DNA from: an uncultured Hyphomonadaceae bacterium
Lineage (GTDB): Bacteria; Pseudomonadota; Alphaproteobacteria; Caulobacterales; Maricaulaceae
DNA length: 64,000 nt
Assembly: GCA_913058335.1 (NCBI GenBank)
Contig: CAJXPX010000012.1
Location: 1 to 64,000 of the forward strand
Direction: 5' to 3'
In this document: positions 1 to 64,000 of the stretch, piece after piece
How positions within the stretch are numbered: the first letter of the stretch is position 1
Layout of the letters: every line of letters begins with the position of its first letter
The notes under the pieces: model-generated
What the model saw: only the letters and a program-made list of their open reading frames with translations
Told to the model about the DNA's origin: nothing
The model's database searches: none
Position numbers and translations under genes: made by a program

Positions 1-103
1 GGAATCGGGTCATTCGGCTTGACAAATGGGGCGGGTTTAGTGAGGGCAAGATAAAGGGCGCGGCCCAAAATGGCCTAAGCCACTGTCTGCACATCTTTTT
101 TCG

Positions 104-180
104 CGGGACGCGAGGGGGTTGGGCCGGGACGCGGATTCGGCGGAAGCCCCCATAGGGCCTCAGAATAAGGCCGGGACGTG
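104..180. repeat. Three CGGGACGYG repeats upstream of the relaxase
   Basis: The 9-base word CGGGACGCG occurs at 104-112 and 125-133, and CGGGACGTG at 172-180, all on the plus strand in the 222 bases before the relaxase gene. Repeats next to a relaxase gene can be binding sites for relaxosome proteins at an origin of transfer. No nick sequence was recognised, so the role is unproven. Bases 1-222 otherwise show no gene I can support. Confidence 0.3.
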
Positions 181-222
181 GACTAATATTGCTAACTTTG
201 CGAAGGTTTCGGAGCTTTTGCC

Positions 223-2142
223 ATGAGCCGCGATAACCAGTTCAATGTGCGGCTCGGACGAATATTGTCGCCCAACGGGACGGGGCGTTTTGTGAGCTTT
301 TCAGGACAAGTGCGGAGAGCGGCGCAAAGGTCATCGCGGTCGTCAGGCAGACCCAGCCGGAAACAGGGCGCTATTGCCGAGCAATATTTTTCGCGCCGCG
401 TGATTGTTAAAGTGCACCTGGTGAAGATGGGCGCTTACGGCAAAGATTCGCAGCGTCATCATCTGAATTACATTCAAAGAGACAGCGCTGCCCGCGAAGG
501 CGAGACAGGTTTGCTCTACAGCCGGGATGAGGTGATGATTGATGGCGATGAGTTTCGCGAGCGGGGCCTTGATGACCGACATCAGTTCCGCGTTATTGTT
601 TCGCCCGAAGACGGAAAAGAATTCGGTGATCTTCGCACTTACACCCGAAACGTCATGGCGCAGATGGAACGCGACCTGGGCACGAAACTCGATTGGGTCG
701 CGGCTAATCATTATGACACGGCTAATCCACATAGCCATGTCGTTATCCGAGGCGTAACAGAGACAGGCTCAACGCTCATTATTCCGAGAGATTATATCTC
801 CCACGGCATGAGAGAGGCCGCCGAGCATGTCGCGACCTTAGAGCTTGGCCCAACCACCCAAATTGATGTCGCGAAAAAACTGGCGCTGTCAGTCAGGCAT
901 GACCGTTTCACATCAATTGATCGGGACTTACTGGCGAAGGCGCAATACCAAATCGTTGATTTGTCAAAGCTGCCACTGGATGGGTCTGACTGGTCACAGC
1001 GTTTTGAAAAATGGCGTGTGAAATATTTAAGCTCGCTGGGCCTTGCCGAGAAAATGGGGTTTGGCAAATGGCGACTTGATGACAATCTTGAACGCACGCT
1101 GCGCCGCATGGGTGATCGCGGCGACATCCTCAAAGCTTATCATCGGGCCATGAGCCGCACCAAACTCGACCGTAGCCTAGATAGCGAGCCCATATATGAC
1201 CCAGCGGAAAAGTTAGCTCGCCCCATCACCGGAAGAGTGATTGAAAAAGGCGTGCTGGATGATGTGAATGACCGAAGCTACATTGTCCTCGATACGCTGC
1301 AAGGCGAAGCTCTATTCGTTGAGACAGGCAAAGAAGCCAATCTCGCGCAAATAGAGCGCGGTATGGTCGTGACCGCAGGACCGCAAACATATGCGCCAAA
1401 GGCATCAGATTTAATCATCACTGACATCGCGTCTAAACGCGGCGGCATTTACAGCCCATCCTTTCACGAGATGAATGATCCGGGCGCGCGCGAGGAATTT
1501 ATCAAAGCCCATGTGCGGCGGTTAGAAGCCATGCGGCGTGCCGGTCATGCAGAACGGAATTCCGATGGGTCGTGGAATGTGCCTAAGGACTATCTCAAGC
1601 GCGTCGTGAAATATGAGACATCACGCAGTTTTGGAAATCCTGTTAAATTAGACATTCAGTCTCGCGCGCCGCTGGCGGGGCTTACGCAGACGATTGGCAA
1701 GACATGGCTTGATACTGAGTTGATGAAGGGTGGTGCCGAAAGCGATGCGTCAGGGTTTGGACAAGAGGTCGAGACCCTAAAGACGCAACGACAGAAGTTC
1801 CTGCTCTCACAAAAGCTCATTGAGCGGTCACCCGGGGTAACGCAAAGCACGCTCGATACGCTCGAACAGATGGATCTTGACAGGGCCGGTAAGGAGTTCA
1901 GCGAGCAATTCGGTAAGCTCTACAAAGCCGCCCCTGCATCCGGCCGTATTTCGGGTATATACCTCATGGCCATTCAGAGGCCGAGCGGAAAATATGCCGT
2001 CATCGAAAAATCCAAAGAGTTCACGCTCGTGCCGTGGCGGAGCGCGATAGACAGGAATTTGGGCAAATCTATTTCAGGCGTGGTGAAAGGTCAGACGATT
2101 TCATGGACTCTAACAAAGGCCAGAGGAAAAAGTATATCATAA
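223..2142 (+). CDS. VirD2-family relaxase with DUF3363 domain
   Basis: Conjugative relaxase expected to nick the element at oriT and lead the strand into the recipient. The HUH three-histidine motif is visible as HYDTANPHSHV, with H163, H170 and H172 as metal ligands. The rest of the 639 residues matches the DUF3363 extension typical of relaxases in trb-type ICEs, including a charged stretch around residues 330-450. It stands alone in front of a lipoprotein gene 13 bases downstream and is separated from traG by 15 kb of cargo. The start at 223 has only a weak upstream ribosome site, so a slightly later start is possible. Confidence 0.9.
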   Translation: MSRDNQFNVRLGRILSPNGTGRFVSFSGQVRRAAQRSSRSSGRPSRKQGAIAEQYFSRRVIVKVHLVKMGAYGKDSQRHHLNYIQRDSAAREGETGLLYSRDEVMIDGDEFRERGLDDRHQFRVIVSPEDGKEFGDLRTYTRNVMAQMERDLGTKLDWVAANHYDTANPHSHVVIRGVTETGSTLIIPRDYISHGMREAAEHVATLELGPTTQIDVAKKLALSVRHDRFTSIDRDLLAKAQYQIVDLSKLPLDGSDWSQRFEKWRVKYLSSLGLAEKMGFGKWRLDDNLERTLRRMGDRGDILKAYHRAMSRTKLDRSLDSEPIYDPAEKLARPITGRVIEKGVLDDVNDRSYIVLDTLQGEALFVETGKEANLAQIERGMVVTAGPQTYAPKASDLIITDIASKRGGIYSPSFHEMNDPGAREEFIKAHVRRLEAMRRAGHAERNSDGSWNVPKDYLKRVVKYETSRSFGNPVKLDIQSRAPLAGLTQTIGKTWLDTELMKGGAESDASGFGQEVETLKTQRQKFLLSQKLIERSPGVTQSTLDTLEQMDLDRAGKEFSEQFGKLYKAAPASGRISGIYLMAIQRPSGKYAVIEKSKEFTLVPWRSAIDRNLGKSISGVVKGQTISWTLTKARGKSIS

Positions 2143-2155
2143 ACGGAGGAAGATC

Positions 2156-2812
2156 ATGAATTATTCAATCAAAACGATTCTGTTATTATCCGGAGCCGCG
2201 ATACTATCGGCGTGCGGCGACGACCCGAAAGCGGCGAATAAAGCCAATTTTAAAAAGGCTTTGAATGCTCACTACGCCCAGATGAAACAATGCGTCAAAG
2301 TTGGAAGCAAGCCTAACTCAGACGGGATTATTCAGGAGTTCCGAACAGACGGCACTGTTAAAGATAAGCAGCTCATTTTCTATAATGGCCTTCTCAGTTT
2401 GGGGCTATTGGAAGCGGTCACCTACCAAAAGGATACGAAAAACTTCAGCGGGCAAGTTACAGGAAAAGCTGATTGGGTTGGTTATAAATTTTCCAACAAG
2501 GGCAAGACATATTTACGTCCTGCTGAGCTCGAAAACGGCGCTTTCAGCACAGGCGCGCGTCAACTTTGTTATGGTACGCCGCAGGTGGTTGAGATTGTCA
2601 ATTTCACCGCGCCTGCTGAAGCTATGGGCGTGAAGGTGAGTAATGTGCAATATACGTATAGGCTTGTTGATGTTGCCCCGTGGGCGAGCGATCCAGCCCT
2701 AACCAATCAATTTGAATGGCTTGGTGAAAGAGTCTCTAACAAGGGCATATCTAAAGATGATGATCTTGTGCTTAATAATAACGGCTGGGTACATCGTAGC
2801 GTTTTTAAATGA
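2156..2812 (+). CDS. Predicted lipoprotein of the conjugative element
   Basis: A 218-residue protein with an N-terminal hydrophobic signal and a lipobox, LSAC, placing the lipidated cysteine at residue 20. It should therefore be exported and anchored in a membrane. I do not recognise a domain in the mature part. A strong ribosome site (CGGAGGA) precedes the ATG and the gene follows the relaxase by 13 bases, so the two are probably co-transcribed. Lipoproteins in this position of conjugative elements can act in surface or entry exclusion (TrbK is the known example but is much shorter); that role here is only a guess. Confidence 0.75.
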   Translation: MNYSIKTILLLSGAAILSACGDDPKAANKANFKKALNAHYAQMKQCVKVGSKPNSDGIIQEFRTDGTVKDKQLIFYNGLLSLGLLEAVTYQKDTKNFSGQVTGKADWVGYKFSNKGKTYLRPAELENGAFSTGARQLCYGTPQVVEIVNFTAPAEAMGVKVSNVQYTYRLVDVAPWASDPALTNQFEWLGERVSNKGISKDDDLVLNNNGWVHRSVFK

Positions 2813-2894
2813 CCCCCCGCTCGTCTCAACTGGGGGCTTAGCGGACCTTCGGAGGTCGAAAAAAAACGATATCCATTCTGGACTAAAATTTGGT

Positions 2895-3401
2895 TTAAAT
2901 ATTTCGATATCGTTCAAGGCGTGTTTGCAACTCATCATCAGGCAACCAAACAAAAGGATCTTCAATGTATTTGTTGATTGCATCTATTAGAACGCGGAGA
3001 GGAGCTGTTTCATGTTCATAAATCAAATCTAAGAGCCAAAGCATTCCGTGTGACCTAACATCTTTTTGGCGAGCTAGATTTTTTAAATTTTCATCGCCGG
3101 TCAACAAGACGCAAGCCTCTGTATCCTCGGCCAGAACCAAGGCGAAATTATCATGGAGTGAAAGACGAGTAAATTCTTTACGATACTGATACGCTAGAGC
3201 AACCTGAGCACCGCTCAAAGTTTGGATCTTGAGGCCGCCATATAATAGGAATTGCTTTTCCTCATCAGTCAGAGAAAGCAATTCGTCTTCAAACAGTAAA
3301 TCAGGAATCACGAATTCGAACGGTAGCTCGAGCATGGCTCGAAATAAGCTACCCTTCTTCAGATCAATAAGACCAGAGCTATCCGTGATTACGATTTGCA
3401 T
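2895..3401 (-). CDS. PIN-domain protein (DUF3368-like), putative toxin nuclease
   Basis: A 168-residue protein with PIN-fold features: an N-terminal VITDSSG strand carrying the first acidic residue (D7), an acidic stretch near ELLSLTDEE, then LSLHDNFAL and a later TGDENLKNLA segment supplying further carboxylates. PIN proteins are Mg-dependent ribonucleases, often toxins. Its start codon overlaps the stop of the upstream XRE-ImmA/IrrE gene by one base (TGATG), so the pair is translationally coupled. This arrangement is a recognised two-gene module whose exact mode of action I do not know. It reads against the relaxase and lipoprotein genes. Confidence 0.8.
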   Translation of the reverse strand: MQIVITDSSGLIDLKKGSLFRAMLELPFEFVIPDLLFEDELLSLTDEEKQFLLYGGLKIQTLSGAQVALAYQYRKEFTRLSLHDNFALVLAEDTEACVLLTGDENLKNLARQKDVRSHGMLWLLDLIYEHETAPLRVLIDAINKYIEDPFVWLPDDELQTRLERYRNI

Positions 3402-4471
3402 CAGGCGTGTGCGGGGCCTTTTAGCTTCTCTTCGAGGTCTGACAAGGGCACGCGAAGTAATTCAACACCTTTGCTCAGTGAGATAAACCTTTCCGACAGG
3501 GCTCTTAAGCAAAGCCTTTCGAAACGTTTAGCTTTTTCTTGTGAACCGAGTTCCGCTTCTAATGGGTCAGGTTCTTCAAAACGCCAAGATTTAGCAAAGG
3601 TTCTAAATGCATAATTCACTGCGGTAGCACTCAGAATGCCCAATTGCTTCAAACGAACGAGAACTGCGGCAGCGCTGACGCGGTACATTCGCTTGATATC
3701 AAGAATTTCGGCATAACTAATGGACTTTCTGAATTCACCTATTTGGGCTCGAACATGGCTCGCTACCATTAAAAATGCGCCAGCAAACATGTCCGATGCT
3801 TTTTCATGATTGCAAGGAGAGCTTTCATCTATGAGCCTATGGGCGAGCTCGTGCGCTAAGGTAAAACGTCTTCGTTCTAAAGTCACATTTTGACTAATTA
3901 CGATTACAGGAACTTCCGATTTTCCATTACCGCGACGGACAATGCTAGTTAATCCAGAGAAGTCGTCAGGAAGATCAAGAATTAAGACTTTTATGCCTTG
4001 CTCTTCCAGTAGCTCGGTCATGTCTGGTATTGGGTCTTCGCCCAAGTTCCAAACTCTTCTGACTTCAATAGCCATGGCTTCAGCATCAGCTTCAGTTTTT
4101 AGGAAGTATGGTTTGCTCAAAGGCATTACCCATTCAGAGCTATTAAGCTGTAAAATGTCTTCGATCTCCAAATATCGTTCTAGGTGTTCAATAACGATAG
4201 CTTCAACCTGTGCTCGTTCTTGGGCGCTGGTGGTTGATTTTTTTCGAAATTCTACACCTAATAATTCTTCGACTTGGTTACTGAACAAAAAACTCAAGCT
4301 CACGCCGAGCTGTTTTGCAAGCAAAGATAATATATCAGATGACGGAGCCATCTCATTGCGTTCGTATTTCCCGATGGCTTGTGCACTTACGCGGCCATCA
4401 ATGGTATCTGACAAGGAGCGAAGGGAATGCCCTGCTTTTTTCCTTGCCAATAATAGTCGCTCACCAAGCAT
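3401..4471 (-). CDS. XRE-type HTH and ImmA/IrrE metallopeptidase fusion
   Basis: A 356-residue two-domain protein. Residues 1-65 form a Cro/CI-like helix-turn-helix (RLLLARKKAGHSLRSLSD, then IGKYERNEMAPS). Residues 150-260 form an IrrE/ImmA zinc peptidase with the HEXXH motif HELAH at 207-211. Such fusions act as self-cleaving or partner-cleaving regulators in phages, mobile elements and toxin-antitoxin-like pairs. It is the first gene of a two-gene minus-strand operon with the PIN protein, so it is probably the antitoxin or sensor-regulator. A palindrome at 4495-4529 just upstream could be its operator and would also sit over the divergent operon starting at 4600. Confidence 0.88.
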   Translation of the reverse strand: MLGERLLLARKKAGHSLRSLSDTIDGRVSAQAIGKYERNEMAPSSDILSLLAKQLGVSLSFLFSNQVEELLGVEFRKKSTTSAQERAQVEAIVIEHLERYLEIEDILQLNSSEWVMPLSKPYFLKTEADAEAMAIEVRRVWNLGEDPIPDMTELLEEQGIKVLILDLPDDFSGLTSIVRRGNGKSEVPVIVISQNVTLERRRFTLAHELAHRLIDESSPCNHEKASDMFAGAFLMVASHVRAQIGEFRKSISYAEILDIKRMYRVSAAAVLVRLKQLGILSATAVNYAFRTFAKSWRFEEPDPLEAELGSQEKAKRFERLCLRALSERFISLSKGVELLRVPLSDLEEKLKGPAHA

Positions 4472-4494
4472 TTTTCATATCCTTGTCTCCCAGG

Positions 4495-4529
4495 GTTTAC
4501 AAATTATAATCTATGATATATATGTAAAC
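4495..4529. promoter_or_regulatory. Divergent promoter region with GTTTACA palindrome
   Basis: Perfect 7-base arms GTTTACA (4495-4501) and TGTAAAC (4523-4529) flank a very AT-rich 21-base centre. Each arm contains TTTACA, a good -35 element: on plus it is followed after 17 bases by TATATG (4519-4524); on minus a TATAAT (4508-4503) lies 14 bases away, short for a normal spacer. The site lies between the XRE gene and the micro-gene at 4600. Its position suits an operator for the XRE protein controlling both directions. This is inference from layout. Confidence 0.45.
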
Positions 4530-4599
4530 CTATCAGTGGTTCATGTCAAGGATTTCTGTGTAATTTTAGAAGCTAAAACCAACCTTAGGAGAATGCAAA

Positions 4600-4773
4600 A
4601 TGGCAACTAACCCACCAACCGGAGACGGACATCGCAAAGGAGCAGTAAGAGGACGCTCTCAAACCCAGACACCATATGGGCACTATGTGAAGCGCAATGC
4701 TGGAACAGGACGTTTTATGGATGTCAAAACATCAAGCAAAACGCCCTTTAAGGGCGTTCGCAAGGAAAGATAG
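4600..4773 (+). CDS. Small conserved-type protein (57 aa), first gene of candidate defence operon
   Basis: ATG at 4600 is preceded by AGGAG at 4587-4591, eight bases upstream. The 57-residue product is basic and polar, starts MATNPPTGDGHRKGAVRGR and ends in TPFKGVRKER, with no membrane segment. I recall unannotated small proteins with the same NPPTGD...RFMD...KGVRKE pattern in many bacteria, but know no function. The stop overlaps the GTG start of the next gene (TAGTG), so it is translationally coupled. A perfect hairpin (AACGCCC/GGGCGTT, 4740-4758) lies in its last codons, just before the downstream ribosome site. Confidence 0.7.
   Translation: MATNPPTGDGHRKGAVRGRSQTQTPYGHYVKRNAGTGRFMDVKTSSKTPFKGVRKER
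4740..4758 (+). promoter_or_regulatory. Hairpin before the coupled GTG start
   Basis: AACGCCC (4740-4746) and GGGCGTT (4752-4758) pair perfectly around a TTTAA loop. The hairpin lies inside the end of the 57-residue gene and ends 14 bases before the GTG start of the YdjM-like gene. It could tune coupled translation, or be an accident of the TPFKGV codons. No T tract follows, so it is not a terminator. Confidence 0.3.
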
Positions 4774-5123
4774 TGCCCGGAAGAGCAACCCATGAACTTG
4801 CTGGCTCCTTCACTGCGATGGCGGTCGCGGCTTCAATGCCGGGGCCTACCTTTGCAAGTGTGGGTGCCAGTTTCTTCATAGGAAAGGATGCCGGGCGTAT
4901 CCCAGACTTGTTAGAGCCGGCGACATGCCCGAATCACCGAAGATTTTTCCACAGCTGGGTGGCTTTAGTAGCCATGAGTTATGGTTGGAAGAAAGCGTAT
5001 GATTGGGAACCAGAAACCGATTTAGAGAAATTTCTTCGATTCATCGCTTTAGTTGGGGGAGCAGCAGCAATTTCGCACCTCGTATTAGATTCCCTTACAC
5101 CCAATTCATTGCCCTTAATTTAG
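4773..5123 (+). CDS. YdjM-like membrane metal-dependent hydrolase
   Basis: A 116-residue protein starting with GTG that overlaps the previous stop; AAGGAAAG just upstream serves as ribosome site. It resembles the YdjM/LexA-regulated membrane metal hydrolase family: an early histidine (H7), PDLLEP around 44-49, NHRRFFHS at 54-61 and SHLVLDSLTP at 101-110. These Asp/Glu/His clusters are the family's presumed metal ligands. Hydrophobic stretches near 12-37, 58-70 and 89-104 suggest membrane association. It is shorter than E. coli YdjM (about 196 aa). In this operon it may be an effector acting at the membrane; the substrate is unknown. Confidence 0.75.
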   Translation: MPGRATHELAGSFTAMAVAASMPGPTFASVGASFFIGKDAGRIPDLLEPATCPNHRRFFHSWVALVAMSYGWKKAYDWEPETDLEKFLRFIALVGGAAAISHLVLDSLTPNSLPLI

Positions 5124-5135
5124 TGAGTTGAAAAC

Positions 5136-5819
5136 ATGTCATTCCGAATTATTCATCTAAGGAAGTTACTCCGAGCTTTCAATGAACCTGAAAATAGGAA
5201 AATTACTTTATTGCGTAGTGACATTCGAAGTGAGTTAAAAAAGCGTTCAGGGTTCTCATCAAAAGGTGGAGACTTTCATGGGCCTTTTTGGAGCGATGCA
5301 AAAAACCATGCATCTGGTGAGATTGACCTCAGCATCGCAACGCTGGATCGGATTGCAAAGAATGAAGCTCGAGGCCGTTTATACCCAGAACTTACGGAGG
5401 GATTTCTAGAGTGGTGGCATAATAAACGCCGGACTCGAAATGAACCCATTTCAGCATTCCCATACACAGTAAAAAAACGTTTTGAGATCGATGAGTTAGG
5501 CGCTGTGGTAAAGGTAGAAAACTTGCTTTCCATATTGATTGGCGACCCGAATTTGGGACCTCAAGGCAAGAGATTGATATACCCCTACTTTAGTGAGGAG
5601 CCTATTTTAGACGAGAAGACTGCTCGATTAGGCCTCTGGCTTTTGTGCGAAGCGTTGCCAGAATTTGAGCCTGAAGATTTGAGAATACTTGACGTTATGC
5701 GGGCGAGAGCATTTTCGCTTTCGGGATCTCCGCTAACTGGCATCGAAGAACATGAATTTAAAAAGAAATACGAAAGACTCATAGATGAGTGGGAAGCGCT
5801 CAGTGAGCAGTATGGTTAG
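5136..5819 (+). CDS. Unrecognised 227-aa protein in candidate defence operon
   Basis: I do not recognise a family. The protein is soluble-looking, 227 residues, without a signal or membrane segment. The N-terminal half is basic (LRKLLRAFNEPENRK, LKKRSGFSSKGGDFHG) and contains several aromatic residues near FLEWWHNKRR; the C-terminal half is acidic with EFEPEDLRILD and a final helical EFKKKYERLIDEWEALSE. A basic N-terminus followed by an acidic helical C-terminus would suit nucleic-acid contact plus a protein interaction, but this is speculation. It lies 12 bases after the YdjM-like gene and 34 bases before the DUF6338 gene in the same direction. The ribosome site is weak. Confidence 0.75.
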   Translation: MSFRIIHLRKLLRAFNEPENRKITLLRSDIRSELKKRSGFSSKGGDFHGPFWSDAKNHASGEIDLSIATLDRIAKNEARGRLYPELTEGFLEWWHNKRRTRNEPISAFPYTVKKRFEIDELGAVVKVENLLSILIGDPNLGPQGKRLIYPYFSEEPILDEKTARLGLWLLCEALPEFEPEDLRILDVMRARAFSLSGSPLTGIEEHEFKKKYERLIDEWEALSEQYG

Positions 5820-5853
5820 CGTGATGGCGATGAATTAAGACGCAGGTATACAA

Positions 5854-6489
5854 ATGGAATTATTAACTCAAGAGAATTTCGAATTTGCTATCCAATCATT
5901 ATTGCCTGGGTTCATTGCCTTGGCATGTTTTCTGATGGCGTTCCGGACCAGGATGCCAACGCCATTTTATACTATCGTTTTAAGTGTTGTTGTAAGTTTT
6001 TTCTACATTAACTTACTGACTCTAGCGAAATATTCATTGGGCGGAGGTTACTCATCCCCAAAGCCTTTGGCGGATTTTGTAAACCTAGTTTTTTTGCCAG
6101 CCATTCTAGGCTACTTAGCAGGAGTCTTGTGGGAGAGGCTTTCACCAAAATTGAGGTCACTTGGAATACCTATTAGGTCACCTATACCAACGGCATGGGA
6201 CTACGCTTTCTCTAAGAGGTCGCATTGTTGGGTTCTTATTCGGTTTAAATCAGATCGTGATTCGATAAAGGGCTGGTATTGTGGCGATTCATTCGTCGGG
6301 ACTGATCTCACTTTTCGCGACATATTTTTAACTCAAGTACATGAGTACAACGAGGTTCAAGAAAACGATGAGAGTGGGTGGCTTCCATGCGACCCACCTC
6401 TCGAAATTTGGATAAACGGAGATGATATACTCATGATAGAATTCGATAATGGTCATCAAAAGGAGACGAAAAATGACGAAGCCAACTAA
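5854..6489 (+). CDS. DUF6338 family membrane protein
   Basis: A 211-residue protein with two or three N-terminal membrane segments (about residues 14-30, 36-60 and 80-100) and a cytosolic C-terminal half with a PTAWDYAF start, a WVLIRFKSD strand and a final LEIWINGDDILMIEFDNG strand. This layout matches the DUF6338 family, membrane proteins of unknown function that I associate with accessory and defence regions. It overlaps the following 47-residue gene by 17 bases. Within the operon it is the clearest membrane anchor. A membrane-effector role in abortive infection is possible but unsupported beyond context. Confidence 0.75.
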   Translation: MELLTQENFEFAIQSLLPGFIALACFLMAFRTRMPTPFYTIVLSVVVSFFYINLLTLAKYSLGGGYSSPKPLADFVNLVFLPAILGYLAGVLWERLSPKLRSLGIPIRSPIPTAWDYAFSKRSHCWVLIRFKSDRDSIKGWYCGDSFVGTDLTFRDIFLTQVHEYNEVQENDESGWLPCDPPLEIWINGDDILMIEFDNGHQKETKNDEAN

Positions 6490-6616
6490 CAAGGACAGAT
6501 ATGTTCCGTTAAAAAAAGGGTATCAATCGGTCGCCCCAAAGAAGGATATTGGTGCCGGGTACCAAGGTCCAACCAGCACAAACGTGCCAACCACCAAGCC
6601 GTCAAAGCGTAAATAA
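6473..6616 (+). CDS. Small basic protein (47 aa), last gene of candidate defence operon
   Basis: ATG at 6473 with AAGGAG at 6460-6465 directly upstream, inside the DUF6338 coding end and in a different frame. The 47-residue product is basic and rich in Pro, Thr, Gly and Tyr, with KKGYQSV and AGYQGPTSTN segments and a PSKRK end; it is likely disordered. I recall similar GYQP-type micro-proteins next to DUF6338 genes but know no function. The good ribosome site and tight overlap favour a real gene. A hairpin follows at 6626-6661. Confidence 0.6.
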   Translation: MTKPTNKDRYVPLKKGYQSVAPKKDIGAGYQGPTSTNVPTTKPSKRK

Positions 6617-6625
6617 AGTTTAGCT

Positions 6626-6661
6626 CTTCCCGATGCAGACCCTGCAGTCTGAGTTGGGAAG
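6626..6661 (+). terminator. Hairpin after the 47-aa gene
   Basis: CTTCCC (6626-6631) pairs with GGGAAG (6656-6661), and an inner CAGAC pairs with GTCTG around a CCTGCA loop. It begins ten bases after the operon's last stop codon. No clear T tract follows, so termination efficiency is uncertain; the hairpin may rather protect the mRNA end. Confidence 0.35.
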
Positions 6662-6812
6662 AACTTATGTCTTATAAGTGGTATTTCCGTTCTAAAATTG
6701 GAAATTACATCAGCTGGGAAATCACAGATCATAAGAATAGTCTTTCTATGGTTGCGTAACCTGTGAACAAACTTCAAGCTGACAATGTGCTAAGTAATGT
6801 GGATGGATAGAA

Positions 6813-9800
6813 ATGAAGTGTCTTGATGGAACGATTTATTTGAGTGCAACTGACCTGGTTGGACATCTAAACTGCAATCGCCTGACTGAATTAAATGTTC
6901 AGGTTGCAACCGGTCAAATGGATAAACCAGATAATTTCGATCCTTTATTAGAAATTCTTCGAGAGCGGGGTCATCGGCATGAACAGGCATACTTCGAACA
7001 TTTAAAATCCTCTGGGTGTGACATTGTTGTTATTGAAGGTGTTGACATTGATGCGGCCAGCCTTGAAGCGACGATAGAAGCAATGCAAGAAGGTAGAGAA
7101 ATCATTGCTCAAGCCGCGCTTTTGAATGATCGCTGGCGTGGACGCGCAGATTTTTTACGAAGAATTCAAGTGCCCAGTATTTTGGGTTCGTATTCTTATG
7201 AAATTATCGATACCAAGCTTGCTAGAGAGACTAAGGGCGGCACAGTGTTGCAACTTTGTCTCTATGCTGAAATGTTAGGGTCAATCCAAGGTATAGTGCC
7301 TGAATATGTTTATGTTATAGCTCCTTGGTCAGACTTTGCCGATCAAAAATACCGTGTCGATGATTATTATGCGTACTATAGAACGGTAAAATTAGCGGCT
7401 GAGAACAACGCTATTGCCGACATAGAAGTGTCAACTTATCCTGACCCTAAGCCACATTGTGATATCTGCAGCTGGCAGTCACATTGTGAGGCACGTAGAA
7501 GGGATGACGATCATCTTTGCCTTGTAGCGAATATTTCCAAAAACCAAATTTCAGAGTTGCAAAATAACGGATATGATACTCTTCAGAAGCTGGGAGAGAT
7601 TGATGGAGATGTCCCATTCGTTCCGTTAAAGGGCTCCATTCAGGCGCTGGAGAGAACCAAAGGTCAGGCGAAGATCCAACTCTTGGGACGAACTACAGGC
7701 ACAGCTCAATTTGAATTGTTAGATATCATTCCTGAGTTTGGTCTGGCAGCTTTGCCTGAACCGTCACTAGGAGATATATTTTTCGACATCGAAAGCGATC
7801 AATTCGTTGGCGAAAACGGTCTCGAGTATTTGTTTGGTTACTGTTTCCATGATGAAGATGGAGGACTTCAATACGTGGCTGATTGGGCATTCGATATGGC
7901 CAAAGAAAAAGCCATGTTTGAGCGGTTTATTGCGTTTGTTAGTCAACGTCGATCCGAGTTCCCTGACATGCACATATATCATTTCGGAGCTTACGAACAA
8001 AGTGCACTAAAACGCTTGATGGGCCGTTACGCAAGCTGTGAAAATGAAGTGGATAATCTATTGCGCGGGCGAGTGATGATTGATCTCTTAAGCGTGGTTC
8101 GAAATGGTATAAGGGCAAGCGTGGAGAGTTATTCACTCAAAAAACTTGAACCGTTTTACGAATTTGAGCGTGAAGTGAAGCTCAGGGACGCTAATATTGC
8201 TCTAACCAAACTGTCCTCCGGACTCGAGTTGGATGATGTTCAATCAATTGATGAGCCTACGAAGCTAGTCGTTCAAGGCTATAATAGTGACGATTGTGTT
8301 TCCACTTTGGAATTAAGAGATTGGCTAGAGGCCGTACGCGAAGAACAAGTAACAACTGGAGAGGACATACCTCGTCCAGCGCCTGGCCAAGACGGACCGA
8401 GTGAAGAAATCAGTGAACAACAGGCACGTGTCCAAGCTCTTATTGCTCAACTAATACTAAATCTACCTATCGATCCTAGTGAACGCACAGCTGAACAACA
8501 AGCAATTTGGATTCTGGCACATATAATTGATTGGCATCGACGTGAATTGAAGGCTGTTTATTGGGAAGGGTTTCGGTTGCAAGATCTAAGCGCGGTTGAA
8601 ATGGCCAACGAAAAAACCGCCATTTCTGGATTGACTCATATGGAGGTAGTCGGTCAGACGCCAACGGGAATTCCTGTAGATCGGTATCTGTTCGAACCTC
8701 AGGACTCTGATATTCGAGGCGGTGAAAGAGTCTTTGCGACTGGTGGCGAGGCCTTAGGAAGCATTGTAAATATTTCTTTTGAAGAGAATACTGTAGATAT
8801 AAAAAAGACCAAGAAGACTGCCTTGCTTCATCCAGATGCGTTTTACGCTCATACTGTTATTAAACCGAAAGACCAGGCTGCCGCTCTTTTTCGACTTGGA
8901 CAGTATGTTGCGGAAAATGGAATTCTAGGTGATGGCGAGTACCGAGCAGCAAGAGATTTGCTTTTGAAAATCCCGCTGAATACCGGTGATGAAGCATTCC
9001 AAAACTCTGACGAAAATACGCTGGAAGCTGGTTTGCGACTAACTCATCTTATGAATGGTGGCATACTACCAATTCAAGGACCTCCAGGGACGGGGAAATC
9101 TTATACAGGCGCGCGAATGATATGTGAGTTGGTAAAGGCTGGAAAAAGTGTCGGAATTACAGCGAACAGTCATAAGGTGATACGCAACCTGTTAGACGAG
9201 GTTATTGATGCTGCTCCGACTATGGGAGTTGATATTAATTGTGCTCAAAAGCCCGAGACAGGAAATAAAGAAGAGGACGGCACTTCACTGCAGTTTATCC
9301 GCGACAATGAAAAATTGATAGCTTCTGTTAATAACGGTGATGCTCAAGTTGCTGCAGCAACCCCGTTTTTTTGGGCACGAAAAGATGTTGAGGCATTGGT
9401 AGACGTGTTATTCGTTGATGAAGCTGGCCAAATGTCATTGGCAAACGCACTTGCAATCTCTGGCTCTGCCGAAACTATTGTACTTTTGGGGGATCCACAG
9501 CAACTAGAGCAACCTATCAAAGGGTCCCACCCGGACGGAACCGAAGTATCAGCTCTTGACCATCTGATTGGAACTGAGCAAACAATATCAGTTTCTCAAG
9601 GCTTATTTTTGGAAACTTCATACCGCATGGCTCCGGAAATCCGCGCTTTGGACTCTGAGCTATTCTATAATGGTAAATTGGAATCTGTAGCAGGGTGTGA
9701 GCTGCATGAAATCCGTGCGGATGGGATTATTACAGGTTCGGGGCTCAGGTATCTTCCAGTCCCTCATATAGGTAATACGAGCTCTTCAGTTGAGGAAGCG

Positions 9801-10226
9801 GAAACAGTCGCGCATTTGGTTGCTAAAATACTCGGAAGCAATCCTGGCTGGGTCGACCGAAAAGGCGTCGAACGTATCATAGAGCTAAAAGATATTTTGA
9901 TTATTGCTCCTTATAATGCTCAGGTTTTTGAGATTAAAAAACTAATACCCGATGCTAAGGTTGGAACCGTCGACAAATTTCAAGGGCAAGAAGCACCAAT
10001 AGCAATCTACTCAATGGCAACATCTTCTCATTCAGATGCGCCAAGAGGTATGGAATTTTTATATAGCGCCAATAGATTTAATGTCGCGATTTCTAGAGCG
10101 AAATGCGTATCGGTTCTAGTTGCATCTCCTAATGTCTTTGAAGCTGAATGCAGAACGCCACGACAGATGCAATTAGCAAATGCATTTTGTAGGTTTCTTG
10201 AAGTTTCTGAGTTGATTAACCTTTAG
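6813..10226 (+). CDS. TM0106-family RecB-like nuclease / RNase H-like / SF1 helicase fusion
   Basis: A 1137-residue multi-domain enzyme. Residues 1-230 are a PD-(D/E)XK nuclease of the TM0106/Cas4-like type: C21 with C216, C219 and C225 form a likely 4Fe-4S site, and RAD113 with D133-x-K135 are the catalytic residues. From about 320 an RNase H-like segment begins (DIFFDIESD). The last 400 residues are a UPF1/DNA2-type SF1 helicase: GPPGTGKS near 757, FVDEAGQM near 867, ETSYRM, VDKFQGQE and NVAISRAK. Such proteins likely unwind and cut DNA or RNA ends. It lies about 200 bases after the micro-gene operon and may belong to it or be an independent defence gene. Confidence 0.9.
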   Translation: MKCLDGTIYLSATDLVGHLNCNRLTELNVQVATGQMDKPDNFDPLLEILRERGHRHEQAYFEHLKSSGCDIVVIEGVDIDAASLEATIEAMQEGREIIAQAALLNDRWRGRADFLRRIQVPSILGSYSYEIIDTKLARETKGGTVLQLCLYAEMLGSIQGIVPEYVYVIAPWSDFADQKYRVDDYYAYYRTVKLAAENNAIADIEVSTYPDPKPHCDICSWQSHCEARRRDDDHLCLVANISKNQISELQNNGYDTLQKLGEIDGDVPFVPLKGSIQALERTKGQAKIQLLGRTTGTAQFELLDIIPEFGLAALPEPSLGDIFFDIESDQFVGENGLEYLFGYCFHDEDGGLQYVADWAFDMAKEKAMFERFIAFVSQRRSEFPDMHIYHFGAYEQSALKRLMGRYASCENEVDNLLRGRVMIDLLSVVRNGIRASVESYSLKKLEPFYEFEREVKLRDANIALTKLSSGLELDDVQSIDEPTKLVVQGYNSDDCVSTLELRDWLEAVREEQVTTGEDIPRPAPGQDGPSEEISEQQARVQALIAQLILNLPIDPSERTAEQQAIWILAHIIDWHRRELKAVYWEGFRLQDLSAVEMANEKTAISGLTHMEVVGQTPTGIPVDRYLFEPQDSDIRGGERVFATGGEALGSIVNISFEENTVDIKKTKKTALLHPDAFYAHTVIKPKDQAAALFRLGQYVAENGILGDGEYRAARDLLLKIPLNTGDEAFQNSDENTLEAGLRLTHLMNGGILPIQGPPGTGKSYTGARMICELVKAGKSVGITANSHKVIRNLLDEVIDAAPTMGVDINCAQKPETGNKEEDGTSLQFIRDNEKLIASVNNGDAQVAAATPFFWARKDVEALVDVLFVDEAGQMSLANALAISGSAETIVLLGDPQQLEQPIKGSHPDGTEVSALDHLIGTEQTISVSQGLFLETSYRMAPEIRALDSELFYNGKLESVAGCELHEIRADGIITGSGLRYLPVPHIGNTSSSVEEAETVAHLVAKILGSNPGWVDRKGVERIIELKDILIIAPYNAQVFEIKKLIPDAKVGTVDKFQGQEAPIAIYSMATSSHSDAPRGMEFLYSANRFNVAISRAKCVSVLVASPNVFEAECRTPRQMQLANAFCRFLEVSELINL

Positions 10227-10371
10227 TTTCTAAAGTCCGGTATGGGGATGTTCGTGACTTCGCTTAAGGGGGCAAAGAGGACATTAAAAACATACACCCG
10301 ATTTAGAAGAGTGTATGATGAGGCTGGCGATATATTGCCTCAATGATCACTTTGTAAGACGATCAAATGCT

Positions 10372-10767
10372 TCATACAAAGCCATTCCAATTGCCATTGC
10401 GATTAGAAATACAATGGCCGGTCCACCCCCCAATCAAAAGTGAAGAGATTGCGGGTCCGGGGCAGAGGCCCACCAGCCCCCATCCAATTCCGAATATAAT
10501 AGCCCCTATCGCAAGCCGTTTATCTAGTGGGCGATTCTCTGGGACATGGAATTCATCATCTGCAATAGGCGCATCCTGTTTCCAGACCAAACGATATCCG
10601 ATAGCTGTGACGAAGACTGCGCCGCCCATGACGAAAGCAAGGGAGGGGTCCCAGTCTCCAAATAAATCCAAAAAGGCAATCACTTTAGCCGGATTGACCA
10701 TTTGCGATATAACGAGTCCCAGCCCAAATATCAGACCGGCAATCAGAGCTGAAAGGTTGCGGGCCAT
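10372..10767 (-). CDS. DUF6691 sulfur-transport half-protein, frameshifted C-terminus
   Basis: Small membrane protein of the YeeE/YedE-associated DUF6691 family, thought to work with the adjacent YeeE-type protein in moving thiosulfate or other reduced sulfur. Start MARNLSALIAG at 10767 overlaps nothing and sits two bases after the YeeE stop. Motifs MVNPAKV, FGDWDPSLAF and GLCPGPAISSLL are intact. After LLIGG the literal reading gives a non-family tail. Dropping one C from the run at 10426-10431 restores GGGPAIVFLIAMAIG and extends the gene to a TGA at 10347, giving 139 residues, the usual length. So this is either a recent frameshift or a sequencing error. Confidence 0.85.
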   Translation of the reverse strand: MARNLSALIAGLIFGLGLVISQMVNPAKVIAFLDLFGDWDPSLAFVMGGAVFVTAIGYRLVWKQDAPIADDEFHVPENRPLDKRLAIGAIIFGIGWGLVGLCPGPAISSLLIGGWTGHCISNRNGNWNGFV

Positions 10768-10769
10768 TA

Positions 10770-11195
10770 TCAAGAGCCTATTATTTTTGTAAGAACAGCG
10801 ACAGTGAATATGCCTGCGCCCATAAATAGAACCACCGAGACAAGTGATCTGGGGGATAGGCGTGAGACACCACATACGCCATGTCCGCTTGTACAGCCCG
10901 AACCCAGCCGAGTTCCAAAACCCACAAAAAGACCGCCAAGGATAATAGGAGGGTAAGCGTTTATGATAATAAACTCAGGAGAACGACCGCTTATTGCGAT
11001 ATAAGCCAGAGGCGATAAGCCAAGACCAATTACAAATAAAAGACGCCAAAGCCAATCCGATTTGTCGGTGAAAAAAATGCCAGAAAAAATCCCACTTATA
11101 CCGGCAATACGGCCATTGAAAGCCATTAGAATAACCGCTGCCACGCCGATCAAGCCGCCGCCTATTGTTGCGGAAACGGGTGTAAAGTTTTCCAT
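10770..11195 (-). CDS. YeeE/YedE family sulfur transporter subunit
   Basis: A 141-residue polytopic membrane protein of the YeeE/YedE (DUF395) family, half the size of E. coli YeeE (TsuA), a thiosulfate transporter. The family signature GSGCTSGHGVCG with its cysteines is present near residues 97-108, followed by SRLSPRSLVSV. About four membrane helices are predicted by eye. It is followed two bases later by the DUF6691 gene, the usual partner, and preceded by the persulfide dioxygenase gene 62 bases upstream, all on the minus strand. The three form a sulfide/thiosulfate handling operon. Confidence 0.9.
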   Translation of the reverse strand: MENFTPVSATIGGGLIGVAAVILMAFNGRIAGISGIFSGIFFTDKSDWLWRLLFVIGLGLSPLAYIAISGRSPEFIIINAYPPIILGGLFVGFGTRLGSGCTSGHGVCGVSRLSPRSLVSVVLFMGAGIFTVAVLTKIIGS

Positions 11196-11257
11196 GGATG
11201 GCCTTTTTATTTACTGGAGAGCAGATGATAGCATGGGCTCTCATGGAGTCATTGGTT

Positions 11258-12616
11258 TTATGACTTGCCTTTCGCGGCTTGCCAAGCGCCCATTGAGCCC
11301 AAGAATACATCGACCCTATCAAAATTATTGGCTTTTAAAATCGAGGCTGCAATTGTGGCGCGGGCGCCGCTGCCGCACATGACTGTGTAAGATTTTTTGG
11401 AATTCAAATCTTTTAGACCGTCCTTTATATGCCCAATATATTTATGAATGGCACCGTCAATGTGACCCTTGTCAAATTCATTCTTGGAGCGCACATCCAG
11501 TAAATCCCAATCTTTCTTGTTTGCGTTTAATCGTTTACGAACTGTGGCCGCATCAACGAATTCCAAATGTTCTAGCTTCGCACCTGTCGTGGATAAACCG
11601 ACGACGCCGTCCAACCGACCTTGCACATTGTCAAAGCCCATCCGAGCAAGATGGCGCGCAACATCTTCTGCTTGATTGGCATTGTCGCATATCAAGAACA
11701 TCGAATCTGATTCTGTCAGAAGATATCCTGCGAAAGCGGATATCATGTCGTGTGGAAGTGATAGCGAGTTCGGGATGTGGGCACTGCCAAATGACGTGAT
11801 TGAACGGACGTCCAGCACAAAATCAACATCTTTAGAGTTAAACTTTGCAGGTGGGATACGTGGAGGTATGAGAACTGCGTTTATGGCTGAACCTCCGACG
11901 AGATTCAGATGTTCCATAAGAGAAAAATACTGAGGGATATAATGGTTTTCCGCGACTTTCTTTTTAATAAACTTTTCGCGGGTAGATATCTTGAGCATGT
12001 CATTGTTCTTGAGTTCATGGCCGATAGTTGAAAATTCCCGCTCAGCCATATTATCTCCGCAAACCGATCCTGCCCCATGCGCAGGGTATACAATCGTTTG
12101 GGCGCCAAGTTTTATGAGTTTTTGCAAACTGTCATACAAAAGTCCGGCAACTTTTTCTGCTTCGTCGGGATAAAAATCTGTGCGTCCGACATCGCCAACA
12201 AATAAAGCGTCTCCCGTGAAAACACCAACGGCTCCGTTATGAAAATTTTCGTCAAATACGGCAATTGAGATGCTATCATATGTATGGCCCGGTGTTTCCA
12301 AAATGCGCAGGCTCATATTACCTAGCTTGAATTCATTGCCATCTTTTATCGTTTTGGCGTATTCGACATCGCCATCGGGATTGGGCCCATGATAAACTTT
12401 TGCGCCAGTTTGCTTTGCAAGGATTGGGGCTCCTGAAACCAAATCCTCATTCCGATGGGTTTCAATAATGTGGGTGATTTTTGCGCCTTTTAGGCGTGCC
12501 TTCTCAATGTATATTGAGCAGTCCCGTCGGGGGTCAATCACGCAAGCCTCAGCGCCATCTCCTACTAAGTAAGATAAGTGAGCTAAACCATCAGATTTTA
12601 TCTTTTCAATAAACAT
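11258..12616 (-). CDS. Persulfide dioxygenase-like MBL protein with two rhodanese domains
   Basis: A 452-residue fusion: metallo-beta-lactamase fold (1-235) of the ETHE1/CstB type, then two rhodanese domains (about 255-345 and 355-452). It should oxidise glutathione or thiol persulfides to sulfite and exchange sulfane sulfur. The usual HxHxDH motif is changed to H54-R-N56-E-D58-L, but the three residues that hold iron in ETHE1-type enzymes are matched by H54, H111 (TPGHT) and D136 (FTGDALFVGD). The rhodanese loops retain cysteines (ICDNANQA, MCGSGARA). It heads the minus-strand sulfur operon, 203 bases downstream of merR. Confidence 0.88.
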   Translation of the reverse strand: MFIEKIKSDGLAHLSYLVGDGAEACVIDPRRDCSIYIEKARLKGAKITHIIETHRNEDLVSGAPILAKQTGAKVYHGPNPDGDVEYAKTIKDGNEFKLGNMSLRILETPGHTYDSISIAVFDENFHNGAVGVFTGDALFVGDVGRTDFYPDEAEKVAGLLYDSLQKLIKLGAQTIVYPAHGAGSVCGDNMAEREFSTIGHELKNNDMLKISTREKFIKKKVAENHYIPQYFSLMEHLNLVGGSAINAVLIPPRIPPAKFNSKDVDFVLDVRSITSFGSAHIPNSLSLPHDMISAFAGYLLTESDSMFLICDNANQAEDVARHLARMGFDNVQGRLDGVVGLSTTGAKLEHLEFVDAATVRKRLNANKKDWDLLDVRSKNEFDKGHIDGAIHKYIGHIKDGLKDLNSKKSYTVMCGSGARATIAASILKANNFDRVDVFLGSMGAWQAAKGKS

Positions 12617-12818
12617 GAACCCACCCGTACCAATCTAGTGTTGGCAAAAGAGAACGAATTCTCAAGTATTTAGTTCCCCGCTTTTACTTCATATATATTT
12701 GGGTGGGAGCTTAGTTAGACCAAAGGTCCCCTTTGGGAATTTCTACCGATGCTGCGCTTTGAGGAAGTCATATTCATCGAGTGGCTTTCTACGAGCATAA
12801 AAATAACAATTTTGACAT

Positions 12819-13214
12819 TCATAGTTTATTACTGACCAATGCCTCGATAATTGGACATTCTGGCGCATCTCCCTTTTCACACTCATTCGAGATTGCGAGT
12901 AAGGAATCTTCTAGTAATTTGAGATCTGATATTTTCTGCGAAATTGATTTCAGGTGATTGATTGTCAAGGCGTGAATGTCGCCACATGTGTAGTCATTAG
13001 AGTCGACCATTGACAATAAATTGCGAATTTCTTCTATCGAGAACCCCAATTCACGAGTGCGTAGAATAAACCTCAATCGAGACTGATCGTCTTTTGAATA
13101 AACTCTATGTCCGGCCGGAGTTCTGCCCGGCGCATGTAATATCCCGATTTTTTCATAGTACCGAATAGTTTCAATATTACATCCTGATAATTTAGCTAAC
13201 TCACCTCGTTTCAT
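12819..13214 (-). CDS. merR: Mercury-responsive MerR regulator
   Basis: A 131-residue MerR-family protein with N-terminal winged helix (GELAKLSGCNIETIRYYEKIG) and dimer helix. The three cysteines used by Tn501/Tn21 MerR to bind Hg(II) are matched by C77 (YTCGD), C112 (NECEKG) and C120 (ECPII), which separates it from ZntR or CueR relatives. It is divergent from merTPFA across a 121-base gap containing a long-spacer promoter with a dyad, the classic MerR arrangement. It should repress without mercury and activate with it by untwisting that promoter. A solitary merR distant from the operon's end is normal. Confidence 0.92.
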   Translation of the reverse strand: MKRGELAKLSGCNIETIRYYEKIGILHAPGRTPAGHRVYSKDDQSRLRFILRTRELGFSIEEIRNLLSMVDSNDYTCGDIHALTINHLKSISQKISDLKLLEDSLLAISNECEKGDAPECPIIEALVSNKL

Positions 13215-13255
13215 CGCATCTCTCTTTTTTGTGAACGCGTAACTGATTTAATCGC

Positions 13256-13286
13256 TTGAACCTGTAGTTAGTACAGGGCGTACAAA
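13256..13286 (+). promoter_or_regulatory. MerR-type mer promoter and operator
   Basis: TTGAAC (13256-13261) and TACAAA (13281-13286) are separated by 19 bases, the over-long spacer typical of MerR-activated promoters. The spacer carries the dyad CCTGTA-N5-TACAGG (13261-13277), with perfect 6-base arms, as expected for the MerR operator. It lies between divergent merR and merT. Confidence 0.75.
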
Positions 13287-13335
13287 GCTCAAAGCAGAAT
13301 ATTGAAGTGCATTACGCTAGATTTAAAGGTTGCCG

Positions 13336-13722
13336 ATGAACCGTACCAAGCAATTTCTCTCAGAACCGCAACGGTCTATCCGGAGACGCCGGCTGTTTGC
13401 CACAGGTGGCGTCGTGGGCGCACTACTCGCCTCGTCCTGCTGTATCGTGCCGCTCATTCTTATCAGCATGGGGGTTTCAGGGGCGTGGATTGGTAACTTC
13501 ACCGTGCTGGAACCGTACAAACCTATCTTTGTTGGAATCGCGGTTTTGTTTATTGGAGCGGGGTTTTGGCACGTCTATTTCAAGAAAATTGATACCTGTG
13601 AAGACGGAAGTTATTGCGCGAAACCGCAATCCTCCCGCCTTACCAAACTTGCATTATGGCTGGCGACCTTCGCCGTAATATTAGCTCTGACTATCGATTA
13701 TTGGGCCCCCTTATTTTACTAG
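13336..13722 (+). CDS. merT: Mercuric ion transporter MerT
   Basis: Inner-membrane protein of 128 residues that passes Hg(II) from MerP to MerA. Three hydrophobic helices are visible (about 25-47, 62-82, 106-124). The first carries the vicinal pair C35-C36 (ASSCCIVP) and the loop after the second carries C88 and C94 (DTCEDGSYC), both pairs diagnostic of MerT. I chose the ATG at 13336 (AAAGG upstream) over a TTG two codons earlier. First gene of merT-merP-merF-merA. Confidence 0.93.
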   Translation: MNRTKQFLSEPQRSIRRRRLFATGGVVGALLASSCCIVPLILISMGVSGAWIGNFTVLEPYKPIFVGIAVLFIGAGFWHVYFKKIDTCEDGSYCAKPQSSRLTKLALWLATFAVILALTIDYWAPLFY

Positions 13723-13734
13723 AAAGGTAGTATA

Positions 13735-14067
13735 ATGACTAAAACTCTTTTGAATTTAACGAGCATCGCCGTCTTGGCGACAGGTGCCATCGCAGTTGGT
13801 AGCAATACACTCATGACCGCGAACGCTCAAACTCAAGTGGTGGCGACAGAGGCCAGTTCATCTTTTGCAATTGATAAAATGACCTGTGCCACATGTCCAA
13901 TCTCGGTCAAGAAAGCCATGAAACGCGTTGACGGTGTTAAATCAGTGGAAGTCGATTATAAAACCAAAATCGCAACCGTTGTTTATGACCCGTCAAAAAC
14001 GACGCCCACGGAAATAGCGGCAGCCTCCACTGACGTTGGGTATCCGGCAAATGAAGTGACGAGCTAG
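13735..14067 (+). CDS. merP: Periplasmic mercury-binding protein MerP
   Basis: A 110-residue secreted HMA-domain protein. The N-terminal 31 residues form a signal peptide ending in TANAQ, and the binding motif DKMTCATCPISV places the metal cysteines at C51 and C54. MerP scavenges Hg(II) in the periplasm and hands it to MerT or MerF. It starts 12 bases after merT with AAAGG as ribosome site. The mature part keeps the ferredoxin-like HMA pattern through GVKSVEVDYKTKIATVVYD. Confidence 0.93.
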   Translation: MTKTLLNLTSIAVLATGAIAVGSNTLMTANAQTQVVATEASSSFAIDKMTCATCPISVKKAMKRVDGVKSVEVDYKTKIATVVYDPSKTTPTEIAAASTDVGYPANEVTS

Positions 14068-14070
14068 AGC

Positions 14071-14280
14071 ATGAAAACTCGCTCCTTGCTGGGTGTCGGC
14101 CTTATCGGGACGATTGTCGCCGCTCTGTGCTGTTTTACACCCGTCCTTGTCGTGCTCTTCGGCATTGTCGGCTTATCAGCGCTAACTGGCTATATAGATT
14201 ACGTCCTTTTACCGGCCCTTGCCCTCTTCGTCCTTTTGACGATTTACGCCCTATGGCGACGTCAAAAGAACTCGAATTAA
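14071..14280 (+). CDS. merF: Mercury transport protein MerF
   Basis: A 69-residue protein with two membrane helices (about 8-33 and 42-62). The vicinal cysteines C20-C21 in VAALCCFTPV are the conserved mercury pair of the first helix in MerF. It gives a second route for Hg(II) into the cytosol. It lies three bases after merP and 23 bases before merA, so it is part of the mer operon. Confidence 0.88.
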   Translation: MKTRSLLGVGLIGTIVAALCCFTPVLVVLFGIVGLSALTGYIDYVLLPALALFVLLTIYALWRRQKNSN

Positions 14281-14303
14281 TTATATTCTAAAAAGGAAAT
14301 TAC

Positions 14304-15725
14304 ATGTCAGATTGCAGCGCCGTGGGCGAAGAAAATTCGTTTGACCTTATCATTGTCGGGGCCGGTTCCGCAGGGTTCTCTGCTGCCATTACCGCCGCCG
14401 AACTGGGGAAAACTGTGGCTGTTATTGGCGGAGGCACGATTGGCGGCACATGCGTTAATGTCGGGTGCGTCCCGTCAAAAACCATGATCCGTGCGGCGGA
14501 TGTCATGCAGGCGGGTGCGTCGGCAAAAAGATTTAATGGAATCAGCGCAGACGCAAAACTTGTTAGCTGGGCAGATGTTGTGGCTCATAAAAATGAACTC
14601 GTCTGGGAGCTACGTCAGGCCAAATATACCGATTTGCTACCGCAATATGAGACCCTCAAATATATTGAAGGTATGGGAAAACTTGTGAGCGGCGGTGTGG
14701 CCGTTGATGGAAAGCTTTATATATCTAACAAAATCATCATCACTACAGGATCACATTCGCATCTTCCGCTTATTCAAGGCATTCAAAACGTCCCGCATTT
14801 GGATAGCACGAGCGCACTTGACCTGCCTGACCTGCCGAAATCCATGATTGTCATTGGCGCCGGCGTAATTGGTTGTGAGTTAGGACAGATGTTTGCTCGC
14901 ATGGGAACAAAAGTAACGCTACTCTGTCGGTCAAAGGTTCTCCCGGGTGCAGAACCAGAAATTAGCGAGGCGCTTACCGGATACCTAAGAGATGAAGGCA
15001 TTCAAGTGCACTGCGGCTCTGTCTATGAATCCATAAAAGCCGACGGTGAAATCTGCCTGAGTTATCAATACAAGGGTGAAGTCCGGCAGTTACGTGCGGA
15101 GCATATTTTACTGGCAACCGGGCGTAAAGCCAATACGGCTGGTCTCGGACTTAAAGAAATAGGCGTTAAATTGGCCAAAAACGGCGGTATCATTGTCGAT
15201 GATTCCATGCAGAGCAATATCCCTGGAATATATGCAGCGGGCGACGTCACAGGACGAGACGAATATGTCTATATGGCAGCTTATGGGGCCAAGCTCGCAG
15301 CGCAAAACGCCATAAATGGGAATACTAAAACATACAATAATAATACGATGCCTGCCGTCGTTTTTACCGATCCAAATTATGCAACTGTCGGCCTTACGGA
15401 AGCACAAGCGCGGGCAAAGGGAATAGAAGTTAAAACCTCGACGCTTGATCTCAAACATGTCCCACGGGCTTTGGCCGCGCGTGATACGCGCGGCTTAATC
15501 AAACTCATCGCCGACGCGCGTGATGGCAAGTTAATTGGCGCGCATATTCTGGCACCTGAAGGTGCTGATACAATCCAAACCGCTGCGCTTGCAATAAAAA
15601 TAGGTATGACTTTCAATGCACTCGGAGAGATGATTTTCCCCTACCTGACCACCGTAGAGGGGTTGAAGCTAGCGGCGCAGACTTTCGATAAGGATGTCAC
15701 CAAGCTTTCATGCTGTGCGGGTTAA
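14304..15725 (+). CDS. merA: Mercuric reductase MerA
   Basis: FAD/NADPH-dependent reductase of Hg(II) to volatile Hg(0). The 473-residue protein has an N-terminal FAD dinucleotide fold (IIVGAGSAGFSA), redox cysteines C50 and C55 in GGTCVNVGCVPSK, an NADPH fold (VIGAGVIGCELGQ), a second FAD motif (GIYAAGDVTG) and the C-terminal vicinal cysteines C470-C471 in LSCCAG, which identify MerA among its relatives. It lacks the N-terminal HMA domain of Tn501 MerA, as many MerA proteins do. AAGGA precedes the ATG. Terminal enzyme of the mer operon. Confidence 0.95.
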   Translation: MSDCSAVGEENSFDLIIVGAGSAGFSAAITAAELGKTVAVIGGGTIGGTCVNVGCVPSKTMIRAADVMQAGASAKRFNGISADAKLVSWADVVAHKNELVWELRQAKYTDLLPQYETLKYIEGMGKLVSGGVAVDGKLYISNKIIITTGSHSHLPLIQGIQNVPHLDSTSALDLPDLPKSMIVIGAGVIGCELGQMFARMGTKVTLLCRSKVLPGAEPEISEALTGYLRDEGIQVHCGSVYESIKADGEICLSYQYKGEVRQLRAEHILLATGRKANTAGLGLKEIGVKLAKNGGIIVDDSMQSNIPGIYAAGDVTGRDEYVYMAAYGAKLAAQNAINGNTKTYNNNTMPAVVFTDPNYATVGLTEAQARAKGIEVKTSTLDLKHVPRALAARDTRGLIKLIADARDGKLIGAHILAPEGADTIQTAALAIKIGMTFNALGEMIFPYLTTVEGLKLAAQTFDKDVTKLSCCAG

Positions 15726-15800
15726 TTCAATCTCGGACGAATAAAGGACGATCGTTTGTCATGGGCCAAGGACTTAGCGCTATAGAAAAGAGGACGTAAA

Positions 15801-17159
15801 ATGCAAATCCAAAAGTTTGACCTTATTGTTATGGGCGTTGGTATGGCGGCTGTTAACGCCGCAAATAAATGCGCGTCAGCGGGCTGGAAAGTGGCCGTCA
15901 TAGATGAGCTGCCTTATGGCGGGACATGTGCATTAAGGGGATGCGATCCCAAAAAAATGTTGAGGCGTGGCGCCGAAATAATTGATGCCGCAACTTTGAT
16001 GAAAGGCAAAGGGATTGAGGCCGGCAATCTCGCGATTAATTGGTCGGGCCTGCTTGCATTCAAGCGCACTTTCACTGAAAAAATGCCCCCAAAAATAGAA
16101 TCTGGTCTTGATAAAAAAGGGGTTACCACACTGCACGGAAATGCAAAATTTGTCGCTGAGAACGTCATTGAAATTGACGGCGAAACCCGTTTGGAAGGAA
16201 AAAATATACTCATTGCAACAGGTGCGAAGCCTCGGGAAATGAGCATGCCGGGCGCAGAATATCTTACTGAAAGCACTGAGTTCTTAGAATTGGAAATTCT
16301 TCCTAAAAAAATCATTTTTGTTGGCGGCGGGTTTATCTCATTTGAGTTCGCCCATATCGCAGCTCGGGCTGGCAGTGATGTTCATATTATCGACCGCGGT
16401 GAGCGGCCCCTCAAAGGTTTTGAGGTTGCCCACGTAAATAAATTGCTGAAGCGAAGCGCAGAGGCCAGGATTAATTTTATTCCGCTAACCAATCTCGTAT
16501 CTATATCCCCACAAGGTGACGGGTATTCAGTAGTATTGGATACTGACGGCAAGCAGCGAAGCCATACAGCTGACCTGATCGTGCATGGTGCGGGACGAAC
16601 TCCCGCTATTGATAACCTTGATTTGGATAAGGCTGGCATAGAGTTCGGCACTCACGGTGTCGCGGTTAATGATTATCTCCAAAGCAAATCCAACCCTGCA
16701 GTTTATGCGGCAGGAGATGCCGCCGATACAAAAGGCTTACCCCTTACGCCTGTTGCTGTATTTGAGGGTAAGGTCGCTGCCTCAAATATGATTAAGGGTA
16801 ATCACATTAAACCCGATTATAGTGGTGTGCCAACAGTCGTATTTACAATTCCCGAATTGGCACGCGTTGGGATGACGGAAGAAGAAGCAAAAGCGGCTGG
16901 CTATAAGCTTCGGATTGCCACGAACGACACAAGCAACTGGTATTCTAATCTTAGAATAGGAGAAACTTGCGCAGCAACTAAGGTCATTATCGATGATGAA
17001 ACCGATAAAATATTAGGCGCGCACCTTCTAGGGCCCGAATATGCTGAAATTATCAATTTTTTTAGTCTCGCTATTCGGCTTCAGTTAACGGCGAGTGATT
17101 TGAAAAAGATGGTGAGTGCTTATCCGAGCGTCGGCTCTGATTTAGGATCGATGTTGTAA
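15801..17159 (+). CDS. Second flavin disulfide reductase of the mer block
   Basis: A 452-residue pyridine nucleotide-disulfide oxidoreductase related to MerA and glutathione reductase. The FAD fold, redox pair C43/C48 (GGTCALRGCDPKK), NAD(P)H fold (IFVGGGFISFEFA) and second FAD motif (VYAAGDAADT) are present. It lacks the vicinal C-terminal cysteines of MerA, and the usual HPT catalytic segment of the dimerisation domain reads SAYPSVGS, so the active-site His seems replaced. It is 75 bases after merA with GAGGACG upstream. It may reduce low-molecular-weight thiols or persulfides to support mercury and sulfide stress; the substrate is unknown. Confidence 0.85.
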   Translation: MQIQKFDLIVMGVGMAAVNAANKCASAGWKVAVIDELPYGGTCALRGCDPKKMLRRGAEIIDAATLMKGKGIEAGNLAINWSGLLAFKRTFTEKMPPKIESGLDKKGVTTLHGNAKFVAENVIEIDGETRLEGKNILIATGAKPREMSMPGAEYLTESTEFLELEILPKKIIFVGGGFISFEFAHIAARAGSDVHIIDRGERPLKGFEVAHVNKLLKRSAEARINFIPLTNLVSISPQGDGYSVVLDTDGKQRSHTADLIVHGAGRTPAIDNLDLDKAGIEFGTHGVAVNDYLQSKSNPAVYAAGDAADTKGLPLTPVAVFEGKVAASNMIKGNHIKPDYSGVPTVVFTIPELARVGMTEEEAKAAGYKLRIATNDTSNWYSNLRIGETCAATKVIIDDETDKILGAHLLGPEYAEIINFFSLAIRLQLTASDLKKMVSAYPSVGSDLGSML

Positions 17160-17193
17160 TCAGAATGAATATAACGGTATAATTTTTCCAAAC

Positions 17194-17237
17194 TTTAGTT
17201 GCTCAAAAATATCGGTTTTAAAATTACTGCAACTAAA
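17194..17237. repeat. Perfect 9-base inverted repeat after the mer block
   Basis: TTTAGTTGC (17194-17202) and GCAACTAAA (17229-17237) are perfect complements separated by 26 AT-rich bases. It lies 35 bases after the last mer-block gene. It may be a protein-binding site or a scar of cargo insertion. Confidence 0.4.
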
Positions 17238-17247
17238 TGTCCACTTC

Positions 17248-17268
17248 GGGGATAACGATCCCTTTTCT
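17248..17268 (+). terminator. Probable rho-independent terminator of the mer operon
   Basis: GGGAT-AACG-ATCCC forms a five-base stem with a tetraloop (17249-17262), extendable by a G-T pair, followed directly by TTTTCT. It is about 90 bases after the final reductase gene and reads in the operon direction. Confidence 0.45.
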
Positions 17269-17518
17269 ATAAAAAGCTTTTCTATATAAAGCTCTTTGGT
17301 CTCCCACAGATCAATCTCCTTCAAACCTTTTCTCAATGAACCTGAATCCTTCTGTGCCTAGATGCAGGGAAATCGTCATGGGCAAATTGTTATTTTCACA
17401 AAAAATCACAGAACCTCATAGAAAGTCATAATGGTTCACGCGAATTCACTATTTAGGAACTAGACCGAAAATCCATTTTTCTGACAGCCTAAGTCCATCG
17501 CAAATGAAGGGCCTAGGA

Positions 17519-19579
17519 ATGTCGCCACAAAATATCTTGATCGGACAGATATTCGTCGTCTTTGCGACGATCATTTTCTCGACATGGTATGCTACCCAAT
17601 GGGTTGCGCTTAAATTTGATTACAGTATCTATTTAGGAACGGGATTCGCCGAGCTTGGCAATCACAAAATTTATGCGCCGTGGAATCTCTTCAAATGGTG
17701 GTATCAATTTGACGCCTATGCGCCTCATATTTTTTCAAGAGGCGGACAGATTTCCGCAGGCGGCGGCCTCCTTGGAATTATCTTCGCGGTCATAGGTTCT
17801 GTACTCCGCGGCCGCTCTGCAAAAGCCCTAAACACATTTGGCTCATCGCGCTGGGCGACATCAAAGCAAATGAAGCAAGTTGGTCTTCTGGATGACCATG
17901 GCGTTTTTCTTGGGCGTACAAAGACTGATTACATTCGCCATCATGGCCCAGAGCATGTCATGGCGATTGCGCCAACACGGTCGGGTAAAGGCGTGGGCCT
18001 TGTTATCCCGACCTTACTCTCCTGGACTGACAGCGCGGTCATCCATGACATTAAGGGTGAGAACTGGCAGCTCACCTCAGGCTGGAGAGCAACGTTCTCT
18101 CATTGCCTGTTGTTTGACCCAACTAATGCGGCGAGTGCGAAATATAATCCGCTCTTAGAAGTGCGCAAAGGCGTCAATGAAGTCCGGGATGTTCAGAACA
18201 TTGCCGATATCCTTGTCGACCCTGAAGGGATGCTTGAGCGCCGCAACCATTGGGAAAAGACCGCTCATAGTCTTTTAGTCGGCGCTATCCTTCATATTCT
18301 CTACGCAGAGCGCGAAAAGACGCTGGCTCGCGTAGCCTCATTCCTCTCTGACCCAAAACGTAGTTTTGAAAAGACGCTTGGGATCATGATGAAAACCAAT
18401 CATTTCGGCGACCGGTCACGGGCACAAGTTCATCCGGTGGTCGCACAAGCAGCGCGTGAACTCCTCAATAAATCTGAAAACGAGCGCTCAGGTGTATTAT
18501 CAACGGCTATGAGTTTTCTCGGACTTTACCGAGATCCCACGGTCGCCGAGGTGACATCAAAATGTGATTGGCGGATTGCCGATCTTATGAAGGCGGACAA
18601 GCCTGTTTCACTTTATCTGGTCATTCCGCCGTCCGATATTTCGCGCACGAAGCCACTGGTTCGCCTTATCCTAAATCAGATTGGTCGCCGTCTTACTGAA
18701 GAGCTTGTTGTTTCAGGCGAGGGTCAGCCAAATCGCCAACTTCTGCTGATGCTCGATGAGTTTCCGGCTTTGGGGCGTCTTGACTTCTTTGAAAGCTCAC
18801 TCGCTTTCATGGCAGGCTATGGCTTGCGGGCCTTTCTGATTTCTCAATCTCTCAACCAAATTGAGAAAGCCTACGGTCCAAATAATTCCATCCTTGATAA
18901 TTGCCATGTGCGGGTGGCCTTTGCGACTAATGATGAGCGTACCGCTAAACGCCTATCAGACGCGATTGGCAGCACGACGGAAATGCGGGCGATGCGGAAC
19001 TATGCCGGTCACCGCCTTGCGCCCTGGCTCTCGCACGTCATGGTCTCTCGCCAAGAGACGGCGCGCCAGCTCATTACGCCTGGCGAAATCATGCAGCTGC
19101 CGTCTAATCAGGAGATTATTCTCCTCTCAGGTTTCTCACCCATCAAAGCCGATAAAGTTCGCTACTATGCGGATAAAAATTTCACAGGCCGTGTCTCGAG
19201 CCCTCCCCAAATATCTCCGGACGGATATGGCGGACTTTCCCCGAATACGCCTTGCGTCTGGGGTATTGAGACACGGCCTGTGGATGACCGTCTCTACACA
19301 GAAAATGAGAAGTCAGAGCAAAACAAAATCGCATTAGCCTTAAATTCAAAGACTAACGAAGAAGACGAGGAAGACGCAGGCGGTAAGGAACTCAGCCCCG
19401 AGCTTAGCGGCCTAGATACTTCTCCATGTCAAGCCAGGCCCGAACAGAAGTCTCTCGATGTTGCAGAGGGCGATGAACTCACACCCGCAATTAAGCTCGC
19501 TGAATTCGTCAGAGACACGGCCACGCTTGCCCGCGCGCATGACCTGACCCGCAGTACAGACCTAGATTTGGGAATGTAA
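17519..19579 (+). CDS. traG: Type IV coupling protein TraG/VirD4
   Basis: Inner-membrane ATPase that brings the relaxase-DNA complex to the mating channel. N-terminal membrane helices lie near residues 5-25 and 75-95; Walker A is APTRSGKG near 151 and Walker B LLMLDEFPALG near 410. The 686-residue length is usual for TraG. I prefer the ATG at 17519 because AAGGG lies seven bases before it; an ATG five codons upstream has no ribosome site. It heads the traG-RHH-trb block, with the next gene two bases after its stop. The C-terminal 100 residues are acidic and low in complexity. Confidence 0.93.
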   Translation: MSPQNILIGQIFVVFATIIFSTWYATQWVALKFDYSIYLGTGFAELGNHKIYAPWNLFKWWYQFDAYAPHIFSRGGQISAGGGLLGIIFAVIGSVLRGRSAKALNTFGSSRWATSKQMKQVGLLDDHGVFLGRTKTDYIRHHGPEHVMAIAPTRSGKGVGLVIPTLLSWTDSAVIHDIKGENWQLTSGWRATFSHCLLFDPTNAASAKYNPLLEVRKGVNEVRDVQNIADILVDPEGMLERRNHWEKTAHSLLVGAILHILYAEREKTLARVASFLSDPKRSFEKTLGIMMKTNHFGDRSRAQVHPVVAQAARELLNKSENERSGVLSTAMSFLGLYRDPTVAEVTSKCDWRIADLMKADKPVSLYLVIPPSDISRTKPLVRLILNQIGRRLTEELVVSGEGQPNRQLLLMLDEFPALGRLDFFESSLAFMAGYGLRAFLISQSLNQIEKAYGPNNSILDNCHVRVAFATNDERTAKRLSDAIGSTTEMRAMRNYAGHRLAPWLSHVMVSRQETARQLITPGEIMQLPSNQEIILLSGFSPIKADKVRYYADKNFTGRVSSPPQISPDGYGGLSPNTPCVWGIETRPVDDRLYTENEKSEQNKIALALNSKTNEEDEEDAGGKELSPELSGLDTSPCQARPEQKSLDVAEGDELTPAIKLAEFVRDTATLARAHDLTRSTDLDLGM

Positions 19580-19581
19580 CG

Positions 19582-20100
19582 ATGAGCAATGATCTCACAG
19601 CCCGCGTTCGCGCGCGTATCACGCCAGAAAATGCAGCGCTATTGGATGTTCGGGCGCGCGCAATGGGGAAAACAAAATCGCGCGTCATAAATGATGCTTT
19701 GTCAGCTTGTTTCACGTTTGAGCATGACGACGCGCGGGATGCCCGTATCCTTGAAAAGCTGGATATGATGATCCGCCACAATCATCGGCATTCTCGGGAC
19801 CTCAATCTTCATTCCGAGACATTCGCGCTCTTTCTGCATTTTTACTTCACAATGGCACCGCAAATCTCGGCGGCGGATACCGACGCGCGCGCCGCGCGCG
19901 GCGTTGGGTTGATGAACCAGTTCATTGATCAGCTTGGCGTTAAAATGCGTTCGGGCGGAAAGACGTTCAAGCAGGCTCTGTCGGATGTCCTTGTCTCCGA
20001 CCAAGACTTCTTTCGGCTCGATGAAATCCAGCTTCTCGAAAAGCTGCAGAAGAAAAAAGCGGCCAGGCCCAAAAAGAAGAAGGAGACCGCAAATGTCTAG
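19582..20100 (+). CDS. Ribbon-helix-helix (CopG-like) conjugation accessory protein
   Basis: A 172-residue protein. Residues 5-48 fit a ribbon-helix-helix DNA-binding fold (RVRARITPENAALLDVRARAMGKTKSRVINDALS). The C-terminus ends in a lysine-rich tail (QKKKAARPKKKKE). Proteins of this type regularly sit between traG and trbB in alphaproteobacterial ICEs and plasmids. It could repress the trb operon or act in the relaxosome; the sequence does not decide between these. It starts two bases after traG and overlaps trbB by eight bases. Confidence 0.82.
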   Translation: MSNDLTARVRARITPENAALLDVRARAMGKTKSRVINDALSACFTFEHDDARDARILEKLDMMIRHNHRHSRDLNLHSETFALFLHFYFTMAPQISAADTDARAARGVGLMNQFIDQLGVKMRSGGKTFKQALSDVLVSDQDFFRLDEIQLLEKLQKKKAARPKKKKETANV

Positions 20101-21103
20101 TCTTCAAACAACCGCTACATCAGACCGCACACTTGCTATGCTTCGCACCGCGCTGGGCCCCGTTATAACGAACGCGCTTGATGACCCCAAAGTTGTCGAA
20201 ATCATGCTTAACCCCGATGGGCGTTTATGGCTTGATAAATTAGGTATTGGCCGTTTCGACACGGACAGTGTGTTGACGCCTGACGAGGGAGAGAGGGTGG
20301 TGCGCCTCGTGGCCAATCACATCAATCAAGATGTGACACCCAAAGCGCCTATTATCAGCGCGGAACTGCCGGGCAATGGAGAGCGCTTTGAAGGTGTTCT
20401 GCCGCCCGTTGTCTCAGCGCCATGTTTCTCCATTCGTAAGGGCGCAGTCGCGGTCTTCACCTTGGATGATTACGTCACAGCGGGCAGTCTCACCTATGAC
20501 CAGTCCGAAGCGCTAAAATACGCGGTTACGTCCCGTCAAAACATTCTAATTGTTGGCGGCACATCAAGCGGTAAAACCACGCTCGCCAATGCCTTACTGT
20601 CAGAAATATCGGACACGGGAGACCGCGTTCTTATTCTGGAAGATACGCGCGAGCTTCAATGTAAGGCCAAGGATACTGTAGCGCTTCGTACGCACGGTTT
20701 GAATGTGACTCTTGCAGATTTGGTGCGCTCAACACTGCGCCTAAGGCCTGACCGGATTATCGTGGGCGAAGTGCGCGGGCCTGAAGCCCTCGACATGCTC
20801 AAGGCTTGGACGACGGGGCATCCCGGAGGCATTGCAACCGTCCATGCAAATTCAGCGAAAACGGCTCTAAGCCGCATCGAACAACTGATTTTAGAGGGCG
20901 TGGCGATTGTCCCGCGCGCTCTGATTGCGGAGGCCATCGACGTGATTGTCTTCATTTCCGGGCGAGGCTCAAAACGCCGTGTGCAGACGATCGCACGCCT
21001 CATTGAAGTGACGGATAAGGGCTATCAGCTCGAACCGCTCACAGCCACGTCTTCCATCCCTAAACTCACTTTTGACGGAGGTAACTCATGTACGGACTAC
21101 TAA
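20093..21103 (+). CDS. trbB: TrbB, VirB11-type secretion ATPase
   Basis: Cytoplasmic hexameric ATPase that powers pilus assembly and substrate transfer. The 336-residue protein has Walker A GGTSSGKTTLANAL near 155, the Asp box EDTRELQ, Walker B-like RIIVGEVRGPEALDML and the His box TGHPGGIATVHANS, all diagnostic of VirB11/GspE ATPases. The ATG at 20093 lies inside the end of the previous gene and is preceded by AAGGAG; the frame is open further upstream but lacks support. Its end overlaps trbC by 16 bases. Confidence 0.94.
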   Translation: MSSLQTTATSDRTLAMLRTALGPVITNALDDPKVVEIMLNPDGRLWLDKLGIGRFDTDSVLTPDEGERVVRLVANHINQDVTPKAPIISAELPGNGERFEGVLPPVVSAPCFSIRKGAVAVFTLDDYVTAGSLTYDQSEALKYAVTSRQNILIVGGTSSGKTTLANALLSEISDTGDRVLILEDTRELQCKAKDTVALRTHGLNVTLADLVRSTLRLRPDRIIVGEVRGPEALDMLKAWTTGHPGGIATVHANSAKTALSRIEQLILEGVAIVPRALIAEAIDVIVFISGRGSKRRVQTIARLIEVTDKGYQLEPLTATSSIPKLTFDGGNSCTDY

Positions 21104-21429
21104 CACACGGAAGCTTAAACCAACGGCTTTTCTACGGCGCGGCTATTGCCGTTTTCATTATGATGTTGATGCCGCAAACGGCGCACGCTGCAGGGTCCGC
21201 TATGCCGTGGGAAGGCCCGCTCACCAGCATTTTGCAATCCATTGAAGGCCCTGTGGCTAAAATTTTCGGGACGATTGCAATTATCATGACCGGTATTGGC
21301 CTTGCCTTTGGAGATGCAGGCGGCGGGATGCGCAATCTCATCAAGATTGTCTTTGGTCTGTCCATTGCCTTCACGGCGACAAGTTTCTTCTTGTCATTCT
21401 TTAGCTTTACCGGCGGTGCTGTCATTTAA
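21088..21429 (+). CDS. trbC: TrbC, VirB2-type pilin
   Basis: Major conjugative pilin precursor of 113 residues. A long signal peptide ends at TAHAAG (about residue 36) and two hydrophobic helices follow (about 57-76 and 83-105), the VirB2/TrbC pattern. TrbC of RP4 is cyclised after processing; whether that occurs here cannot be read from sequence. A GGAGG ribosome site precedes the ATG, which lies inside the trbB end. Confidence 0.9.
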   Translation: MYGLLTHGSLNQRLFYGAAIAVFIMMLMPQTAHAAGSAMPWEGPLTSILQSIEGPVAKIFGTIAIIMTGIGLAFGDAGGGMRNLIKIVFGLSIAFTATSFFLSFFSFTGGAVI

Positions 21430-21704
21430 TGCCTGACACGTCGGCATATCAGCTTCCTGAAGGTTTCACCATTCCAGTGCGCCGTTCATTGACCGAGCCT
21501 ATCCTTTTAGGCGGTGTTCCGAGAACGGCGGCCATCCTGAATGGCACTCTTGCGGCGGCCTTAGGGCTGGGTCTCCAGCTCTGGCTACTCGGCATCATTT
21601 ACTATGTCTGCGCTCACACCCTTTGCGTCTTTTTCGCCTCGCGTGATCCGCAGTTCATGGAAGTGCTTGTCCGCCACATCAAACATAAGGGTTATCTCTC
21701 CTGA
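21429..21704 (+). CDS. trbD: TrbD, VirB3-type membrane protein
   Basis: A 91-residue inner-membrane protein of the conjugation channel. The start PVRRSLTEPILLGGVPR is the VirB3/TrbD N-terminal pattern, followed by a hairpin of two membrane helices (about 32-48 and 50-68) and the DPQFMEVLVRHIKHKGYL end. Its ATG overlaps the trbC stop by one base, and trbE follows after 10 bases. Confidence 0.9.
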   Translation: MPDTSAYQLPEGFTIPVRRSLTEPILLGGVPRTAAILNGTLAAALGLGLQLWLLGIIYYVCAHTLCVFFASRDPQFMEVLVRHIKHKGYLS

Positions 21705-21714
21705 GGAATTTGGC

Positions 21715-24174
21715 ATGATGAATTTAAGTGAATATCAAAAGCGGCCAGATTGCTTGTCTGACTATCTGCCTTGGACAGCGCTCATTGCGCCCGGCACGGT
21801 GCTCAATAAGGACGGGAGCTTTCAGCGCACGGCTGAGTTTCGTGGCCCAGATCTTGAAAGCTCGACAGAAGAAGAGTTGGTGGCAACCTGCGCGCGCCTC
21901 AATAATGCGCTTCGCCGTTTCGGCTCCGGCTGGGCACTCTACTTTGAAGCCGCACGAATTCCAGCCCGTGAATATCCCGTGTCTGATTTCACTGACCCTG
22001 CAGCTTGGATTGTCGAGCAGGAACGTAGAGGCGAGTTTGAAGAAGACGCGGGTCAGCGCGACTTGTTTGAGAGCGTCTATTATTTGACGTTTCAGTTTAT
22101 TCCGCCTGCGGACCGATCCAATAAGGCCGAAAGCTGGATTATAGAAACGCCAACTGATGATAAAGGCGTATCAGTTCAAGACCACCTGCAAAGCTTCATG
22201 TCGGAGAGCGACAGATGTCTGGACCTTTTGCAAAGCCAATTCCCGATGGCGGAGTGGCTGGATGATGATGCGACCCTGACATATTTGCACTCAACGGTTT
22301 CGCCCAAACGTCACCTGATAAAGACACCGGAAACACCCGCCTATATCGATAGCTTTATTGGCGGGGCTGATTTGATGGGAGGGCTAGTCCCGCGCCTTGG
22401 CGAACACTCTATCCATACCGTGACAATCCTCGGGTTTCCGAGCGAGACGACGCCGAGTATACTGGACGAGCTCAATACGCTGGGTTTTTCATATCGCTGG
22501 ATGACGCGCTTCTTGCCGCTCTCCAAGGCCGAAGCCTCAAAGGTCATTACTAAGACGCGGCGGCAATGGTTTGCAAAGCGTAAGTCGGTTGTCGCGCTTC
22601 TCAAAGAAGCGCTGATGAATGAGACGACGCCATTGGTCGACAGCGATGCTGACAATAAAGCCATTGATGCCGATGCGGCGCTCCAAGACTTGGGCGGTGA
22701 TTATGTATCTTACGGATATTTGACGACAGCCATATGCGTAATGGATGAGGACGCCACGGCCGCTGAGGCGCGCATCAGAGCGGTTGAGCGCATCATCAAT
22801 GGACGCGGCTTCGTTACCATCCATGAGAAGGTCAACGCCGTTGACGCTTGGCTGGGGACGCATCCAGGCAATCCATACGCAAATGTGCGCGTCCCGTTGG
22901 TCTCCACATTAAACCTCGCGCATATGATGCCGCTCTCGGCAGTCTGGGCGGGACCGGAAGGCAATACTCATCTAGGCGGCGCGCCGCTGCTATATGCGAC
23001 GACAGAAGATCACACGCCGTTTCGCCTCGTCACTCATCAAGGCGACGTCGGCCACACACTGGTTGTCGGTCCAACAGGCGCAGGCAAATCCGTCTTGCTC
23101 AATCTGCTGTCCATGCAGTTCAAACGCTATCCGGACGCGCAAGTTTTTACCTTCGACAAAGGCGCTTCATCACGCGCCATGATTGAGGCGCTTGGAGGTG
23201 ACTTTTATGCGCTGGGCGAGACAGACTCAGCTTTGGTATTCCAGCCCTTACGCGGGCTTGATGAACCGAATGAAATGGCATGGGCCTCGGAGTGGATTTC
23301 AGGACTGCTGGCGTCCAAAGGCGTGGACGTCACGGCGGAAGTTGAGAACACCGTCTGGTCTGCTTTGCAAAGCCTTGCCAGTACGCCCGAAGATCAGCGC
23401 ACGCTCACAGGCCTGTCAGCCTTGATCCAAGATAGCGATTTACGTTTGGCCTTAAAACCTTTCACCCTTGAGGGCGCTTACGGTCATATTCTTGACGGCA
23501 ATGAAGATACGCTTCGTGATAACGCTGTGCAGGCCTTTGAGATGGAGGAATTGATGCACTCAAAGGCGCTTGTTGCGCCTGTGCTGACCTATCTGTTTCA
23601 TAAGCTCGAAGCGCGTTTTGCTGGAAAGCCCACCTTTCTGATACTGGACGAAGCGTGGGTCTTTCTTGATGACCCGATGTTTGCAGACCGCATTCGAGAG
23701 TGGCTCAAAGTCCTTCGTAAGAAAAATGTCTCCGTCATCTTCGCGACGCAGTCACTGGCGGATATAGCGGGTAGCCCCATCGCGCCTGCGATCATTGAGA
23801 GCTGCTTGTCTCGGATATTCCTGCCTAATAGCCGCGCGATGGAGCCGCAGCAAAAAGAGGCCTATGACCGCTTCGGTCTCAATAAACGGCAAGTTCAAAT
23901 CATAGCCTCGGCCACGCCTAAGCGGGATTACTATTTTCAAAGTCACGGCGGCAATCGACTTTTTGATTTGCAGCTAGGTCCGGTTGCACTCGCCTTTTGC
24001 GCAGCGGGTTCAGAGAAAGGTCAAACCCAAATTGACCGCGTTCTTGAACTTGGCGGCCATGATAATTTCGCGGCCCATTGGCTGCGTTTTAAAGGACTGG
24101 AATGGGCCGCAGACCTCATGGAGGAGCAATTTCAACAGGAGGAGTATGTGCCATGGCTCGATGTCGCAGAATAA
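21715..24174 (+). CDS. trbE: TrbE, VirB4-type secretion ATPase
   Basis: Largest ATPase of the mating apparatus, 819 residues, needed for pilus biogenesis and transfer. The N-terminal CagE/TrbE-VirB domain includes EFRGPDLESSTEEEL; the C-terminal motor has Walker A VVGPTGAGKSVLL near 450 and Walker B FLILDEAWVFLDD near 640, then FATQSLADI. I start it at the first of two adjacent ATGs at 21715, with GAGGA eight bases upstream; the frame extends upstream inside trbD without a good site. It overlaps trbJ by 22 bases. Confidence 0.94.
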   Translation: MMNLSEYQKRPDCLSDYLPWTALIAPGTVLNKDGSFQRTAEFRGPDLESSTEEELVATCARLNNALRRFGSGWALYFEAARIPAREYPVSDFTDPAAWIVEQERRGEFEEDAGQRDLFESVYYLTFQFIPPADRSNKAESWIIETPTDDKGVSVQDHLQSFMSESDRCLDLLQSQFPMAEWLDDDATLTYLHSTVSPKRHLIKTPETPAYIDSFIGGADLMGGLVPRLGEHSIHTVTILGFPSETTPSILDELNTLGFSYRWMTRFLPLSKAEASKVITKTRRQWFAKRKSVVALLKEALMNETTPLVDSDADNKAIDADAALQDLGGDYVSYGYLTTAICVMDEDATAAEARIRAVERIINGRGFVTIHEKVNAVDAWLGTHPGNPYANVRVPLVSTLNLAHMMPLSAVWAGPEGNTHLGGAPLLYATTEDHTPFRLVTHQGDVGHTLVVGPTGAGKSVLLNLLSMQFKRYPDAQVFTFDKGASSRAMIEALGGDFYALGETDSALVFQPLRGLDEPNEMAWASEWISGLLASKGVDVTAEVENTVWSALQSLASTPEDQRTLTGLSALIQDSDLRLALKPFTLEGAYGHILDGNEDTLRDNAVQAFEMEELMHSKALVAPVLTYLFHKLEARFAGKPTFLILDEAWVFLDDPMFADRIREWLKVLRKKNVSVIFATQSLADIAGSPIAPAIIESCLSRIFLPNSRAMEPQQKEAYDRFGLNKRQVQIIASATPKRDYYFQSHGGNRLFDLQLGPVALAFCAAGSEKGQTQIDRVLELGGHDNFAAHWLRFKGLEWAADLMEEQFQQEEYVPWLDVAE

Positions 24175-24887
24175 CCACTCTGGTTTTAATCGCCGCAATG
24201 GCGCTTTCCTATGCGCCGGCAAGTCACGCGCAATTCTTCGGTGGTATCGTTTATGATCCATCAAATTACACTCAAAACTTTCAAACTGCTGTACACAATT
24301 ACAACCAACTTATTCGTCAAGCGCAGCAGCTTCGCAATGAAGCGAATATGCTCATCAATCAGGCCAAACACTTATCCAGACTGGATATTAATTCCGCCAC
24401 TGATTTGAACCGCATCTTGAATGAAATTGCTTACCTTAACCGTCAAGCCGAGAACGTCGCCTATGATGTGAGCCGAACAAGAGAGCTTATCCGGCAACAC
24501 TTTCCTGAGAGCTATGATGGCCTCTCCCAGGGTGAGCTCATGGTTCAGGCTGAAGCCCAATTTCAAATGTCGGAGCGCGCTCAGAGTGAAGCCATGCTCA
24601 TGCAGTCAAAGATGGTGGAAAGTCTTCAGGAGGATCAGGCCTTACTCGGCCAGCTTATGAATAGCAGTCATGGGGCAGTCGGTGAATTGCAAGCCACGCA
24701 ATCGACTAATCAGCTCATGGGCTTGCTTGTTAAGCAGTCCATGCAAACGCAGCAAATGCAAATTACGCAAGCCCGCGCAAACAGTCTGGAAGTCACGCGC
24801 CAGTTAGCGCTCGAAAAAGAGGCCCGTGCCCGCAGACGGCTTTTCATGGGCCGGGCCAGTGACGCTTATAGCGGAGGCACACCGTAA
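24153..24887 (+). CDS. trbJ: TrbJ, VirB5-type pilus-associated protein
   Basis: Secreted 244-residue protein of the VirB5/TrbJ group, proposed to cap the pilus tip and help mating contacts. A signal peptide ends at SHAQF (about residue 26). The mature part is a long coiled helical protein, with QLRNEANMLINQAKHLS and a repeated Gln-rich TQQMQITQARANS stretch. Start at ATG 24153 with AGGAGGAG just upstream; it overlaps the end of trbE. The stop overlaps the trbL ATG. Confidence 0.9.
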   Translation: MARCRRITTLVLIAAMALSYAPASHAQFFGGIVYDPSNYTQNFQTAVHNYNQLIRQAQQLRNEANMLINQAKHLSRLDINSATDLNRILNEIAYLNRQAENVAYDVSRTRELIRQHFPESYDGLSQGELMVQAEAQFQMSERAQSEAMLMQSKMVESLQEDQALLGQLMNSSHGAVGELQATQSTNQLMGLLVKQSMQTQQMQITQARANSLEVTRQLALEKEARARRRLFMGRASDAYSGGTP

Positions 24888-26254
24888 TGGCTGATCCAAC
24901 AAGTCTCGGCGTAATTGACGAATTTGTCGTCACGTTCACAAGCTATATTGATAGCGGCTTCGGCCTCCTTGGCGGCGAGGTTCAATATCTGACAGCCATT
25001 CTTATCGGCATCGATATCACTTTGGCTGGCCTTTATTGGGCTATGGGGTCTGATAATTCAGTTATCGGAAAATTTCTCAAAAAGGTCATGTATGTCGGCG
25101 TCTTCGCGCTCATCATCACAAACTTTTCCGGCCTTGCGAATATCGTCTTTAATAGTTTTGGCGGACTTGGGCTTCAAGCGACTGCAACAAGTCTTACAGC
25201 TGATGACCTGCTGCGCCCCGGCTTTATTGCAAATACGGGCTTTCAGGCGGCGCACCCGATTTTGACACAAATCGGAGAGCTGACGGGCCCTGTGAAATTC
25301 TTTCATAATATCGTCTTGATTGTCGCGCTTTTCCTGGCGTGGATCATCACCATGTTCGCGTTCTTTTTTATCGCGATACAGCTCTTTGTGACTATTCTCG
25401 AGTTCAAGCTGACAACGCTTGCAGGGTTTATCCTCATACCCTTCGCGCTTTGGAATAAGACATCCTTTTTGGCGGAAAAAGTTCTTGGGAACGTCGTGGC
25501 CAGCGGCATCAAACTTATGGTGCTCGCAATTATCATAGGCATCGGCTCGACGATCTTTGGCGACATCACGTCTGCCTTTGCGCCGCCTGCGAGCGACCCT
25601 GACATGATTGTGCCAATCACGCTCAAAGATGCAGCCTCTATCATGCTCGGCTCTATGGCCTTATTGGCTTTGGGCATCTTCGGGCCGGGTATTGCAACAG
25701 GCCTGGTCTCAGGCGCGCCCCAGCTTGGTGCAGGTGCGGCCGTGGGAACGATGGCAGCCGTGGGCGCGGGCGCACTAGCCGGCGGAGCCATCGCAGGTGC
25801 AGGTATTAGGGGTGTCGGTAAAGGCGCAGCCGCGTCAGTGAAGGCGGGCGCATCTATGGCGGGCGGCTCTAAAGTCGCTTTCACGCTTGGCAGCATGTCC
25901 CAAGGCGGCGGCATTAAAGGCGCGGCTGCAGGTGTAGGCGCTGTGGCTCAAGGAGGCGTTATGTCCGTTGCCAGAGCCGGGGGCCGTAAGGTGCTTGCGG
26001 CTGGCGGCGGGGTTACAACGGCGCACGGCAATGGGATGCGCGGCGGGATGGCAGCCCTGTCCAAAGGCATGAAGGCGCCGCGCAAACATGGAGGCGGGAC
26101 GGCTTCGGGTGAAACGGGCAAAGGGCCAGATTGGGCCAAGAAGGTACACCGCCAACGACAAACGCGCCACGCGGCGCGCACGGCCACGAACGCGCTTCGC
26201 GGCGGTGACGGCGGCGGCAGTGGAAGCGGCCCATCCCTGAACCCTGACGCATAA
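24887..26254 (+). CDS. trbL: TrbL, VirB6-type polytopic membrane protein
   Basis: A 455-residue inner-membrane channel component. At least five membrane helices lie in residues 30-280, with the family's central DLTLAGLYWAM-like region (DITLAGLYWAMGS) and FFIAIQLFVTILEFKL. The C-terminal 170 residues are Gly/Ala-rich and basic (KGAAASVKAGASM, ending in GGDGGGSGSGP), usual for TrbL and variable between elements. The high-GC C-terminal part creates several false open frames on the opposite strand. Confidence 0.92.
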   Translation: MADPTSLGVIDEFVVTFTSYIDSGFGLLGGEVQYLTAILIGIDITLAGLYWAMGSDNSVIGKFLKKVMYVGVFALIITNFSGLANIVFNSFGGLGLQATATSLTADDLLRPGFIANTGFQAAHPILTQIGELTGPVKFFHNIVLIVALFLAWIITMFAFFFIAIQLFVTILEFKLTTLAGFILIPFALWNKTSFLAEKVLGNVVASGIKLMVLAIIIGIGSTIFGDITSAFAPPASDPDMIVPITLKDAASIMLGSMALLALGIFGPGIATGLVSGAPQLGAGAAVGTMAAVGAGALAGGAIAGAGIRGVGKGAAASVKAGASMAGGSKVAFTLGSMSQGGGIKGAAAGVGAVAQGGVMSVARAGGRKVLAAGGGVTTAHGNGMRGGMAALSKGMKAPRKHGGGTASGETGKGPDWAKKVHRQRQTRHAARTATNALRGGDGGGSGSGPSLNPDA

Positions 26255-26276
26255 ATTGGAATAGGAGGACAAGACA

Positions 26277-26978
26277 ATGAAATGGAAACGTAGCCAATCG
26301 AAATTTGGGAAAACACCTATCCCTGAAACGCCTTATCAACGTGCGGGGCAAAAAGAGGACCGCCGATTAGGCCGCGCCAATGCGCGCGGTAACAGATGGT
26401 GCCTGGCTTTTTGCGGGGCGATGGGATTAGCGGCGCTGTCTACGAGCGGCCTGATTTATCAAAGCGCGCAAGCCAGTATTGTGCCGTGGGTCGTGGAGGT
26501 TGATGAAACGGGCGCGGTTAAAGCCTCAGGCCCAGCGAAAACAAATTTTGTAGCCTCAGATGCGCAGATTGCGCATCAATTAGCGCGTTTTATCTCAAAT
26601 GTTCGCTCGGTTTCTATCGACCCTGTTGTCCTTCGCGATAACTGGCTGAACGCTTATAACTACGCCACGGATCAGGCGGCGCTTACGCTCAACACCTACG
26701 CCAATGAGAATGACCCGTTTGCCGACATTGGCCAGCGAAGCGTCACTGTGGATGTGACGAGTATCGTGCGATCGTCTGAAAATAGTTTTGAAGTGCGCTG
26801 GCGTGAAAAGTCTTTCCGGAATGGCGCGCAGCTCAGCGTCCAAACTTATACGGCGAGCCTTTCAATTATCACGAAAGCCCCAACCGACGCCGAGACGCTG
26901 CACCGCAATCCCCTCGGCCTCTATGTCCACGGACTTCACTGGTCAAAAGACCTTAATGCAGCAGGAGCTTCAAAATGA
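26277..26978 (+). CDS. trbF: TrbF, VirB8-type core protein
   Basis: A 233-residue bitopic inner-membrane protein that nucleates the channel. A short cytoplasmic N-terminus (TPYQRAGQKEDRRLGRA) is followed by one membrane helix (about 42-64) and a periplasmic VirB8 domain with VPWVVEVDETG and an FEVRWREKSFRNG strand pair. GGAGG precedes its ATG. It overlaps trbG by four bases (ATGA). Confidence 0.92.
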   Translation: MKWKRSQSKFGKTPIPETPYQRAGQKEDRRLGRANARGNRWCLAFCGAMGLAALSTSGLIYQSAQASIVPWVVEVDETGAVKASGPAKTNFVASDAQIAHQLARFISNVRSVSIDPVVLRDNWLNAYNYATDQAALTLNTYANENDPFADIGQRSVTVDVTSIVRSSENSFEVRWREKSFRNGAQLSVQTYTASLSIITKAPTDAETLHRNPLGLYVHGLHWSKDLNAAGASK

Positions 26979-28027
26979 GACAGCTATCAAAACTTCCACG
27001 TTCAATGATAACCGCCTCAATTTTGGTTGCTGCTATGAGCTCATCAGGCTGCGCCAGTCTTCAGGGAGTATGGGGCAACTTGAGATCCGGGAGCGTGACC
27101 ATGCCAGACGAGATGTCCAAGGCGCTCTTTATTCCCGAACCAACGGAAGAGTATCAGATTTTAGCTGGAGGAGATAATTCGACGGGACCCGGAAGGCCCT
27201 CCTTGATTATGGACAGGCAAATGAAACCGGTGCCCGTTGATGTCGAGCTCTTTGATCGCGGGCCATCCCTCACAGGGTTTCAAGCCGTGAGCCACGCCAA
27301 TGACGCGGCTATTGTTAAGCCGACGACAGAAAATTATCTCAATGCTATTCAGCTATACCCCTATACTCCGGGATCGCTCTATCAGGTCTATACATCGCCG
27401 ACGCAGATTACGGATATTGCCTTGGAAAAGGGCGAAGGGCTAATCACAGTCTCCGCGGGTGATACGGAACGCTGGACAGTCGGTGATACGATATCAGGGT
27501 CAGGGGTGAATGAGCAGGTTCATATTCTGGTAAAGCCTATGGCGGCCAATCTATCGACCAATGCTATTATCACGTCGACACGGCGCACCTATTATTTGGA
27601 TATGAAGTCATTTGCCAACACCTATATGGCGGCAGTCTCTTGGCGTTATCCGCATGACGCCCTCCGAAACCTTCGCAAAAATTCATCTGAAACAGGTCCT
27701 GTTTCCAAGGTGAGATATGAGAGGGTAGATGCTAGCCTAAGCCTAGATGAGCTGCGTTTTGACTATGTAATCAAAGGCGACACGCCGCATTGGCGGCCGA
27801 CGCGGGTCTTTGATGACGGTTCAAAGGTCTTCATAGAATTTCCGGAAGGATTGGCCGTCTCCGAAGCGCCGCCATTATTTGTTACCGACAGTAAAGGCAG
27901 CATAAGCAAGCTCGTCAATTACCGCGTCAGAGACGGTTATTATGTTGTTGACCGTTTATTTGACGCCGCTGAATTGCGCCTTGGCGAAAAGAAACAAATC
28001 GTTGTTCGTATTGAGCGCCAATCATGA
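26975..28027 (+). CDS. trbG: TrbG, VirB9-type outer-membrane complex protein
   Basis: A 350-residue periplasmic component of the core complex. The N-terminus carries a lipoprotein signal with SSSGCAS, so it may be lipid-anchored, replacing the role of VirB7. The VirB9/CagX region runs from about 115 to the end, with YPYTPGSLYQVYTSP, ITDIALEKGEGL, RRTYYLDMKS and the C-terminal RPTRVFDDGSKVFIEFP strand. It overlaps its neighbours by four bases on both sides. Confidence 0.92.
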   Translation: MRQLSKLPRSMITASILVAAMSSSGCASLQGVWGNLRSGSVTMPDEMSKALFIPEPTEEYQILAGGDNSTGPGRPSLIMDRQMKPVPVDVELFDRGPSLTGFQAVSHANDAAIVKPTTENYLNAIQLYPYTPGSLYQVYTSPTQITDIALEKGEGLITVSAGDTERWTVGDTISGSGVNEQVHILVKPMAANLSTNAIITSTRRTYYLDMKSFANTYMAAVSWRYPHDALRNLRKNSSETGPVSKVRYERVDASLSLDELRFDYVIKGDTPHWRPTRVFDDGSKVFIEFPEGLAVSEAPPLFVTDSKGSISKLVNYRVRDGYYVVDRLFDAAELRLGEKKQIVVRIERQS

Positions 28028-29295
28028 GCGTTTCTAGCATGAGTGACATTGCGCCAAACCTATCCATTCGGGCACGACCTCGCGCAGTTCGCCGCTTTAG
28101 TCGTAAAGCGTTATTGGGCGGCGTGGCAGTGTTGGGCACTGTTATGTTTGGAGCCTTGGCAATGGCGCTTCAATCCCCGGCGGATGATGAAAAGGCGGAA
28201 GAGCTCTACAATGTCACCCATAAGCCCATGGCTGCGGGGCTTGAATTGCTGCCCAAAACCTATGAAGAGATGAAGCCCACCTTAGGGCCGCCTTTGCCGG
28301 GTGATCTTGGTGAGGCTTATTTATCGAAGGGCCAAGCTGTTCCAGAGCCTCCTATAGCCGAGGCGGCATTAAAGCCGCGACCCCAAAAGCCCGTTTCATA
28401 TAGCGCGCCGCCGCAGCCATCATATCAGCCTGCCGCGCCTGCCTATAATCCCCCCGCACAACAGCCGAAAACTCAAAGTTTATTCTTTAATGTGGGTAGA
28501 AAGGCTCAAAATGCTCAAGTTCAGCAATACGCAAGCGCGGCCTCCGTCGATCAACTGAGCCAAGGTCTTGGGTTTCCTGTTCCGCAAATGCCGGATTACC
28601 CCGCGCCACCATCGGCCTTTGATATTAGTGGTGACCAAAGCGACGCAAATGGGCAGGTTGATAAGCAGGCTTTCTTAGACCGCGATGCAGATGACATCTA
28701 CAATTCCCACGGCCTCGTTTCACCGCGCTCTCCCTATCAGGTCATGGCGGGTAACATCATTCCGGCCTCGCTGGTCACAGGGCTAAATTCAGACCTGCCG
28801 GGCCAAGTGATAGGCCAGGTGACCGAGAACGTGTATGATACGGTGTCTGGGCAACATTTGCTTGTCCCGCAGGGCTCACGGCTGATGGGGCGCTATGATA
28901 GCGTCATAGCCTTTGGACAAAGCCGCGCACTGGTCGTTTGGACGCGGCTGATACTGCCAAACGGCGATAGTATTCAGCTAGATAATTTGCCGGGCTCAGA
29001 CAGCCAGGGTTTTGCGGGACTCAAAGACAAGGTCGATAGGCACACATGGCAATTCATCAAAGGGGCGGCCTTGTCCTCTTTGCTTTCAATCGGTTCAGAG
29101 CTTGCAAGTGACGATGGGGACCGCCTGACGCGGGCTTTGCAAAATGCAGGGCAAGACACGGCTAATATTGCGGGGCAGCGGATCATTGACCGTAACCTCA
29201 ATGTGCAGCCGACACTCAAAGTACGCCAAGGCTGGCGATTTAACGTCATCGTCTCGCGCGACCTTATCCTCAAACCTTACGGAGCAAGACCATGA
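28024..29295 (+). CDS. trbI: TrbI, VirB10-type channel scaffold
   Basis: A 423-residue protein spanning the envelope. One membrane helix near residues 36-55, a Pro-rich periplasmic linker (about 80-150, with APPQPSYQPAAPAYNPP), and a C-terminal VirB10 domain starting around 235 with SPYQVMAGNIIPASLVTGLNSD, then LVPQGSRLMGRYDS and the FNVIVSRDLILKPY end. Overlaps trbG and the DUF2274 gene by four bases each. Confidence 0.93.
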   Translation: MSVSSMSDIAPNLSIRARPRAVRRFSRKALLGGVAVLGTVMFGALAMALQSPADDEKAEELYNVTHKPMAAGLELLPKTYEEMKPTLGPPLPGDLGEAYLSKGQAVPEPPIAEAALKPRPQKPVSYSAPPQPSYQPAAPAYNPPAQQPKTQSLFFNVGRKAQNAQVQQYASAASVDQLSQGLGFPVPQMPDYPAPPSAFDISGDQSDANGQVDKQAFLDRDADDIYNSHGLVSPRSPYQVMAGNIIPASLVTGLNSDLPGQVIGQVTENVYDTVSGQHLLVPQGSRLMGRYDSVIAFGQSRALVVWTRLILPNGDSIQLDNLPGSDSQGFAGLKDKVDRHTWQFIKGAALSSLLSIGSELASDDGDRLTRALQNAGQDTANIAGQRIIDRNLNVQPTLKVRQGWRFNVIVSRDLILKPYGARP

Positions 29296-29516
29296 GCCAG
29301 CTTAAGATCAAATTACAAAAACTTCCCGATACCAAGCCCACCAAGCACACAATTTCTGTGATGCCGGACTTGGAAGCTGATTTGGAAGCCTATGCCAAAG
29401 TCTATGAAAAGGCTTACGGCGAAAAGGCCGATGTCTCAGCGCTCATCCCGTCAATGCTGGCAAGTTTTCTTGCCGGTGATGCGGGTTTCAAAAAGGCGAA
29501 GCGCGAGCTGGCCTAA
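29292..29516 (+). CDS. DUF2274 family protein
   Basis: A 74-residue protein that starts inside the trbI stop (ATGA overlap). It matches the small DUF2274 family regularly found right after trbI in alphaproteobacterial ICEs, with KHTISVMPDLEADLEAYAKVY and an LIPSMLASFLAGD segment. The N-terminal strand and following helices would fit a ribbon-helix-helix regulator. Function unproven. Confidence 0.85.
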   Translation: MSQLKIKLQKLPDTKPTKHTISVMPDLEADLEAYAKVYEKAYGEKADVSALIPSMLASFLAGDAGFKKAKRELA

Positions 29517-29549
29517 TATCCACCACGTCAAGCACAGGAGAAAAACGCT

Positions 29550-29873
29550 ATGGCTACTATTGGAACATTCAAACCAACTGCGACGGGCTTTGAGGGCACG
29601 ATCGCAACACTCATGACAAACAAAAAGGTTCGCTTTGTGGCGAATGAAAAGAAGAAGACGGAAAACAGTCCGGACTATTTTGTGAAATCTGGCCGCTGTG
29701 ATTTGGGCGTAGCTTGGAATGATGTCACAGAGCCGCAGGATGACGCCGAGCCGCTGGAATATATCAGCGTGAAGCTCGATGGCCCTGAAATGACAAAGCC
29801 GATCAACGCAGCACTGTTTCACCGTGAAGATGGCGCTGATTTGGTGTGGTCGCGGCCAAAGTCACAAGAATAG
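29550..29873 (+). CDS. DUF736 family protein
   Basis: A 107-residue protein of the DUF736 family, common in conjugative elements. It shows the family start MATIGTFKPTATGFEGTI, then DLGVAWNDVTE and a final YISVKLDGPEMTKPINAAL. An AGGAG ribosome site precedes the ATG. The fold is thought to be a small beta-barrel; the role is unknown. It follows the DUF2274 gene by 33 bases and is the last gene before the hairpin at 29880. Confidence 0.88.
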   Translation: MATIGTFKPTATGFEGTIATLMTNKKVRFVANEKKKTENSPDYFVKSGRCDLGVAWNDVTEPQDDAEPLEYISVKLDGPEMTKPINAALFHREDGADLVWSRPKSQE

Positions 29874-29879
29874 AAGGGC

Positions 29880-29910
29880 AGGTGAGGGCGCTCTTTTTAC
29901 GCTCTCACCT
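29880..29910 (+). terminator. Long hairpin between the DUF736 and alpA-like genes
   Basis: AGGTGAGGGCG (29880-29890) pairs with CGCTCTCACCT (29900-29910), with one G-T pair and a nine-base loop CTCTTTTTA. It ends ten bases before the AlpA-like ATG and lacks a T tract after the stem. It could end the trb operon transcript or control the next gene's translation. Confidence 0.4.
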
Positions 29911-29919
29911 GAAACGAAC

Positions 29920-30114
29920 ATGACCGACCAATTATTGACATCTCAGGACGTCCAAAAACTCACAGGCATTAAAAGTAGAGCTACTTTGTGGAAGAAATCT
30001 CGAAACATGAATGATCGGTTTCCAATGCCTTACAAAGATGGTCCAAAATTTACTCGCTGGAAATTGTCAGAAATTCAACAATGGATTGATCAGCTGGAAC
30101 CTGTTGAAGTCTAA
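29920..30114 (+). CDS. AlpA-like DNA-binding protein, putative excisionase
   Basis: A 64-residue protein with an AlpA/MerR-like helix-turn-helix: LLTSQDVQKLTGIKSRATLWKK, then FPMPYKDGPKFTRWKLSEIQQWIDQL. Small proteins of this kind regulate or act as recombination directionality factors for tyrosine integrases. Its place as the gene nearest the tRNA attachment site favours an excisionase role. It has no clear ribosome site because the hairpin at 29880-29910 occupies the leader, so its translation may be controlled. Confidence 0.8.
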   Translation: MTDQLLTSQDVQKLTGIKSRATLWKKSRNMNDRFPMPYKDGPKFTRWKLSEIQQWIDQLEPVEV

Positions 30115-30172
30115 TATAGAAAAACGTGAAGATATTGAATGATTTTACGAAATTGATTCGTTTGTCTCTGGA

Positions 30173-30193
30173 GGGAACAAAGGTGGGAACAAA
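30173..30193 (+). repeat. Direct repeat GGGAACAAA near the tRNA attachment end
   Basis: GGGAACAAA occurs at 30173-30181 and again at 30185-30193, separated by GGT, so the period is 12 bases. The pair lies 52 bases from the 3' end of tRNA-Phe inside the element. It may be integrase or excisionase arm-type sites. Confidence 0.4.
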
Positions 30194-30244
30194 ATAGATT
30201 GAGTTTAATTTATATATACAAAACAATGGCTTAATAGAGGGAAA

Positions 30245-30320
30245 TGGTGCCCGAACCTGGATTTGAACCAGGGACACACGGATTTTCAATCCGTTGCTCT
30301 ACCAACTGAGCTATTCGGGC
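30245..30320 (-). tRNA. tRNA-Phe (GAA), probable ICE attachment gene
   Basis: A full cloverleaf reads on the minus strand: acceptor GCCCGAA/TTCGGGC, D arm GCTC/GAGC, anticodon stem ACGGA/TCCGT with loop TTGAAAA (anticodon GAA), T arm CCTGG/CCAGG around TTCAAAT, and encoded CCA. Its 3' end faces the conjugative element, the usual geometry for integration into tRNA genes. The gene is intact, as expected when the element restores the 3' half. Confidence 0.97.
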
Positions 30321-30477
30321 CCGGGCCCTATGGTATATCATAGGTGCCAAAGCGAAGCGCCTTATAGGGAAAGGGGTTTTGCGTGTCCATGCCCAAAACT
30401 AGCAAAAAACAGGAAAAAATAGATGCTGCTTTCTCGTTAGAAATATCCGCTGTTGTTATGAGCTTTTCCTTTGATTT

Positions 30478-30492
30478 TGAGAATTGTTCGCA
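30478..30492 (+). promoter_or_regulatory. Fur-like box upstream of feoA
   Basis: TGAGAATTGTTCGCA is a near-palindrome (arms TGAGAA and TTCGCA, one mismatch) that resembles iron-regulator (Fur) boxes. It ends two bases before the AGGAAGG ribosome site of feoA, where a bound repressor would block expression. Assigned by eye from pattern and context. Confidence 0.4.
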
Positions 30493-30504
30493 TTAGGAAG
30501 GCGT

Positions 30505-30789
30505 ATGACACTTGATAAGCTAAAACGAAAAACTCCAGCTAAAATTACTGGATTTTCCTGCGACGACAAAGCTTTGGAAACCCGTTTGCGTGAAATTGGG
30601 TTTGCAGAAGGCGATAATATAGAAGCGCTGCATTTTGGTCTTTTTAATAGGAACCCGATATCTGTGCGGCTGAATGGAGCAATAATAGCGCTTCGCCGTT
30701 CAGATGCATCGGCAATAACTCTTGAGCTTGTTGAGCGTTCTACAAACCCGGTTGACATAAATTCAGCTCGCGAAACCCGCGTCGCTTAG
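30505..30789 (+). CDS. feoA: FeoA ferrous iron transport protein
   Basis: A 94-residue SH3-like cytosolic protein that supports FeoB. It has the family pattern: ALETRLREIGFAEGDNIEALH and NPISVRLNGAIIALRRSDA. The ATG at 30505 is preceded by AGGAAGG; a TTG seven codons upstream is less likely. feoB follows after three bases, so they form a feoAB operon, preceded by a Fur-like box. First chromosomal gene after tRNA-Phe. Confidence 0.92.
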   Translation: MTLDKLKRKTPAKITGFSCDDKALETRLREIGFAEGDNIEALHFGLFNRNPISVRLNGAIIALRRSDASAITLELVERSTNPVDINSARETRVA

Positions 30790-30792
30790 GTC

Positions 30793-32673
30793 ATGGATAC
30801 GATTTCAGCGCCTAAGAGCGGAGTGGTAACGCCCATTTTCGCTGATAAAACCTTACGGCTTGCCCTGTTAGGGGCGCCAAATTGCGGGAAAACCTCTTTG
30901 TTCAATGCTCTGACTGGTGGACGGGCAAAAATAGCAAATTACCCCGGCGTGACGGTGGAGTACAGGGTTGGACATTTTAAATTACCAAGTGGGCAAAGTG
31001 TAGAACTTCTAGATTTACCTGGAGTCTACGGCGACTGCGGACATTCAATGGACGAAAGAGTCGCGCTCGATGCCGTTCGAGGAAAACTGGAAGGTGAGCG
31101 GGCTCCGGATGCTCTCGTCTTTATGATGGATGCCTCGCATATCTCCACCCACCTTCACAATATTTTACAAGCCAAGCAACATGGCTTACCTATTGTTTTA
31201 GTTCTGAATATGATGGATATGGCAGCCCGAGATGGTATGACCATTGACATTGCCCAGCTTGAGAAGGACGTAGGTGTCACTGTGATTTCCTGCGTTGCTG
31301 TAAGAGCATCGGGACGAGGCACCTTGATTCAGTTTTTGGATAGTTGGTCCGGAGACGTATTGTCCGGTAAAGCAGATGTGCCGAAACGAGCTGAAGGCGA
31401 ATTGAAAGATTTACAGGCTCAGGCGAGGGCGATTACAGCCACGACTGTCAAGCGGGTTAGAAAGGTTGAGACCTTTACTCAGCGGATTGACCAATTTGTT
31501 ATGAATCCTGTTCTGGGGTTATTACTGCTTTTCGGGATTCTCTTTTTGATGTTCCAAGCCGTCTACTCATGGTCGGCGCCTATGATCGAAGGTATCGAAG
31601 CCGGATTTGCAGGGCTACAAACCATTGTTGAAAGCGTCATTCCAAGTGGGTGGGTGCGCTCCCTTATCAGTAGCGGGATTATCGCCGGCGTTGGCAGTGT
31701 AATCGTTTTCCTGCCGCAGATTGTTATCCTTTTCGCTTTTATTTTATTGCTGGAGGCCTCGGGCTATATGGCCCGAGCGGCCTTTTTGGTTGATACTCTT
31801 ATGTCAAAAGTCGGCTTGAATGGACGGGCTTTTATTCCTCTCCTTTCTAGTTTTGCCTGCGCCATCCCAGGGATAATGGCAGCGCGAACAATTGAGCAGG
31901 AACGCGACCGCCTGACGACTATAATGATTGCCCCCCTTATGACGTGTTCCGCACGCTGGCCTGTTTATTTTCTAATAATTGGGGCTTTCATTCCAAATGA
32001 GAAGGTTGGTATATTTAATCTTCAGGGAGTTGTGGCGTTTGGCCTTGTAATATCTGGCATTATCTTCGCCATGATAATGGCCTTTATTTTCAAAAAGACC
32101 CTTACACGTGGGGAATCGTCCAGCCTGTTGATAGAACTACCAAGCTATAAAATGCCGGTTTTCAAAGATTATCTCCAAGGTTTGTGGGATCGCGCCGCAA
32201 TCTTTATTAATCGTGCAGGCCGCATTATTTTACCGGCCTCCATTTTGATTTGGTTCCTTGCGAGTTACCCGGCGAATGCCACATCCATACGCGAAACCTT
32301 TGCTGGGAAAGTCGGGAGTATATTGGAGCCTATTTTGGCGCCTATCGGCTTTAACCTTGAAATCGCAATTAGCCTAATTCCAGCTATGGCGGCGAGGGAA
32401 GTAGCGGTCGGGGCATTGGCGACCATTTACTCTCTGGGGGAAGAAGACGTCGATGGGCTCGGAACGATGCTACAATCTGCCTGGTCACTCCCTACGGCTC
32501 TGGCCTTTCTGGCCTGGTTTGTTTTCGCGCCGCAATGTTTGTCCACTTTTGCGATTATACGGAAAGAAACTAATAGTTGGAAATGGCCAATCCTTGCCTT
32601 TGGATATTTATTTGTACTTGCTTATGTCGCGGCGGGCGTCACGTTCCACGCTGCAACGGCTGCGGGCCTTTAG
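30793..32673 (+). CDS. feoB: FeoB ferrous iron transporter
   Basis: A 626-residue inner-membrane Fe(II) transporter with an N-terminal G-protein domain. G1 is GAPNCGKTSLFN near 38-49, G3 DLPGVYG, and G4 LNMMD, which departs from the standard NxxD only by one extra Met. After about residue 240 come Gate regions and several membrane helices, with CAIPGIMAARTI and APLMTCSARWPVY carrying the conserved cysteines of the Gate motifs. The length is normal for alphaproteobacterial FeoB, shorter than the E. coli form (773). No feoC follows. Confidence 0.95.
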   Translation: MDTISAPKSGVVTPIFADKTLRLALLGAPNCGKTSLFNALTGGRAKIANYPGVTVEYRVGHFKLPSGQSVELLDLPGVYGDCGHSMDERVALDAVRGKLEGERAPDALVFMMDASHISTHLHNILQAKQHGLPIVLVLNMMDMAARDGMTIDIAQLEKDVGVTVISCVAVRASGRGTLIQFLDSWSGDVLSGKADVPKRAEGELKDLQAQARAITATTVKRVRKVETFTQRIDQFVMNPVLGLLLLFGILFLMFQAVYSWSAPMIEGIEAGFAGLQTIVESVIPSGWVRSLISSGIIAGVGSVIVFLPQIVILFAFILLLEASGYMARAAFLVDTLMSKVGLNGRAFIPLLSSFACAIPGIMAARTIEQERDRLTTIMIAPLMTCSARWPVYFLIIGAFIPNEKVGIFNLQGVVAFGLVISGIIFAMIMAFIFKKTLTRGESSSLLIELPSYKMPVFKDYLQGLWDRAAIFINRAGRIILPASILIWFLASYPANATSIRETFAGKVGSILEPILAPIGFNLEIAISLIPAMAAREVAVGALATIYSLGEEDVDGLGTMLQSAWSLPTALAFLAWFVFAPQCLSTFAIIRKETNSWKWPILAFGYLFVLAYVAAGVTFHAATAAGL

Positions 32674-32891
32674 GCAGAATTTTCTGATATTCACACGGGT
32701 AATTTCTAACGCCGTGACAATCTCTTTTAAAGTGCCGCTTTTGCCGTCTGAGTTTGTGTGGACAAGGATGGAATTGACAGCGCTTTCCAATGGTTTTACC
32801 GCAAGGCCCCATCTGGCACGTTCGGAAAAATTGTGACAGGGTGCGGGGAAAAGCGACTCGTAGCATCGAACGGACTTCAATAAGGACTATC

Positions 32892-34886
32892 ATGACTGAC
32901 CTTTCAAAATCTCAGCAAGAGCATCGGGATATGTCCAATGCCATCGCCGCTCTTTCTATGGATGCGGTTGAGAAAGCCAATTCCGGTCACCCCGGGATGC
33001 CGATGGGGATGGCCGATGCGGCGACAGTTTTGTTTTCTAAATTTTTGAAATTTGATCCCGCTGATCCGAACTGGGCTGACCGGGATCGGTTTATTCTTTC
33101 CGCAGGCCATGGCTCCATGCTTATTTATAGCCTGCTTCACCTGACGGGATACAAAGCCGTCACAATGGATCAGATCAAAAATTTTCGTCAGCTTGGTTCT
33201 ATAACAGCTGGGCATCCTGAATATGGGCATGTTCCAGGGGTCGAGACGACAACCGGACCGTTAGGACAGGGGATTTCAAATGCCGTTGGTTTTGCCTTGG
33301 CAGAAAGGCATTTGAACGCCAAATTTGGCGACGATCTTGTTGATCACAGAACTTATGTAATTGCGGGTGATGGTTGTCTCATGGAAGGGATTTCCCAAGA
33401 GGCTATTTCCCTTGCCGGGCACCTGAAGCTCAATCGATTAACAGTGCTATGGGATGACAATAATATTACCATTGACGGGCCAGTTTCTCTTTCTGATTCG
33501 ACAAACCAGAAAAAGCGTTTCGAAGCATCAGGTTGGAAAGTAATTGAAATTGACGGCCATGACGCAAGCCAAATTGCCAGCGCCTTACGCCGCGCTCAGA
33601 AATCAGACAAACCCACAATGATTGCTTGTAAGACGGCTATCGGGAAAGGCGCGCCGAATAAAGAAGGCACAAATAAAGCACATGGCTCTCCTTTGGGTGC
33701 GGCTGAAATTGAAGCGACACGCAAGGCCCGTAATTGGCCTCATGGAACTTTTGAGGTTCCGGATGATGTCTATAAAATGTGGAAACGACCTGGACGCAAA
33801 GGCCGCAAAGCCCATAAAGAGTGGAGCGAGCGGTTGGAAATGTCTGAGCATGCAAAAGAATTTAACCGTGCTATTTCTGGAGAGCTAAATGAAGGGTGGC
33901 GAGAGAAATTTCAGGCTTATAAGGATTCAGTAGCACAGGATAAGCCGACTTTAGCCACGCGGGTGTCGTCCAATAAAGCGCTAGGCCCTCTAACAGAGGC
34001 GCTAACGGATATGATGTCTGGTTCGGCAGACCTTGAAGGATCAAACAAGACAAAAACTTCGGCGACCTCCCACGAAATTCAAGCAGGAGATTATGCCGGG
34101 CGTTACGTGAATTACGGAATACGAGAGCATGGCATGGCGGCCTGCATGAACGGTCTTGCACTTCACGGCGGGATTATTCCTTACTCAGGTCTGTTTATGG
34201 TATTTATGGATTACTGCCGCCCGTCCGTTCGCTTGGCGGCTCTCATGCAAATCCAGACAATTTATGTTGCGACGCACGATTCTATTGGTGTGGGCGAGGA
34301 TGGACCAACGCATCAGCCGATTGAACATTTAGCATCCCTTCGGGCGATCCCGAATACGTTCACTTACCGTCCGGCCGACGCTCTTGAGGCGGCAGAATGT
34401 TGGGAATTGGCCGTTCGCCGAAAGAATGGGCCTTCCATTTTGGCTTTGACCCGTCAAAATGTTCCGGCTGTTCGAAGTGATGCGACTAAAAATATGTGCG
34501 AAAGAGGTGGGTATGTTCTCACTCCTGGAAAAGGGGCAGACGACATAATCCTTATTGCCTCGGGTTCTGAAGTTCACTTGGCGCAGGAAGCTCATGAGAA
34601 ACTCGCCGAGCAGGACGTTTCTGCACGCGTCGTTTCCATGCCGTGCCTGGATGTATTTATGGAACAGGATGAGAGTTATATCCATTCTGTCCTCGGAAAA
34701 GATCTCCCTAAAATTGTTATCGAAGCCGGCATACGTCAAGGCTGGGACGCGTTAATTGGCCGCGATGGTGGTTTCATCGGAATGGACGGCTTTGGCGCCT
34801 CGGCTCCCGGCGCGGAGCTTTTCCCGCATTTCGGGATTACAACAGACGCGATTGTCGATATGGCTCTCAAGAAAGTCAAAGGTTAG
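32892..34886 (+). CDS. tkt: Transketolase
   Basis: Thiamine diphosphate enzyme of the pentose phosphate and Calvin-type carbon rearrangements; 664 residues as in TktA. Visible motifs: NSGHPGMPMGMA near the N-terminus, the TPP motif GDGCLMEG...NNITIDG, and REHGMAACMNG and DSIGVGEDGPTHQP in the pyrimidine-binding half. The frame is open for 34 more codons upstream, but the ATG at 32892 has AAGGA at 32882 and matches the family start. The 218 bases between feoB and tkt show no supported gene. Confidence 0.96.
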   Translation: MTDLSKSQQEHRDMSNAIAALSMDAVEKANSGHPGMPMGMADAATVLFSKFLKFDPADPNWADRDRFILSAGHGSMLIYSLLHLTGYKAVTMDQIKNFRQLGSITAGHPEYGHVPGVETTTGPLGQGISNAVGFALAERHLNAKFGDDLVDHRTYVIAGDGCLMEGISQEAISLAGHLKLNRLTVLWDDNNITIDGPVSLSDSTNQKKRFEASGWKVIEIDGHDASQIASALRRAQKSDKPTMIACKTAIGKGAPNKEGTNKAHGSPLGAAEIEATRKARNWPHGTFEVPDDVYKMWKRPGRKGRKAHKEWSERLEMSEHAKEFNRAISGELNEGWREKFQAYKDSVAQDKPTLATRVSSNKALGPLTEALTDMMSGSADLEGSNKTKTSATSHEIQAGDYAGRYVNYGIREHGMAACMNGLALHGGIIPYSGLFMVFMDYCRPSVRLAALMQIQTIYVATHDSIGVGEDGPTHQPIEHLASLRAIPNTFTYRPADALEAAECWELAVRRKNGPSILALTRQNVPAVRSDATKNMCERGGYVLTPGKGADDIILIASGSEVHLAQEAHEKLAEQDVSARVVSMPCLDVFMEQDESYIHSVLGKDLPKIVIEAGIRQGWDALIGRDGGFIGMDGFGASAPGAELFPHFGITTDAIVDMALKKVKG

Positions 34887-34889
34887 CCA

Positions 34890-35321
34890 ATGTATGAACT
34901 TCCTGGGGATGTGTTTGTTTGCGGACAGCTCCTCCCTGCACAGCTTCAATCTCTTTCCAAACAAGGCATTCAGGGCGTAATAAATAATCGCCCAGAGAAT
35001 GAAGCACCTTTGCAGCCAGCGTCTGAAGACATGGAACAAGCAGCTCAAGCCCTGTCTTTGACGTATCATTTTATTCCGATGTTAGGGGGGCTCTCATCTG
35101 AACTTATCGAAGAAAGTGTGTCGGCCTATAAAACCATGCCTCGGCCAATTGTTGCTTTTTGTGCCAGCGGTATGCGCTCTGCCGCGCTTTGGGCGTTTGC
35201 TCATGTCAAACCGCTGGGAGCAGACGAAGTTATCAAAGCGTTAGAGGAAAGCCCTTATAATTTAATACAAATATATCCTCTTTTGAAAGAATATGAACTA
35301 GAGGCAAAAAACTCAGAGTAG
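34890..35321 (+). CDS. TIGR01244/DUF442 family phosphatase-like sulfur transferase
   Basis: A 143-residue protein of the DUF442 (TIGR01244) family, related to dual-specificity phosphatases and often linked to rhodanese or persulfide dioxygenase proteins. The active-site-like loop is FCASGMRSA. Start pattern VFVCGQLLPAQLQSLSKQGIQGVINNRP is typical. It begins three bases after transketolase, so it may be co-transcribed. The substrate is unknown; a sulfur-handling role is suggested by the family and by the SulP gene 43 bases downstream. Confidence 0.82.
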   Translation: MYELPGDVFVCGQLLPAQLQSLSKQGIQGVINNRPENEAPLQPASEDMEQAAQALSLTYHFIPMLGGLSSELIEESVSAYKTMPRPIVAFCASGMRSAALWAFAHVKPLGADEVIKALEESPYNLIQIYPLLKEYELEAKNSE

Positions 35322-35364
35322 GATAATGAGGATTTCCTTTTATGATGTTTCAGGATTTTGACTT

Positions 35365-37110
35365 GTGAAAATTGTCGGGGCAGTTCGTAAACACTTCGAT
35401 TGGCTACACGGCTACTCCCCGATTGTATTTGGCGAAGATCTGGTTGCGGCGATAATTGTTTCCATCTTGCTCGTCCCTCAATGTCTTGCATACGCCCTCT
35501 TAGCCGGGCTACCGCCTCAGCTTGGAATATATGTCTCCATTTTTCCGCTAATTGCTTATGCGTTACTCGGATCATCCCGTCAGCTCAATGTTGGTCCAAC
35601 CGCCGTTATTTCACTAATGACAGCCGCGAGTATTGCCGTCTTACCGGAAGGAACGCGTTTAATCAGCGCCGCCGCACTTGCCTCACTTGTCGGGGTCTTT
35701 CTAATAGGGGCGGGATTGCTTCGCGGCGGATTTTTAATGAACTTCGTCTCGCGCCCCGTCGTTTCGGCTTACATCACGGGCGCGGCAATGCTCATTATCA
35801 TCTCCCAACTCAAACATATTTTAGGGGTGTCGGCTTCCGGAACGACCGCCTTGGGGCTCATCGAATCTTTGTGGGCCGGATTGGGAGACACAAAGGCAGT
35901 CGCCCTTTTGGTTGGGGTTTCTGCGTGCATTATACTTCTATTCCTACAGCGAAACCTAGCTCTTGCGCTCGTTAAATTTGGTATGAAAAGCCGACGGGCA
36001 AAACTATTCGCGCGGATGGCCCCGATAGTCGTTATATCCGTTTATATTCTGATTAGTTTGGGCTTGGGTCTTCATGAAAGGTTTGGTCTGGCTGTTGTTG
36101 GACGGGTGCCGTCTGGTTTGCCCCCCTTTAAAGTGCCGGCAGCCTCTATGGACATGGTAAAAATGCTTATTGTTCCCGCGGCTGTAATCGCTGTAGTATC
36201 TTTTGTAGACAGCGGGTCCACCGGACAGGAATTTGCCGCCAGAAACCGAACCAAACTTGATATGAACCGCGAACTCTTGGGCTTAGGGGGAGCCAATTTT
36301 GTAGCCGGGATGACCGGGGGCTATCCCATTAACGGAAGTATGTCGCGAACGGCGGTCAACGCCTCGGCAGGCGGGAAAACTCCGTTAGTTAATGTTATCG
36401 TTGCCCTATTTATGGCGCTTACCGCGCTCTTTTTAACGCCTGTTTTAAAGTCTTTACCCTTGGCTGTTTTGGCCGCGTTGATAATAATCGCCTGCCTCTC
36501 GCTTCTTGATTTTAAGACTCTGTGGCGCACTTGGATTTATAGCCGCGCAGACGGCATTACCGCTCTGGCAACATTTTTCTCGGTTTTAATTTTTGGCGTG
36601 CAATGGGGCGTGTTAGCAGGAGTTATACTTGCAATGGCCCTCCATATTCGCCAGACACTTCATCCTCATATTGCAGAGGTCGGACGGTTTCCTGGTACGG
36701 AACATTATCGCGACGCAGCTCGCTTTGTCGTGGAGACAAATGAAGAAGTCAAAACTCTGCGAATTGATGAGAGCTTGTATTATGCGAATGCACGTTCACT
36801 CGAAGAACGTGTATCAGACCTTATCTCTGAGAGCCCGGATATGCGGGATTTAGTCCTAATGTGTACGGCTGTTAGCCGTATTGATGCGAGCGCGCTTTCC
36901 AGCTTGTTTGAGGTAAATAAACGCTTGAAGCGTATCGGCGTAAAACTGCATTTCTCTGATATGCAAAGCCGGGTGAAAGAGCGTCTGTTCCGATCAAACT
37001 TTCTAGATCACTTGACGGGGCAGATTTTTCTGTCCCAACATGATGCAATGGAAGCTCTCCGCCCCGAACCGGATTGGTCGCAACTTTCGGATCATATTGA
37101 CATCCATTGA
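35365..37110 (+). CDS. SulP family anion transporter with STAS domain
   Basis: A 581-residue inner-membrane permease of the SulP/SLC26 family. The membrane part (about 25-430) has the signature LLVPQCLAYALLAGLPPQLG and PINGSMSRTAVNASAGGKTPL; the C-terminal STAS domain (about 455-560) has LRIDESLYYANARSLEERV and LVLMCTAVSRIDASAL. Sulfate is the traditional substrate, but bicarbonate and dicarboxylate SulP proteins exist and cannot be excluded. It starts with GTG (AGGA about nine bases upstream). Confidence 0.9.
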   Translation: MKIVGAVRKHFDWLHGYSPIVFGEDLVAAIIVSILLVPQCLAYALLAGLPPQLGIYVSIFPLIAYALLGSSRQLNVGPTAVISLMTAASIAVLPEGTRLISAAALASLVGVFLIGAGLLRGGFLMNFVSRPVVSAYITGAAMLIIISQLKHILGVSASGTTALGLIESLWAGLGDTKAVALLVGVSACIILLFLQRNLALALVKFGMKSRRAKLFARMAPIVVISVYILISLGLGLHERFGLAVVGRVPSGLPPFKVPAASMDMVKMLIVPAAVIAVVSFVDSGSTGQEFAARNRTKLDMNRELLGLGGANFVAGMTGGYPINGSMSRTAVNASAGGKTPLVNVIVALFMALTALFLTPVLKSLPLAVLAALIIIACLSLLDFKTLWRTWIYSRADGITALATFFSVLIFGVQWGVLAGVILAMALHIRQTLHPHIAEVGRFPGTEHYRDAARFVVETNEEVKTLRIDESLYYANARSLEERVSDLISESPDMRDLVLMCTAVSRIDASALSSLFEVNKRLKRIGVKLHFSDMQSRVKERLFRSNFLDHLTGQIFLSQHDAMEALRPEPDWSQLSDHIDIH

Positions 37111-37241
37111 TCCACCTTTAGGCATCAATTCCATTTTCACATTTACCAAACGCTATTTATCCGTTACCGTAAAAGAGAACAGACAGTGTGGCGCTCGGCT
37201 ATCGCCTGAAGCGACCCTGTCATAAAAAATGAGAGCAGACC

Positions 37242-38384
37242 ATGCCGGACCAAAAACCGTCCGGATCCGCCTCCTCATCGGCAAATGGCCATGAGCGACG
37301 GAGACGGTCAGGGCGACCCCGCAGACGAAGCGGAGAGAAGCCCGCCACATATGCCGCTTTAGACCTTGGCACCAATAATTGTCGTCTATTGATTGCAAAA
37401 GAATTGAACCACGGGTTTCAAATCGTCGACAGCTATTCAAAAGTTGTTCGTCTGGGGCAGGGGCTTGCCGCGTCAGGACAATTATCCCAGCAAAGCATGG
37501 ATGCGGCAGTCAATGCTCTGACTGTTTGCGCGCGAAAAATGAAATCCAAAAATGTAAAGCGCTGGCGCTGTATTGCGACAGAAGCCTGCCGGCGAGCAGG
37601 CAACGGGGAAGAGTTTCTTTCTCGGGTCAAGAGTGAGACTGGGATTTCTCTGGAAATTATTTCGGCCCGGGTTGAAGCGCGGCTAGCGGTTATGGGCTGC
37701 TTGAATTTGGTGGACCCTACGAAAGATGTCGCTCTCGTTGTCGATATTGGGGGAGGCTCAACGGAACTAAGCTGGGTTGATATTCGTAAATTACGGGACC
37801 CAAATCATAAAATGAAAACACATCGTCCGCCGATCAGCGCATGGGCCTCCTTACCCATTGGTGTTGTTACTCTGTCCGAACGTATTCCTGAAACGGCGGA
37901 CCGGAAGAGTTGGTATGAAGAAATGAAGCAGGTTGTCAGAGACACAATCGCTGAAAAAGCCTGTGATACACGTTTCACGAGGGCTTTTGAGGACGGGAAA
38001 GGTCACATTATTGGAACCTCCGGTACGATTACATCTTTGGCCGGAATCCACCTAAAGCTGCCATATTATCAACGGGACAAAGTTGACGGGCTCTGGTTTC
38101 GTTCACGAGACGCTGTAAAGGTAGCCCGCAATATGGCTAGCCGTAGCCCCGATGACCGGGCGAAAGAGCCATGTATTGGGCGGGATAGGGCAAAGTTGCT
38201 CGTGGCAGGCTGCGCCATTACGGATGTGATTTGTGAAATGTGGCCCAGCAAAATGATTCGGGTTGCAGATCGGGGTTTACGTGAAGGTATGTTGATGGGG
38301 TTAATGAACCGACAGCAAACGATCCGGACTTTACCCGACAATGATGAAACCTCCTCGACGGACGAAGCAGAGGCCGCAGAATGA
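37242..38384 (+). CDS. Ppx/GppA exopolyphosphatase family protein
   Basis: A 380-residue ASKHA-fold phosphatase acting on polyphosphate or pppGpp. Motifs: ALDLGTNNCRLLIA near 35-48, DIGGGSTELSW near 168-178 and GTSGTITSLAGI near 253-264. It has an extra basic Ser/Arg-rich N-terminus (about 30 residues) before the fold. It overlaps rlmE by four bases, the usual ppx/gppA-rlmE pairing of Alphaproteobacteria. Confidence 0.92.
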   Translation: MPDQKPSGSASSSANGHERRRRSGRPRRRSGEKPATYAALDLGTNNCRLLIAKELNHGFQIVDSYSKVVRLGQGLAASGQLSQQSMDAAVNALTVCARKMKSKNVKRWRCIATEACRRAGNGEEFLSRVKSETGISLEIISARVEARLAVMGCLNLVDPTKDVALVVDIGGGSTELSWVDIRKLRDPNHKMKTHRPPISAWASLPIGVVTLSERIPETADRKSWYEEMKQVVRDTIAEKACDTRFTRAFEDGKGHIIGTSGTITSLAGIHLKLPYYQRDKVDGLWFRSRDAVKVARNMASRSPDDRAKEPCIGRDRAKLLVAGCAITDVICEMWPSKMIRVADRGLREGMLMGLMNRQQTIRTLPDNDETSSTDEAEAAE

Positions 38385-39142
38385 GTAAACCACCAAAAGA
38401 TACGCGTCCACGCCGCATGTCGGGCAGTAAGCCATCAGCGCCAAAACGGGGGCGCCGCACTCCAAAAGCCGAGCAAGATAATGCAACCCGTATGATGCAT
38501 AAAAAGGTCAAAACGGCGCGGGGTCGAAAAATTTCGTCCAAGCTCTGGATTGAACGTCAGATCAATGATCCTTACGTCCGCGAAGCCCAAATCAAAGGGT
38601 ACAGATCTCGGGCGGCATTCAAATTGGAAGAGTTGGATGATAAATTTAACCTTCTAAAGCACGATAGTTTAGTTGTGGATTTAGGCTGCGCACCAGGAGG
38701 TTGGGTGCAAATCGCTCTGAAACGAGGGGCTAAACGCGTTGTCGGTATTGATATTTTACCCGTGGATATGGTGGCGGGGGCAGATTTGATTGAATATGAT
38801 TTTATGGAAGAAGATGCGCCTGAAAAGATAAAATCCTATCTGGACGCTTCGCCGGATGTGGTCTTATCCGATCTTGCGGCTAATACGACGGGTCATAAAC
38901 AAACTGATCACTTAAAGACTGTCGCGCTGGTCGAAGCGGCTGCCGATTTCGCCATGCGCACTTTGCGACCAGGGGGGCATTTTGCGTCAAAAGTCTTCCA
39001 AGGCGGAGCTGAATTCTCATTATTGAATGAACTGAAATCCCGCTTTCAGACAGTAAAGCATTTTAAACCAGATTCGTCCCGGAAAGGGAGCCCGGAAATT
39101 TATCTGGTTGCGTTGAATTTGCAAAATCCCAAAACAGATTGA
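38381..39142 (+). CDS. rlmE: 23S rRNA 2'-O-methyltransferase RlmE (FtsJ/RrmJ)
   Basis: SAM-dependent enzyme that methylates U2552 of 23S rRNA late in 50S assembly. The 253-residue protein has a basic N-terminal extension, then RSRAAFKLEELDDKF, the SAM motif VVDLGCAPGGWVQIALKRG, and the catalytic tetrad region including LSDLAANTTGHKQTDH and GGHFASKVFQG. The extension (about 50 residues) is longer than in E. coli, as in other Alphaproteobacteria. Confidence 0.94.
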   Translation: MSKPPKDTRPRRMSGSKPSAPKRGRRTPKAEQDNATRMMHKKVKTARGRKISSKLWIERQINDPYVREAQIKGYRSRAAFKLEELDDKFNLLKHDSLVVDLGCAPGGWVQIALKRGAKRVVGIDILPVDMVAGADLIEYDFMEEDAPEKIKSYLDASPDVVLSDLAANTTGHKQTDHLKTVALVEAAADFAMRTLRPGGHFASKVFQGGAEFSLLNELKSRFQTVKHFKPDSSRKGSPEIYLVALNLQNPKTD

Positions 39143-39147
39143 TTTAT

Positions 39148-39160
39148 TAACAGCCTGTTA
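39148..39160 (+). terminator. Small hairpin after rlmE
   Basis: TAACA-GCC-TGTTA followed by CGGTTTTCTCTTT lies six bases after the rlmE stop. The stem is only five AT-rich pairs, so it is weak. Confidence 0.25.
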
Positions 39161-39170
39161 CGGTTTTCTC

Positions 39171-39219
39171 TTTGCGGGTGTGGAGGATTCCTGATAACCC
39201 CCGCCTGCAAAAGAGATAG
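39171..39219 (+). promoter_or_regulatory. Leader hairpin before guaB
   Basis: CTCTTTGCGGG (about 39168-39180) can pair, with a bulge, with CCCGCCTGCAAAAGAG (about 39199-39215), ending a few bases before the AGGAG ribosome site of guaB. Such a stem could modulate guaB translation; it matches no riboswitch class I know. Confidence 0.25.
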
Positions 39220-40686
<1,467 letters not shown>

Positions 40687-40694
40687 TCTAGATT

Positions 40695-41105
40695 ATGGAA
40701 AACACTTTAATTTTCTGGCCTATGCTGACGCAGATCAGTCTTTCCTTCGTTATCTTATTTTGGCTTGCCTGGTCACGCGTAAGTCGTATCGCCAAACAGG
40801 GTATGTCCGAAATTCGGAAAACCGGCTTTCCGAAACATGTGGTCAATGCGAGTGATAATTTTAAAAATCAGTTTGAACTCCCGGTATTATTTTACGTACT
40901 TTGTTTGTTTTTTGTCTTAACTGGAGGTGTGACGACGTTAATTCTAGCAATAGCTTGGATCTTCGTCATTGCCCGGATTTTACACGCCTTGGTTCACTTG
41001 ACGATAAATATTATCTTTCCTTATCGCTTTCTGGCTTTTTTCATTAGTGCAATTTCGCTCCTTGTGATGACAGTTTTAGCGATTTTCCATATGGCGGCTC
41101 TATGA
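40695..41105 (+). CDS. MAPEG family membrane protein
   Basis: A 136-residue membrane protein with four helices (about 5-25, 62-82, 84-100, 115-133). The segment NASDNFKNQFELPVLFY is the MAPEG signature (the family of microsomal glutathione transferases). The bacterial substrate is unknown. It lies eight bases after guaB and overlaps rsmB by four, so it sits inside a guaB-rsmB-guaA operon. Confidence 0.85.
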   Translation: MENTLIFWPMLTQISLSFVILFWLAWSRVSRIAKQGMSEIRKTGFPKHVVNASDNFKNQFELPVLFYVLCLFFVLTGGVTTLILAIAWIFVIARILHALVHLTINIIFPYRFLAFFISAISLLVMTVLAIFHMAAL

Positions 41106-42400
41106 GACTTGGCGGACGAATACAGGCAGCGGCTGAAGTTTTAGAAGATATTCTGGATCGCAAAACACCTGCGACTATGGCCCTTCGTGACTGGGGTAAA
41201 AAACACCGCTTTGCAGGATCAAAGGATCGGTCCGCTATTGGCAATTATGTGCATGATGCCCTCCGTTCTAAAAGCTCTATCGCTTTCCAAATGGGGAGTG
41301 AAACCCCTCGGGCGCTGGCCTTAGGTTCTGCTGTTTTTAGGGGCGGTCACACTGTTGAAGAATTAGTAGTAGACTTTGCAGCTGACGAACATGCGCCTTC
41401 AGAGCTTAGCTCCGAAGAACAGACTCGCCTAAACGGCTCCATAAAAATCGATTCTGCGCCCGACTGGGTGAAAGCAGATGTACCTGAATGGCTCTGGCCA
41501 ATGTTTGAGACCAATTTTGATGATATGGCGGTAGAGGAAGGTCAGGCGCTGACTGCCCGTCCGCCTCTTGACCTCCGTGTGAACACAATAAAAAGCAAAA
41601 GGGACAAAGTATTATCATCCCTGAAAGCCAAAGGGCTCAAGAAAACAGAAATATCACCTATTGGCCTTCGTGTGGAAGCGCTTGAGGGAGATGCCCGTCT
41701 GCCGAATGTCCAGATCGAACCTGAATTTCAAACCGGCGCGATTGAGATTCAGGATGAAGGGTCTCAGATTGTGAGTCTTCTAATTGATGCGAAACCCGGA
41801 GAAAAAGTGTTGGATTATTGCGCAGGGGGAGGCGGCAAGTCTCTCGCTCTGGCGGCGGATATGGAAAATAAAGGACAGGTTTTTGGCTTCGATATAGATA
41901 AACGTCGTCTTTCACCTCTTTATCAACGTGCGCAGCGCGCGGGAGCGTCTATTATAGAGGTGCGTCAGCCACCATCTGAAAACCTTAAAGATCTGGTTGG
42001 GAAGATGGATCGCGTCCTGATCGATGCGCCTTGCACAGGTGTCGGAACATGGCGGCGTAAACCCGATGCGAAATGGCGCCTTTCTGAAGATGCTCTCGAA
42101 CGCCGCAATAACGAACAAAGGTCTGTCCTAAAGAGCGCAAAAGGTTTTGTGAAACCTGAAGGCGGGCTGTTGTTTTATGTGACGTGTTCCATGCTTGCCG
42201 AGGAAAACGAGGCCCAAGTTTACGCCTTTCTTGAAGAGAACGAGAATTTTAATTTACTGTCAGCAGGTGAAGTTTGGGAAGAAAAATTCGGTGCTGAGGT
42301 TCCAAAGCCTTGGTCTGCGGATGGATGCACACTCACATTAACCCCGGCAGCGACGAATACTGACGGCTTTTTCTTTGCCGTTATGGAGAGAACGAAATGA
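41102..42400 (+). CDS. RsmB-like rRNA cytosine-C5 methyltransferase
   Basis: SAM-dependent RNA m5C methyltransferase of the NOL1/NOP2/Sun family, 432 residues. The SAM motif is [16 protein letters not shown]; the two catalytic cysteines are in [14 protein letters not shown] and [12 protein letters not shown]. The NusB-like N-terminal domain of E. coli RsmB is shorter here. The likely target is 16S rRNA C967, but related enzymes exist, so the exact site is uncertain. Overlaps both neighbours by four bases. Confidence 0.9.
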
Positions 42401-43977
42401 CTGATACGCACGAGCTCATTACAGAACAACATGAGCAGTTGCTGATTATTGATTTCGGATCTCAGGTGACGAAGCTAATTGCGCGGCGGGTTCGCGAAAG
42501 CGGAGTTTATTCCGAGGTTCATCCTTATAACCGTGTCGATTCCACCTTGCTGAAGACTTTCAACCCTAAAGCGATTATTTTGTCTGGCGGACCAAGTAGT
42601 GTGACCGGGATTGGTACGCCCCGGGCCGACGAAGCGATTTGGTCCTTGGGCGTTCCGGTGCTCGGGATCTGTTACGGACAGCAAACGATGTGCGCGCAAC
42701 TCGGCGGATCAGTTGAGGCGTCTGACGAGCAGGAATTTGGCCGAGCTGACCTAAATATTATCAAAGACTCCCCCCTTTTTGCCGGGTTAGCGAAGATTGG
42801 CGCGAATGAGAGAGTCTGGATGTCCCACGGGGACCGCGTAAATAAAATGCCAGAAGGCTTTGAAATCATTGCAAAGTCACCAAATGCGCCTTTCGCGGCG
42901 ATAGCGGATGAAAGCCGTCAGTTTTATGGCCTGCAGTTTCATCCGGAAGTTGTCCATACGCGAAACGGTGCAATGATATTGCGGAATTTCACACATAATA
43001 TCGCCGGTTTCAAAGGGGATTGGACGATGTCCGCTTTTAAGGACGAAATGATTGCCGCCATTCAGAAACAAGTCGGCGAAGGCAAAGTTATTTGCGGTTT
43101 GTCAGGGGGGGTAGATAGCTCAGTGGCAGCTATCCTTATCCATGAGGCAATCGGAGATCAGCTTACCTGTGTGTATGTTGATACGGGCATGATGCGCAAA
43201 GGTGAAAGCGAGCAGGTGACATCGCTTTTTCGCGACCATTATGACATCAACCTTATTCATGTTGATGCTGGAGAGGAATTTTTAGGACTACTCCAAGGTG
43301 TTAGTGACCCTGAACAAAAACGTAAAATAATCGGCGGAACTTTTATAGATATTTTTGAGCGCGAAGCAAAGTCTATTGGCGGGGCAAAATTCCTTGCTCA
43401 AGGCACGCTTTATCCCGATGTCATCGAGAGTGTTTCGTTTGACGGTGGCCCCTCAGTAACCATTAAATCTCACCACAATGTGGGCGGCCTTCCCGAGCGT
43501 ATGGATCTAGAACTGGTTGAGCCGCTTCGGGAGCTTTTTAAAGACGAGGTTCGTGCTCTGGGCCGCGAATTAGGGCTGCACGCGGATTTTGTTGAACGTC
43601 ACCCTTTTCCCGGGCCTGGTTTAGCCATTCGTTGTCCCGGAGAGATTACCTCTGAGCGTTTGAATATTCTTCGGGACGCTGATGCAATCTATCTTGACCA
43701 AATTAGAAAACACGGTCTTTACAATGATATATGGCAGGCTTTTGCTGTTATTCTACCGGTCAAAACGGTTGGCGTCATGGGCGATGGCCGAACATATGAC
43801 TATGTCTTGGCCCTAAGAGCCGTTACCTCTACAGATGGGATGACGGCGGATTACTACCCTTATACTCATGACTTTTTAGGGGAAACCGCCACACGTATTA
43901 TCAACGAAGTGCGGGGAGTGAACCGGGTAGTTTATGATGTGACATCCAAACCGCCCGGAACTATTGAGTGGGAATAA
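42397..43977 (+). CDS. guaA: GMP synthase (glutamine-hydrolysing)
   Basis: Converts XMP to GMP with ATP and glutamine. The 526-residue protein has the class I glutaminase with catalytic Cys in [10 protein letters not shown] and His-Glu in FHPEVVHT, then the ATP pyrophosphatase with the PP-loop [13 protein letters not shown] and the dimerisation domain ending IEWE. Together with guaB it completes IMP to GMP. Last gene of the plus-strand run; it converges with the DEAD-box helicase. Confidence 0.97.
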
Positions 43978-44065
43978 TTTATTCTTAAATCAAGATAATG
44001 TGGTTTCAATTTTTGCGAATAGGAAACACTTTAGCGGTTTCGAAGTTTCGCTAACCTCTAACATG

Positions 44066-44095
44066 TAAAATTTTAACGGGACAAATAGCCCCGTT
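44066..44095 (-). terminator. Probable terminator of the DEAD-box helicase gene
   Basis: Read on the minus strand, AACGGG-GCTATTTGT-CCCGTT (44095-44075) forms a six-base stem followed by AAAATTTTA. It starts nine bases after the helicase stop at 44104. The T run is short, so efficiency is unsure. Confidence 0.45.
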
Positions 44096-44103
44096 TACTT
44101 GTT

Positions 44104-45741
44104 CTATACTTTGAAAAAGTCCGGCATGTTTCCGCCGAAGCCTGTGTCTTTATTATGCGGCAGACCATTGCGGTCCCGTCCTCTATTTGAAGACCTTCCC
44201 TGAGAAGAAGAGCTTTCCTTAGAGGAAGAAGACCTTTTATCTGAAGACTTAGAGGTAGGTTTCGAAGAAGCCGATTTAGAGGTTTTCTTCTTTGAACTAC
44301 TTTCAGGGTTCGACTCTGAAGATTTTTTTTCTGGCGGCGTCTCAGAAGTGTTCTTAGTGGGTGCCTTCCTGCGAGAAGCTTTTGCTTTTTTCTCTGCTTT
44401 TGGGACTTCTGATGAAGAGGGGGATTGATTATTTTCGTCAGAATTGTCGTTTTTAGAAGACTTGCGCTTATGAGATGAGCCTTTATCCCCGCGACGCCCT
44501 TTACGATCCCCCTTACGACCGCGGTCCTTTTTACGGCCGCCATCTTTCGGAAAGTCTTCAATTCCGGGGACGTCAATTTCTTCAATGCCGTCAACTTTTA
44601 AAAGGTTTAGAATATCCTGATAGTTATTCTCGTCCAATCTGGCGACGAGCATAATAGTATCGCCTTCACGTCCAGCTCGGCCAGTTCGGCCGATTCTGTG
44701 GACGTAATCCTCAGAGTGATTTGGGACGTCATAATTGAAAACATGACTGACGCTCGGGACATCAAGACCTCGCGCAGCCACATCACTGGCAACAAGGTAT
44801 TTTATTTCGCCGTTTTTGAACTTATCTAAAGTCTCAGTTCGAAGAGATTGAGTTAGGTCGCCGTGAATAGGCGCCGCTGATTCCCCGTGAACCGTCAAAG
44901 ATTTCGCAACGATATCAACGTCGCGCTTCCGGTTGCAGAAAATGATGCCGTTATCGACCTCTTCTCTTTCCATAATCCAGCGCAAGGCTGTCCGCTTCTG
45001 TTTTGAATCCGAAGACGGCATACGGATGATTCTTTGACGTACAGTTTCCGCGGCAGTGGATTGACGGGCAATCTGAACAGTTACGGGTTGATGCAGGAAC
45101 TGATCTACAAGGCGCTTAATTTCGTTCGGCATCGTTGCAGAAAAGAACAGAACTTGACGCGTAAAGGGCGTCATTTTGAAAATCTTCTCAATATCGGGGA
45201 TGAAACCCATATCTAGCATGCGGTCTGCCTCATCGACAACGAGGGTTTGTACGCCCGTCATAAGAATTTTACCGCGTTCAAATTGATCCAAGAGCCGTCC
45301 GGGGGTCGCAATCAGAATATCGACACCCTTTGAAAGTTTACGGTCTTGTTCCGTAAAGCTGACGCCGCCAATCAAAAGTGCCATTTCGAGTTTAAGATAT
45401 TTCCCGTATTCTTCGACATTTTCAGCCACTTGCGCGGCAAGTTCCCGGGTCGGACAAATAATAAGGCAGCGTGGCATACGAGCCCGTGCTCGACCTTTTT
45501 CAAGTTTGTGAAGGGTAGGCAAAACAAATGCGCCCGTCTTACCTGTGCCGGTCTGTGCAATCCCCAGAACATCGCGTTGTTTCAGGGCGGCGGGAATAGA
45601 TCTGGCCTGAATTGGGGTCGGCTTTTCATAGCCCATATCATCAAGGGCCTTCAGGATTTTAGGCGCAAGGCCAAGCTCCTTAAAGGTAATCGTGATTTCT
45701 TCGTCCGCAGGGACTTCTTCAATATCTTCGGAGGCGCTCAA
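44104..45741 (-). CDS. DEAD-box RNA helicase (RhlE-like) with long disordered tail
   Basis: ATP-dependent RNA helicase of 545 residues. Core motifs: Q-motif near PTPIQARSIPAAL, motif I AQTGTGKTGAF, motif II VDEADRMLD, motif III FFSATMP, motif VI HRIGRTGRAGREG. From about residue 395 to the end the tail is basic and then Ser/Lys-rich low-complexity (KKDRGRKGDRKGRRGDKG, repeated KSS-type runs), which should bind RNA non-specifically. A role in ribosome assembly or cold growth is typical of the family. The tail generates a false overlapping frame. Confidence 0.93.
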   Translation of the reverse strand: MSASEDIEEVPADEEITITFKELGLAPKILKALDDMGYEKPTPIQARSIPAALKQRDVLGIAQTGTGKTGAFVLPTLHKLEKGRARARMPRCLIICPTRELAAQVAENVEEYGKYLKLEMALLIGGVSFTEQDRKLSKGVDILIATPGRLLDQFERGKILMTGVQTLVVDEADRMLDMGFIPDIEKIFKMTPFTRQVLFFSATMPNEIKRLVDQFLHQPVTVQIARQSTAAETVRQRIIRMPSSDSKQKRTALRWIMEREEVDNGIIFCNRKRDVDIVAKSLTVHGESAAPIHGDLTQSLRTETLDKFKNGEIKYLVASDVAARGLDVPSVSHVFNYDVPNHSEDYVHRIGRTGRAGREGDTIMLVARLDENNYQDILNLLKVDGIEEIDVPGIEDFPKDGGRKKDRGRKGDRKGRRGDKGSSHKRKSSKNDNSDENNQSPSSSEVPKAEKKAKASRRKAPTKNTSETPPEKKSSESNPESSSKKKTSKSASSKPTSKSSDKRSSSSKESSSSQGRSSNRGRDRNGLPHNKDTGFGGNMPDFFKV

Positions 45742-45848
45742 ACAGTGTCAACTTTTCGACAAATAATGGCGGCTATATCCGCCCGTTTCTTCTGCGCGCA
45801 ACATATACAGGCAAAGTCCTACGTCAAGTCGAGTCATCCGTTGAGAAT

Positions 45849-46475
45849 TTAGTCTGCCAAACTCGTAACGGGGAGACTGGTTTTCGGAAAAACGGCCTGT
45901 CTCTCCAAGGCTGCTTTAAGACGCCTTTGATAAGTACTTCGCGGAATTTCTATGCCGCCAAGACTTGCGAGGTGAGGCGTAAGAAATTGCGTGTCGAGAA
46001 GTGTAAAGCCAGCCTCGCGTAGAGCTTTGACTAACGCGACTAATGCCACCTTGCTGGCATTTGTTTCGACAGAAAACATGCTCTCGCCGAAATAGGCCCC
46101 ACCCAAACACACGCCATATAGTCCTCCCACGAGTTGTTCGCCCTGATAGACTCCAACGGAATGAGCACACTCGGCCTGATGAAGGGCAATATAAAGGTGT
46201 TCCAACCCCTCACTGATCCAAGTGCTTTCCCGCCCTTTGTCCGGAGCCGCACACGCCCGAATGACGGAAACAAAGTCATTGTCATATTGAACCGTCCAAT
46301 TTGATTTGCGGATAAATTTTTTTAAAGAGCGCGATAGATGAAGACCGTCCAAGGGGATGACGCCTCGTAAATCGGGGTCCATTAAAAAAACCTGTGTGTC
46401 GGACCGGGAATCCGACATAGGAAAAACGCCACGGCGGTAACATTCCAACAGGGCTGAAGGGCCAAAGGTGTTCAT
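45849..46475 (-). CDS. aat: Leucyl/phenylalanyl-tRNA--protein transferase
   Basis: Adds Leu or Phe to proteins with N-terminal Lys or Arg, marking them for ClpS/ClpAP degradation. The 208-residue protein shows YRRGVFPM, the DLRGVIPLDGLHLSRSL region, the central VGVYQGEQLVGGLYGVCLGGAYFGESMFS signature split over positions 120-150, and LDTQFLTPHLASLGG. It overlaps crtZ by four bases and is the last gene of the carotenoid operon, an odd partnership by function. Confidence 0.94.
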   Translation of the reverse strand: MNTFGPSALLECYRRGVFPMSDSRSDTQVFLMDPDLRGVIPLDGLHLSRSLKKFIRKSNWTVQYDNDFVSVIRACAAPDKGRESTWISEGLEHLYIALHQAECAHSVGVYQGEQLVGGLYGVCLGGAYFGESMFSVETNASKVALVALVKALREAGFTLLDTQFLTPHLASLGGIEIPRSTYQRRLKAALERQAVFPKTSLPVTSLAD

Positions 46476-46954
46476 GTTTTTGTTTTGTTGTGATTGGATT
46501 TCAGCCGCTCTTTTAGACGACGTACATCCCCGGCATATAAAAACCCGAATGAGACGGCGCCCTCTCGTTCATGAGTGGCGTGGTGAAGGCGATGAGCCTG
46601 AACTAAGCGTTTTAAATATCTGCCTTTGGTGTGAATAAAGAACGGCCATCTTTGATGTATTAATCCGTCATGCACTATACCGTACAAAACACCATAAATT
46701 GTGAGGCCAAAGGCCATCATCCAAAGCTTTGGGTATCCCATGGAGCCAATAATAAACAGCGACGCTGCGATGACGCTGAAACTAACGCCGTAGAGGTCGT
46801 TTTTCTCGAACACGCCCTTCGTCTCAATGTGGTGACTTTCATGCCATCCCCAGCCTAAACGGGAATGCATAATATATTTATGCACGAGCCAAGCAAAAAT
46901 TTCCATTCCAAGAATGCTCAGAACTACAATGGATACGGCTAAATACCAACTCAT
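46472..46954 (-). CDS. crtZ: Beta-carotene hydroxylase CrtZ
   Basis: Membrane di-iron hydroxylase adding 3- and 3'-OH to beta-ionone rings. The 160-residue protein has the histidine clusters HKYIMHSRLGWGWHESHH and HDGLIHQRWPF, and HRLHHATHERE, typical of CrtZ. Four hydrophobic segments are visible. With CrtW next to it (one-base overlap) the pair converts beta-carotene to astaxanthin-type ketocarotenoids. crtB, crtI and crtY are not in this window. Confidence 0.92.
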   Translation of the reverse strand: MSWYLAVSIVVLSILGMEIFAWLVHKYIMHSRLGWGWHESHHIETKGVFEKNDLYGVSFSVIAASLFIIGSMGYPKLWMMAFGLTIYGVLYGIVHDGLIHQRWPFFIHTKGRYLKRLVQAHRLHHATHEREGAVSFGFLYAGDVRRLKERLKSNHNKTKT

Positions 46955-47700
46955 TACGTTGTCTTTTCAAACTTACGGGAGGGAAGGCGCCACCACGGCT
47001 CATGTGGAAAGAGGTGGTGTTCATGATGATAGCCGAAGTGAAAGCAAGTCAAGAGAGAGAGCCAGCGCGGATAATTATTGGTACGCGCATTGTGGTGATC
47101 AGGAAACTTACCTTCATGTCGATGTGTGAGGTAAGTTCCGAAGTAAAACAATTGAACAGAAGACAATATGGCCGGCACTGCCCACATCACTATCGTATTG
47201 AGATAGCTAGCCCCAAAAACGAATATATAAGCGAGCGTAAACCCGATAAGGGTAAAAACCTGTTTCCACCCAAAATAATGAGTGAAGAATTTTACGTACC
47301 AAGGCCAGAACTGGTGCGGGTTATCTCGGTTGAAATCCGGATCGCCCTCCCGGCCTGAATTATTGTGATGGGCGTGATGAGCCGCTTTCATAGTCTTCCA
47401 GTTAAACCCGGCATAGATAAACATAATTCCGGTTCCGAGTACGGCGTTTAACTTTGGATGATTCGGGGCAAAAGAGCCATGCATTGTATCGTGCGCGACG
47501 ATAAACATACCCGTATAGAGCCAGCATTGTAGAGCAATTAAGCCCAATGTCTGCCAGAGCGGGCCGCTAAGAGAGTGAAAAAAGACACTGTAAATATGCA
47601 CCGCTGACCAACAGGCGATGACCAATAGACCAAGTGGGAGTCCCCAATTTAATCTTTGGGATTCCAATTTGTCAGAGGCTGTATTCTCTCCTAAGCTCAC
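46954..47700 (-). CDS. crtW: Beta-carotene ketolase CrtW
   Basis: Membrane di-iron oxygenase introducing 4-keto groups into beta-ionone rings; 248 residues. Histidine boxes FIVAHDTMHGSF, MKAAHHAHHNNSG and FHFGYHHEHHLFPH with EPWWRLP are those of CrtW within the fatty acid desaturase superfamily. It overlaps crtZ and the ABC permease by one base each, so all are in one transcript. Confidence 0.93.
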   Translation of the reverse strand: MSLGENTASDKLESQRLNWGLPLGLLVIACWSAVHIYSVFFHSLSGPLWQTLGLIALQCWLYTGMFIVAHDTMHGSFAPNHPKLNAVLGTGIMFIYAGFNWKTMKAAHHAHHNNSGREGDPDFNRDNPHQFWPWYVKFFTHYFGWKQVFTLIGFTLAYIFVFGASYLNTIVMWAVPAILSSVQLFYFGTYLTHRHEGKFPDHHNARTNNYPRWLSLLTCFHFGYHHEHHLFPHEPWWRLPSRKFEKTT

Positions 47701-48788
47701 TATACTCTCATCAGTTTATGCGCCAGAATTGCCGCAAACCCTAATAACATAAAAGCAGATACAAATATAACGCTCCACACAGGCCAGAGAGAGAGCACCG
47801 TCTTCTCTCGGGCTAATAAGCCGTAATAGCCTTCAATTACCCAATAGTTAGGCGTGGCAATGCCCACACTTTGTAACCAGTCTGGCATCATGAACCTGGG
47901 AACCATTGATCCGCCAACAGCAGAAAACAATAAAACAATGAACGTTGAGACTGTGTGCATTTGGGTTTGGCTCGCGCAAAGCGCGGCTATAAACAGGGCG
48001 AGCCCTGAGGCCAACATGGCAGTTCCGATGGAAGCTATAATCAATCCGCCTATAAAGGGTGAAATCTGTACGCCAAAAAACAAATTGGCGACCGCGATAA
48101 TAACAATGGCTTGCAGCGCACCTATCATCGTTAAAAACAAAAACTTACCGGTTAGCATGGCCAGGGCGCCTTTTGGACCGACCATTAACCTTTCTGAGAT
48201 GCCAGAACGCCTTTCATCAATGGAAATAGAGGCGCCTTGCATGGCCGCAAACATAAGAAACAAAATGGTCGTAGCGCCAATATAATATGTTACGGATTTA
48301 TCCGTTGGCCCCTCACTATTGGAAGTCTCGGGGAGGGCTGAAATTGTCGTAAAAATATCCTGACTCGCTCCGCTTTTATCTGAGAGTGTTTGGCGGATTT
48401 GCCCCTTAACCACGGTGGCGGCAACCTTTCGGCTTGGATCTTCTACGATTGTTATTTGCGGCAGGGCAGAGGCTTGAGACGAAAGCAATACTCCAACATC
48501 GGCTTGTCCGAGCATGACTTGTTCTTTTATATCTCCGCCTGACCAGCTTTCATTTTCAAGAATATCAAAAGCCGCGTCTTCTCGAAGCGTTTCTGCGAGG
48601 TCTGTGACGGCAGGGTCATCACCAATTGTCCCAAAGGCTACGCGTAAATCCAGAGCCCCACCGGACGCTGTTGAAAATATCGCCGCAAATATTGCAAAGA
48701 TGAAGCCCGGTAAAATAAAGGCCAGAACCAACGCCCCTTTGTCGCGCCAAAGCCTTAACCCCATGGTTTTTAGGACAGCATAAATCAC
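47700..48788 (-). CDS. ABC-2 type transporter permease
   Basis: A 362-residue exporter permease of the ABC-2 (YhhJ/NodJ-like) kind: one N-terminal membrane helix (about 18-42), a large periplasmic loop to about 165, then five helices to the end. The segment ISIDERRSGISERLMVGPKGALAML is the typical cytoplasmic connecting helix. It overlaps the ATPase gene by four bases. Enclosed between crtE and crtW, it could export a carotenoid-linked or other lipid molecule; the substrate is unknown. Confidence 0.88.
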   Translation of the reverse strand: MIYAVLKTMGLRLWRDKGALVLAFILPGFIFAIFAAIFSTASGGALDLRVAFGTIGDDPAVTDLAETLREDAAFDILENESWSGGDIKEQVMLGQADVGVLLSSQASALPQITIVEDPSRKVAATVVKGQIRQTLSDKSGASQDIFTTISALPETSNSEGPTDKSVTYYIGATTILFLMFAAMQGASISIDERRSGISERLMVGPKGALAMLTGKFLFLTMIGALQAIVIIAVANLFFGVQISPFIGGLIIASIGTAMLASGLALFIAALCASQTQMHTVSTFIVLLFSAVGGSMVPRFMMPDWLQSVGIATPNYWVIEGYYGLLAREKTVLSLWPVWSVIFVSAFMLLGFAAILAHKLMRV

Positions 48789-49738
48789 GCAATCAATCCT
48801 TTATGGGCTTCGACGTGGTGCATAAGCGCCGTCAAGCCAGGGCGATGGACGGATATTTCTCTGATAAATCGAGTGTGGTCTCTGAGCGCCGCCGTGAAAT
48901 CAGACATAAAATTAGATTCATTAAGATGTGTTCTGGCCGTCCAAATGTCCATTGACTCTGACGCCTGAAATTTAAAAGGACGCAGGGCTGCAAGAGTTTC
49001 CGAAGAAGGAGGCCTTTCAAACCGGAGAACCACCTGTCGCGTTCCTCCAAATTGTTGCTCCAAAATATTTGATGGTGTGTCGTAAAACAGTTTTTGCCCT
49101 TGGGAAAGCAGGAGAATTTTATCACAAAGAGCTTCTGCCTGATCGAGTTCGTGAGTGACTAACAAAACCGCTTTTCCCTGCTTTGCTAGGTGCCTGGCCA
49201 GTTTGTGCAACTCGTCACGGGCCGGAATATCTACTCCTGCCGTGGGTTCATCAAAAATAACAAGGTCCGGGTTATGCATGATGGCAGCCGAAACATTAAT
49301 GCGCCGTTTCATACCGCCGGATAAATCTTGAACCAAACTATTGGCTCTTGCTTCCATGCCAACCGCTTCTAATGCTTGGTTGATATTCTCTCGACGCCTT
49401 TTTGACGTCACGCCTAATAAACGCGCCATGACATCAAGGTTCTCTCTTGCTGTCAGCTTGGGGTAAAGGCCAATTTCCTGGGGGACCAAACCAATTCTGC
49501 GGCGTCGATCATGCCCGCGTTTAAGGGTGTGCCCCGCAATGGATATAAGGCCTGTGGACTCAACGCGGCCGCATAGAGCTTTGATTAAACTTGTCTTACC
49601 GGCTCCATTCGGGCCTATGATTCCGATTAACTCGCCTTTTTTAACTGAGAGGTTCAGACTTTTAAGGGCCTGAAACTGCCTATATGTGACGCTGAGGTCC
49701 TTGACTTCAAGCGAAGGCGTGTCGGAGGGTGACGTCAT
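48785..49738 (-). CDS. ABC transporter ATP-binding protein
   Basis: A 317-residue ABC ATPase of the DrrA/NodI-like group. Walker A is GPNGAGKTSLIKAL, the signature LSGGMKRRINVS, Walker B DLVIFDEPTAGVD and the switch VTHELDQAEA. The C-terminal 90 residues form an extra domain, as in ABC-2 exporters. It pairs with the permease overlapping downstream and begins inside the crtE stop. Transcribed between crtE and crtW. Confidence 0.9.
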   Translation of the reverse strand: MTSPSDTPSLEVKDLSVTYRQFQALKSLNLSVKKGELIGIIGPNGAGKTSLIKALCGRVESTGLISIAGHTLKRGHDRRRRIGLVPQEIGLYPKLTARENLDVMARLLGVTSKRRRENINQALEAVGMEARANSLVQDLSGGMKRRINVSAAIMHNPDLVIFDEPTAGVDIPARDELHKLARHLAKQGKAVLLVTHELDQAEALCDKILLLSQGQKLFYDTPSNILEQQFGGTRQVVLRFERPPSSETLAALRPFKFQASESMDIWTARTHLNESNFMSDFTAALRDHTRFIREISVHRPGLTALMHHVEAHKGLIA

Positions 49739-50661
49739 TAGACTTCATTTAAAAAAGCAAATTGACGGTCAATTACAGCTTCTAGCAAAGATGAGTTCTG
49801 CAAACCTGCGCGGTGAAGGGCGCCTTTGGCCGAGATGAGATAGGTTTTAAGGGTTTGCTTTGAATCTTTAGTGCCAAGTAAGGCTAGGATAGTAGCTTTG
49901 CCTTCATCTCTCCCAACGCTCTTTTCCGCTTGAGCATCGTCCATGAAGCTATCTTTCAGATCGTCTAATAGCTGAAAGCCGAGGCCGAGATTAAAAGCGA
50001 AGTCTTTTAAGTCTTCTTTTTGTCCGACGGATAATTCGGTCAAAATTGCGGCGCTGTAAATTGTGAATTCAAACAAAGCTCCGGTTTTGAGGCGGTTCAA
50101 TTGTTCGACATCCTGCAAACTGGCCTGGGTGTCGCCATTTGCCAAATCAGCCATTTGACCGGCAATCAGCCCTGTCGATCCTACAGAATAAGATAATAAG
50201 TCAACAAGGGCGATTCGGATCGCGGGATCAATATCTCTCAGACGGGCCAGAACACCAAAGGCCCGATTGAGAAGGGCGGTCGCACTTAAAATGGCTGTGC
50301 TTTCATCAAAAGCAATATGGGTAGTAGGCGAATTACGGCGCAAGGCGGCATCATCCATACAGGGGAGGTCGTCTAGAATTAAGGAGGCGGCATGAACCAT
50401 TTCCGCTGCGCAGCCTACATCTATCGCGGCGCGGCGCTTCGTGATGTCTTGGGTGGCCCCTTGTGCGATCAGAACGCAAAGCAGGGGACGAAATCGCTTG
50501 CCAGGCGATAACAGAGCATGGCGCTGGGCGGCATGGAGTTTGACAGGCCAGGTTTGATCAGATGGAATGAGGCTCGAAAGTCGGTTCTCGATTTGCGCCT
50601 GTATCGGGCTTAAATCTTGAGGGTCAACAATTTCAAGAATGTTTGCAGTCGGTTTATTCAC
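49738..50661 (-). CDS. crtE: Polyprenyl diphosphate synthase, likely GGPP synthase CrtE
   Basis: A 307-residue trans-prenyltransferase. The first Asp-rich motif is ILDDLPCMDD and the second LLDDLKDSFMDD; the family's GKRFRPLL stands before them. The position at the head of an operon with crtW and crtZ favours geranylgeranyl diphosphate synthase for carotenoids, but a farnesyl diphosphate synthase (IspA) cannot be excluded from motifs alone. Confidence 0.85.
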   Translation of the reverse strand: MNKPTANILEIVDPQDLSPIQAQIENRLSSLIPSDQTWPVKLHAAQRHALLSPGKRFRPLLCVLIAQGATQDITKRRAAIDVGCAAEMVHAASLILDDLPCMDDAALRRNSPTTHIAFDESTAILSATALLNRAFGVLARLRDIDPAIRIALVDLLSYSVGSTGLIAGQMADLANGDTQASLQDVEQLNRLKTGALFEFTIYSAAILTELSVGQKEDLKDFAFNLGLGFQLLDDLKDSFMDDAQAEKSVGRDEGKATILALLGTKDSKQTLKTYLISAKGALHRAGLQNSSLLEAVIDRQFAFLNEV

Positions 50662-50687
50662 CCGAGTCTCCCTTTGGAAACCGCTTA

Positions 50688-52898
50688 TCAGCCACCGTTT
50701 TGCAAGGCAATCCGCTTCTCATTGACCATTTTGAGCAATTCTGCTGCGGCTTGTGCGTCACACAGGGCTCGATGGTGACTTTCTAGTTTTATTTCAAACT
50801 CTTGGCATAGGTTTTTGAGGCTATATGAGCGATAACCGGGATATAGTTTTCGCATGGAAGAACAGGTGCAAATTTTTGGATGACGAAATTTCCGGTCAAT
50901 CATCTGATATTCCGTCGAAATGAAGCCGTAATCAAAATTTACATTATGGGCCGCAAATATTGCGTCTCCCATAAATTCTGAAAAACTATCGGCGACATCT
51001 GAAAAAAGAGGAGCCTTGGCGACCATGGCTTCATCAATCCCCGTAATGCGGGTGATGTTAGGTGGAATAGAGCGTTGAGGATTTATCAGGCTTTGCCACT
51101 CATCAATAACTTCGCCGCCGCGCATTTTGACAGCGCCGATCTCCGTGAGGCGATGAAGGCCAGGACGCCCCCCTGTCGTTTCAACATCCACTACAACGTA
51201 AGTCTGATCCGGATCAATATGCCAGCCTAAGCGGAGAATTTCTGCTTTATAGCCTGCCGATTTCAATTGCCGCAGCCGCGTTAATTGATTCCGTCGCAAT
51301 ACATCGCCCTCGGCTTTGATTTCGACAAATCGGACATTTCCATGCTCAATCAGCATCAAATCGGGAAATCCGCTTTTTGTGGCCACGTAATCCTGGGCCA
51401 TTAGTCTTAAAACAGAAGATAGTGCGCCGTAGGGGGAGTGGGTAATCAAAGCTTTGATTCTTTCAATGGAGCGACTACCCCAACTAAAAACGCCGTTTTC
51501 CTCCATATAGTGGTGTGTGAGAGTTTTCAGTAGCGCCAAGAGAGTTGCGGGAACGTTCGTTAAGCCCTCCAGTTTTTTTTCTATGGCTGTTTGATGGGCC
51601 TTGTAAAAACTCCGTGTTTTTAAACTCTCAGGCAGATGCCAGCTTTGATCGTCCTTTTTTCTGTAAAGCTCGTCCCAGAACAGTAACCCGAACAACATTT
51701 GCCAAGGTTGGTTTTCTGTCCGATACGCCTCAATCCCCTGTTCCTTGAAGTGTCTAAGTGCGGCTTGTTCGGGGGCGTGGCGGAAGGCTTCATCCAAAAA
51801 CCGAATTTCACTGTCTCGAAGCAAATCTGTGACGGCACTCGTGCGCTTGTTTTCAAACTTACGAGCATAAAAGTCCTCGGCGAAAGCATGCTCTTCGTCG
51901 CTTTCTGGATTCTCAATCATTTCTTCTAATCGCTGCTGAACCCAATCCCGGTCTTCGTCAGCGTTTCGCGCATATCGAATACGTACAACACGTTCGTTAC
52001 AATGCCCGTGGTCGGATCGACTATATAAAGATAGTGCTTTTTCAATTTCGCCCTTACGTTCTGATAAACCGCCTAGCTTTTGGAGTAGTTTTCCCCGTTT
52101 TACCGAGATTGGCCCGTCCACAGCCTTCGGCCAATCATCAACGGCTTCAATTAGGGTTTGAATCTCGGAGACGTCTCCGTCCTTAAAACTTTGCAAGGCA
52201 GACGCGTAAAAATAGTCCGTTTCTGCCTCGTCTTGATCCTGATACTTAAGTGTTGCAGCGTCGGAACGGGCAGGACGAACAAGGCCTAGTTCTTTGAGTG
52301 TTTTAGTTTGAAGGCTCGTTTCAATTCGGCCGAAATAAAGAAATAAGAGATAGTTATATGTCTTTAAACGGGATTGAACGATATAACCGTCAGGAATTTT
52401 GATTTGATCAATATCTATTTGATCGCAAGCAATCTCAACCAGGCGCGCTTTTTTCCAAGAGCGTTTAAATTCTGATTCACAGACCTGATCTAACATCAGA
52501 TTTGTCAGCTCGGGCTTTGTTAGTGCACTTAAATAAGAACGAAAATCTTTTTCACTCACCCCGCGAACAAACCCACTTTCACGTAAAAGTTTAAACTGAG
52601 ACGGAATGTCTTGAATTTCGGAATAATGGAAATGGTGAAAGTTAAATACATTTCCTTTGCGTCCTGCAATGCGGGCATAAGCGCATTGGGCAGGGAAGGG
52701 CAAATCTTCAAAGTCGCGAATGAAATTCGTATGCTCGATCCCCATCAACTTCGTGTGGCGCGTACTTACATGGGTGAGCATGTCGCAAAAGGTTTTGTGG
52801 TAGTAAAATTGGGGTAGCTGCCTGACCGACCATTGCCTCCCTTCGGAGGCGCGCCGGAACCGCCTCTGTTCTGCCCGAATGTAACTATGCGCTTTCAA
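50688..52898 (-). CDS. FAN1-like VRR-NUC nuclease fused to DnaQ-type exonuclease
   Basis: A 736-residue fusion. The N-terminus (LPQFYYHKTFCDMLTHV, then FHHFHYSEIQD) and helical middle resemble FAN1, the interstrand-crosslink repair nuclease. The VRR-NUC domain spans about 490-560, with SGFPDL near 507 and EIKAEGD as the nuclease core. From about 565 a DEDDh exonuclease follows: DVETTG (D569, E571), HNVNFDYGF and HHRALCDAQ. Together it would cut flaps or crosslinked DNA and trim 3' ends. It stands 27 bases upstream of crtE on the same strand. Confidence 0.88.
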   Translation of the reverse strand: MKAHSYIRAEQRRFRRASEGRQWSVRQLPQFYYHKTFCDMLTHVSTRHTKLMGIEHTNFIRDFEDLPFPAQCAYARIAGRKGNVFNFHHFHYSEIQDIPSQFKLLRESGFVRGVSEKDFRSYLSALTKPELTNLMLDQVCESEFKRSWKKARLVEIACDQIDIDQIKIPDGYIVQSRLKTYNYLLFLYFGRIETSLQTKTLKELGLVRPARSDAATLKYQDQDEAETDYFYASALQSFKDGDVSEIQTLIEAVDDWPKAVDGPISVKRGKLLQKLGGLSERKGEIEKALSLYSRSDHGHCNERVVRIRYARNADEDRDWVQQRLEEMIENPESDEEHAFAEDFYARKFENKRTSAVTDLLRDSEIRFLDEAFRHAPEQAALRHFKEQGIEAYRTENQPWQMLFGLLFWDELYRKKDDQSWHLPESLKTRSFYKAHQTAIEKKLEGLTNVPATLLALLKTLTHHYMEENGVFSWGSRSIERIKALITHSPYGALSSVLRLMAQDYVATKSGFPDLMLIEHGNVRFVEIKAEGDVLRRNQLTRLRQLKSAGYKAEILRLGWHIDPDQTYVVVDVETTGGRPGLHRLTEIGAVKMRGGEVIDEWQSLINPQRSIPPNITRITGIDEAMVAKAPLFSDVADSFSEFMGDAIFAAHNVNFDYGFISTEYQMIDRKFRHPKICTCSSMRKLYPGYRSYSLKNLCQEFEIKLESHHRALCDAQAAAELLKMVNEKRIALQNGG

Positions 52899-53105
52899 AC
52901 CGATTTTATTCCCAAGCTATCAACTGGCTTATTAACAGAACCCTCCACAACCGATATGGAATAAAGGGTGAACAACCTTGTGAATCGCCTATTGTAATAA
53001 ATCAAGGGAGTTGATGGACAAAACACAGACTTTTAATGTATTTTGAGACGCTATATCCCCCCACCAAAGATTGCGACAACAGGTTAACTGTGATACCTGC
53101 CGCCG

Positions 53106-53609
53106 ATGCGATGCCCATTTTGTTCCTCCGAAAACACGCAGGTGAAAGACAGTCGACAAGCTGAAGATAACTCAGCTGTTCGACGGCGTCGGCTTTGCGC
53201 GCAATGCGGAGGTCGATTTACCACATTCGAACGTGTGCAGCTCCGGGAACTGACGGTGATCAAAAAGTCAGGACGTCGAACTCCGTTTGATCGAGATAAA
53301 TTGGCACGTTCCGTAATGATTGCGCTGCAAAAACGCCCGGTTGAAACAGACAGAGTCGAGCAAATGATCAGTGGAGTCGTTCGACAGTTGGAAAGCATTG
53401 GGCAGGCGGATATTACATCCGATCAGATCGGCACACTTGTGATGGAAGGGTTGGCCCGACTGGATGATGTTGCATATGTTCGTTACGCCTCTGTGTACAA
53501 AGACTTTCGTGCCACTCAGGATTTTGAAAACTTCATTGAAACCGAGAAACTTCAACCGGAATTGGATGGCTCAAACAAAGCGCGTCCTTCCGGCAAAGAA
53601 GAGGAGTAG
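53106..53609 (+). CDS. nrdR: Ribonucleotide reductase repressor NrdR
   Basis: A 167-residue repressor of ribonucleotide reductase genes. The zinc ribbon at the N-terminus ([17 protein letters not shown], then CAQCGGRF) and ATP-cone ([16 protein letters not shown] to about 140) are complete. Placed directly before ribD, as usual in Alphaproteobacteria, though glyA is not upstream here. Bases 52899-53105 between the FAN1-like gene and nrdR hold divergent promoters but no clear element. Confidence 0.96.
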
Positions 53610-53615
53610 TTTGGT

Positions 53616-54275
53616 TTGCATCGACCTCTCGTTACACTGAAACTCGCCACATCATTGGATGGTAAAATCGCTTTGGCAAACGGGCAATCCGAGTGGATCA
53701 CTGGCGAAGCCGCACGCAAAGAGGGACGAAAACTCCGGGCTCAACATGACGCCATTGCAGTCGGGTCCAATACGGCGGTCACGGATAATCCGCAACTGAC
53801 AACACGAATTTCCGGGGCGCCCGACCCGACCCGTGTGATCTTTGATAGCGGCTTACGCCTTTCATCTGATTCAAACCTCGTCCAAACCGCCAGAATCACC
53901 CCTACCTATATTGTAACGAAATCCGATGAAGGGGGAGCTGCTAAGCACTTGAAAGATTTAGGGGTGCTGTTGATTGTCTCGCCATATGATAAGGGTTTGA
54001 GCCTGCCCCATGCTTTGGACAGCCTTTTCAACCTGGGTATTCGCACACTTTTGTTGGAAGGAGGCGGAACTCTTGCTGCGAGCTTTATCCGTCAAAATTT
54101 GGTGGATAGAATAGAATGGTTTAGAGCCCCTCTTATTCTTGGTGCAGAAGGCCGCCCGGCCATCGGAGACTTGGGAATAACCCATATGAATGCGGCTTAT
54201 GATTTTGACCGCACAGAAGTAAATGAAGTCGGTAAGGATATCTGGGAACGCTATGCCTTGAAATCCCACGACTAG
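53616..54275 (+). CDS. ribD: RibD reductase domain (stand-alone)
   Basis: A 219-residue protein covering only the C-terminal reductase half of RibD (5-amino-6-ribosylaminouracil 5'-phosphate reductase): VTLKLATSLDGKIALANGQSEWI, HDAIAVGSNTAVTDNPQLTTR and LLEGGGTLAASFI. The zinc deaminase half, normally the first 145 residues, is missing and no room exists for it after nrdR. Translation probably starts at TTG 53616, with GAGGAG upstream. The deaminase step must come from another gene. Operon: ribD-ribE-ribBX-ribH-nusB-thiL. Confidence 0.88.
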   Translation: MHRPLVTLKLATSLDGKIALANGQSEWITGEAARKEGRKLRAQHDAIAVGSNTAVTDNPQLTTRISGAPDPTRVIFDSGLRLSSDSNLVQTARITPTYIVTKSDEGGAAKHLKDLGVLLIVSPYDKGLSLPHALDSLFNLGIRTLLLEGGGTLAASFIRQNLVDRIEWFRAPLILGAEGRPAIGDLGITHMNAAYDFDRTEVNEVGKDIWERYALKSHD

Positions 54276-54292
54276 TCGTCAGGTATAGATCT

Positions 54293-54928
54293 ATGTTTAC
54301 AGGAATCATTACAGACAAAGGTCGGGTCGTCTCGATTGACAGGGATCAAAGTGGGAAACGTTCTGAATGGGGCGACACCCGCATGGTTATTGACAGCGGA
54401 TATGAATGTGACTCGATTGCTATCGGCGCCTCTATTGCTCACGATGGGGCGTGTATGACCGTTGTAGAAAAAAACAAAACCGAGTCGGGCTGTCGCTACG
54501 CTTTTGATGTGTCAGATGAAAGTCTCGACAAAACCACGCTTAAGTCTTGGAAGGTGGGGCGGCTAATGAATCTGGAACGCGCTATGACTGCCGCAGATGA
54601 ACTGGGTGGGCATTTGGTTTCTGGTCATGTCGATCAAATCGGTGCGTTGATGACCCGTGAAGTTCAAGCGGGCTCTTTAAAACTAGTATTTAGCGCGCCG
54701 CCGGACTTGATGGCAATGATAGCGCCGAAAGGCTCCATCACGATTGACGGTGTTTCATTGACCGTAAATACGGCTGATAGTGCAACGTTTAGTGTAAATA
54801 TCATTCCCCACACAGCAGAGGTGACAACGCTCGGTCAATTACAGCCAGGCGACAAAGTAAATCTGGAAATAGACCTGATAGCCCGCTATGTGGCGCGTTA
54901 CTTGTCGCAAATGAAAGATAAATCGTGA
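54293..54928 (+). CDS. ribE: Riboflavin synthase, alpha subunit
   Basis: Dismutates two 6,7-dimethyl-8-ribityllumazine molecules to riboflavin. The 211-residue protein shows the two lumazine-binding barrels: MFTGIITDKGRV with GASIAHDGACMTV in the first, GGHLVSGHVDQIG and SITIDGVSLTVN in the second. It overlaps the ribBX gene by four bases. Confidence 0.95.
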   Translation: MFTGIITDKGRVVSIDRDQSGKRSEWGDTRMVIDSGYECDSIAIGASIAHDGACMTVVEKNKTESGCRYAFDVSDESLDKTTLKSWKVGRLMNLERAMTAADELGGHLVSGHVDQIGALMTREVQAGSLKLVFSAPPDLMAMIAPKGSITIDGVSLTVNTADSATFSVNIIPHTAEVTTLGQLQPGDKVNLEIDLIARYVARYLSQMKDKS

Positions 54929-56067
54929 CTGAATTGAATAGTGCTGTGGCGGAGGAGGTATATAATCTCGCGACGCCAGAAGAAATTATTGAAGATGCGC
55001 GTAATGGCCGTATGTACATTCTTGTGGATGCGGAGGACCGTGAAAACGAAGGCGATCTCATCATTCCGGCGCAGTTCGCAACGCCTGATGCCGTAAACTT
55101 TATGGCGAAATTCGGGCGTGGCCTTATATGTCTGGCGCTTGAGGAAGCCAAGGCAGATGCTCTTGGGCTTCGGAATATGAGCGCAGAAAACCAATCGCGA
55201 TTTGAGACAGCCTTTACCCAATCCATTGAGGCCCGCGAAGGAGTTACCACAGGTATCAGCGCGGGGGATCGCTCCCATACTATTCAAACGGCCATTGATC
55301 CGGACACTCGTAAAGATGATATTGTGTCCCCCGGACATATGTTTCCTATCATTGCTAGAGATGGCGGAGTTATGGTCCGTACAGGTCATACCGAGGCTTC
55401 CGTCGATATTTCCCGTATGGCTGGATTAAACCCGTCTGCTGTGATTTGCGAAATCATGAATGACGATGGGACGATGGCCCGTTTACCTGACCTAGTTGGG
55501 TTTGCTCAATTTCATGGCTTAAAGATTGGGACGATTGAAGATCTGGTGAAATACCGGATGAAGAAAGACCATTTTGTTAAGCATGTTGCCTCATCCGAAT
55601 TCACGTCCCAAAATAATGACACTTTCCAAATTCATGTTTATCGGAATTTCTTGGATGGATTGGAGCATGTTGCTTTAAGCAAAGGCGAACCTGATCCAGC
55701 CAAAGAGTCATTGGTTCGAGTTCATAAAGTCGATTTTGCAGGGGATATACTATACGAAGATAGTCCTCGGTCTGGCCTCATTTGGGACGCTATGAAGAAT
55801 TTGGCGGCTTATGAAGGTCATGGGGTTTTAGTTTTGATCCGCGAAGGGTCTATCGACAGCCTTTTGGAGCGTTTAGGCGCACATAAATCCTCTATTGATC
55901 GCAAAGAACAAAATATCCGTGAGTATGGTGTGGGTGCACAAATTTTAGTGGACCAAGGTGTGAAGAAAATGCGTTTAATTACCAACACCTCACCTAAACT
56001 TATCGGTCTTGAAGCCTATGATATTGAACTTGTCGGCATTACTCCGCTGAAAAACACTAAGGTCTGA
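54925..56067 (+). CDS. ribB: RibB with degenerate RibA-like domain (RibBX type)
   Basis: The first 215 residues are a complete 3,4-dihydroxy-2-butanone 4-phosphate synthase: DAEDRENEGDLIIPA, TGISAGDRSHTI, and GHTEASVDISRMAG. The second half (about 220-380) has the GTP cyclohydrolase II fold but lacks the zinc-binding cysteine cluster; the matching region reads AGDILYEDSPRSGLIWDAMK. This is the RibBX arrangement described for Proteobacteria, in which the RibA-like part is not a cyclohydrolase. A genuine RibA should exist elsewhere. Confidence 0.9.
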   Translation: MTELNSAVAEEVYNLATPEEIIEDARNGRMYILVDAEDRENEGDLIIPAQFATPDAVNFMAKFGRGLICLALEEAKADALGLRNMSAENQSRFETAFTQSIEAREGVTTGISAGDRSHTIQTAIDPDTRKDDIVSPGHMFPIIARDGGVMVRTGHTEASVDISRMAGLNPSAVICEIMNDDGTMARLPDLVGFAQFHGLKIGTIEDLVKYRMKKDHFVKHVASSEFTSQNNDTFQIHVYRNFLDGLEHVALSKGEPDPAKESLVRVHKVDFAGDILYEDSPRSGLIWDAMKNLAAYEGHGVLVLIREGSIDSLLERLGAHKSSIDRKEQNIREYGVGAQILVDQGVKKMRLITNTSPKLIGLEAYDIELVGITPLKNTKV

Positions 56068-56072
56068 TAAAG

Positions 56073-56507
56073 ATGAATATTCTCGTCATCGAAGCCCGCT
56101 ATTATGAAGCTATTTCCGACGCGCTTTTAGAAGGCGCTCTTTCTGTTTTACAGAAGGCAGGCGCGACTGTCACAAAACTGACCGTTCCCGGAGCGCTCGA
56201 AATTCCTCATGCTATCTCTTATGCGGAAGCGGGTCCGCAAAGTTTTGATGGATATGTTGCGTTAGGCTGCGTTATTCGAGGGGAAACCACCCATTATGAT
56301 TATGTGTGTCAAGAATCTGCCCGCGCCCTAATGGATTTAGCTGTCGATCAGGCATTAGTGGTAGGGAATGGTATTATTACGGTCGAAAACGAGGATCAGG
56401 CTTGGGCTCGCGCAAAATCGAATCAAAAGGATAAAGGCGGGTTTGCAGCCAATGCCGTCCTCGAAATGATCCGAATTAGGACTGCTCTATCGGAGCCAGC
56501 AGAATAA
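56073..56507 (+). CDS. ribH: 6,7-Dimethyl-8-ribityllumazine synthase
   Basis: Condenses the RibB and RibD/PYRP-derived products to lumazine. The 144-residue protein has VIEARYYEAISDALLEGA, VPGALEIPHAI and GCVIRGETTHYDYVCQE with the catalytic His. It overlaps nusB by one base, the usual ribH-nusB pairing. Confidence 0.96.
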   Translation: MNILVIEARYYEAISDALLEGALSVLQKAGATVTKLTVPGALEIPHAISYAEAGPQSFDGYVALGCVIRGETTHYDYVCQESARALMDLAVDQALVVGNGIITVENEDQAWARAKSNQKDKGGFAANAVLEMIRIRTALSEPAE

Positions 56508-56992
56508 TGTCTGGCGCAAACCCTAAACACCGCCGCGCCGCCCGTATCGCAATCGTTCAGGCTTTATACCAAATGGATGTCGCCAATGCGCCGTCTAAAG
56601 CCGTTGTACGAGAATTTCAAAATCACCGATTCGGCTATAATGATGAACCCGGTATGGTTCAGGTAGATGAGCCTTTCTTTGAAGAAATAATCGAAGGCGT
56701 TGTCGTCTCCCAAGAAGCGATTGACAAAAAAGTGAGCTCACTCTTGCCGGAGAAATGGCCCCTTCGCCGTTTAGATTTAACATTACGAAGTCTTTTGCGG
56801 GCGGCAGCTTATGAAATGATTCGACGCCCCGATATTCCCGCGCTTGTGATTATAAATGAATATGTGTCGATTGCGTCTGACTTCTTCGATGGTAAGGAGC
56901 CCGGCATGGTCAACGGAATTTTGGATAAAATCGGCAAAGATGTTCGAGCTGCTGAATTCGGACTCGTTGGCGAGTCAGCGAAAGAAATCTGA
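56507..56992 (+). CDS. nusB: Transcription antitermination factor NusB
   Basis: A 161-residue all-helical RNA-binding protein that, with NusE, binds boxA of rRNA transcripts. Pattern: HRRAARIAIVQALYQMDVA, LRSLLRAAAYEM, and VIINEYVSIASDFFDGKEPGMVNGILDKI divided at about residues 115-145. thiL begins two bases after it, so the rib-nusB-thiL run is an operon. Confidence 0.95.
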   Translation: MSGANPKHRRAARIAIVQALYQMDVANAPSKAVVREFQNHRFGYNDEPGMVQVDEPFFEEIIEGVVVSQEAIDKKVSSLLPEKWPLRRLDLTLRSLLRAAAYEMIRRPDIPALVIINEYVSIASDFFDGKEPGMVNGILDKIGKDVRAAEFGLVGESAKEI

Positions 56993-56994
56993 GT

Positions 56995-57990
56995 TTGGAC
57001 GAGTTCGACTGGATTCAAACTTATTTAGCCCCTCTTGCCGGGCCGGAAGGACTACAGCTCCTTGATGATGCCGCGCTATATACGCCAAGGGGTGATCAGG
57101 ATTTAATTCTGACGCAAGACAGCCTGATCGAGGGCATTCATTTTTTCAAAGGTGAATATGGCGCTGGCACGGCAAATCGGCTGATGACCGTAAATCTATC
57201 TGACCTTGCCGCAAAAGGCGCTCGGCCCGTGGGGTATCTCTTATCAGTGGCTTGGCCGAAACATTTAAAATCGGCTGATCTTCAAGGATGGATGCAGGCG
57301 TTTTCAAAAGGGTTGAAAACGGAGCAGGAGAGGTTTGGGTTTTCGTTATTTGGAGGGGATACAGTGAAAACTGATGGCCCCATGTCGATCAGCGCCACTT
57401 TTATCGGCGTAGTTCCCAGCGGGACAGCTGTTTTGCGTTCCGGCGCTCAGGACGGGGATGACATCTGGGTGACGGGGACGATTGGAGATGCCTATTTGGG
57501 GCTTCGATTAGCGCAAGACACATCGTCGATTCTTAAACATAACCCCACGCCTGAAGATCTTTGGGTCTGGGAAGAAGCGTTCCGCCACCCTATACCGAAA
57601 CTAATATTTCGTAAAACTCTTCGTCGTTATGCCACAGCTTGTGCGGATATTTCTGATGGCCTGCTGTCTGAGGCAGGGCATATTGCTAAAGCCAGTCGTA
57701 AATCACTTATTGTGAGATTAGACGATATTCCGATAAGCAGCGCTTCGATGAAGTGGTGCGTTGGAAAAGACAACAAGGCAAAAAGAGTGGAATTGGCAAC
57801 AGCTGGGGATGATTACGAACTTTTATTTACAGCCAGACCGAAAAACGCTGACCACATCCAGATAGGCGCAGCGAAATTGAATTTGGCTGTCACGAGAGTC
57901 GGCAAGGTTACTGAAGGGCAGGGTGTAAAATGCCTTGGTTCGGACGGAAAAGCTTTAATCCTTGAAAAATTAGGATATTCCCACAATTAG
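56995..57990 (+). CDS. thiL: Thiamine-monophosphate kinase
   Basis: Phosphorylates thiamine monophosphate to thiamine diphosphate. The 331-residue AIRS-family protein shows LLDDAALYTPRGDQDLILTQD, the MTVNLSDLAAKGARPVGYLLS region, FGGDTVKTDGPMSISATFIG and CADISDGLLSEAGHIAKAS. It appears to start with TTG at 56995, two bases after the nusB stop, and converges on bamE. Confidence 0.93.
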   Translation: MDEFDWIQTYLAPLAGPEGLQLLDDAALYTPRGDQDLILTQDSLIEGIHFFKGEYGAGTANRLMTVNLSDLAAKGARPVGYLLSVAWPKHLKSADLQGWMQAFSKGLKTEQERFGFSLFGGDTVKTDGPMSISATFIGVVPSGTAVLRSGAQDGDDIWVTGTIGDAYLGLRLAQDTSSILKHNPTPEDLWVWEEAFRHPIPKLIFRKTLRRYATACADISDGLLSEAGHIAKASRKSLIVRLDDIPISSASMKWCVGKDNKAKRVELATAGDDYELLFTARPKNADHIQIGAAKLNLAVTRVGKVTEGQGVKCLGSDGKALILEKLGYSHN

Positions 57991-58010
57991 AAATTAAAGC
58001 GGAAGAAGGC

Positions 58011-58517
58011 TTAGCGACTTCCGCCAGGCCCGCCCGGTCCACCCGGAACATCTTGATTGCCGCCGAGACGGTCCGTCGGAATGCGGCCAATTGTTCCAAA
58101 GATCTGCTCAAGAACGGAAAGCTCACGTCCACGCGTCGGCGTTTTCCGGCTGACGTAATCGACATATTGTCCGTCTTCAATTCCGTATTCCGCAACCTGG
58201 GTTACTTGCCCATCAAGGTCAAACGTAATGGCGGTAATGCTTCGTTCTTCGATTTTGGGACGCAGATAAGCGTAACGTTGGCGTACGCTATTCATATAAA
58301 ACCAGATGTCCTCATCCAGATCCTCATCAAAGGTGCTTTTGATGGACGGGTTTCCCAAACGGGCCAGAACACTCGCTTTGGTATCTGACTCAGGATTAAC
58401 TGCCTGTGGCTTTGCTTCGGTCGGGACATAGCCATGAGTCCGCAAAATCGGGTTGCAAGCACTGAGTGAGAGCATCAAAGCTCCGAAACATGCTGTTTTA
58501 ATAAGATGAGAGGTCAT
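58011..58517 (-). CDS. bamE: BamE/SmpA outer-membrane assembly lipoprotein
   Basis: A 168-residue lipoprotein of the BAM complex that helps insert outer-membrane proteins. A signal with the lipobox LSLSACN, then the SmpA/OmlA fold: SDTKASVLARLGNPSIKSTFDEDIW-like region and AITFDLDGQVTQVAEYG. The C-terminus is Gly/Pro-rich (GGPGGPGGSR). Transcribed towards thiL, with 20 bases between the stops. Confidence 0.9.
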   Translation of the reverse strand: MTSHLIKTACFGALMLSLSACNPILRTHGYVPTEAKPQAVNPESDTKASVLARLGNPSIKSTFDEDLDEDIWFYMNSVRQRYAYLRPKIEERSITAITFDLDGQVTQVAEYGIEDGQYVDYVSRKTPTRGRELSVLEQIFGTIGRIPTDRLGGNQDVPGGPGGPGGSR

Positions 58518-58611
58518 ATCGCCACTTTTACTTCTGTCTGAACACGCTAAGACCTAACCAAAGCGCTGCCCACTGGCAAGACAGATACTGTGTTAAACAA
58601 AGGTTAGATTT

Positions 58612-59145
58612 ATGGGGTTTATGACTCGGCTATTCGGACGCAATGATACGGTGAAACGCGATGCCAGTCTCATTTATACTAAACTGATGCAGCAATCCCG
58701 CAATCCTCATTTTTATGGCAAGGGCAGATTTCCTGACAGTTATGACGGGCGAATTGATGTTCTTACCCTTCATATGACTGTTGTTTTAGAGGCACTAAGG
58801 TCTTTTGATGAACAAGGGCAACGCCTTTCACAAGCTCTGTTCGACCAGATGAAGGATGATTTTGAAATTGCTCTAAGGGAAGAAGGTATTTCCGATACGG
58901 GTGTCGCTAAGCGCATCAAGCCTATGATTCGCCTTTTTTATACACGCGTGAAAGACTATACCGAAGCCTTACCAAATGAAGGCATTAGATCGGTTGCCGC
59001 TTCGCCCTATCATGGTACGGACGGTGAATTGGCTAATGAGTTCTTAAATCAACTCCAAACTTATAGCGTTTCGTTCCGTCAATCGCTTTCAGAAAAATCA
59101 CTCGGAGAAATCGCTTCTGCAAGGTTTGTTTTTCCGCCGCTTTAA
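58612..59145 (+). CDS. Ubiquinol-cytochrome c chaperone family protein (CBP3-like)
   Basis: A 177-residue helical protein of the CBP3/UPF0174 family, which assists cytochrome bc1 assembly in mitochondria. Visible features include IYTKLMQQSRNPHFYGKGR, SYDGRIDVLTLHMTVVLEALR and AKRIKPMIRLFYTRVKDYTEAL. It sits divergent from bamE and upstream of plsX, the common order in Alphaproteobacteria (where rpmF/DUF177 may intervene but does not here). Its exact client is unknown. Confidence 0.88.
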   Translation: MGFMTRLFGRNDTVKRDASLIYTKLMQQSRNPHFYGKGRFPDSYDGRIDVLTLHMTVVLEALRSFDEQGQRLSQALFDQMKDDFEIALREEGISDTGVAKRIKPMIRLFYTRVKDYTEALPNEGIRSVAASPYHGTDGELANEFLNQLQTYSVSFRQSLSEKSLGEIASARFVFPPL

Positions 59146-59227
59146 GTCCATCAAAGGGATTTCGGATTAATAATTAGGCATGAGGCCTTGGCTTGGCTAT
59201 AGCGGAACGAGAGAGTAAAGGGACTTT

Positions 59228-60280
59228 ATGCTAGACGGTCTGATAGTTTCAATTGATGCCATGGGTGGCGATGATGCCCCTGAAATCGTTATCGAGGGCA
59301 TTGAATATTTTTTAAAACATGGAGGCAAAGGTCGCCGCGCGCGTTTCCTCCTGCATGGGGACCAACCGCGTCTGGATAAACTCCTTAAAAAAAATCCGCT
59401 GACCCGCGAACGCTCGGAAGTTTGCCATAGTCCGACCGAAATATCGATGGATGAAAAACCTTCTCAAGCTCTGCGTAAGGGTAAAGGCACAAGCATGTGG
59501 AATGCAATTTTGGCCGTTAAAGAAGGTCGGGCGAACACAGTTCTTTCGGCTGGAAATACCGGCGCTCTTATGGCTATGTCCATGCTTCAATTACGGCGAA
59601 TGCACGGAATTCAACGACCCGCTCTCGCCGCAAATTGGCCAAGGCCAGAAGGTATCAGCGTTGTTTTAGACGTTGGCGCAAATGTTGAGGCTACGGCGTC
59701 TCAACTAGCTGAGTTTGCAGTCTTAGGTGATGCGTTTTATCGGGCGCTATTTAAGAAAGAACAGCCGTCAATAGGTTTGCTGAATGTCGGGACCGAAGAC
59801 CAAAAAGGTCATGCCGTCATCAAAGCTGCCCATGAAAGGTTAGCAGAAAGCGATATTGGCCTGAATTACAAAGGTTATGTTGAAGGAAACGATATTTCAT
59901 TTGGCAATACAGACGTGGTCGTTACAGACGGATTTACTGGGAACGTGGCTTTAAAGACGGCGGAAGGAACCGCAAAGTTAATTGGGAAGCTCTTCAATGA
60001 AGCCCTTCAAGGAAATCCTTGGTCAAAATTTACAACGATGTTGAACAGCGTGGCGTTGATTAAGCTTAAAAAACAAATTGACCCAAGAAGTGTGAATGGG
60101 GGCGTTTTCTTAGGGCTGAACGGCATCGTCATAAAAAGCCATGGCGGAACCGATAAGATTGGATATTCCAATGCGTTAAATGTTGCCATTGGCCTAGCGG
60201 GAAGTAATTTCCTTGAAGAGATTGAAAGAGAGGTTGAACGCCTCCACGATGAAGACGATAATATTGGATTTATTAAATAA
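59228..60280 (+). CDS. plsX: Phosphate acyltransferase PlsX
   Basis: Makes acyl-phosphate from acyl-ACP for phospholipid synthesis. The 350-residue protein has the family start [12 protein letters not shown], then [34 protein letters not shown], and [19 protein letters not shown]. Its stop overlaps the fabH start by one base. A good GGGAC-type leader precedes the ATG. Confidence 0.95.
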
Positions 60281-61239
60281 TGCGGCGAGCAGTTTTAAAG
60301 GGAATTGGGGGGTATCTCCCAAAGCATATTCTCAAAAATGAGGATTTGGATGACTCACTAGAAACAAGCGATGAGTGGATAAGAGAGCGGACAGGTATTC
60401 ATCAACGACACATTGCGGCCGAAGGGGAGACGACATCTGATTTGGGATATGAGGCAGCTATTAGAGCGCTTGATGATGCCGGAATGACGGCCGATGATTT
60501 GGATTTGATTGTCGTGGCAACTTCGACGCCAGACTATACCTTTCCTTCAACGGCGACGCTTATTCAGGAACGACTGGGTATGACCCACGGGGCCGCCTTT
60601 GATCTTCAAGCCGTTTGTAGCGGGTTTCTCTACGGGGTAAGCGTCGTTGATTCTATGATTAGGTCCGGCGCCGCAAATAATGTCTTGCTGATTGGCGCCG
60701 AAACATTTTCTCGAATACTGGATTGGGAAGACCGTTCTACCTGTGTTTTATTCGGCGACGGCGCAGGGGCAATGATTTTCAATGGCGAGGAAAGCGAGGA
60801 TAAAGGCATTCTCCATCACTTCATCAGATCAGATGGCAGGTACCGTGAGATGCTTTATGTGGATGGCGGGCCGTCAAAGACTCAAACAGTTGGCAAACTC
60901 CGCATGATGGGGAATCAGGTTTTCAAACATGCCGTTACGGAAATCTCTGATGCGATGAAATCCTGCGCAGAAAAAGCGGGCGTGCCAATATCAGAGATTG
61001 ACTGGTTCGTGCCGCATCAGGCCAATCAGCGCATTTTAAACGGAGTCGCAAAAAGGCTGAAAATTGAACCGTCTCAAGTTATCTCGACCGTTGCTCTCCA
61101 TGCAAACACCTCCGCTGCCTCTGTCCCCTTGGCAATGCTTAGCGCTGTAGAGGATGGGCGTATAAAACCCGGTGATTTGGTGATGCTGGAGGCTTTTGGG
61201 GGCGGATTTACTTGGGGCGCCGCCCTATTACGGTATTGA
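60280..61239 (+). CDS. fabH: Beta-ketoacyl-ACP synthase III
   Basis: Starts fatty acid chains by condensing acetyl-CoA with malonyl-ACP. The 319-residue protein has the Cys-His-Asn triad: [24 protein letters not shown] and [13 protein letters not shown], plus the [15 protein letters not shown] start and the [10 protein letters not shown] end. plsX-fabH-ihfA is the classic alphaproteobacterial order. Confidence 0.96.
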
Positions 61240-61339
61240 ACGACTTTAAATTTACTAAAAAGCAAGCTAAGTCGGAGCTAAATCTAGTCTTTTTAATATT
61301 TCGCTTGCACCGCGCTAGGCAGATTTGCTTTAAGGGGAC

Positions 61340-61663
61340 ATGGTTATGGAGATCCAAAATCCTGGAACAGTCACGCGGGCCGATTTGGCGGAAGCGGTCT
61401 ATCGCGAGATAGGTCTGTCGCGTTCCGAAAGCGCTGAACTTGTTGAATCTGTTATCGATTATATCTGCGACTCTTTACTTAAGGGCGAGCATGTCAAATT
61501 GGCCGGATTCGGGACATTTTCCCTTCGCGACAAAAAAGAGCGCATTGGCCGAAACCCTAAAACAGGCGAAGAAGTGCCTATTACCTCCCGCCGCGTTTTG
61601 GTTTTTAAGCCATCTCAGGTTTTGCGGGAACGAGTCGATTCGTCTTTGACCCCTAAAAAGTGA
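61340..61663 (+). CDS. ihfA: Integration host factor subunit alpha
   Basis: DNA-bending protein that pairs with IHF beta. The 107-residue protein shows [25 protein letters not shown] and the DNA-arm region [26 protein letters not shown]. The start could be the ATG at 61340 or the one two codons later. It lies 100 bases after fabH and 38 bases before the MerR gene. Confidence 0.94.
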
Positions 61664-61701
61664 TACACTGAATCACACAGCAATTGATTCGGTCAAAAGT
61701 G

Positions 61702-62319
61702 ATGCAAGCCAAAACGACCCAAGCAAAAACAACAAGAGCCTTCAGAACCATAAGTGAGGCTGGGGAAGAGCTTGACCTTCAACCCCATGTGTTACGTTTT
61801 TGGGAATCTAAATTTTCTCAGATTAAGCCGATTAAGCGAGGAGGGGGGCGTCGATTTTACCGACCTGAAGATATTGAATTTCTGCGCGGTATTAAAATTC
61901 TCCTGCATGATGAAGGTCATCCTATCAAAGACGTTCAAAAGCTAATCCGGCTCAAGGGCCCCGGTAGGGTTCTGGAGCTAGGTAAGTCTATGCAAAAGGC
62001 CTCACGAGAGCGTAAGGTCGAAGAAACAGTTCTTGTTCCAGAACGGATACAAAAAGTTTCCCAAAGTGAACAGATCTCGTCAAATTATACTGAGCCTGCT
62101 GAACGTGTTCAGCCCAAGCTAACTCCACAACCAACGGAAGAGTTCGTTGCTTCCCACAATGTACCGGATACAACACCAAAAGTAGTGGCTTCTGCACCGC
62201 AGCCTCCGACTTTGTCCGACGGTGAAATTGCACAGCGTCGTCAGGACTTTGAAGAGGCTTTAGAGCGTTTGCAATCTTTAAAATCCCGTTGGGCACCGTT
62301 TCTAGAAACCGCGAACTGA
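61702..62319 (+). CDS. MerR-family transcriptional regulator
   Basis: About 205 residues. The N-terminus is a MerR winged helix: [22 protein letters not shown] and [18 protein letters not shown]. The rest is a long, polar, probably disordered linker followed by a helical end ([24 protein letters not shown]). It regularly follows ihfA in Alphaproteobacteria, often annotated only as MerR family; the effector is unknown. A TTG six codons earlier is an alternative start, but the ATG at 61702 fits better. Confidence 0.88.
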
Positions 62320-62380
62320 CTGGCATTCGGTTATTGCCATAAGGCATCTCACGGACTATAGGCCGCCCCATCAAAGATGT

Positions 62381-62457
62381 CGGAGTATAGCGCAGTCCGG
62401 TAGCGCACTAAGCTGGGGGCTTAGGGGTCGCAGGTTCGAATCCTGCTACTCCGACCA
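62381..62457 (+). tRNA. tRNA-Pro (GGG)
   Basis: Full cloverleaf: acceptor CGGAGTA/TACTCCG, D stem GCGC/GCGC, anticodon stem CTAAG/CTTAG with loop CTGGGGG (anticodon GGG), T stem GCAGG/CCTGC around TTCGAAT, and encoded ACCA. It lies 61 bases after the MerR gene, a common alphaproteobacterial position. No element is inserted at its 3' end. Confidence 0.97.
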
Positions 62458-62518
62458 TTTTTGAGTTGGCAAAATATCTGTGAAAATGTCGCAGAGCAAT
62501 CCTGTCAGGGCGGTTTAT

Positions 62519-63565
62519 ATGTCCCGCATGTCCTTAAAAACTCAGCATCGATCTATTGCGATCTGGCTCTTTGTTATGATTTTGCTAGTGGCGGCTATTA
62601 TTGTTATTGGTGGCACTACGCGCCTTACAAATTCAGGGCTTTCCATTACAGAATGGGCTCCGATACGCGGAGTACTACCCCCTCTATCTGACTCCCAATG
62701 GGTCGCGGAGTTTGAAAAATATAAAAAAATTCCTGAATTTATGGCTGAACATCCCGGTATGGATTTGGCGGGGTTTAAATTTATTTATTTCTGGGAGTGG
62801 ACCCATAGACAGATTGGCCGTCTGATCGGACTGGTCTACGCTCTCCCGTTCTTTTTCTTCCTCCTGAGAGGGAAATTGCCTAGAGGATCCCTCTTAGGAT
62901 ACGTTTCCGTTCTCTTGCTAATCGGATTGCAGGGCGCAATCGGATGGTGGATGGTTCATAGTGGACTGCAAGAGGGCATGGTTTCAGTGAGTCAGTATCG
63001 ATTGGCGATCCATTTGGGGATGGCTTTTCTTATACTCGGTGTTCTTTTCTGGTTATTTAGAGATCAAATTGAGACCCCTCGCTCCTCTTTAACTTTCACA
63101 GGCCGCACTTCGTTTTTTACGCCTTTAGCTGCTCTCACGGTGGCGCTAATCTATATCCAGGTTTTGGCCGGAGCTTTTGTAGCGGGGACACAATCCGGCA
63201 AAACCTATAACACTTGGCCGTTAATGGATGGGGAGTTTGTTCCTGACGGGTATGGAATGATGTCCCCGTTTTGGCGTAATATATTTGAGAACGCCGCCGC
63301 TATTCAGTTTAACCATCGAACGCTTGCTTACATCATTTTAGTAACCGCCATCTGCCTCTGGATTTCTGCCCTCCGTCAAAAAGCCCGTATGGGGGCCCTG
63401 ATTACGTTTACTGCGGTGTTAGTGTGGCAGATATGTCTAGGAATTTGGACTTTATTAGCGGCTGCCCCTTTGAATCTATCGCTCTTGCATCAATTCAGCT
63501 CAGTCTTAGTCTTTCTTTCTGCCATGTGGGTCTGGAGAAATAGTAGAAAAGTTACGGTATTATAA
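62519..63565 (+). CDS. ctaA: Heme A synthase (Cox15/CtaA)
   Basis: Inner-membrane enzyme converting heme O to heme A for cytochrome aa3 oxidase. About 348 residues and eight membrane helices. Conserved Cox15 features: GGTTRLTNSGLSITEW near the N-terminus, FWEWTHRQIGRLIG, VHSGLQEGMVSVSQYRLAIHL, QVLAGAFVAGTQSGKTYNTWP, QFNHRTLAY and LLHQFSSVLVF. The start is uncertain (ATG at 62486 or 62528 also possible); I chose 62519 with AGGG upstream. Confidence 0.93.
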   Translation: MSRMSLKTQHRSIAIWLFVMILLVAAIIVIGGTTRLTNSGLSITEWAPIRGVLPPLSDSQWVAEFEKYKKIPEFMAEHPGMDLAGFKFIYFWEWTHRQIGRLIGLVYALPFFFFLLRGKLPRGSLLGYVSVLLLIGLQGAIGWWMVHSGLQEGMVSVSQYRLAIHLGMAFLILGVLFWLFRDQIETPRSSLTFTGRTSFFTPLAALTVALIYIQVLAGAFVAGTQSGKTYNTWPLMDGEFVPDGYGMMSPFWRNIFENAAAIQFNHRTLAYIILVTAICLWISALRQKARMGALITFTAVLVWQICLGIWTLLAAAPLNLSLLHQFSSVLVFLSAMWVWRNSRKVTVL

Positions 63566-63627
63566 TACCTCTTTTTTATCTTGCTGATTTTATTTGTTTT
63601 TTTAATAAAGGTCTGTGAATTCTCTTG

Positions 63628-63656
63628 TTGACGATATGACAGGGCTGCAGTAGGGA
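63628..63656 (+). promoter_or_regulatory. Possible rplM promoter
   Basis: TTGACG (63628-63633) is a good -35 element, followed after 17 bases by TAGGGA (63651-63656), a weak -10. It lies in the 137-base leader before rplM. Further down, CGACA (63669-63673) and TGTCG (63684-63688) form a small inverted repeat 14 bases before the ATG region and could be a ribosomal protein autoregulatory site. Confidence 0.35.
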
Positions 63657-63702
63657 ACCGCCTTTAGACGACAGGTCTGTCTTGTCGAACAAAGAGGATA
63701 TT

Positions 63703-64000
63703 ATGAAAACGACCCAGTTTTTGAAAACTGCTGATATTGAGAAGAAATGGATTCTCATTGACGCTGAAAATGCTGTAGTTGGCCGTCTGGCAACTTTCAT
63801 TGCTATGCGCCTACGCGGTAAACATCGCCCGGATTACACACCCCACATGGATTGTGGTGATAATGTTATCATTATCAATGCGGAAAAAGTGGCCTTCACC
63901 GGAAACAAACGCAGAGATAAGAAATATTATTGGCATACTGGCCATCCAGGGGGATTGAAAGAGCGCACAGCTGATAAGATTCTTGATGGTCGCTTCCCTG
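63703..64000 (+). CDS. rplM: 50S ribosomal protein L13 (partial)
   Basis: The first 99 codons of L13, running off the window end. The pattern is clear: [44 protein letters not shown], and [23 protein letters not shown] precedes the ATG. rpsI (S9) would be expected next. Confidence 0.97.

Follow-up and report, generated by a model that had tools for sequence, protein, structure and literature searches.

The Locus and Its Reading Frames

Five short genes, packed on one strand in the cargo of a conjugative element, raise the question of whether they work together and whether their work is defence. They lie in the window, by which we mean the whole stretch of 64,000 nucleotides analysed here, from an uncultured Hyphomonadaceae bacterium. 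A sequence-only reading had seen genes of 57, 116, 227, 211 and 47 residues, joined by overlaps or short gaps, and had suggested an undescribed defence system next to a nuclease-helicase and a toxin-like pair. The genes are indeed present at that place, on the plus strand: a basic 57-aa microprotein, PDC-S38, which is first in the operon (4600–4773); a 116-aa YdjM-like putative metal-dependent hydrolase with a GTG start (4773–5123), whose first base is shared with the TAG stop of the preceding gene; a 227-aa protein predicted from a structure model to be a pseudonuclease of RecB/Cas4 fold (5136–5819); a 211-aa DUF6338 protein with three predicted transmembrane (TM) helices and a predicted Sm/LSm-like domain (5854–6489); and its partner, a basic, presumably disordered 47-aa microprotein of GYQ type (6473–6616). 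The two family assignments made at that stage were correct (PF04307, 33.9 bits against a cut-off of 29; PF19865, 76.2 bits against a cut-off of 26.5, E = 3.4e-21), as was the description of the region as AT-richer cargo, its GC content being 0.42–0.45 vs 0.52–0.56 in the conjugation genes of the element; the cassette is located between the relaxase and other cargo. No RNA families were found in 2000–7200, and scans of 4400–6900 did not rise above shuffled sequences for promoters (4 found, 3.9 expected) or terminators (2 found, 2.3 expected).

When all fetched loci were searched with nine window proteins, one further complete copy of the unit delimited below was found (L051), on a 9150-base contig from a MAG labelled Robiginitomaculum, with the cassette genes in the same order. 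The identities to the window are 88% for a PIN-like protein and 93% for an RmrA-type regulator, both encoded upstream of the operon, and 89% (57 aa), 73% (YdjM), 87% (227 aa), 79% (DUF6338) and 70% (47 aa) for the operon products. The proportions of nonsynonymous/synonymous differences between the two copies were 0.062/0.617, 0.130/0.566, 0.072/0.631, 0.123/0.723 and 0.145/0.497 for the five operon genes in the same order; as changes that alter the protein are far scarcer than silent ones, the five reading frames can be taken as real genes and not chance ORFs. On this comparison all seven genes, the 47-aa gene included, are under constraint at the protein level.

A Divergent Regulator Pair and the Extent of the Unit

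Upstream of the operon, on the minus strand, is the gene of a 356-aa RmrA-type regulator (3401–4471), which combines HTH_3 (E = 2.6e-10) and Peptidase_M78 (E = 3.5e-15) matches in Pfam with a PADLOC match to RmrA (PDLC03949, E = 1.1e-47). H207, E208 and H211 of its HELAH motif (207–211) are kept in the three proteins aligned, from the window, L051 and L028, the last being a partial relative from a genome of another family, whose regulator is only 38% identical to that of the window. The adjoining gene (2895–3401, minus strand) encodes a 168-aa protein, the candidate toxin of the pair, which was aligned with its counterparts in L051 and L028 (34% identity in the latter). D7, E38, D84 and a TGD motif (101–103) are conserved in all three in the manner of PIN domains, and PIN-like is therefore a candidate label, given by recognition of this residue pattern; the protein matched neither Pfam nor the RmrT model, and matched PDC-S70 weakly (E = 3.8e-4).

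Between the divergent transcripts, at 4494–4530 and with no strand assigned, lies the inverted repeat GGTTTAC-N23-GTAAACC, a candidate operator. It was first noticed by comparing intergenic regions and then searched for, with a pattern chosen after sight of the repeat, and occurred once in the window against 0.01 matches expected. Seven of 179 loci matched the pattern: four pieces of the window (L001, L025, L141 and L176), L051, and L011 and L028, which represent one place. The half-sites are the same in L051 and in L028, where the spacer is of 26 bases. A candidate operator common to three regions between regulator and 57-aa gene supports, at the level of sequence, a shared control. In the consulted part of the source, RmrA is given as the antitoxin, of ImmA type, in RosmerTA systems, which defend against phages, and PIN-like domains are named as further associates of ImmA antitoxins (PMC10440598). 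The cassette resembles those systems, as far as that part describes them, in that an RmrA-type HTH-ImmA protein adjoins a candidate toxin whose residue pattern is PIN-like (PMC10440598). It differs from them in that a five-gene operon is read away from the pair, across a candidate operator, and in that the RmrT model is not matched. Comparison of the three regions thus supports a first step in which the RmrA-type protein would bind the palindrome and repress both its own transcript, shared with the PIN-like gene, and the divergent operon. Known regulators suggest, by analogy, that the repression would then be lifted through the ImmA peptidase part, triggered by a stress that signals invasion, most likely damaged DNA or ssDNA.

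From the comparison of the two copies, the natural mobile unit consists of seven genes (2895–6616), namely the divergent PIN-like and RmrA pair and the five-gene operon, together with the candidate operator. Of the neighbours invoked at the outset, the toxin-like divergent pair belongs to the unit; the TM0106-type RecB-like nuclease-helicase (6813–10226) has no match in L051 and was ruled out as a member. A 218-aa protein encoded upstream of the cassette is also without a match in L051. There the flanks are unlike those of the window, with transposase-like ORFs, read by eye, and a GmrSD-type gene (GmrSD_N, E = 1.4e-29). The best match to 16 kb of the window (44000–60000) scored 246 bits in the L051 MAG vs at least 475 bits in each of the 17 other genomes of the genus; by this simple match-score yardstick the L051 host would be outside the genus of the window, bearing in mind that the MAG may be incomplete. 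The five genes thus recur beyond near relatives, if narrowly, as a full set in another genus, in changed surroundings and beside GmrSD.

The idea of the five genes as one fixed system was rejected, because the 227-aa gene also occurs without the others or near a TIR gene; the whole set was present in two of the 13 neighbourhoods of 227-aa homologues examined (window and L051). PDC-S38–YdjM and DUF6338–microgene are separable pairs, and the cassette, as far as gene content tells, is modular. This modularity, with only two complete copies found and each gene or pair occurring also without the others, would suit a patchwork of mobile genes that came together by chance and share no function, in which the two copies derive from one transfer of a random arrangement. 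Against it, synonymous sites are heavily diverged between the copies (pS 0.47–0.72), yet order, overlaps and operator are kept (the 57-aa/YdjM junction in L051 reads TAATG), and the arrangement has therefore been maintained for long; we hold a patchwork to be very improbable.

In L028 the PIN-like, RmrA, 57-aa and YdjM genes are present and the payload is absent. A pair that is adjacent, kept with the operon in L051 and kept without the payload in L028 might be a working toxin-antitoxin, which would stabilise the conjugative element and make the divergent operon accessory cargo or a source of added toxicity. The place of the cassette on a conjugative element, with a relaxase on one side and other cargo on the other, and the presence of 227-aa homologues on plasmids near ParA are in line with such addiction, which for pairs of this kind is not exclusive of phage defence; it leaves unexplained why PDC-S38 and YdjM are common to CBASS-type operons under other controllers, and we judge it unlikely as the main role.

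PDC-S38 and YdjM at the Front of Immune-Type Operons

The 57-aa protein (charge +9.7) covers the full PADLOC profile PDC-S38 (57 of 57 positions, E = 7.3e-31) and corresponds also to phrog_12550. Its relatives number at least 586 in the genome collection and occur on 72 plasmid records and on 16 phage records; of 398 genomes sampled from the phylum, 14 carried one, counting the window's own. The hosts comprise Bacteroidota, Actinomycetota and phages of Streptococcus and Staphylococcus. PDC-S38 was not found by name in the literature searched. To describe its surroundings we used 97 loci (the best 80 genome loci of the at least 586, 6 plasmid loci, 10 further genome loci and the window), after dropping L023, L038, L039 and L040 as weak or partial; they are non-independent, since most were chosen by closeness to the query and related hosts occur repeatedly, and L032 and L107, both kept, are probably one locus, their contigs being equally long.

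Judged by position and clustering, PDC-S38 comes first behind an immune-type controller in 54 of the 97 loci. It is directly behind a CapK/CapS-like pair in 27 (gap 103–134 nt) and opposite a WYL regulator in 14, an XRE regulator in 10 and RmrA in 3; the remaining loci are 28 with a Cys-rich microgene, largely on Rhodobacteraceae-labelled contigs, and 15 of other type. A carB cluster is present in 14 loci and lepA in nine; these loci, like those with the Cys-rich microgene, count against the immune reading. The name CapK/CapS-like follows from a weak GHKL ATPase match and a winged-HTH match, in one representative each, together with what has been published on such pairs; no STAS domain was detected in the representatives scanned. 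The XRE regulators are called CapH-like from their place beside a peptidase cluster, one scanned member giving CapP (E = 6.2e-50). CapK/CapS have been described, in the consulted part of the report, as regulating immune operons upon DNA damage; of 443 capKS cases counted there, 348 had an immune operon behind them and 57 a YegP homologue (PMC13373217). A term search of the main text of that paper gave neither YdjM nor a small protein (PMC13373217), nor did one of papers on WYL regulators. DUF2188 and YegP are found in comparable positions; kinship of PDC-S38 with either was considered and dropped, as the profiles showed no similarity with single-sequence partners.

The YdjM cluster is present in 25 of the 97 loci, directly next to PDC-S38 in 23. 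In 21 of the 25 the 57-aa stop has an in-frame YdjM start 2–6 nt from its first base; the distance is 15 nt in two, and in two YdjM is about 600 bases further on. The 116-aa protein aligns with positions 1–115 only of the 176 of PF04307, and its H7, D45, E48, H55, H60, H102 and D106 are invariant in 11 of 11 sequences aligned from the 25 loci, residues that may bind metal. CD-NTase family members occur in 20 and SAVED members in 19 of the 97 loci, with both clusters in 15 of the 25 loci with YdjM; representatives of these clusters were an HNH-SAVED effector, a DncV-like cyclase and an E2. The suggestion of a defence-type module has indirect support from the front of the operon, the 57-aa/YdjM pair being promoter-proximal in many immune-type operons, CBASS included; the nuclease-helicase is not a part. 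Position supports a step in which PDC-S38 opens the operon, coupled to the YdjM-like hydrolase, the two probably forming a front end common to many operons. PADLOC's name for the family contains "PDC-S", which we take to mean single-gene candidate; here, instead, the protein is the promoter-proximal companion of several controllers.

With operons under CapW, CapH + CapP and CapK + CapS (CBASS, Bub) the cassette has in common a regulator at the promoter and an operon opened by PDC-S38, often with YdjM; it differs in that its regulator is a single HTH-ImmA chain and its payload a RecB/Cas4-fold protein, as predicted, plus DUF6338. Neither a CD-NTase nor a ubiquitin-like enzyme was found among the ten proteins scanned (223 to 10226), and, as no cyclase is among them, the cassette is not CBASS.

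In E. coli, YdjM is LexA-regulated. This agrees with a stress- or damage-response membrane operon without immune role, in which the YdjM-like hydrolase and DUF6338 would repair or remodel the envelope. The recurrent immune-type neighbourhoods of PDC-S38–YdjM, the TIR gene next to a 227-aa homologue and GmrSD in the L051 flank all speak against it, so that we give an envelope role little credit, about the same as addiction.

The 227-aa Protein

Searches of the PDB by sequence, run with three alignments, gave no significant match for any of them (best E 0.056, 0.28 and 0.047). A model of the 227-aa protein built from five sequences reached pLDDT 79; in a second look at 473 chains with VIA, RecB/Cas4-type nucleases took ranks 1–37, with rmsd near 5 Å. 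Since Foldseek gave no PDB match with E ≤ 0.001 (best 2.5e-3), the assignment to the RecB/Cas4 nuclease fold is provisional. At the place read as the D/E-x-K motif, which was set by strand order and not by superposition, Y149-P/S150-Y151 is invariant in nine of nine sequences, and an earlier acidic position, 128, is D or E in six of nine. Unlike nucleases of the RecB/AdnA/Dna2/Cas4/ACE1 fold, the protein would thus carry an invariant Y-x-Y for the catalytic motif, and we predict a pseudonuclease. Because a fold of DNA-end processing is apparently kept and the catalytic motif is absent, the protein probably does not cut but binds, either to a nucleic-acid structure or to a partner.

Homologues are sparse: one in 249 genomes of the window's order (its own) and one in 199 of the L051 host's order (that host). 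One is found behind a TIR gene in Agrobacterium (L008), and one behind PDC-S38, beside an XRE–CapP pair, in L091, a contig labelled Leptolyngbya with a coverage of 4.3, which may be a contaminant. Others are often on plasmids without other cassette genes (L043, L046), as judged from the neighbourhoods of eight of 13 plasmid places. In viral contigs there were 16 pattern matches and no relative among them.

DUF6338 and Its Microgene

For the DUF6338 protein we predict three TM helices followed by an Sm/LSm domain, the model (pTM 0.57) showing the N-terminal helix and five-stranded barrel of such domains. Foldseek returned no PDB match with E ≤ 0.001 (best 6.1e-3); weak Sm matches in the PDB sequence search (E 0.11 and 0.17) were in line with the later fold result. 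MscS-type channels also have three TM helices and an Sm-like middle domain. The predicted likeness concerns this topology only, and no MscS-family match was obtained in Pfam at E 1. The positive-inside count was indecisive, K/R numbering two in the first loop, two in the second and four after the third helix.

A short Pro/Gly/Ser-rich microgene stood behind DUF6338 in 17 of 20 loci vs 7 of 138 control genes, with a composition cut-off and motif set after sight of the ORFs. The sample came from 26 genomes with a match, of which 18 were fetched beside our own; the genomes G012, G070, G133, G203, G257, G316 and G362 (weak or fragmentary) were left out, as were, from the count, L159, which nearly duplicates L160, and L170, whose frame is broken. 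The consulted part of a study of Pseudomonas stutzeri describes a predicted operon in which a DUF6338 gene is accompanied by three Pro-rich small proteins, expressed in aerobic and oxygen-limited growth and stated as not conserved outside that species (PMC10433244). The two cases are alike in joining DUF6338 to small-protein genes and differ in that comparable microgenes, compared by description, recur here across loci; set beside that partly seen case, the pairing extends past the published restriction to one species, across genomes of the phylum (PMC10433244).

The 47-aa protein has a charge of +8.5. Microproteins were positive in 12 of 13 cases and DUF6338 C-domains negative in 14 of 15, and the sole non-acidic DUF6338 (L164) has the sole acidic microprotein as partner. 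Over 11 pairs, which include the closely related window and L051, the charges gave a Pearson coefficient of −0.68 (p = 0.022) and a Spearman coefficient of −0.60 (p = 0.050); charge complementarity is suggestive only. In Mesorhizobium (L049) the genes ahead of DUF6338 encode a nucleotidyltransferase and a SLATT protein, which favours the immune reading. The pairs of DUF6338 with the microgene are often among ordinary-looking chromosomal genes (e.g., L161, L165, L172 and L175, ORFs read by eye), and for this reason DUF6338 need not be a defence effector; these places, like the expression of the P. stutzeri small proteins in aerobic and oxygen-limited growth, in the part of the source consulted (PMC10433244), count in favour of the envelope role discussed above.

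A Possible Role of the Cassette

A mobile, immune-type cassette under a controller is the best-supported reading, and we consider it fairly probable. The proposal that the cassette as a whole is stress-induced and of abortive-infection type, in which the pseudonuclease would be the sensor and DUF6338 would act at the membrane, has about an even chance. More tentative is the sensor-effector mechanism of the payload, drawn from predicted folds: DUF6338, a membrane-anchored Sm-fold protein, would probably form a ring in the membrane and, once released, damage or depolarise it, so that the cell stops, and the coupled basic microprotein would bind its acidic cytosolic face, serving as a plug, as an adaptor or in assembly. 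That a ring forms and that it acts as a channel are pure inference. We would rather doubt the widest form of the proposal, namely that DUF6338 and its microprotein are a new class of membrane effector (an Sm-fold ring with three TM helices per subunit, closed by a charge-complementary disordered microprotein), gated here by a dead RecB/Cas4-fold sensor, with PDC-S38 as general companion of stress-induced immune operons whatever their controller or effector.

The sequence-only reading had called the system undescribed. No paper on this combination of genes was found, in sources consulted mostly at listing level; its parts are less new: PADLOC already lists PDC-S38 as a candidate, the RmrA part belongs to a type known from RosmerTA, and an operon of DUF6338 with microproteins was seen by proteomics in one species, according to the part of that study consulted (PMC10433244). 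The control is of RosmerTA type as far as tested; what is new in the payload is the combination.

The cassette joins three loose ends, PDC-S38 and DUF6338, both without a function, and a 227-aa family without a name, and offers each a testable role: PDC-S38 would accompany damage-induced immune operons, DUF6338 would be a membrane protein of Sm fold that is recurrently partnered by a microprotein, and the 227-aa protein would be a pseudonuclease. Microproteins of 47–65 residues are easily missed, and defence constructs lacking them could therefore fail. The 47-aa gene of the window, whose start at 6473 is preceded by GGAG, has an alternative ATG at 6449, which would give 55 aa; its copy in L051 has an ATG near the comparable place as well, giving 50 aa.

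Genes beside PDC-S38 and its phage relatives

A Cys-containing microprotein of ~68 aa (L032:6535-6741; KYFVNDNAQANGDHEVHREGCSWMP...) is encoded in 29 of the 97 loci compared for PDC-S38, the PADLOC candidate family of the 57-aa basic microprotein, and in 28 of these 29 its gene lies immediately 5' of the 57-aa gene. Many of these loci carry a Rhodobacteraceae label and have carB or lepA nearby. A profile search of the representative against Pfam and PADLOC gave no match. A distinct ORF of 69-78 aa, with the pattern MNGERYxGNxNTxEVHDLDNEQ...CxWCIGGSTR, was observed ~225-260 bases 5' of the 57-aa gene in loci L092 and L093.

Two temperate phages of Gram-positive hosts, Streptococcus phage Javan48 (L177) and Staphylococcus phage phi575 (L178), encode proteins related to the 57-aa one at 55-68% identity. 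These map to the repressor-gene region, which in Javan48 also holds the integrase; in phi575 the match is unannotated and overlaps an annotated gene on the opposite strand.

Genes near the cassette and the 227-aa homologues

The cassette is adjoined by a gene outside its membership (window 6813-10226), which encodes a 1137-aa fusion of a TM0106-family RecB-like nuclease (TIGR03491, E 2.3e-70) and an SF1-type helicase, with partial matches to MkoA models in the profile search. As read from the ORFs, mercury-resistance-like genes (MerR-, MerT/P- and reductase-like; 12819-17159) and a VirB/Trb-type conjugation set (17504-29295) belong to one element, and tRNA-Phe (30245-30320) may be the integration site of this conjugative element. 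On two plasmids, a DUF3800 gene (L043:7012-7788; L046:7879-8616) was observed in the vicinity of the homologue of the 227-aa predicted pseudonuclease.
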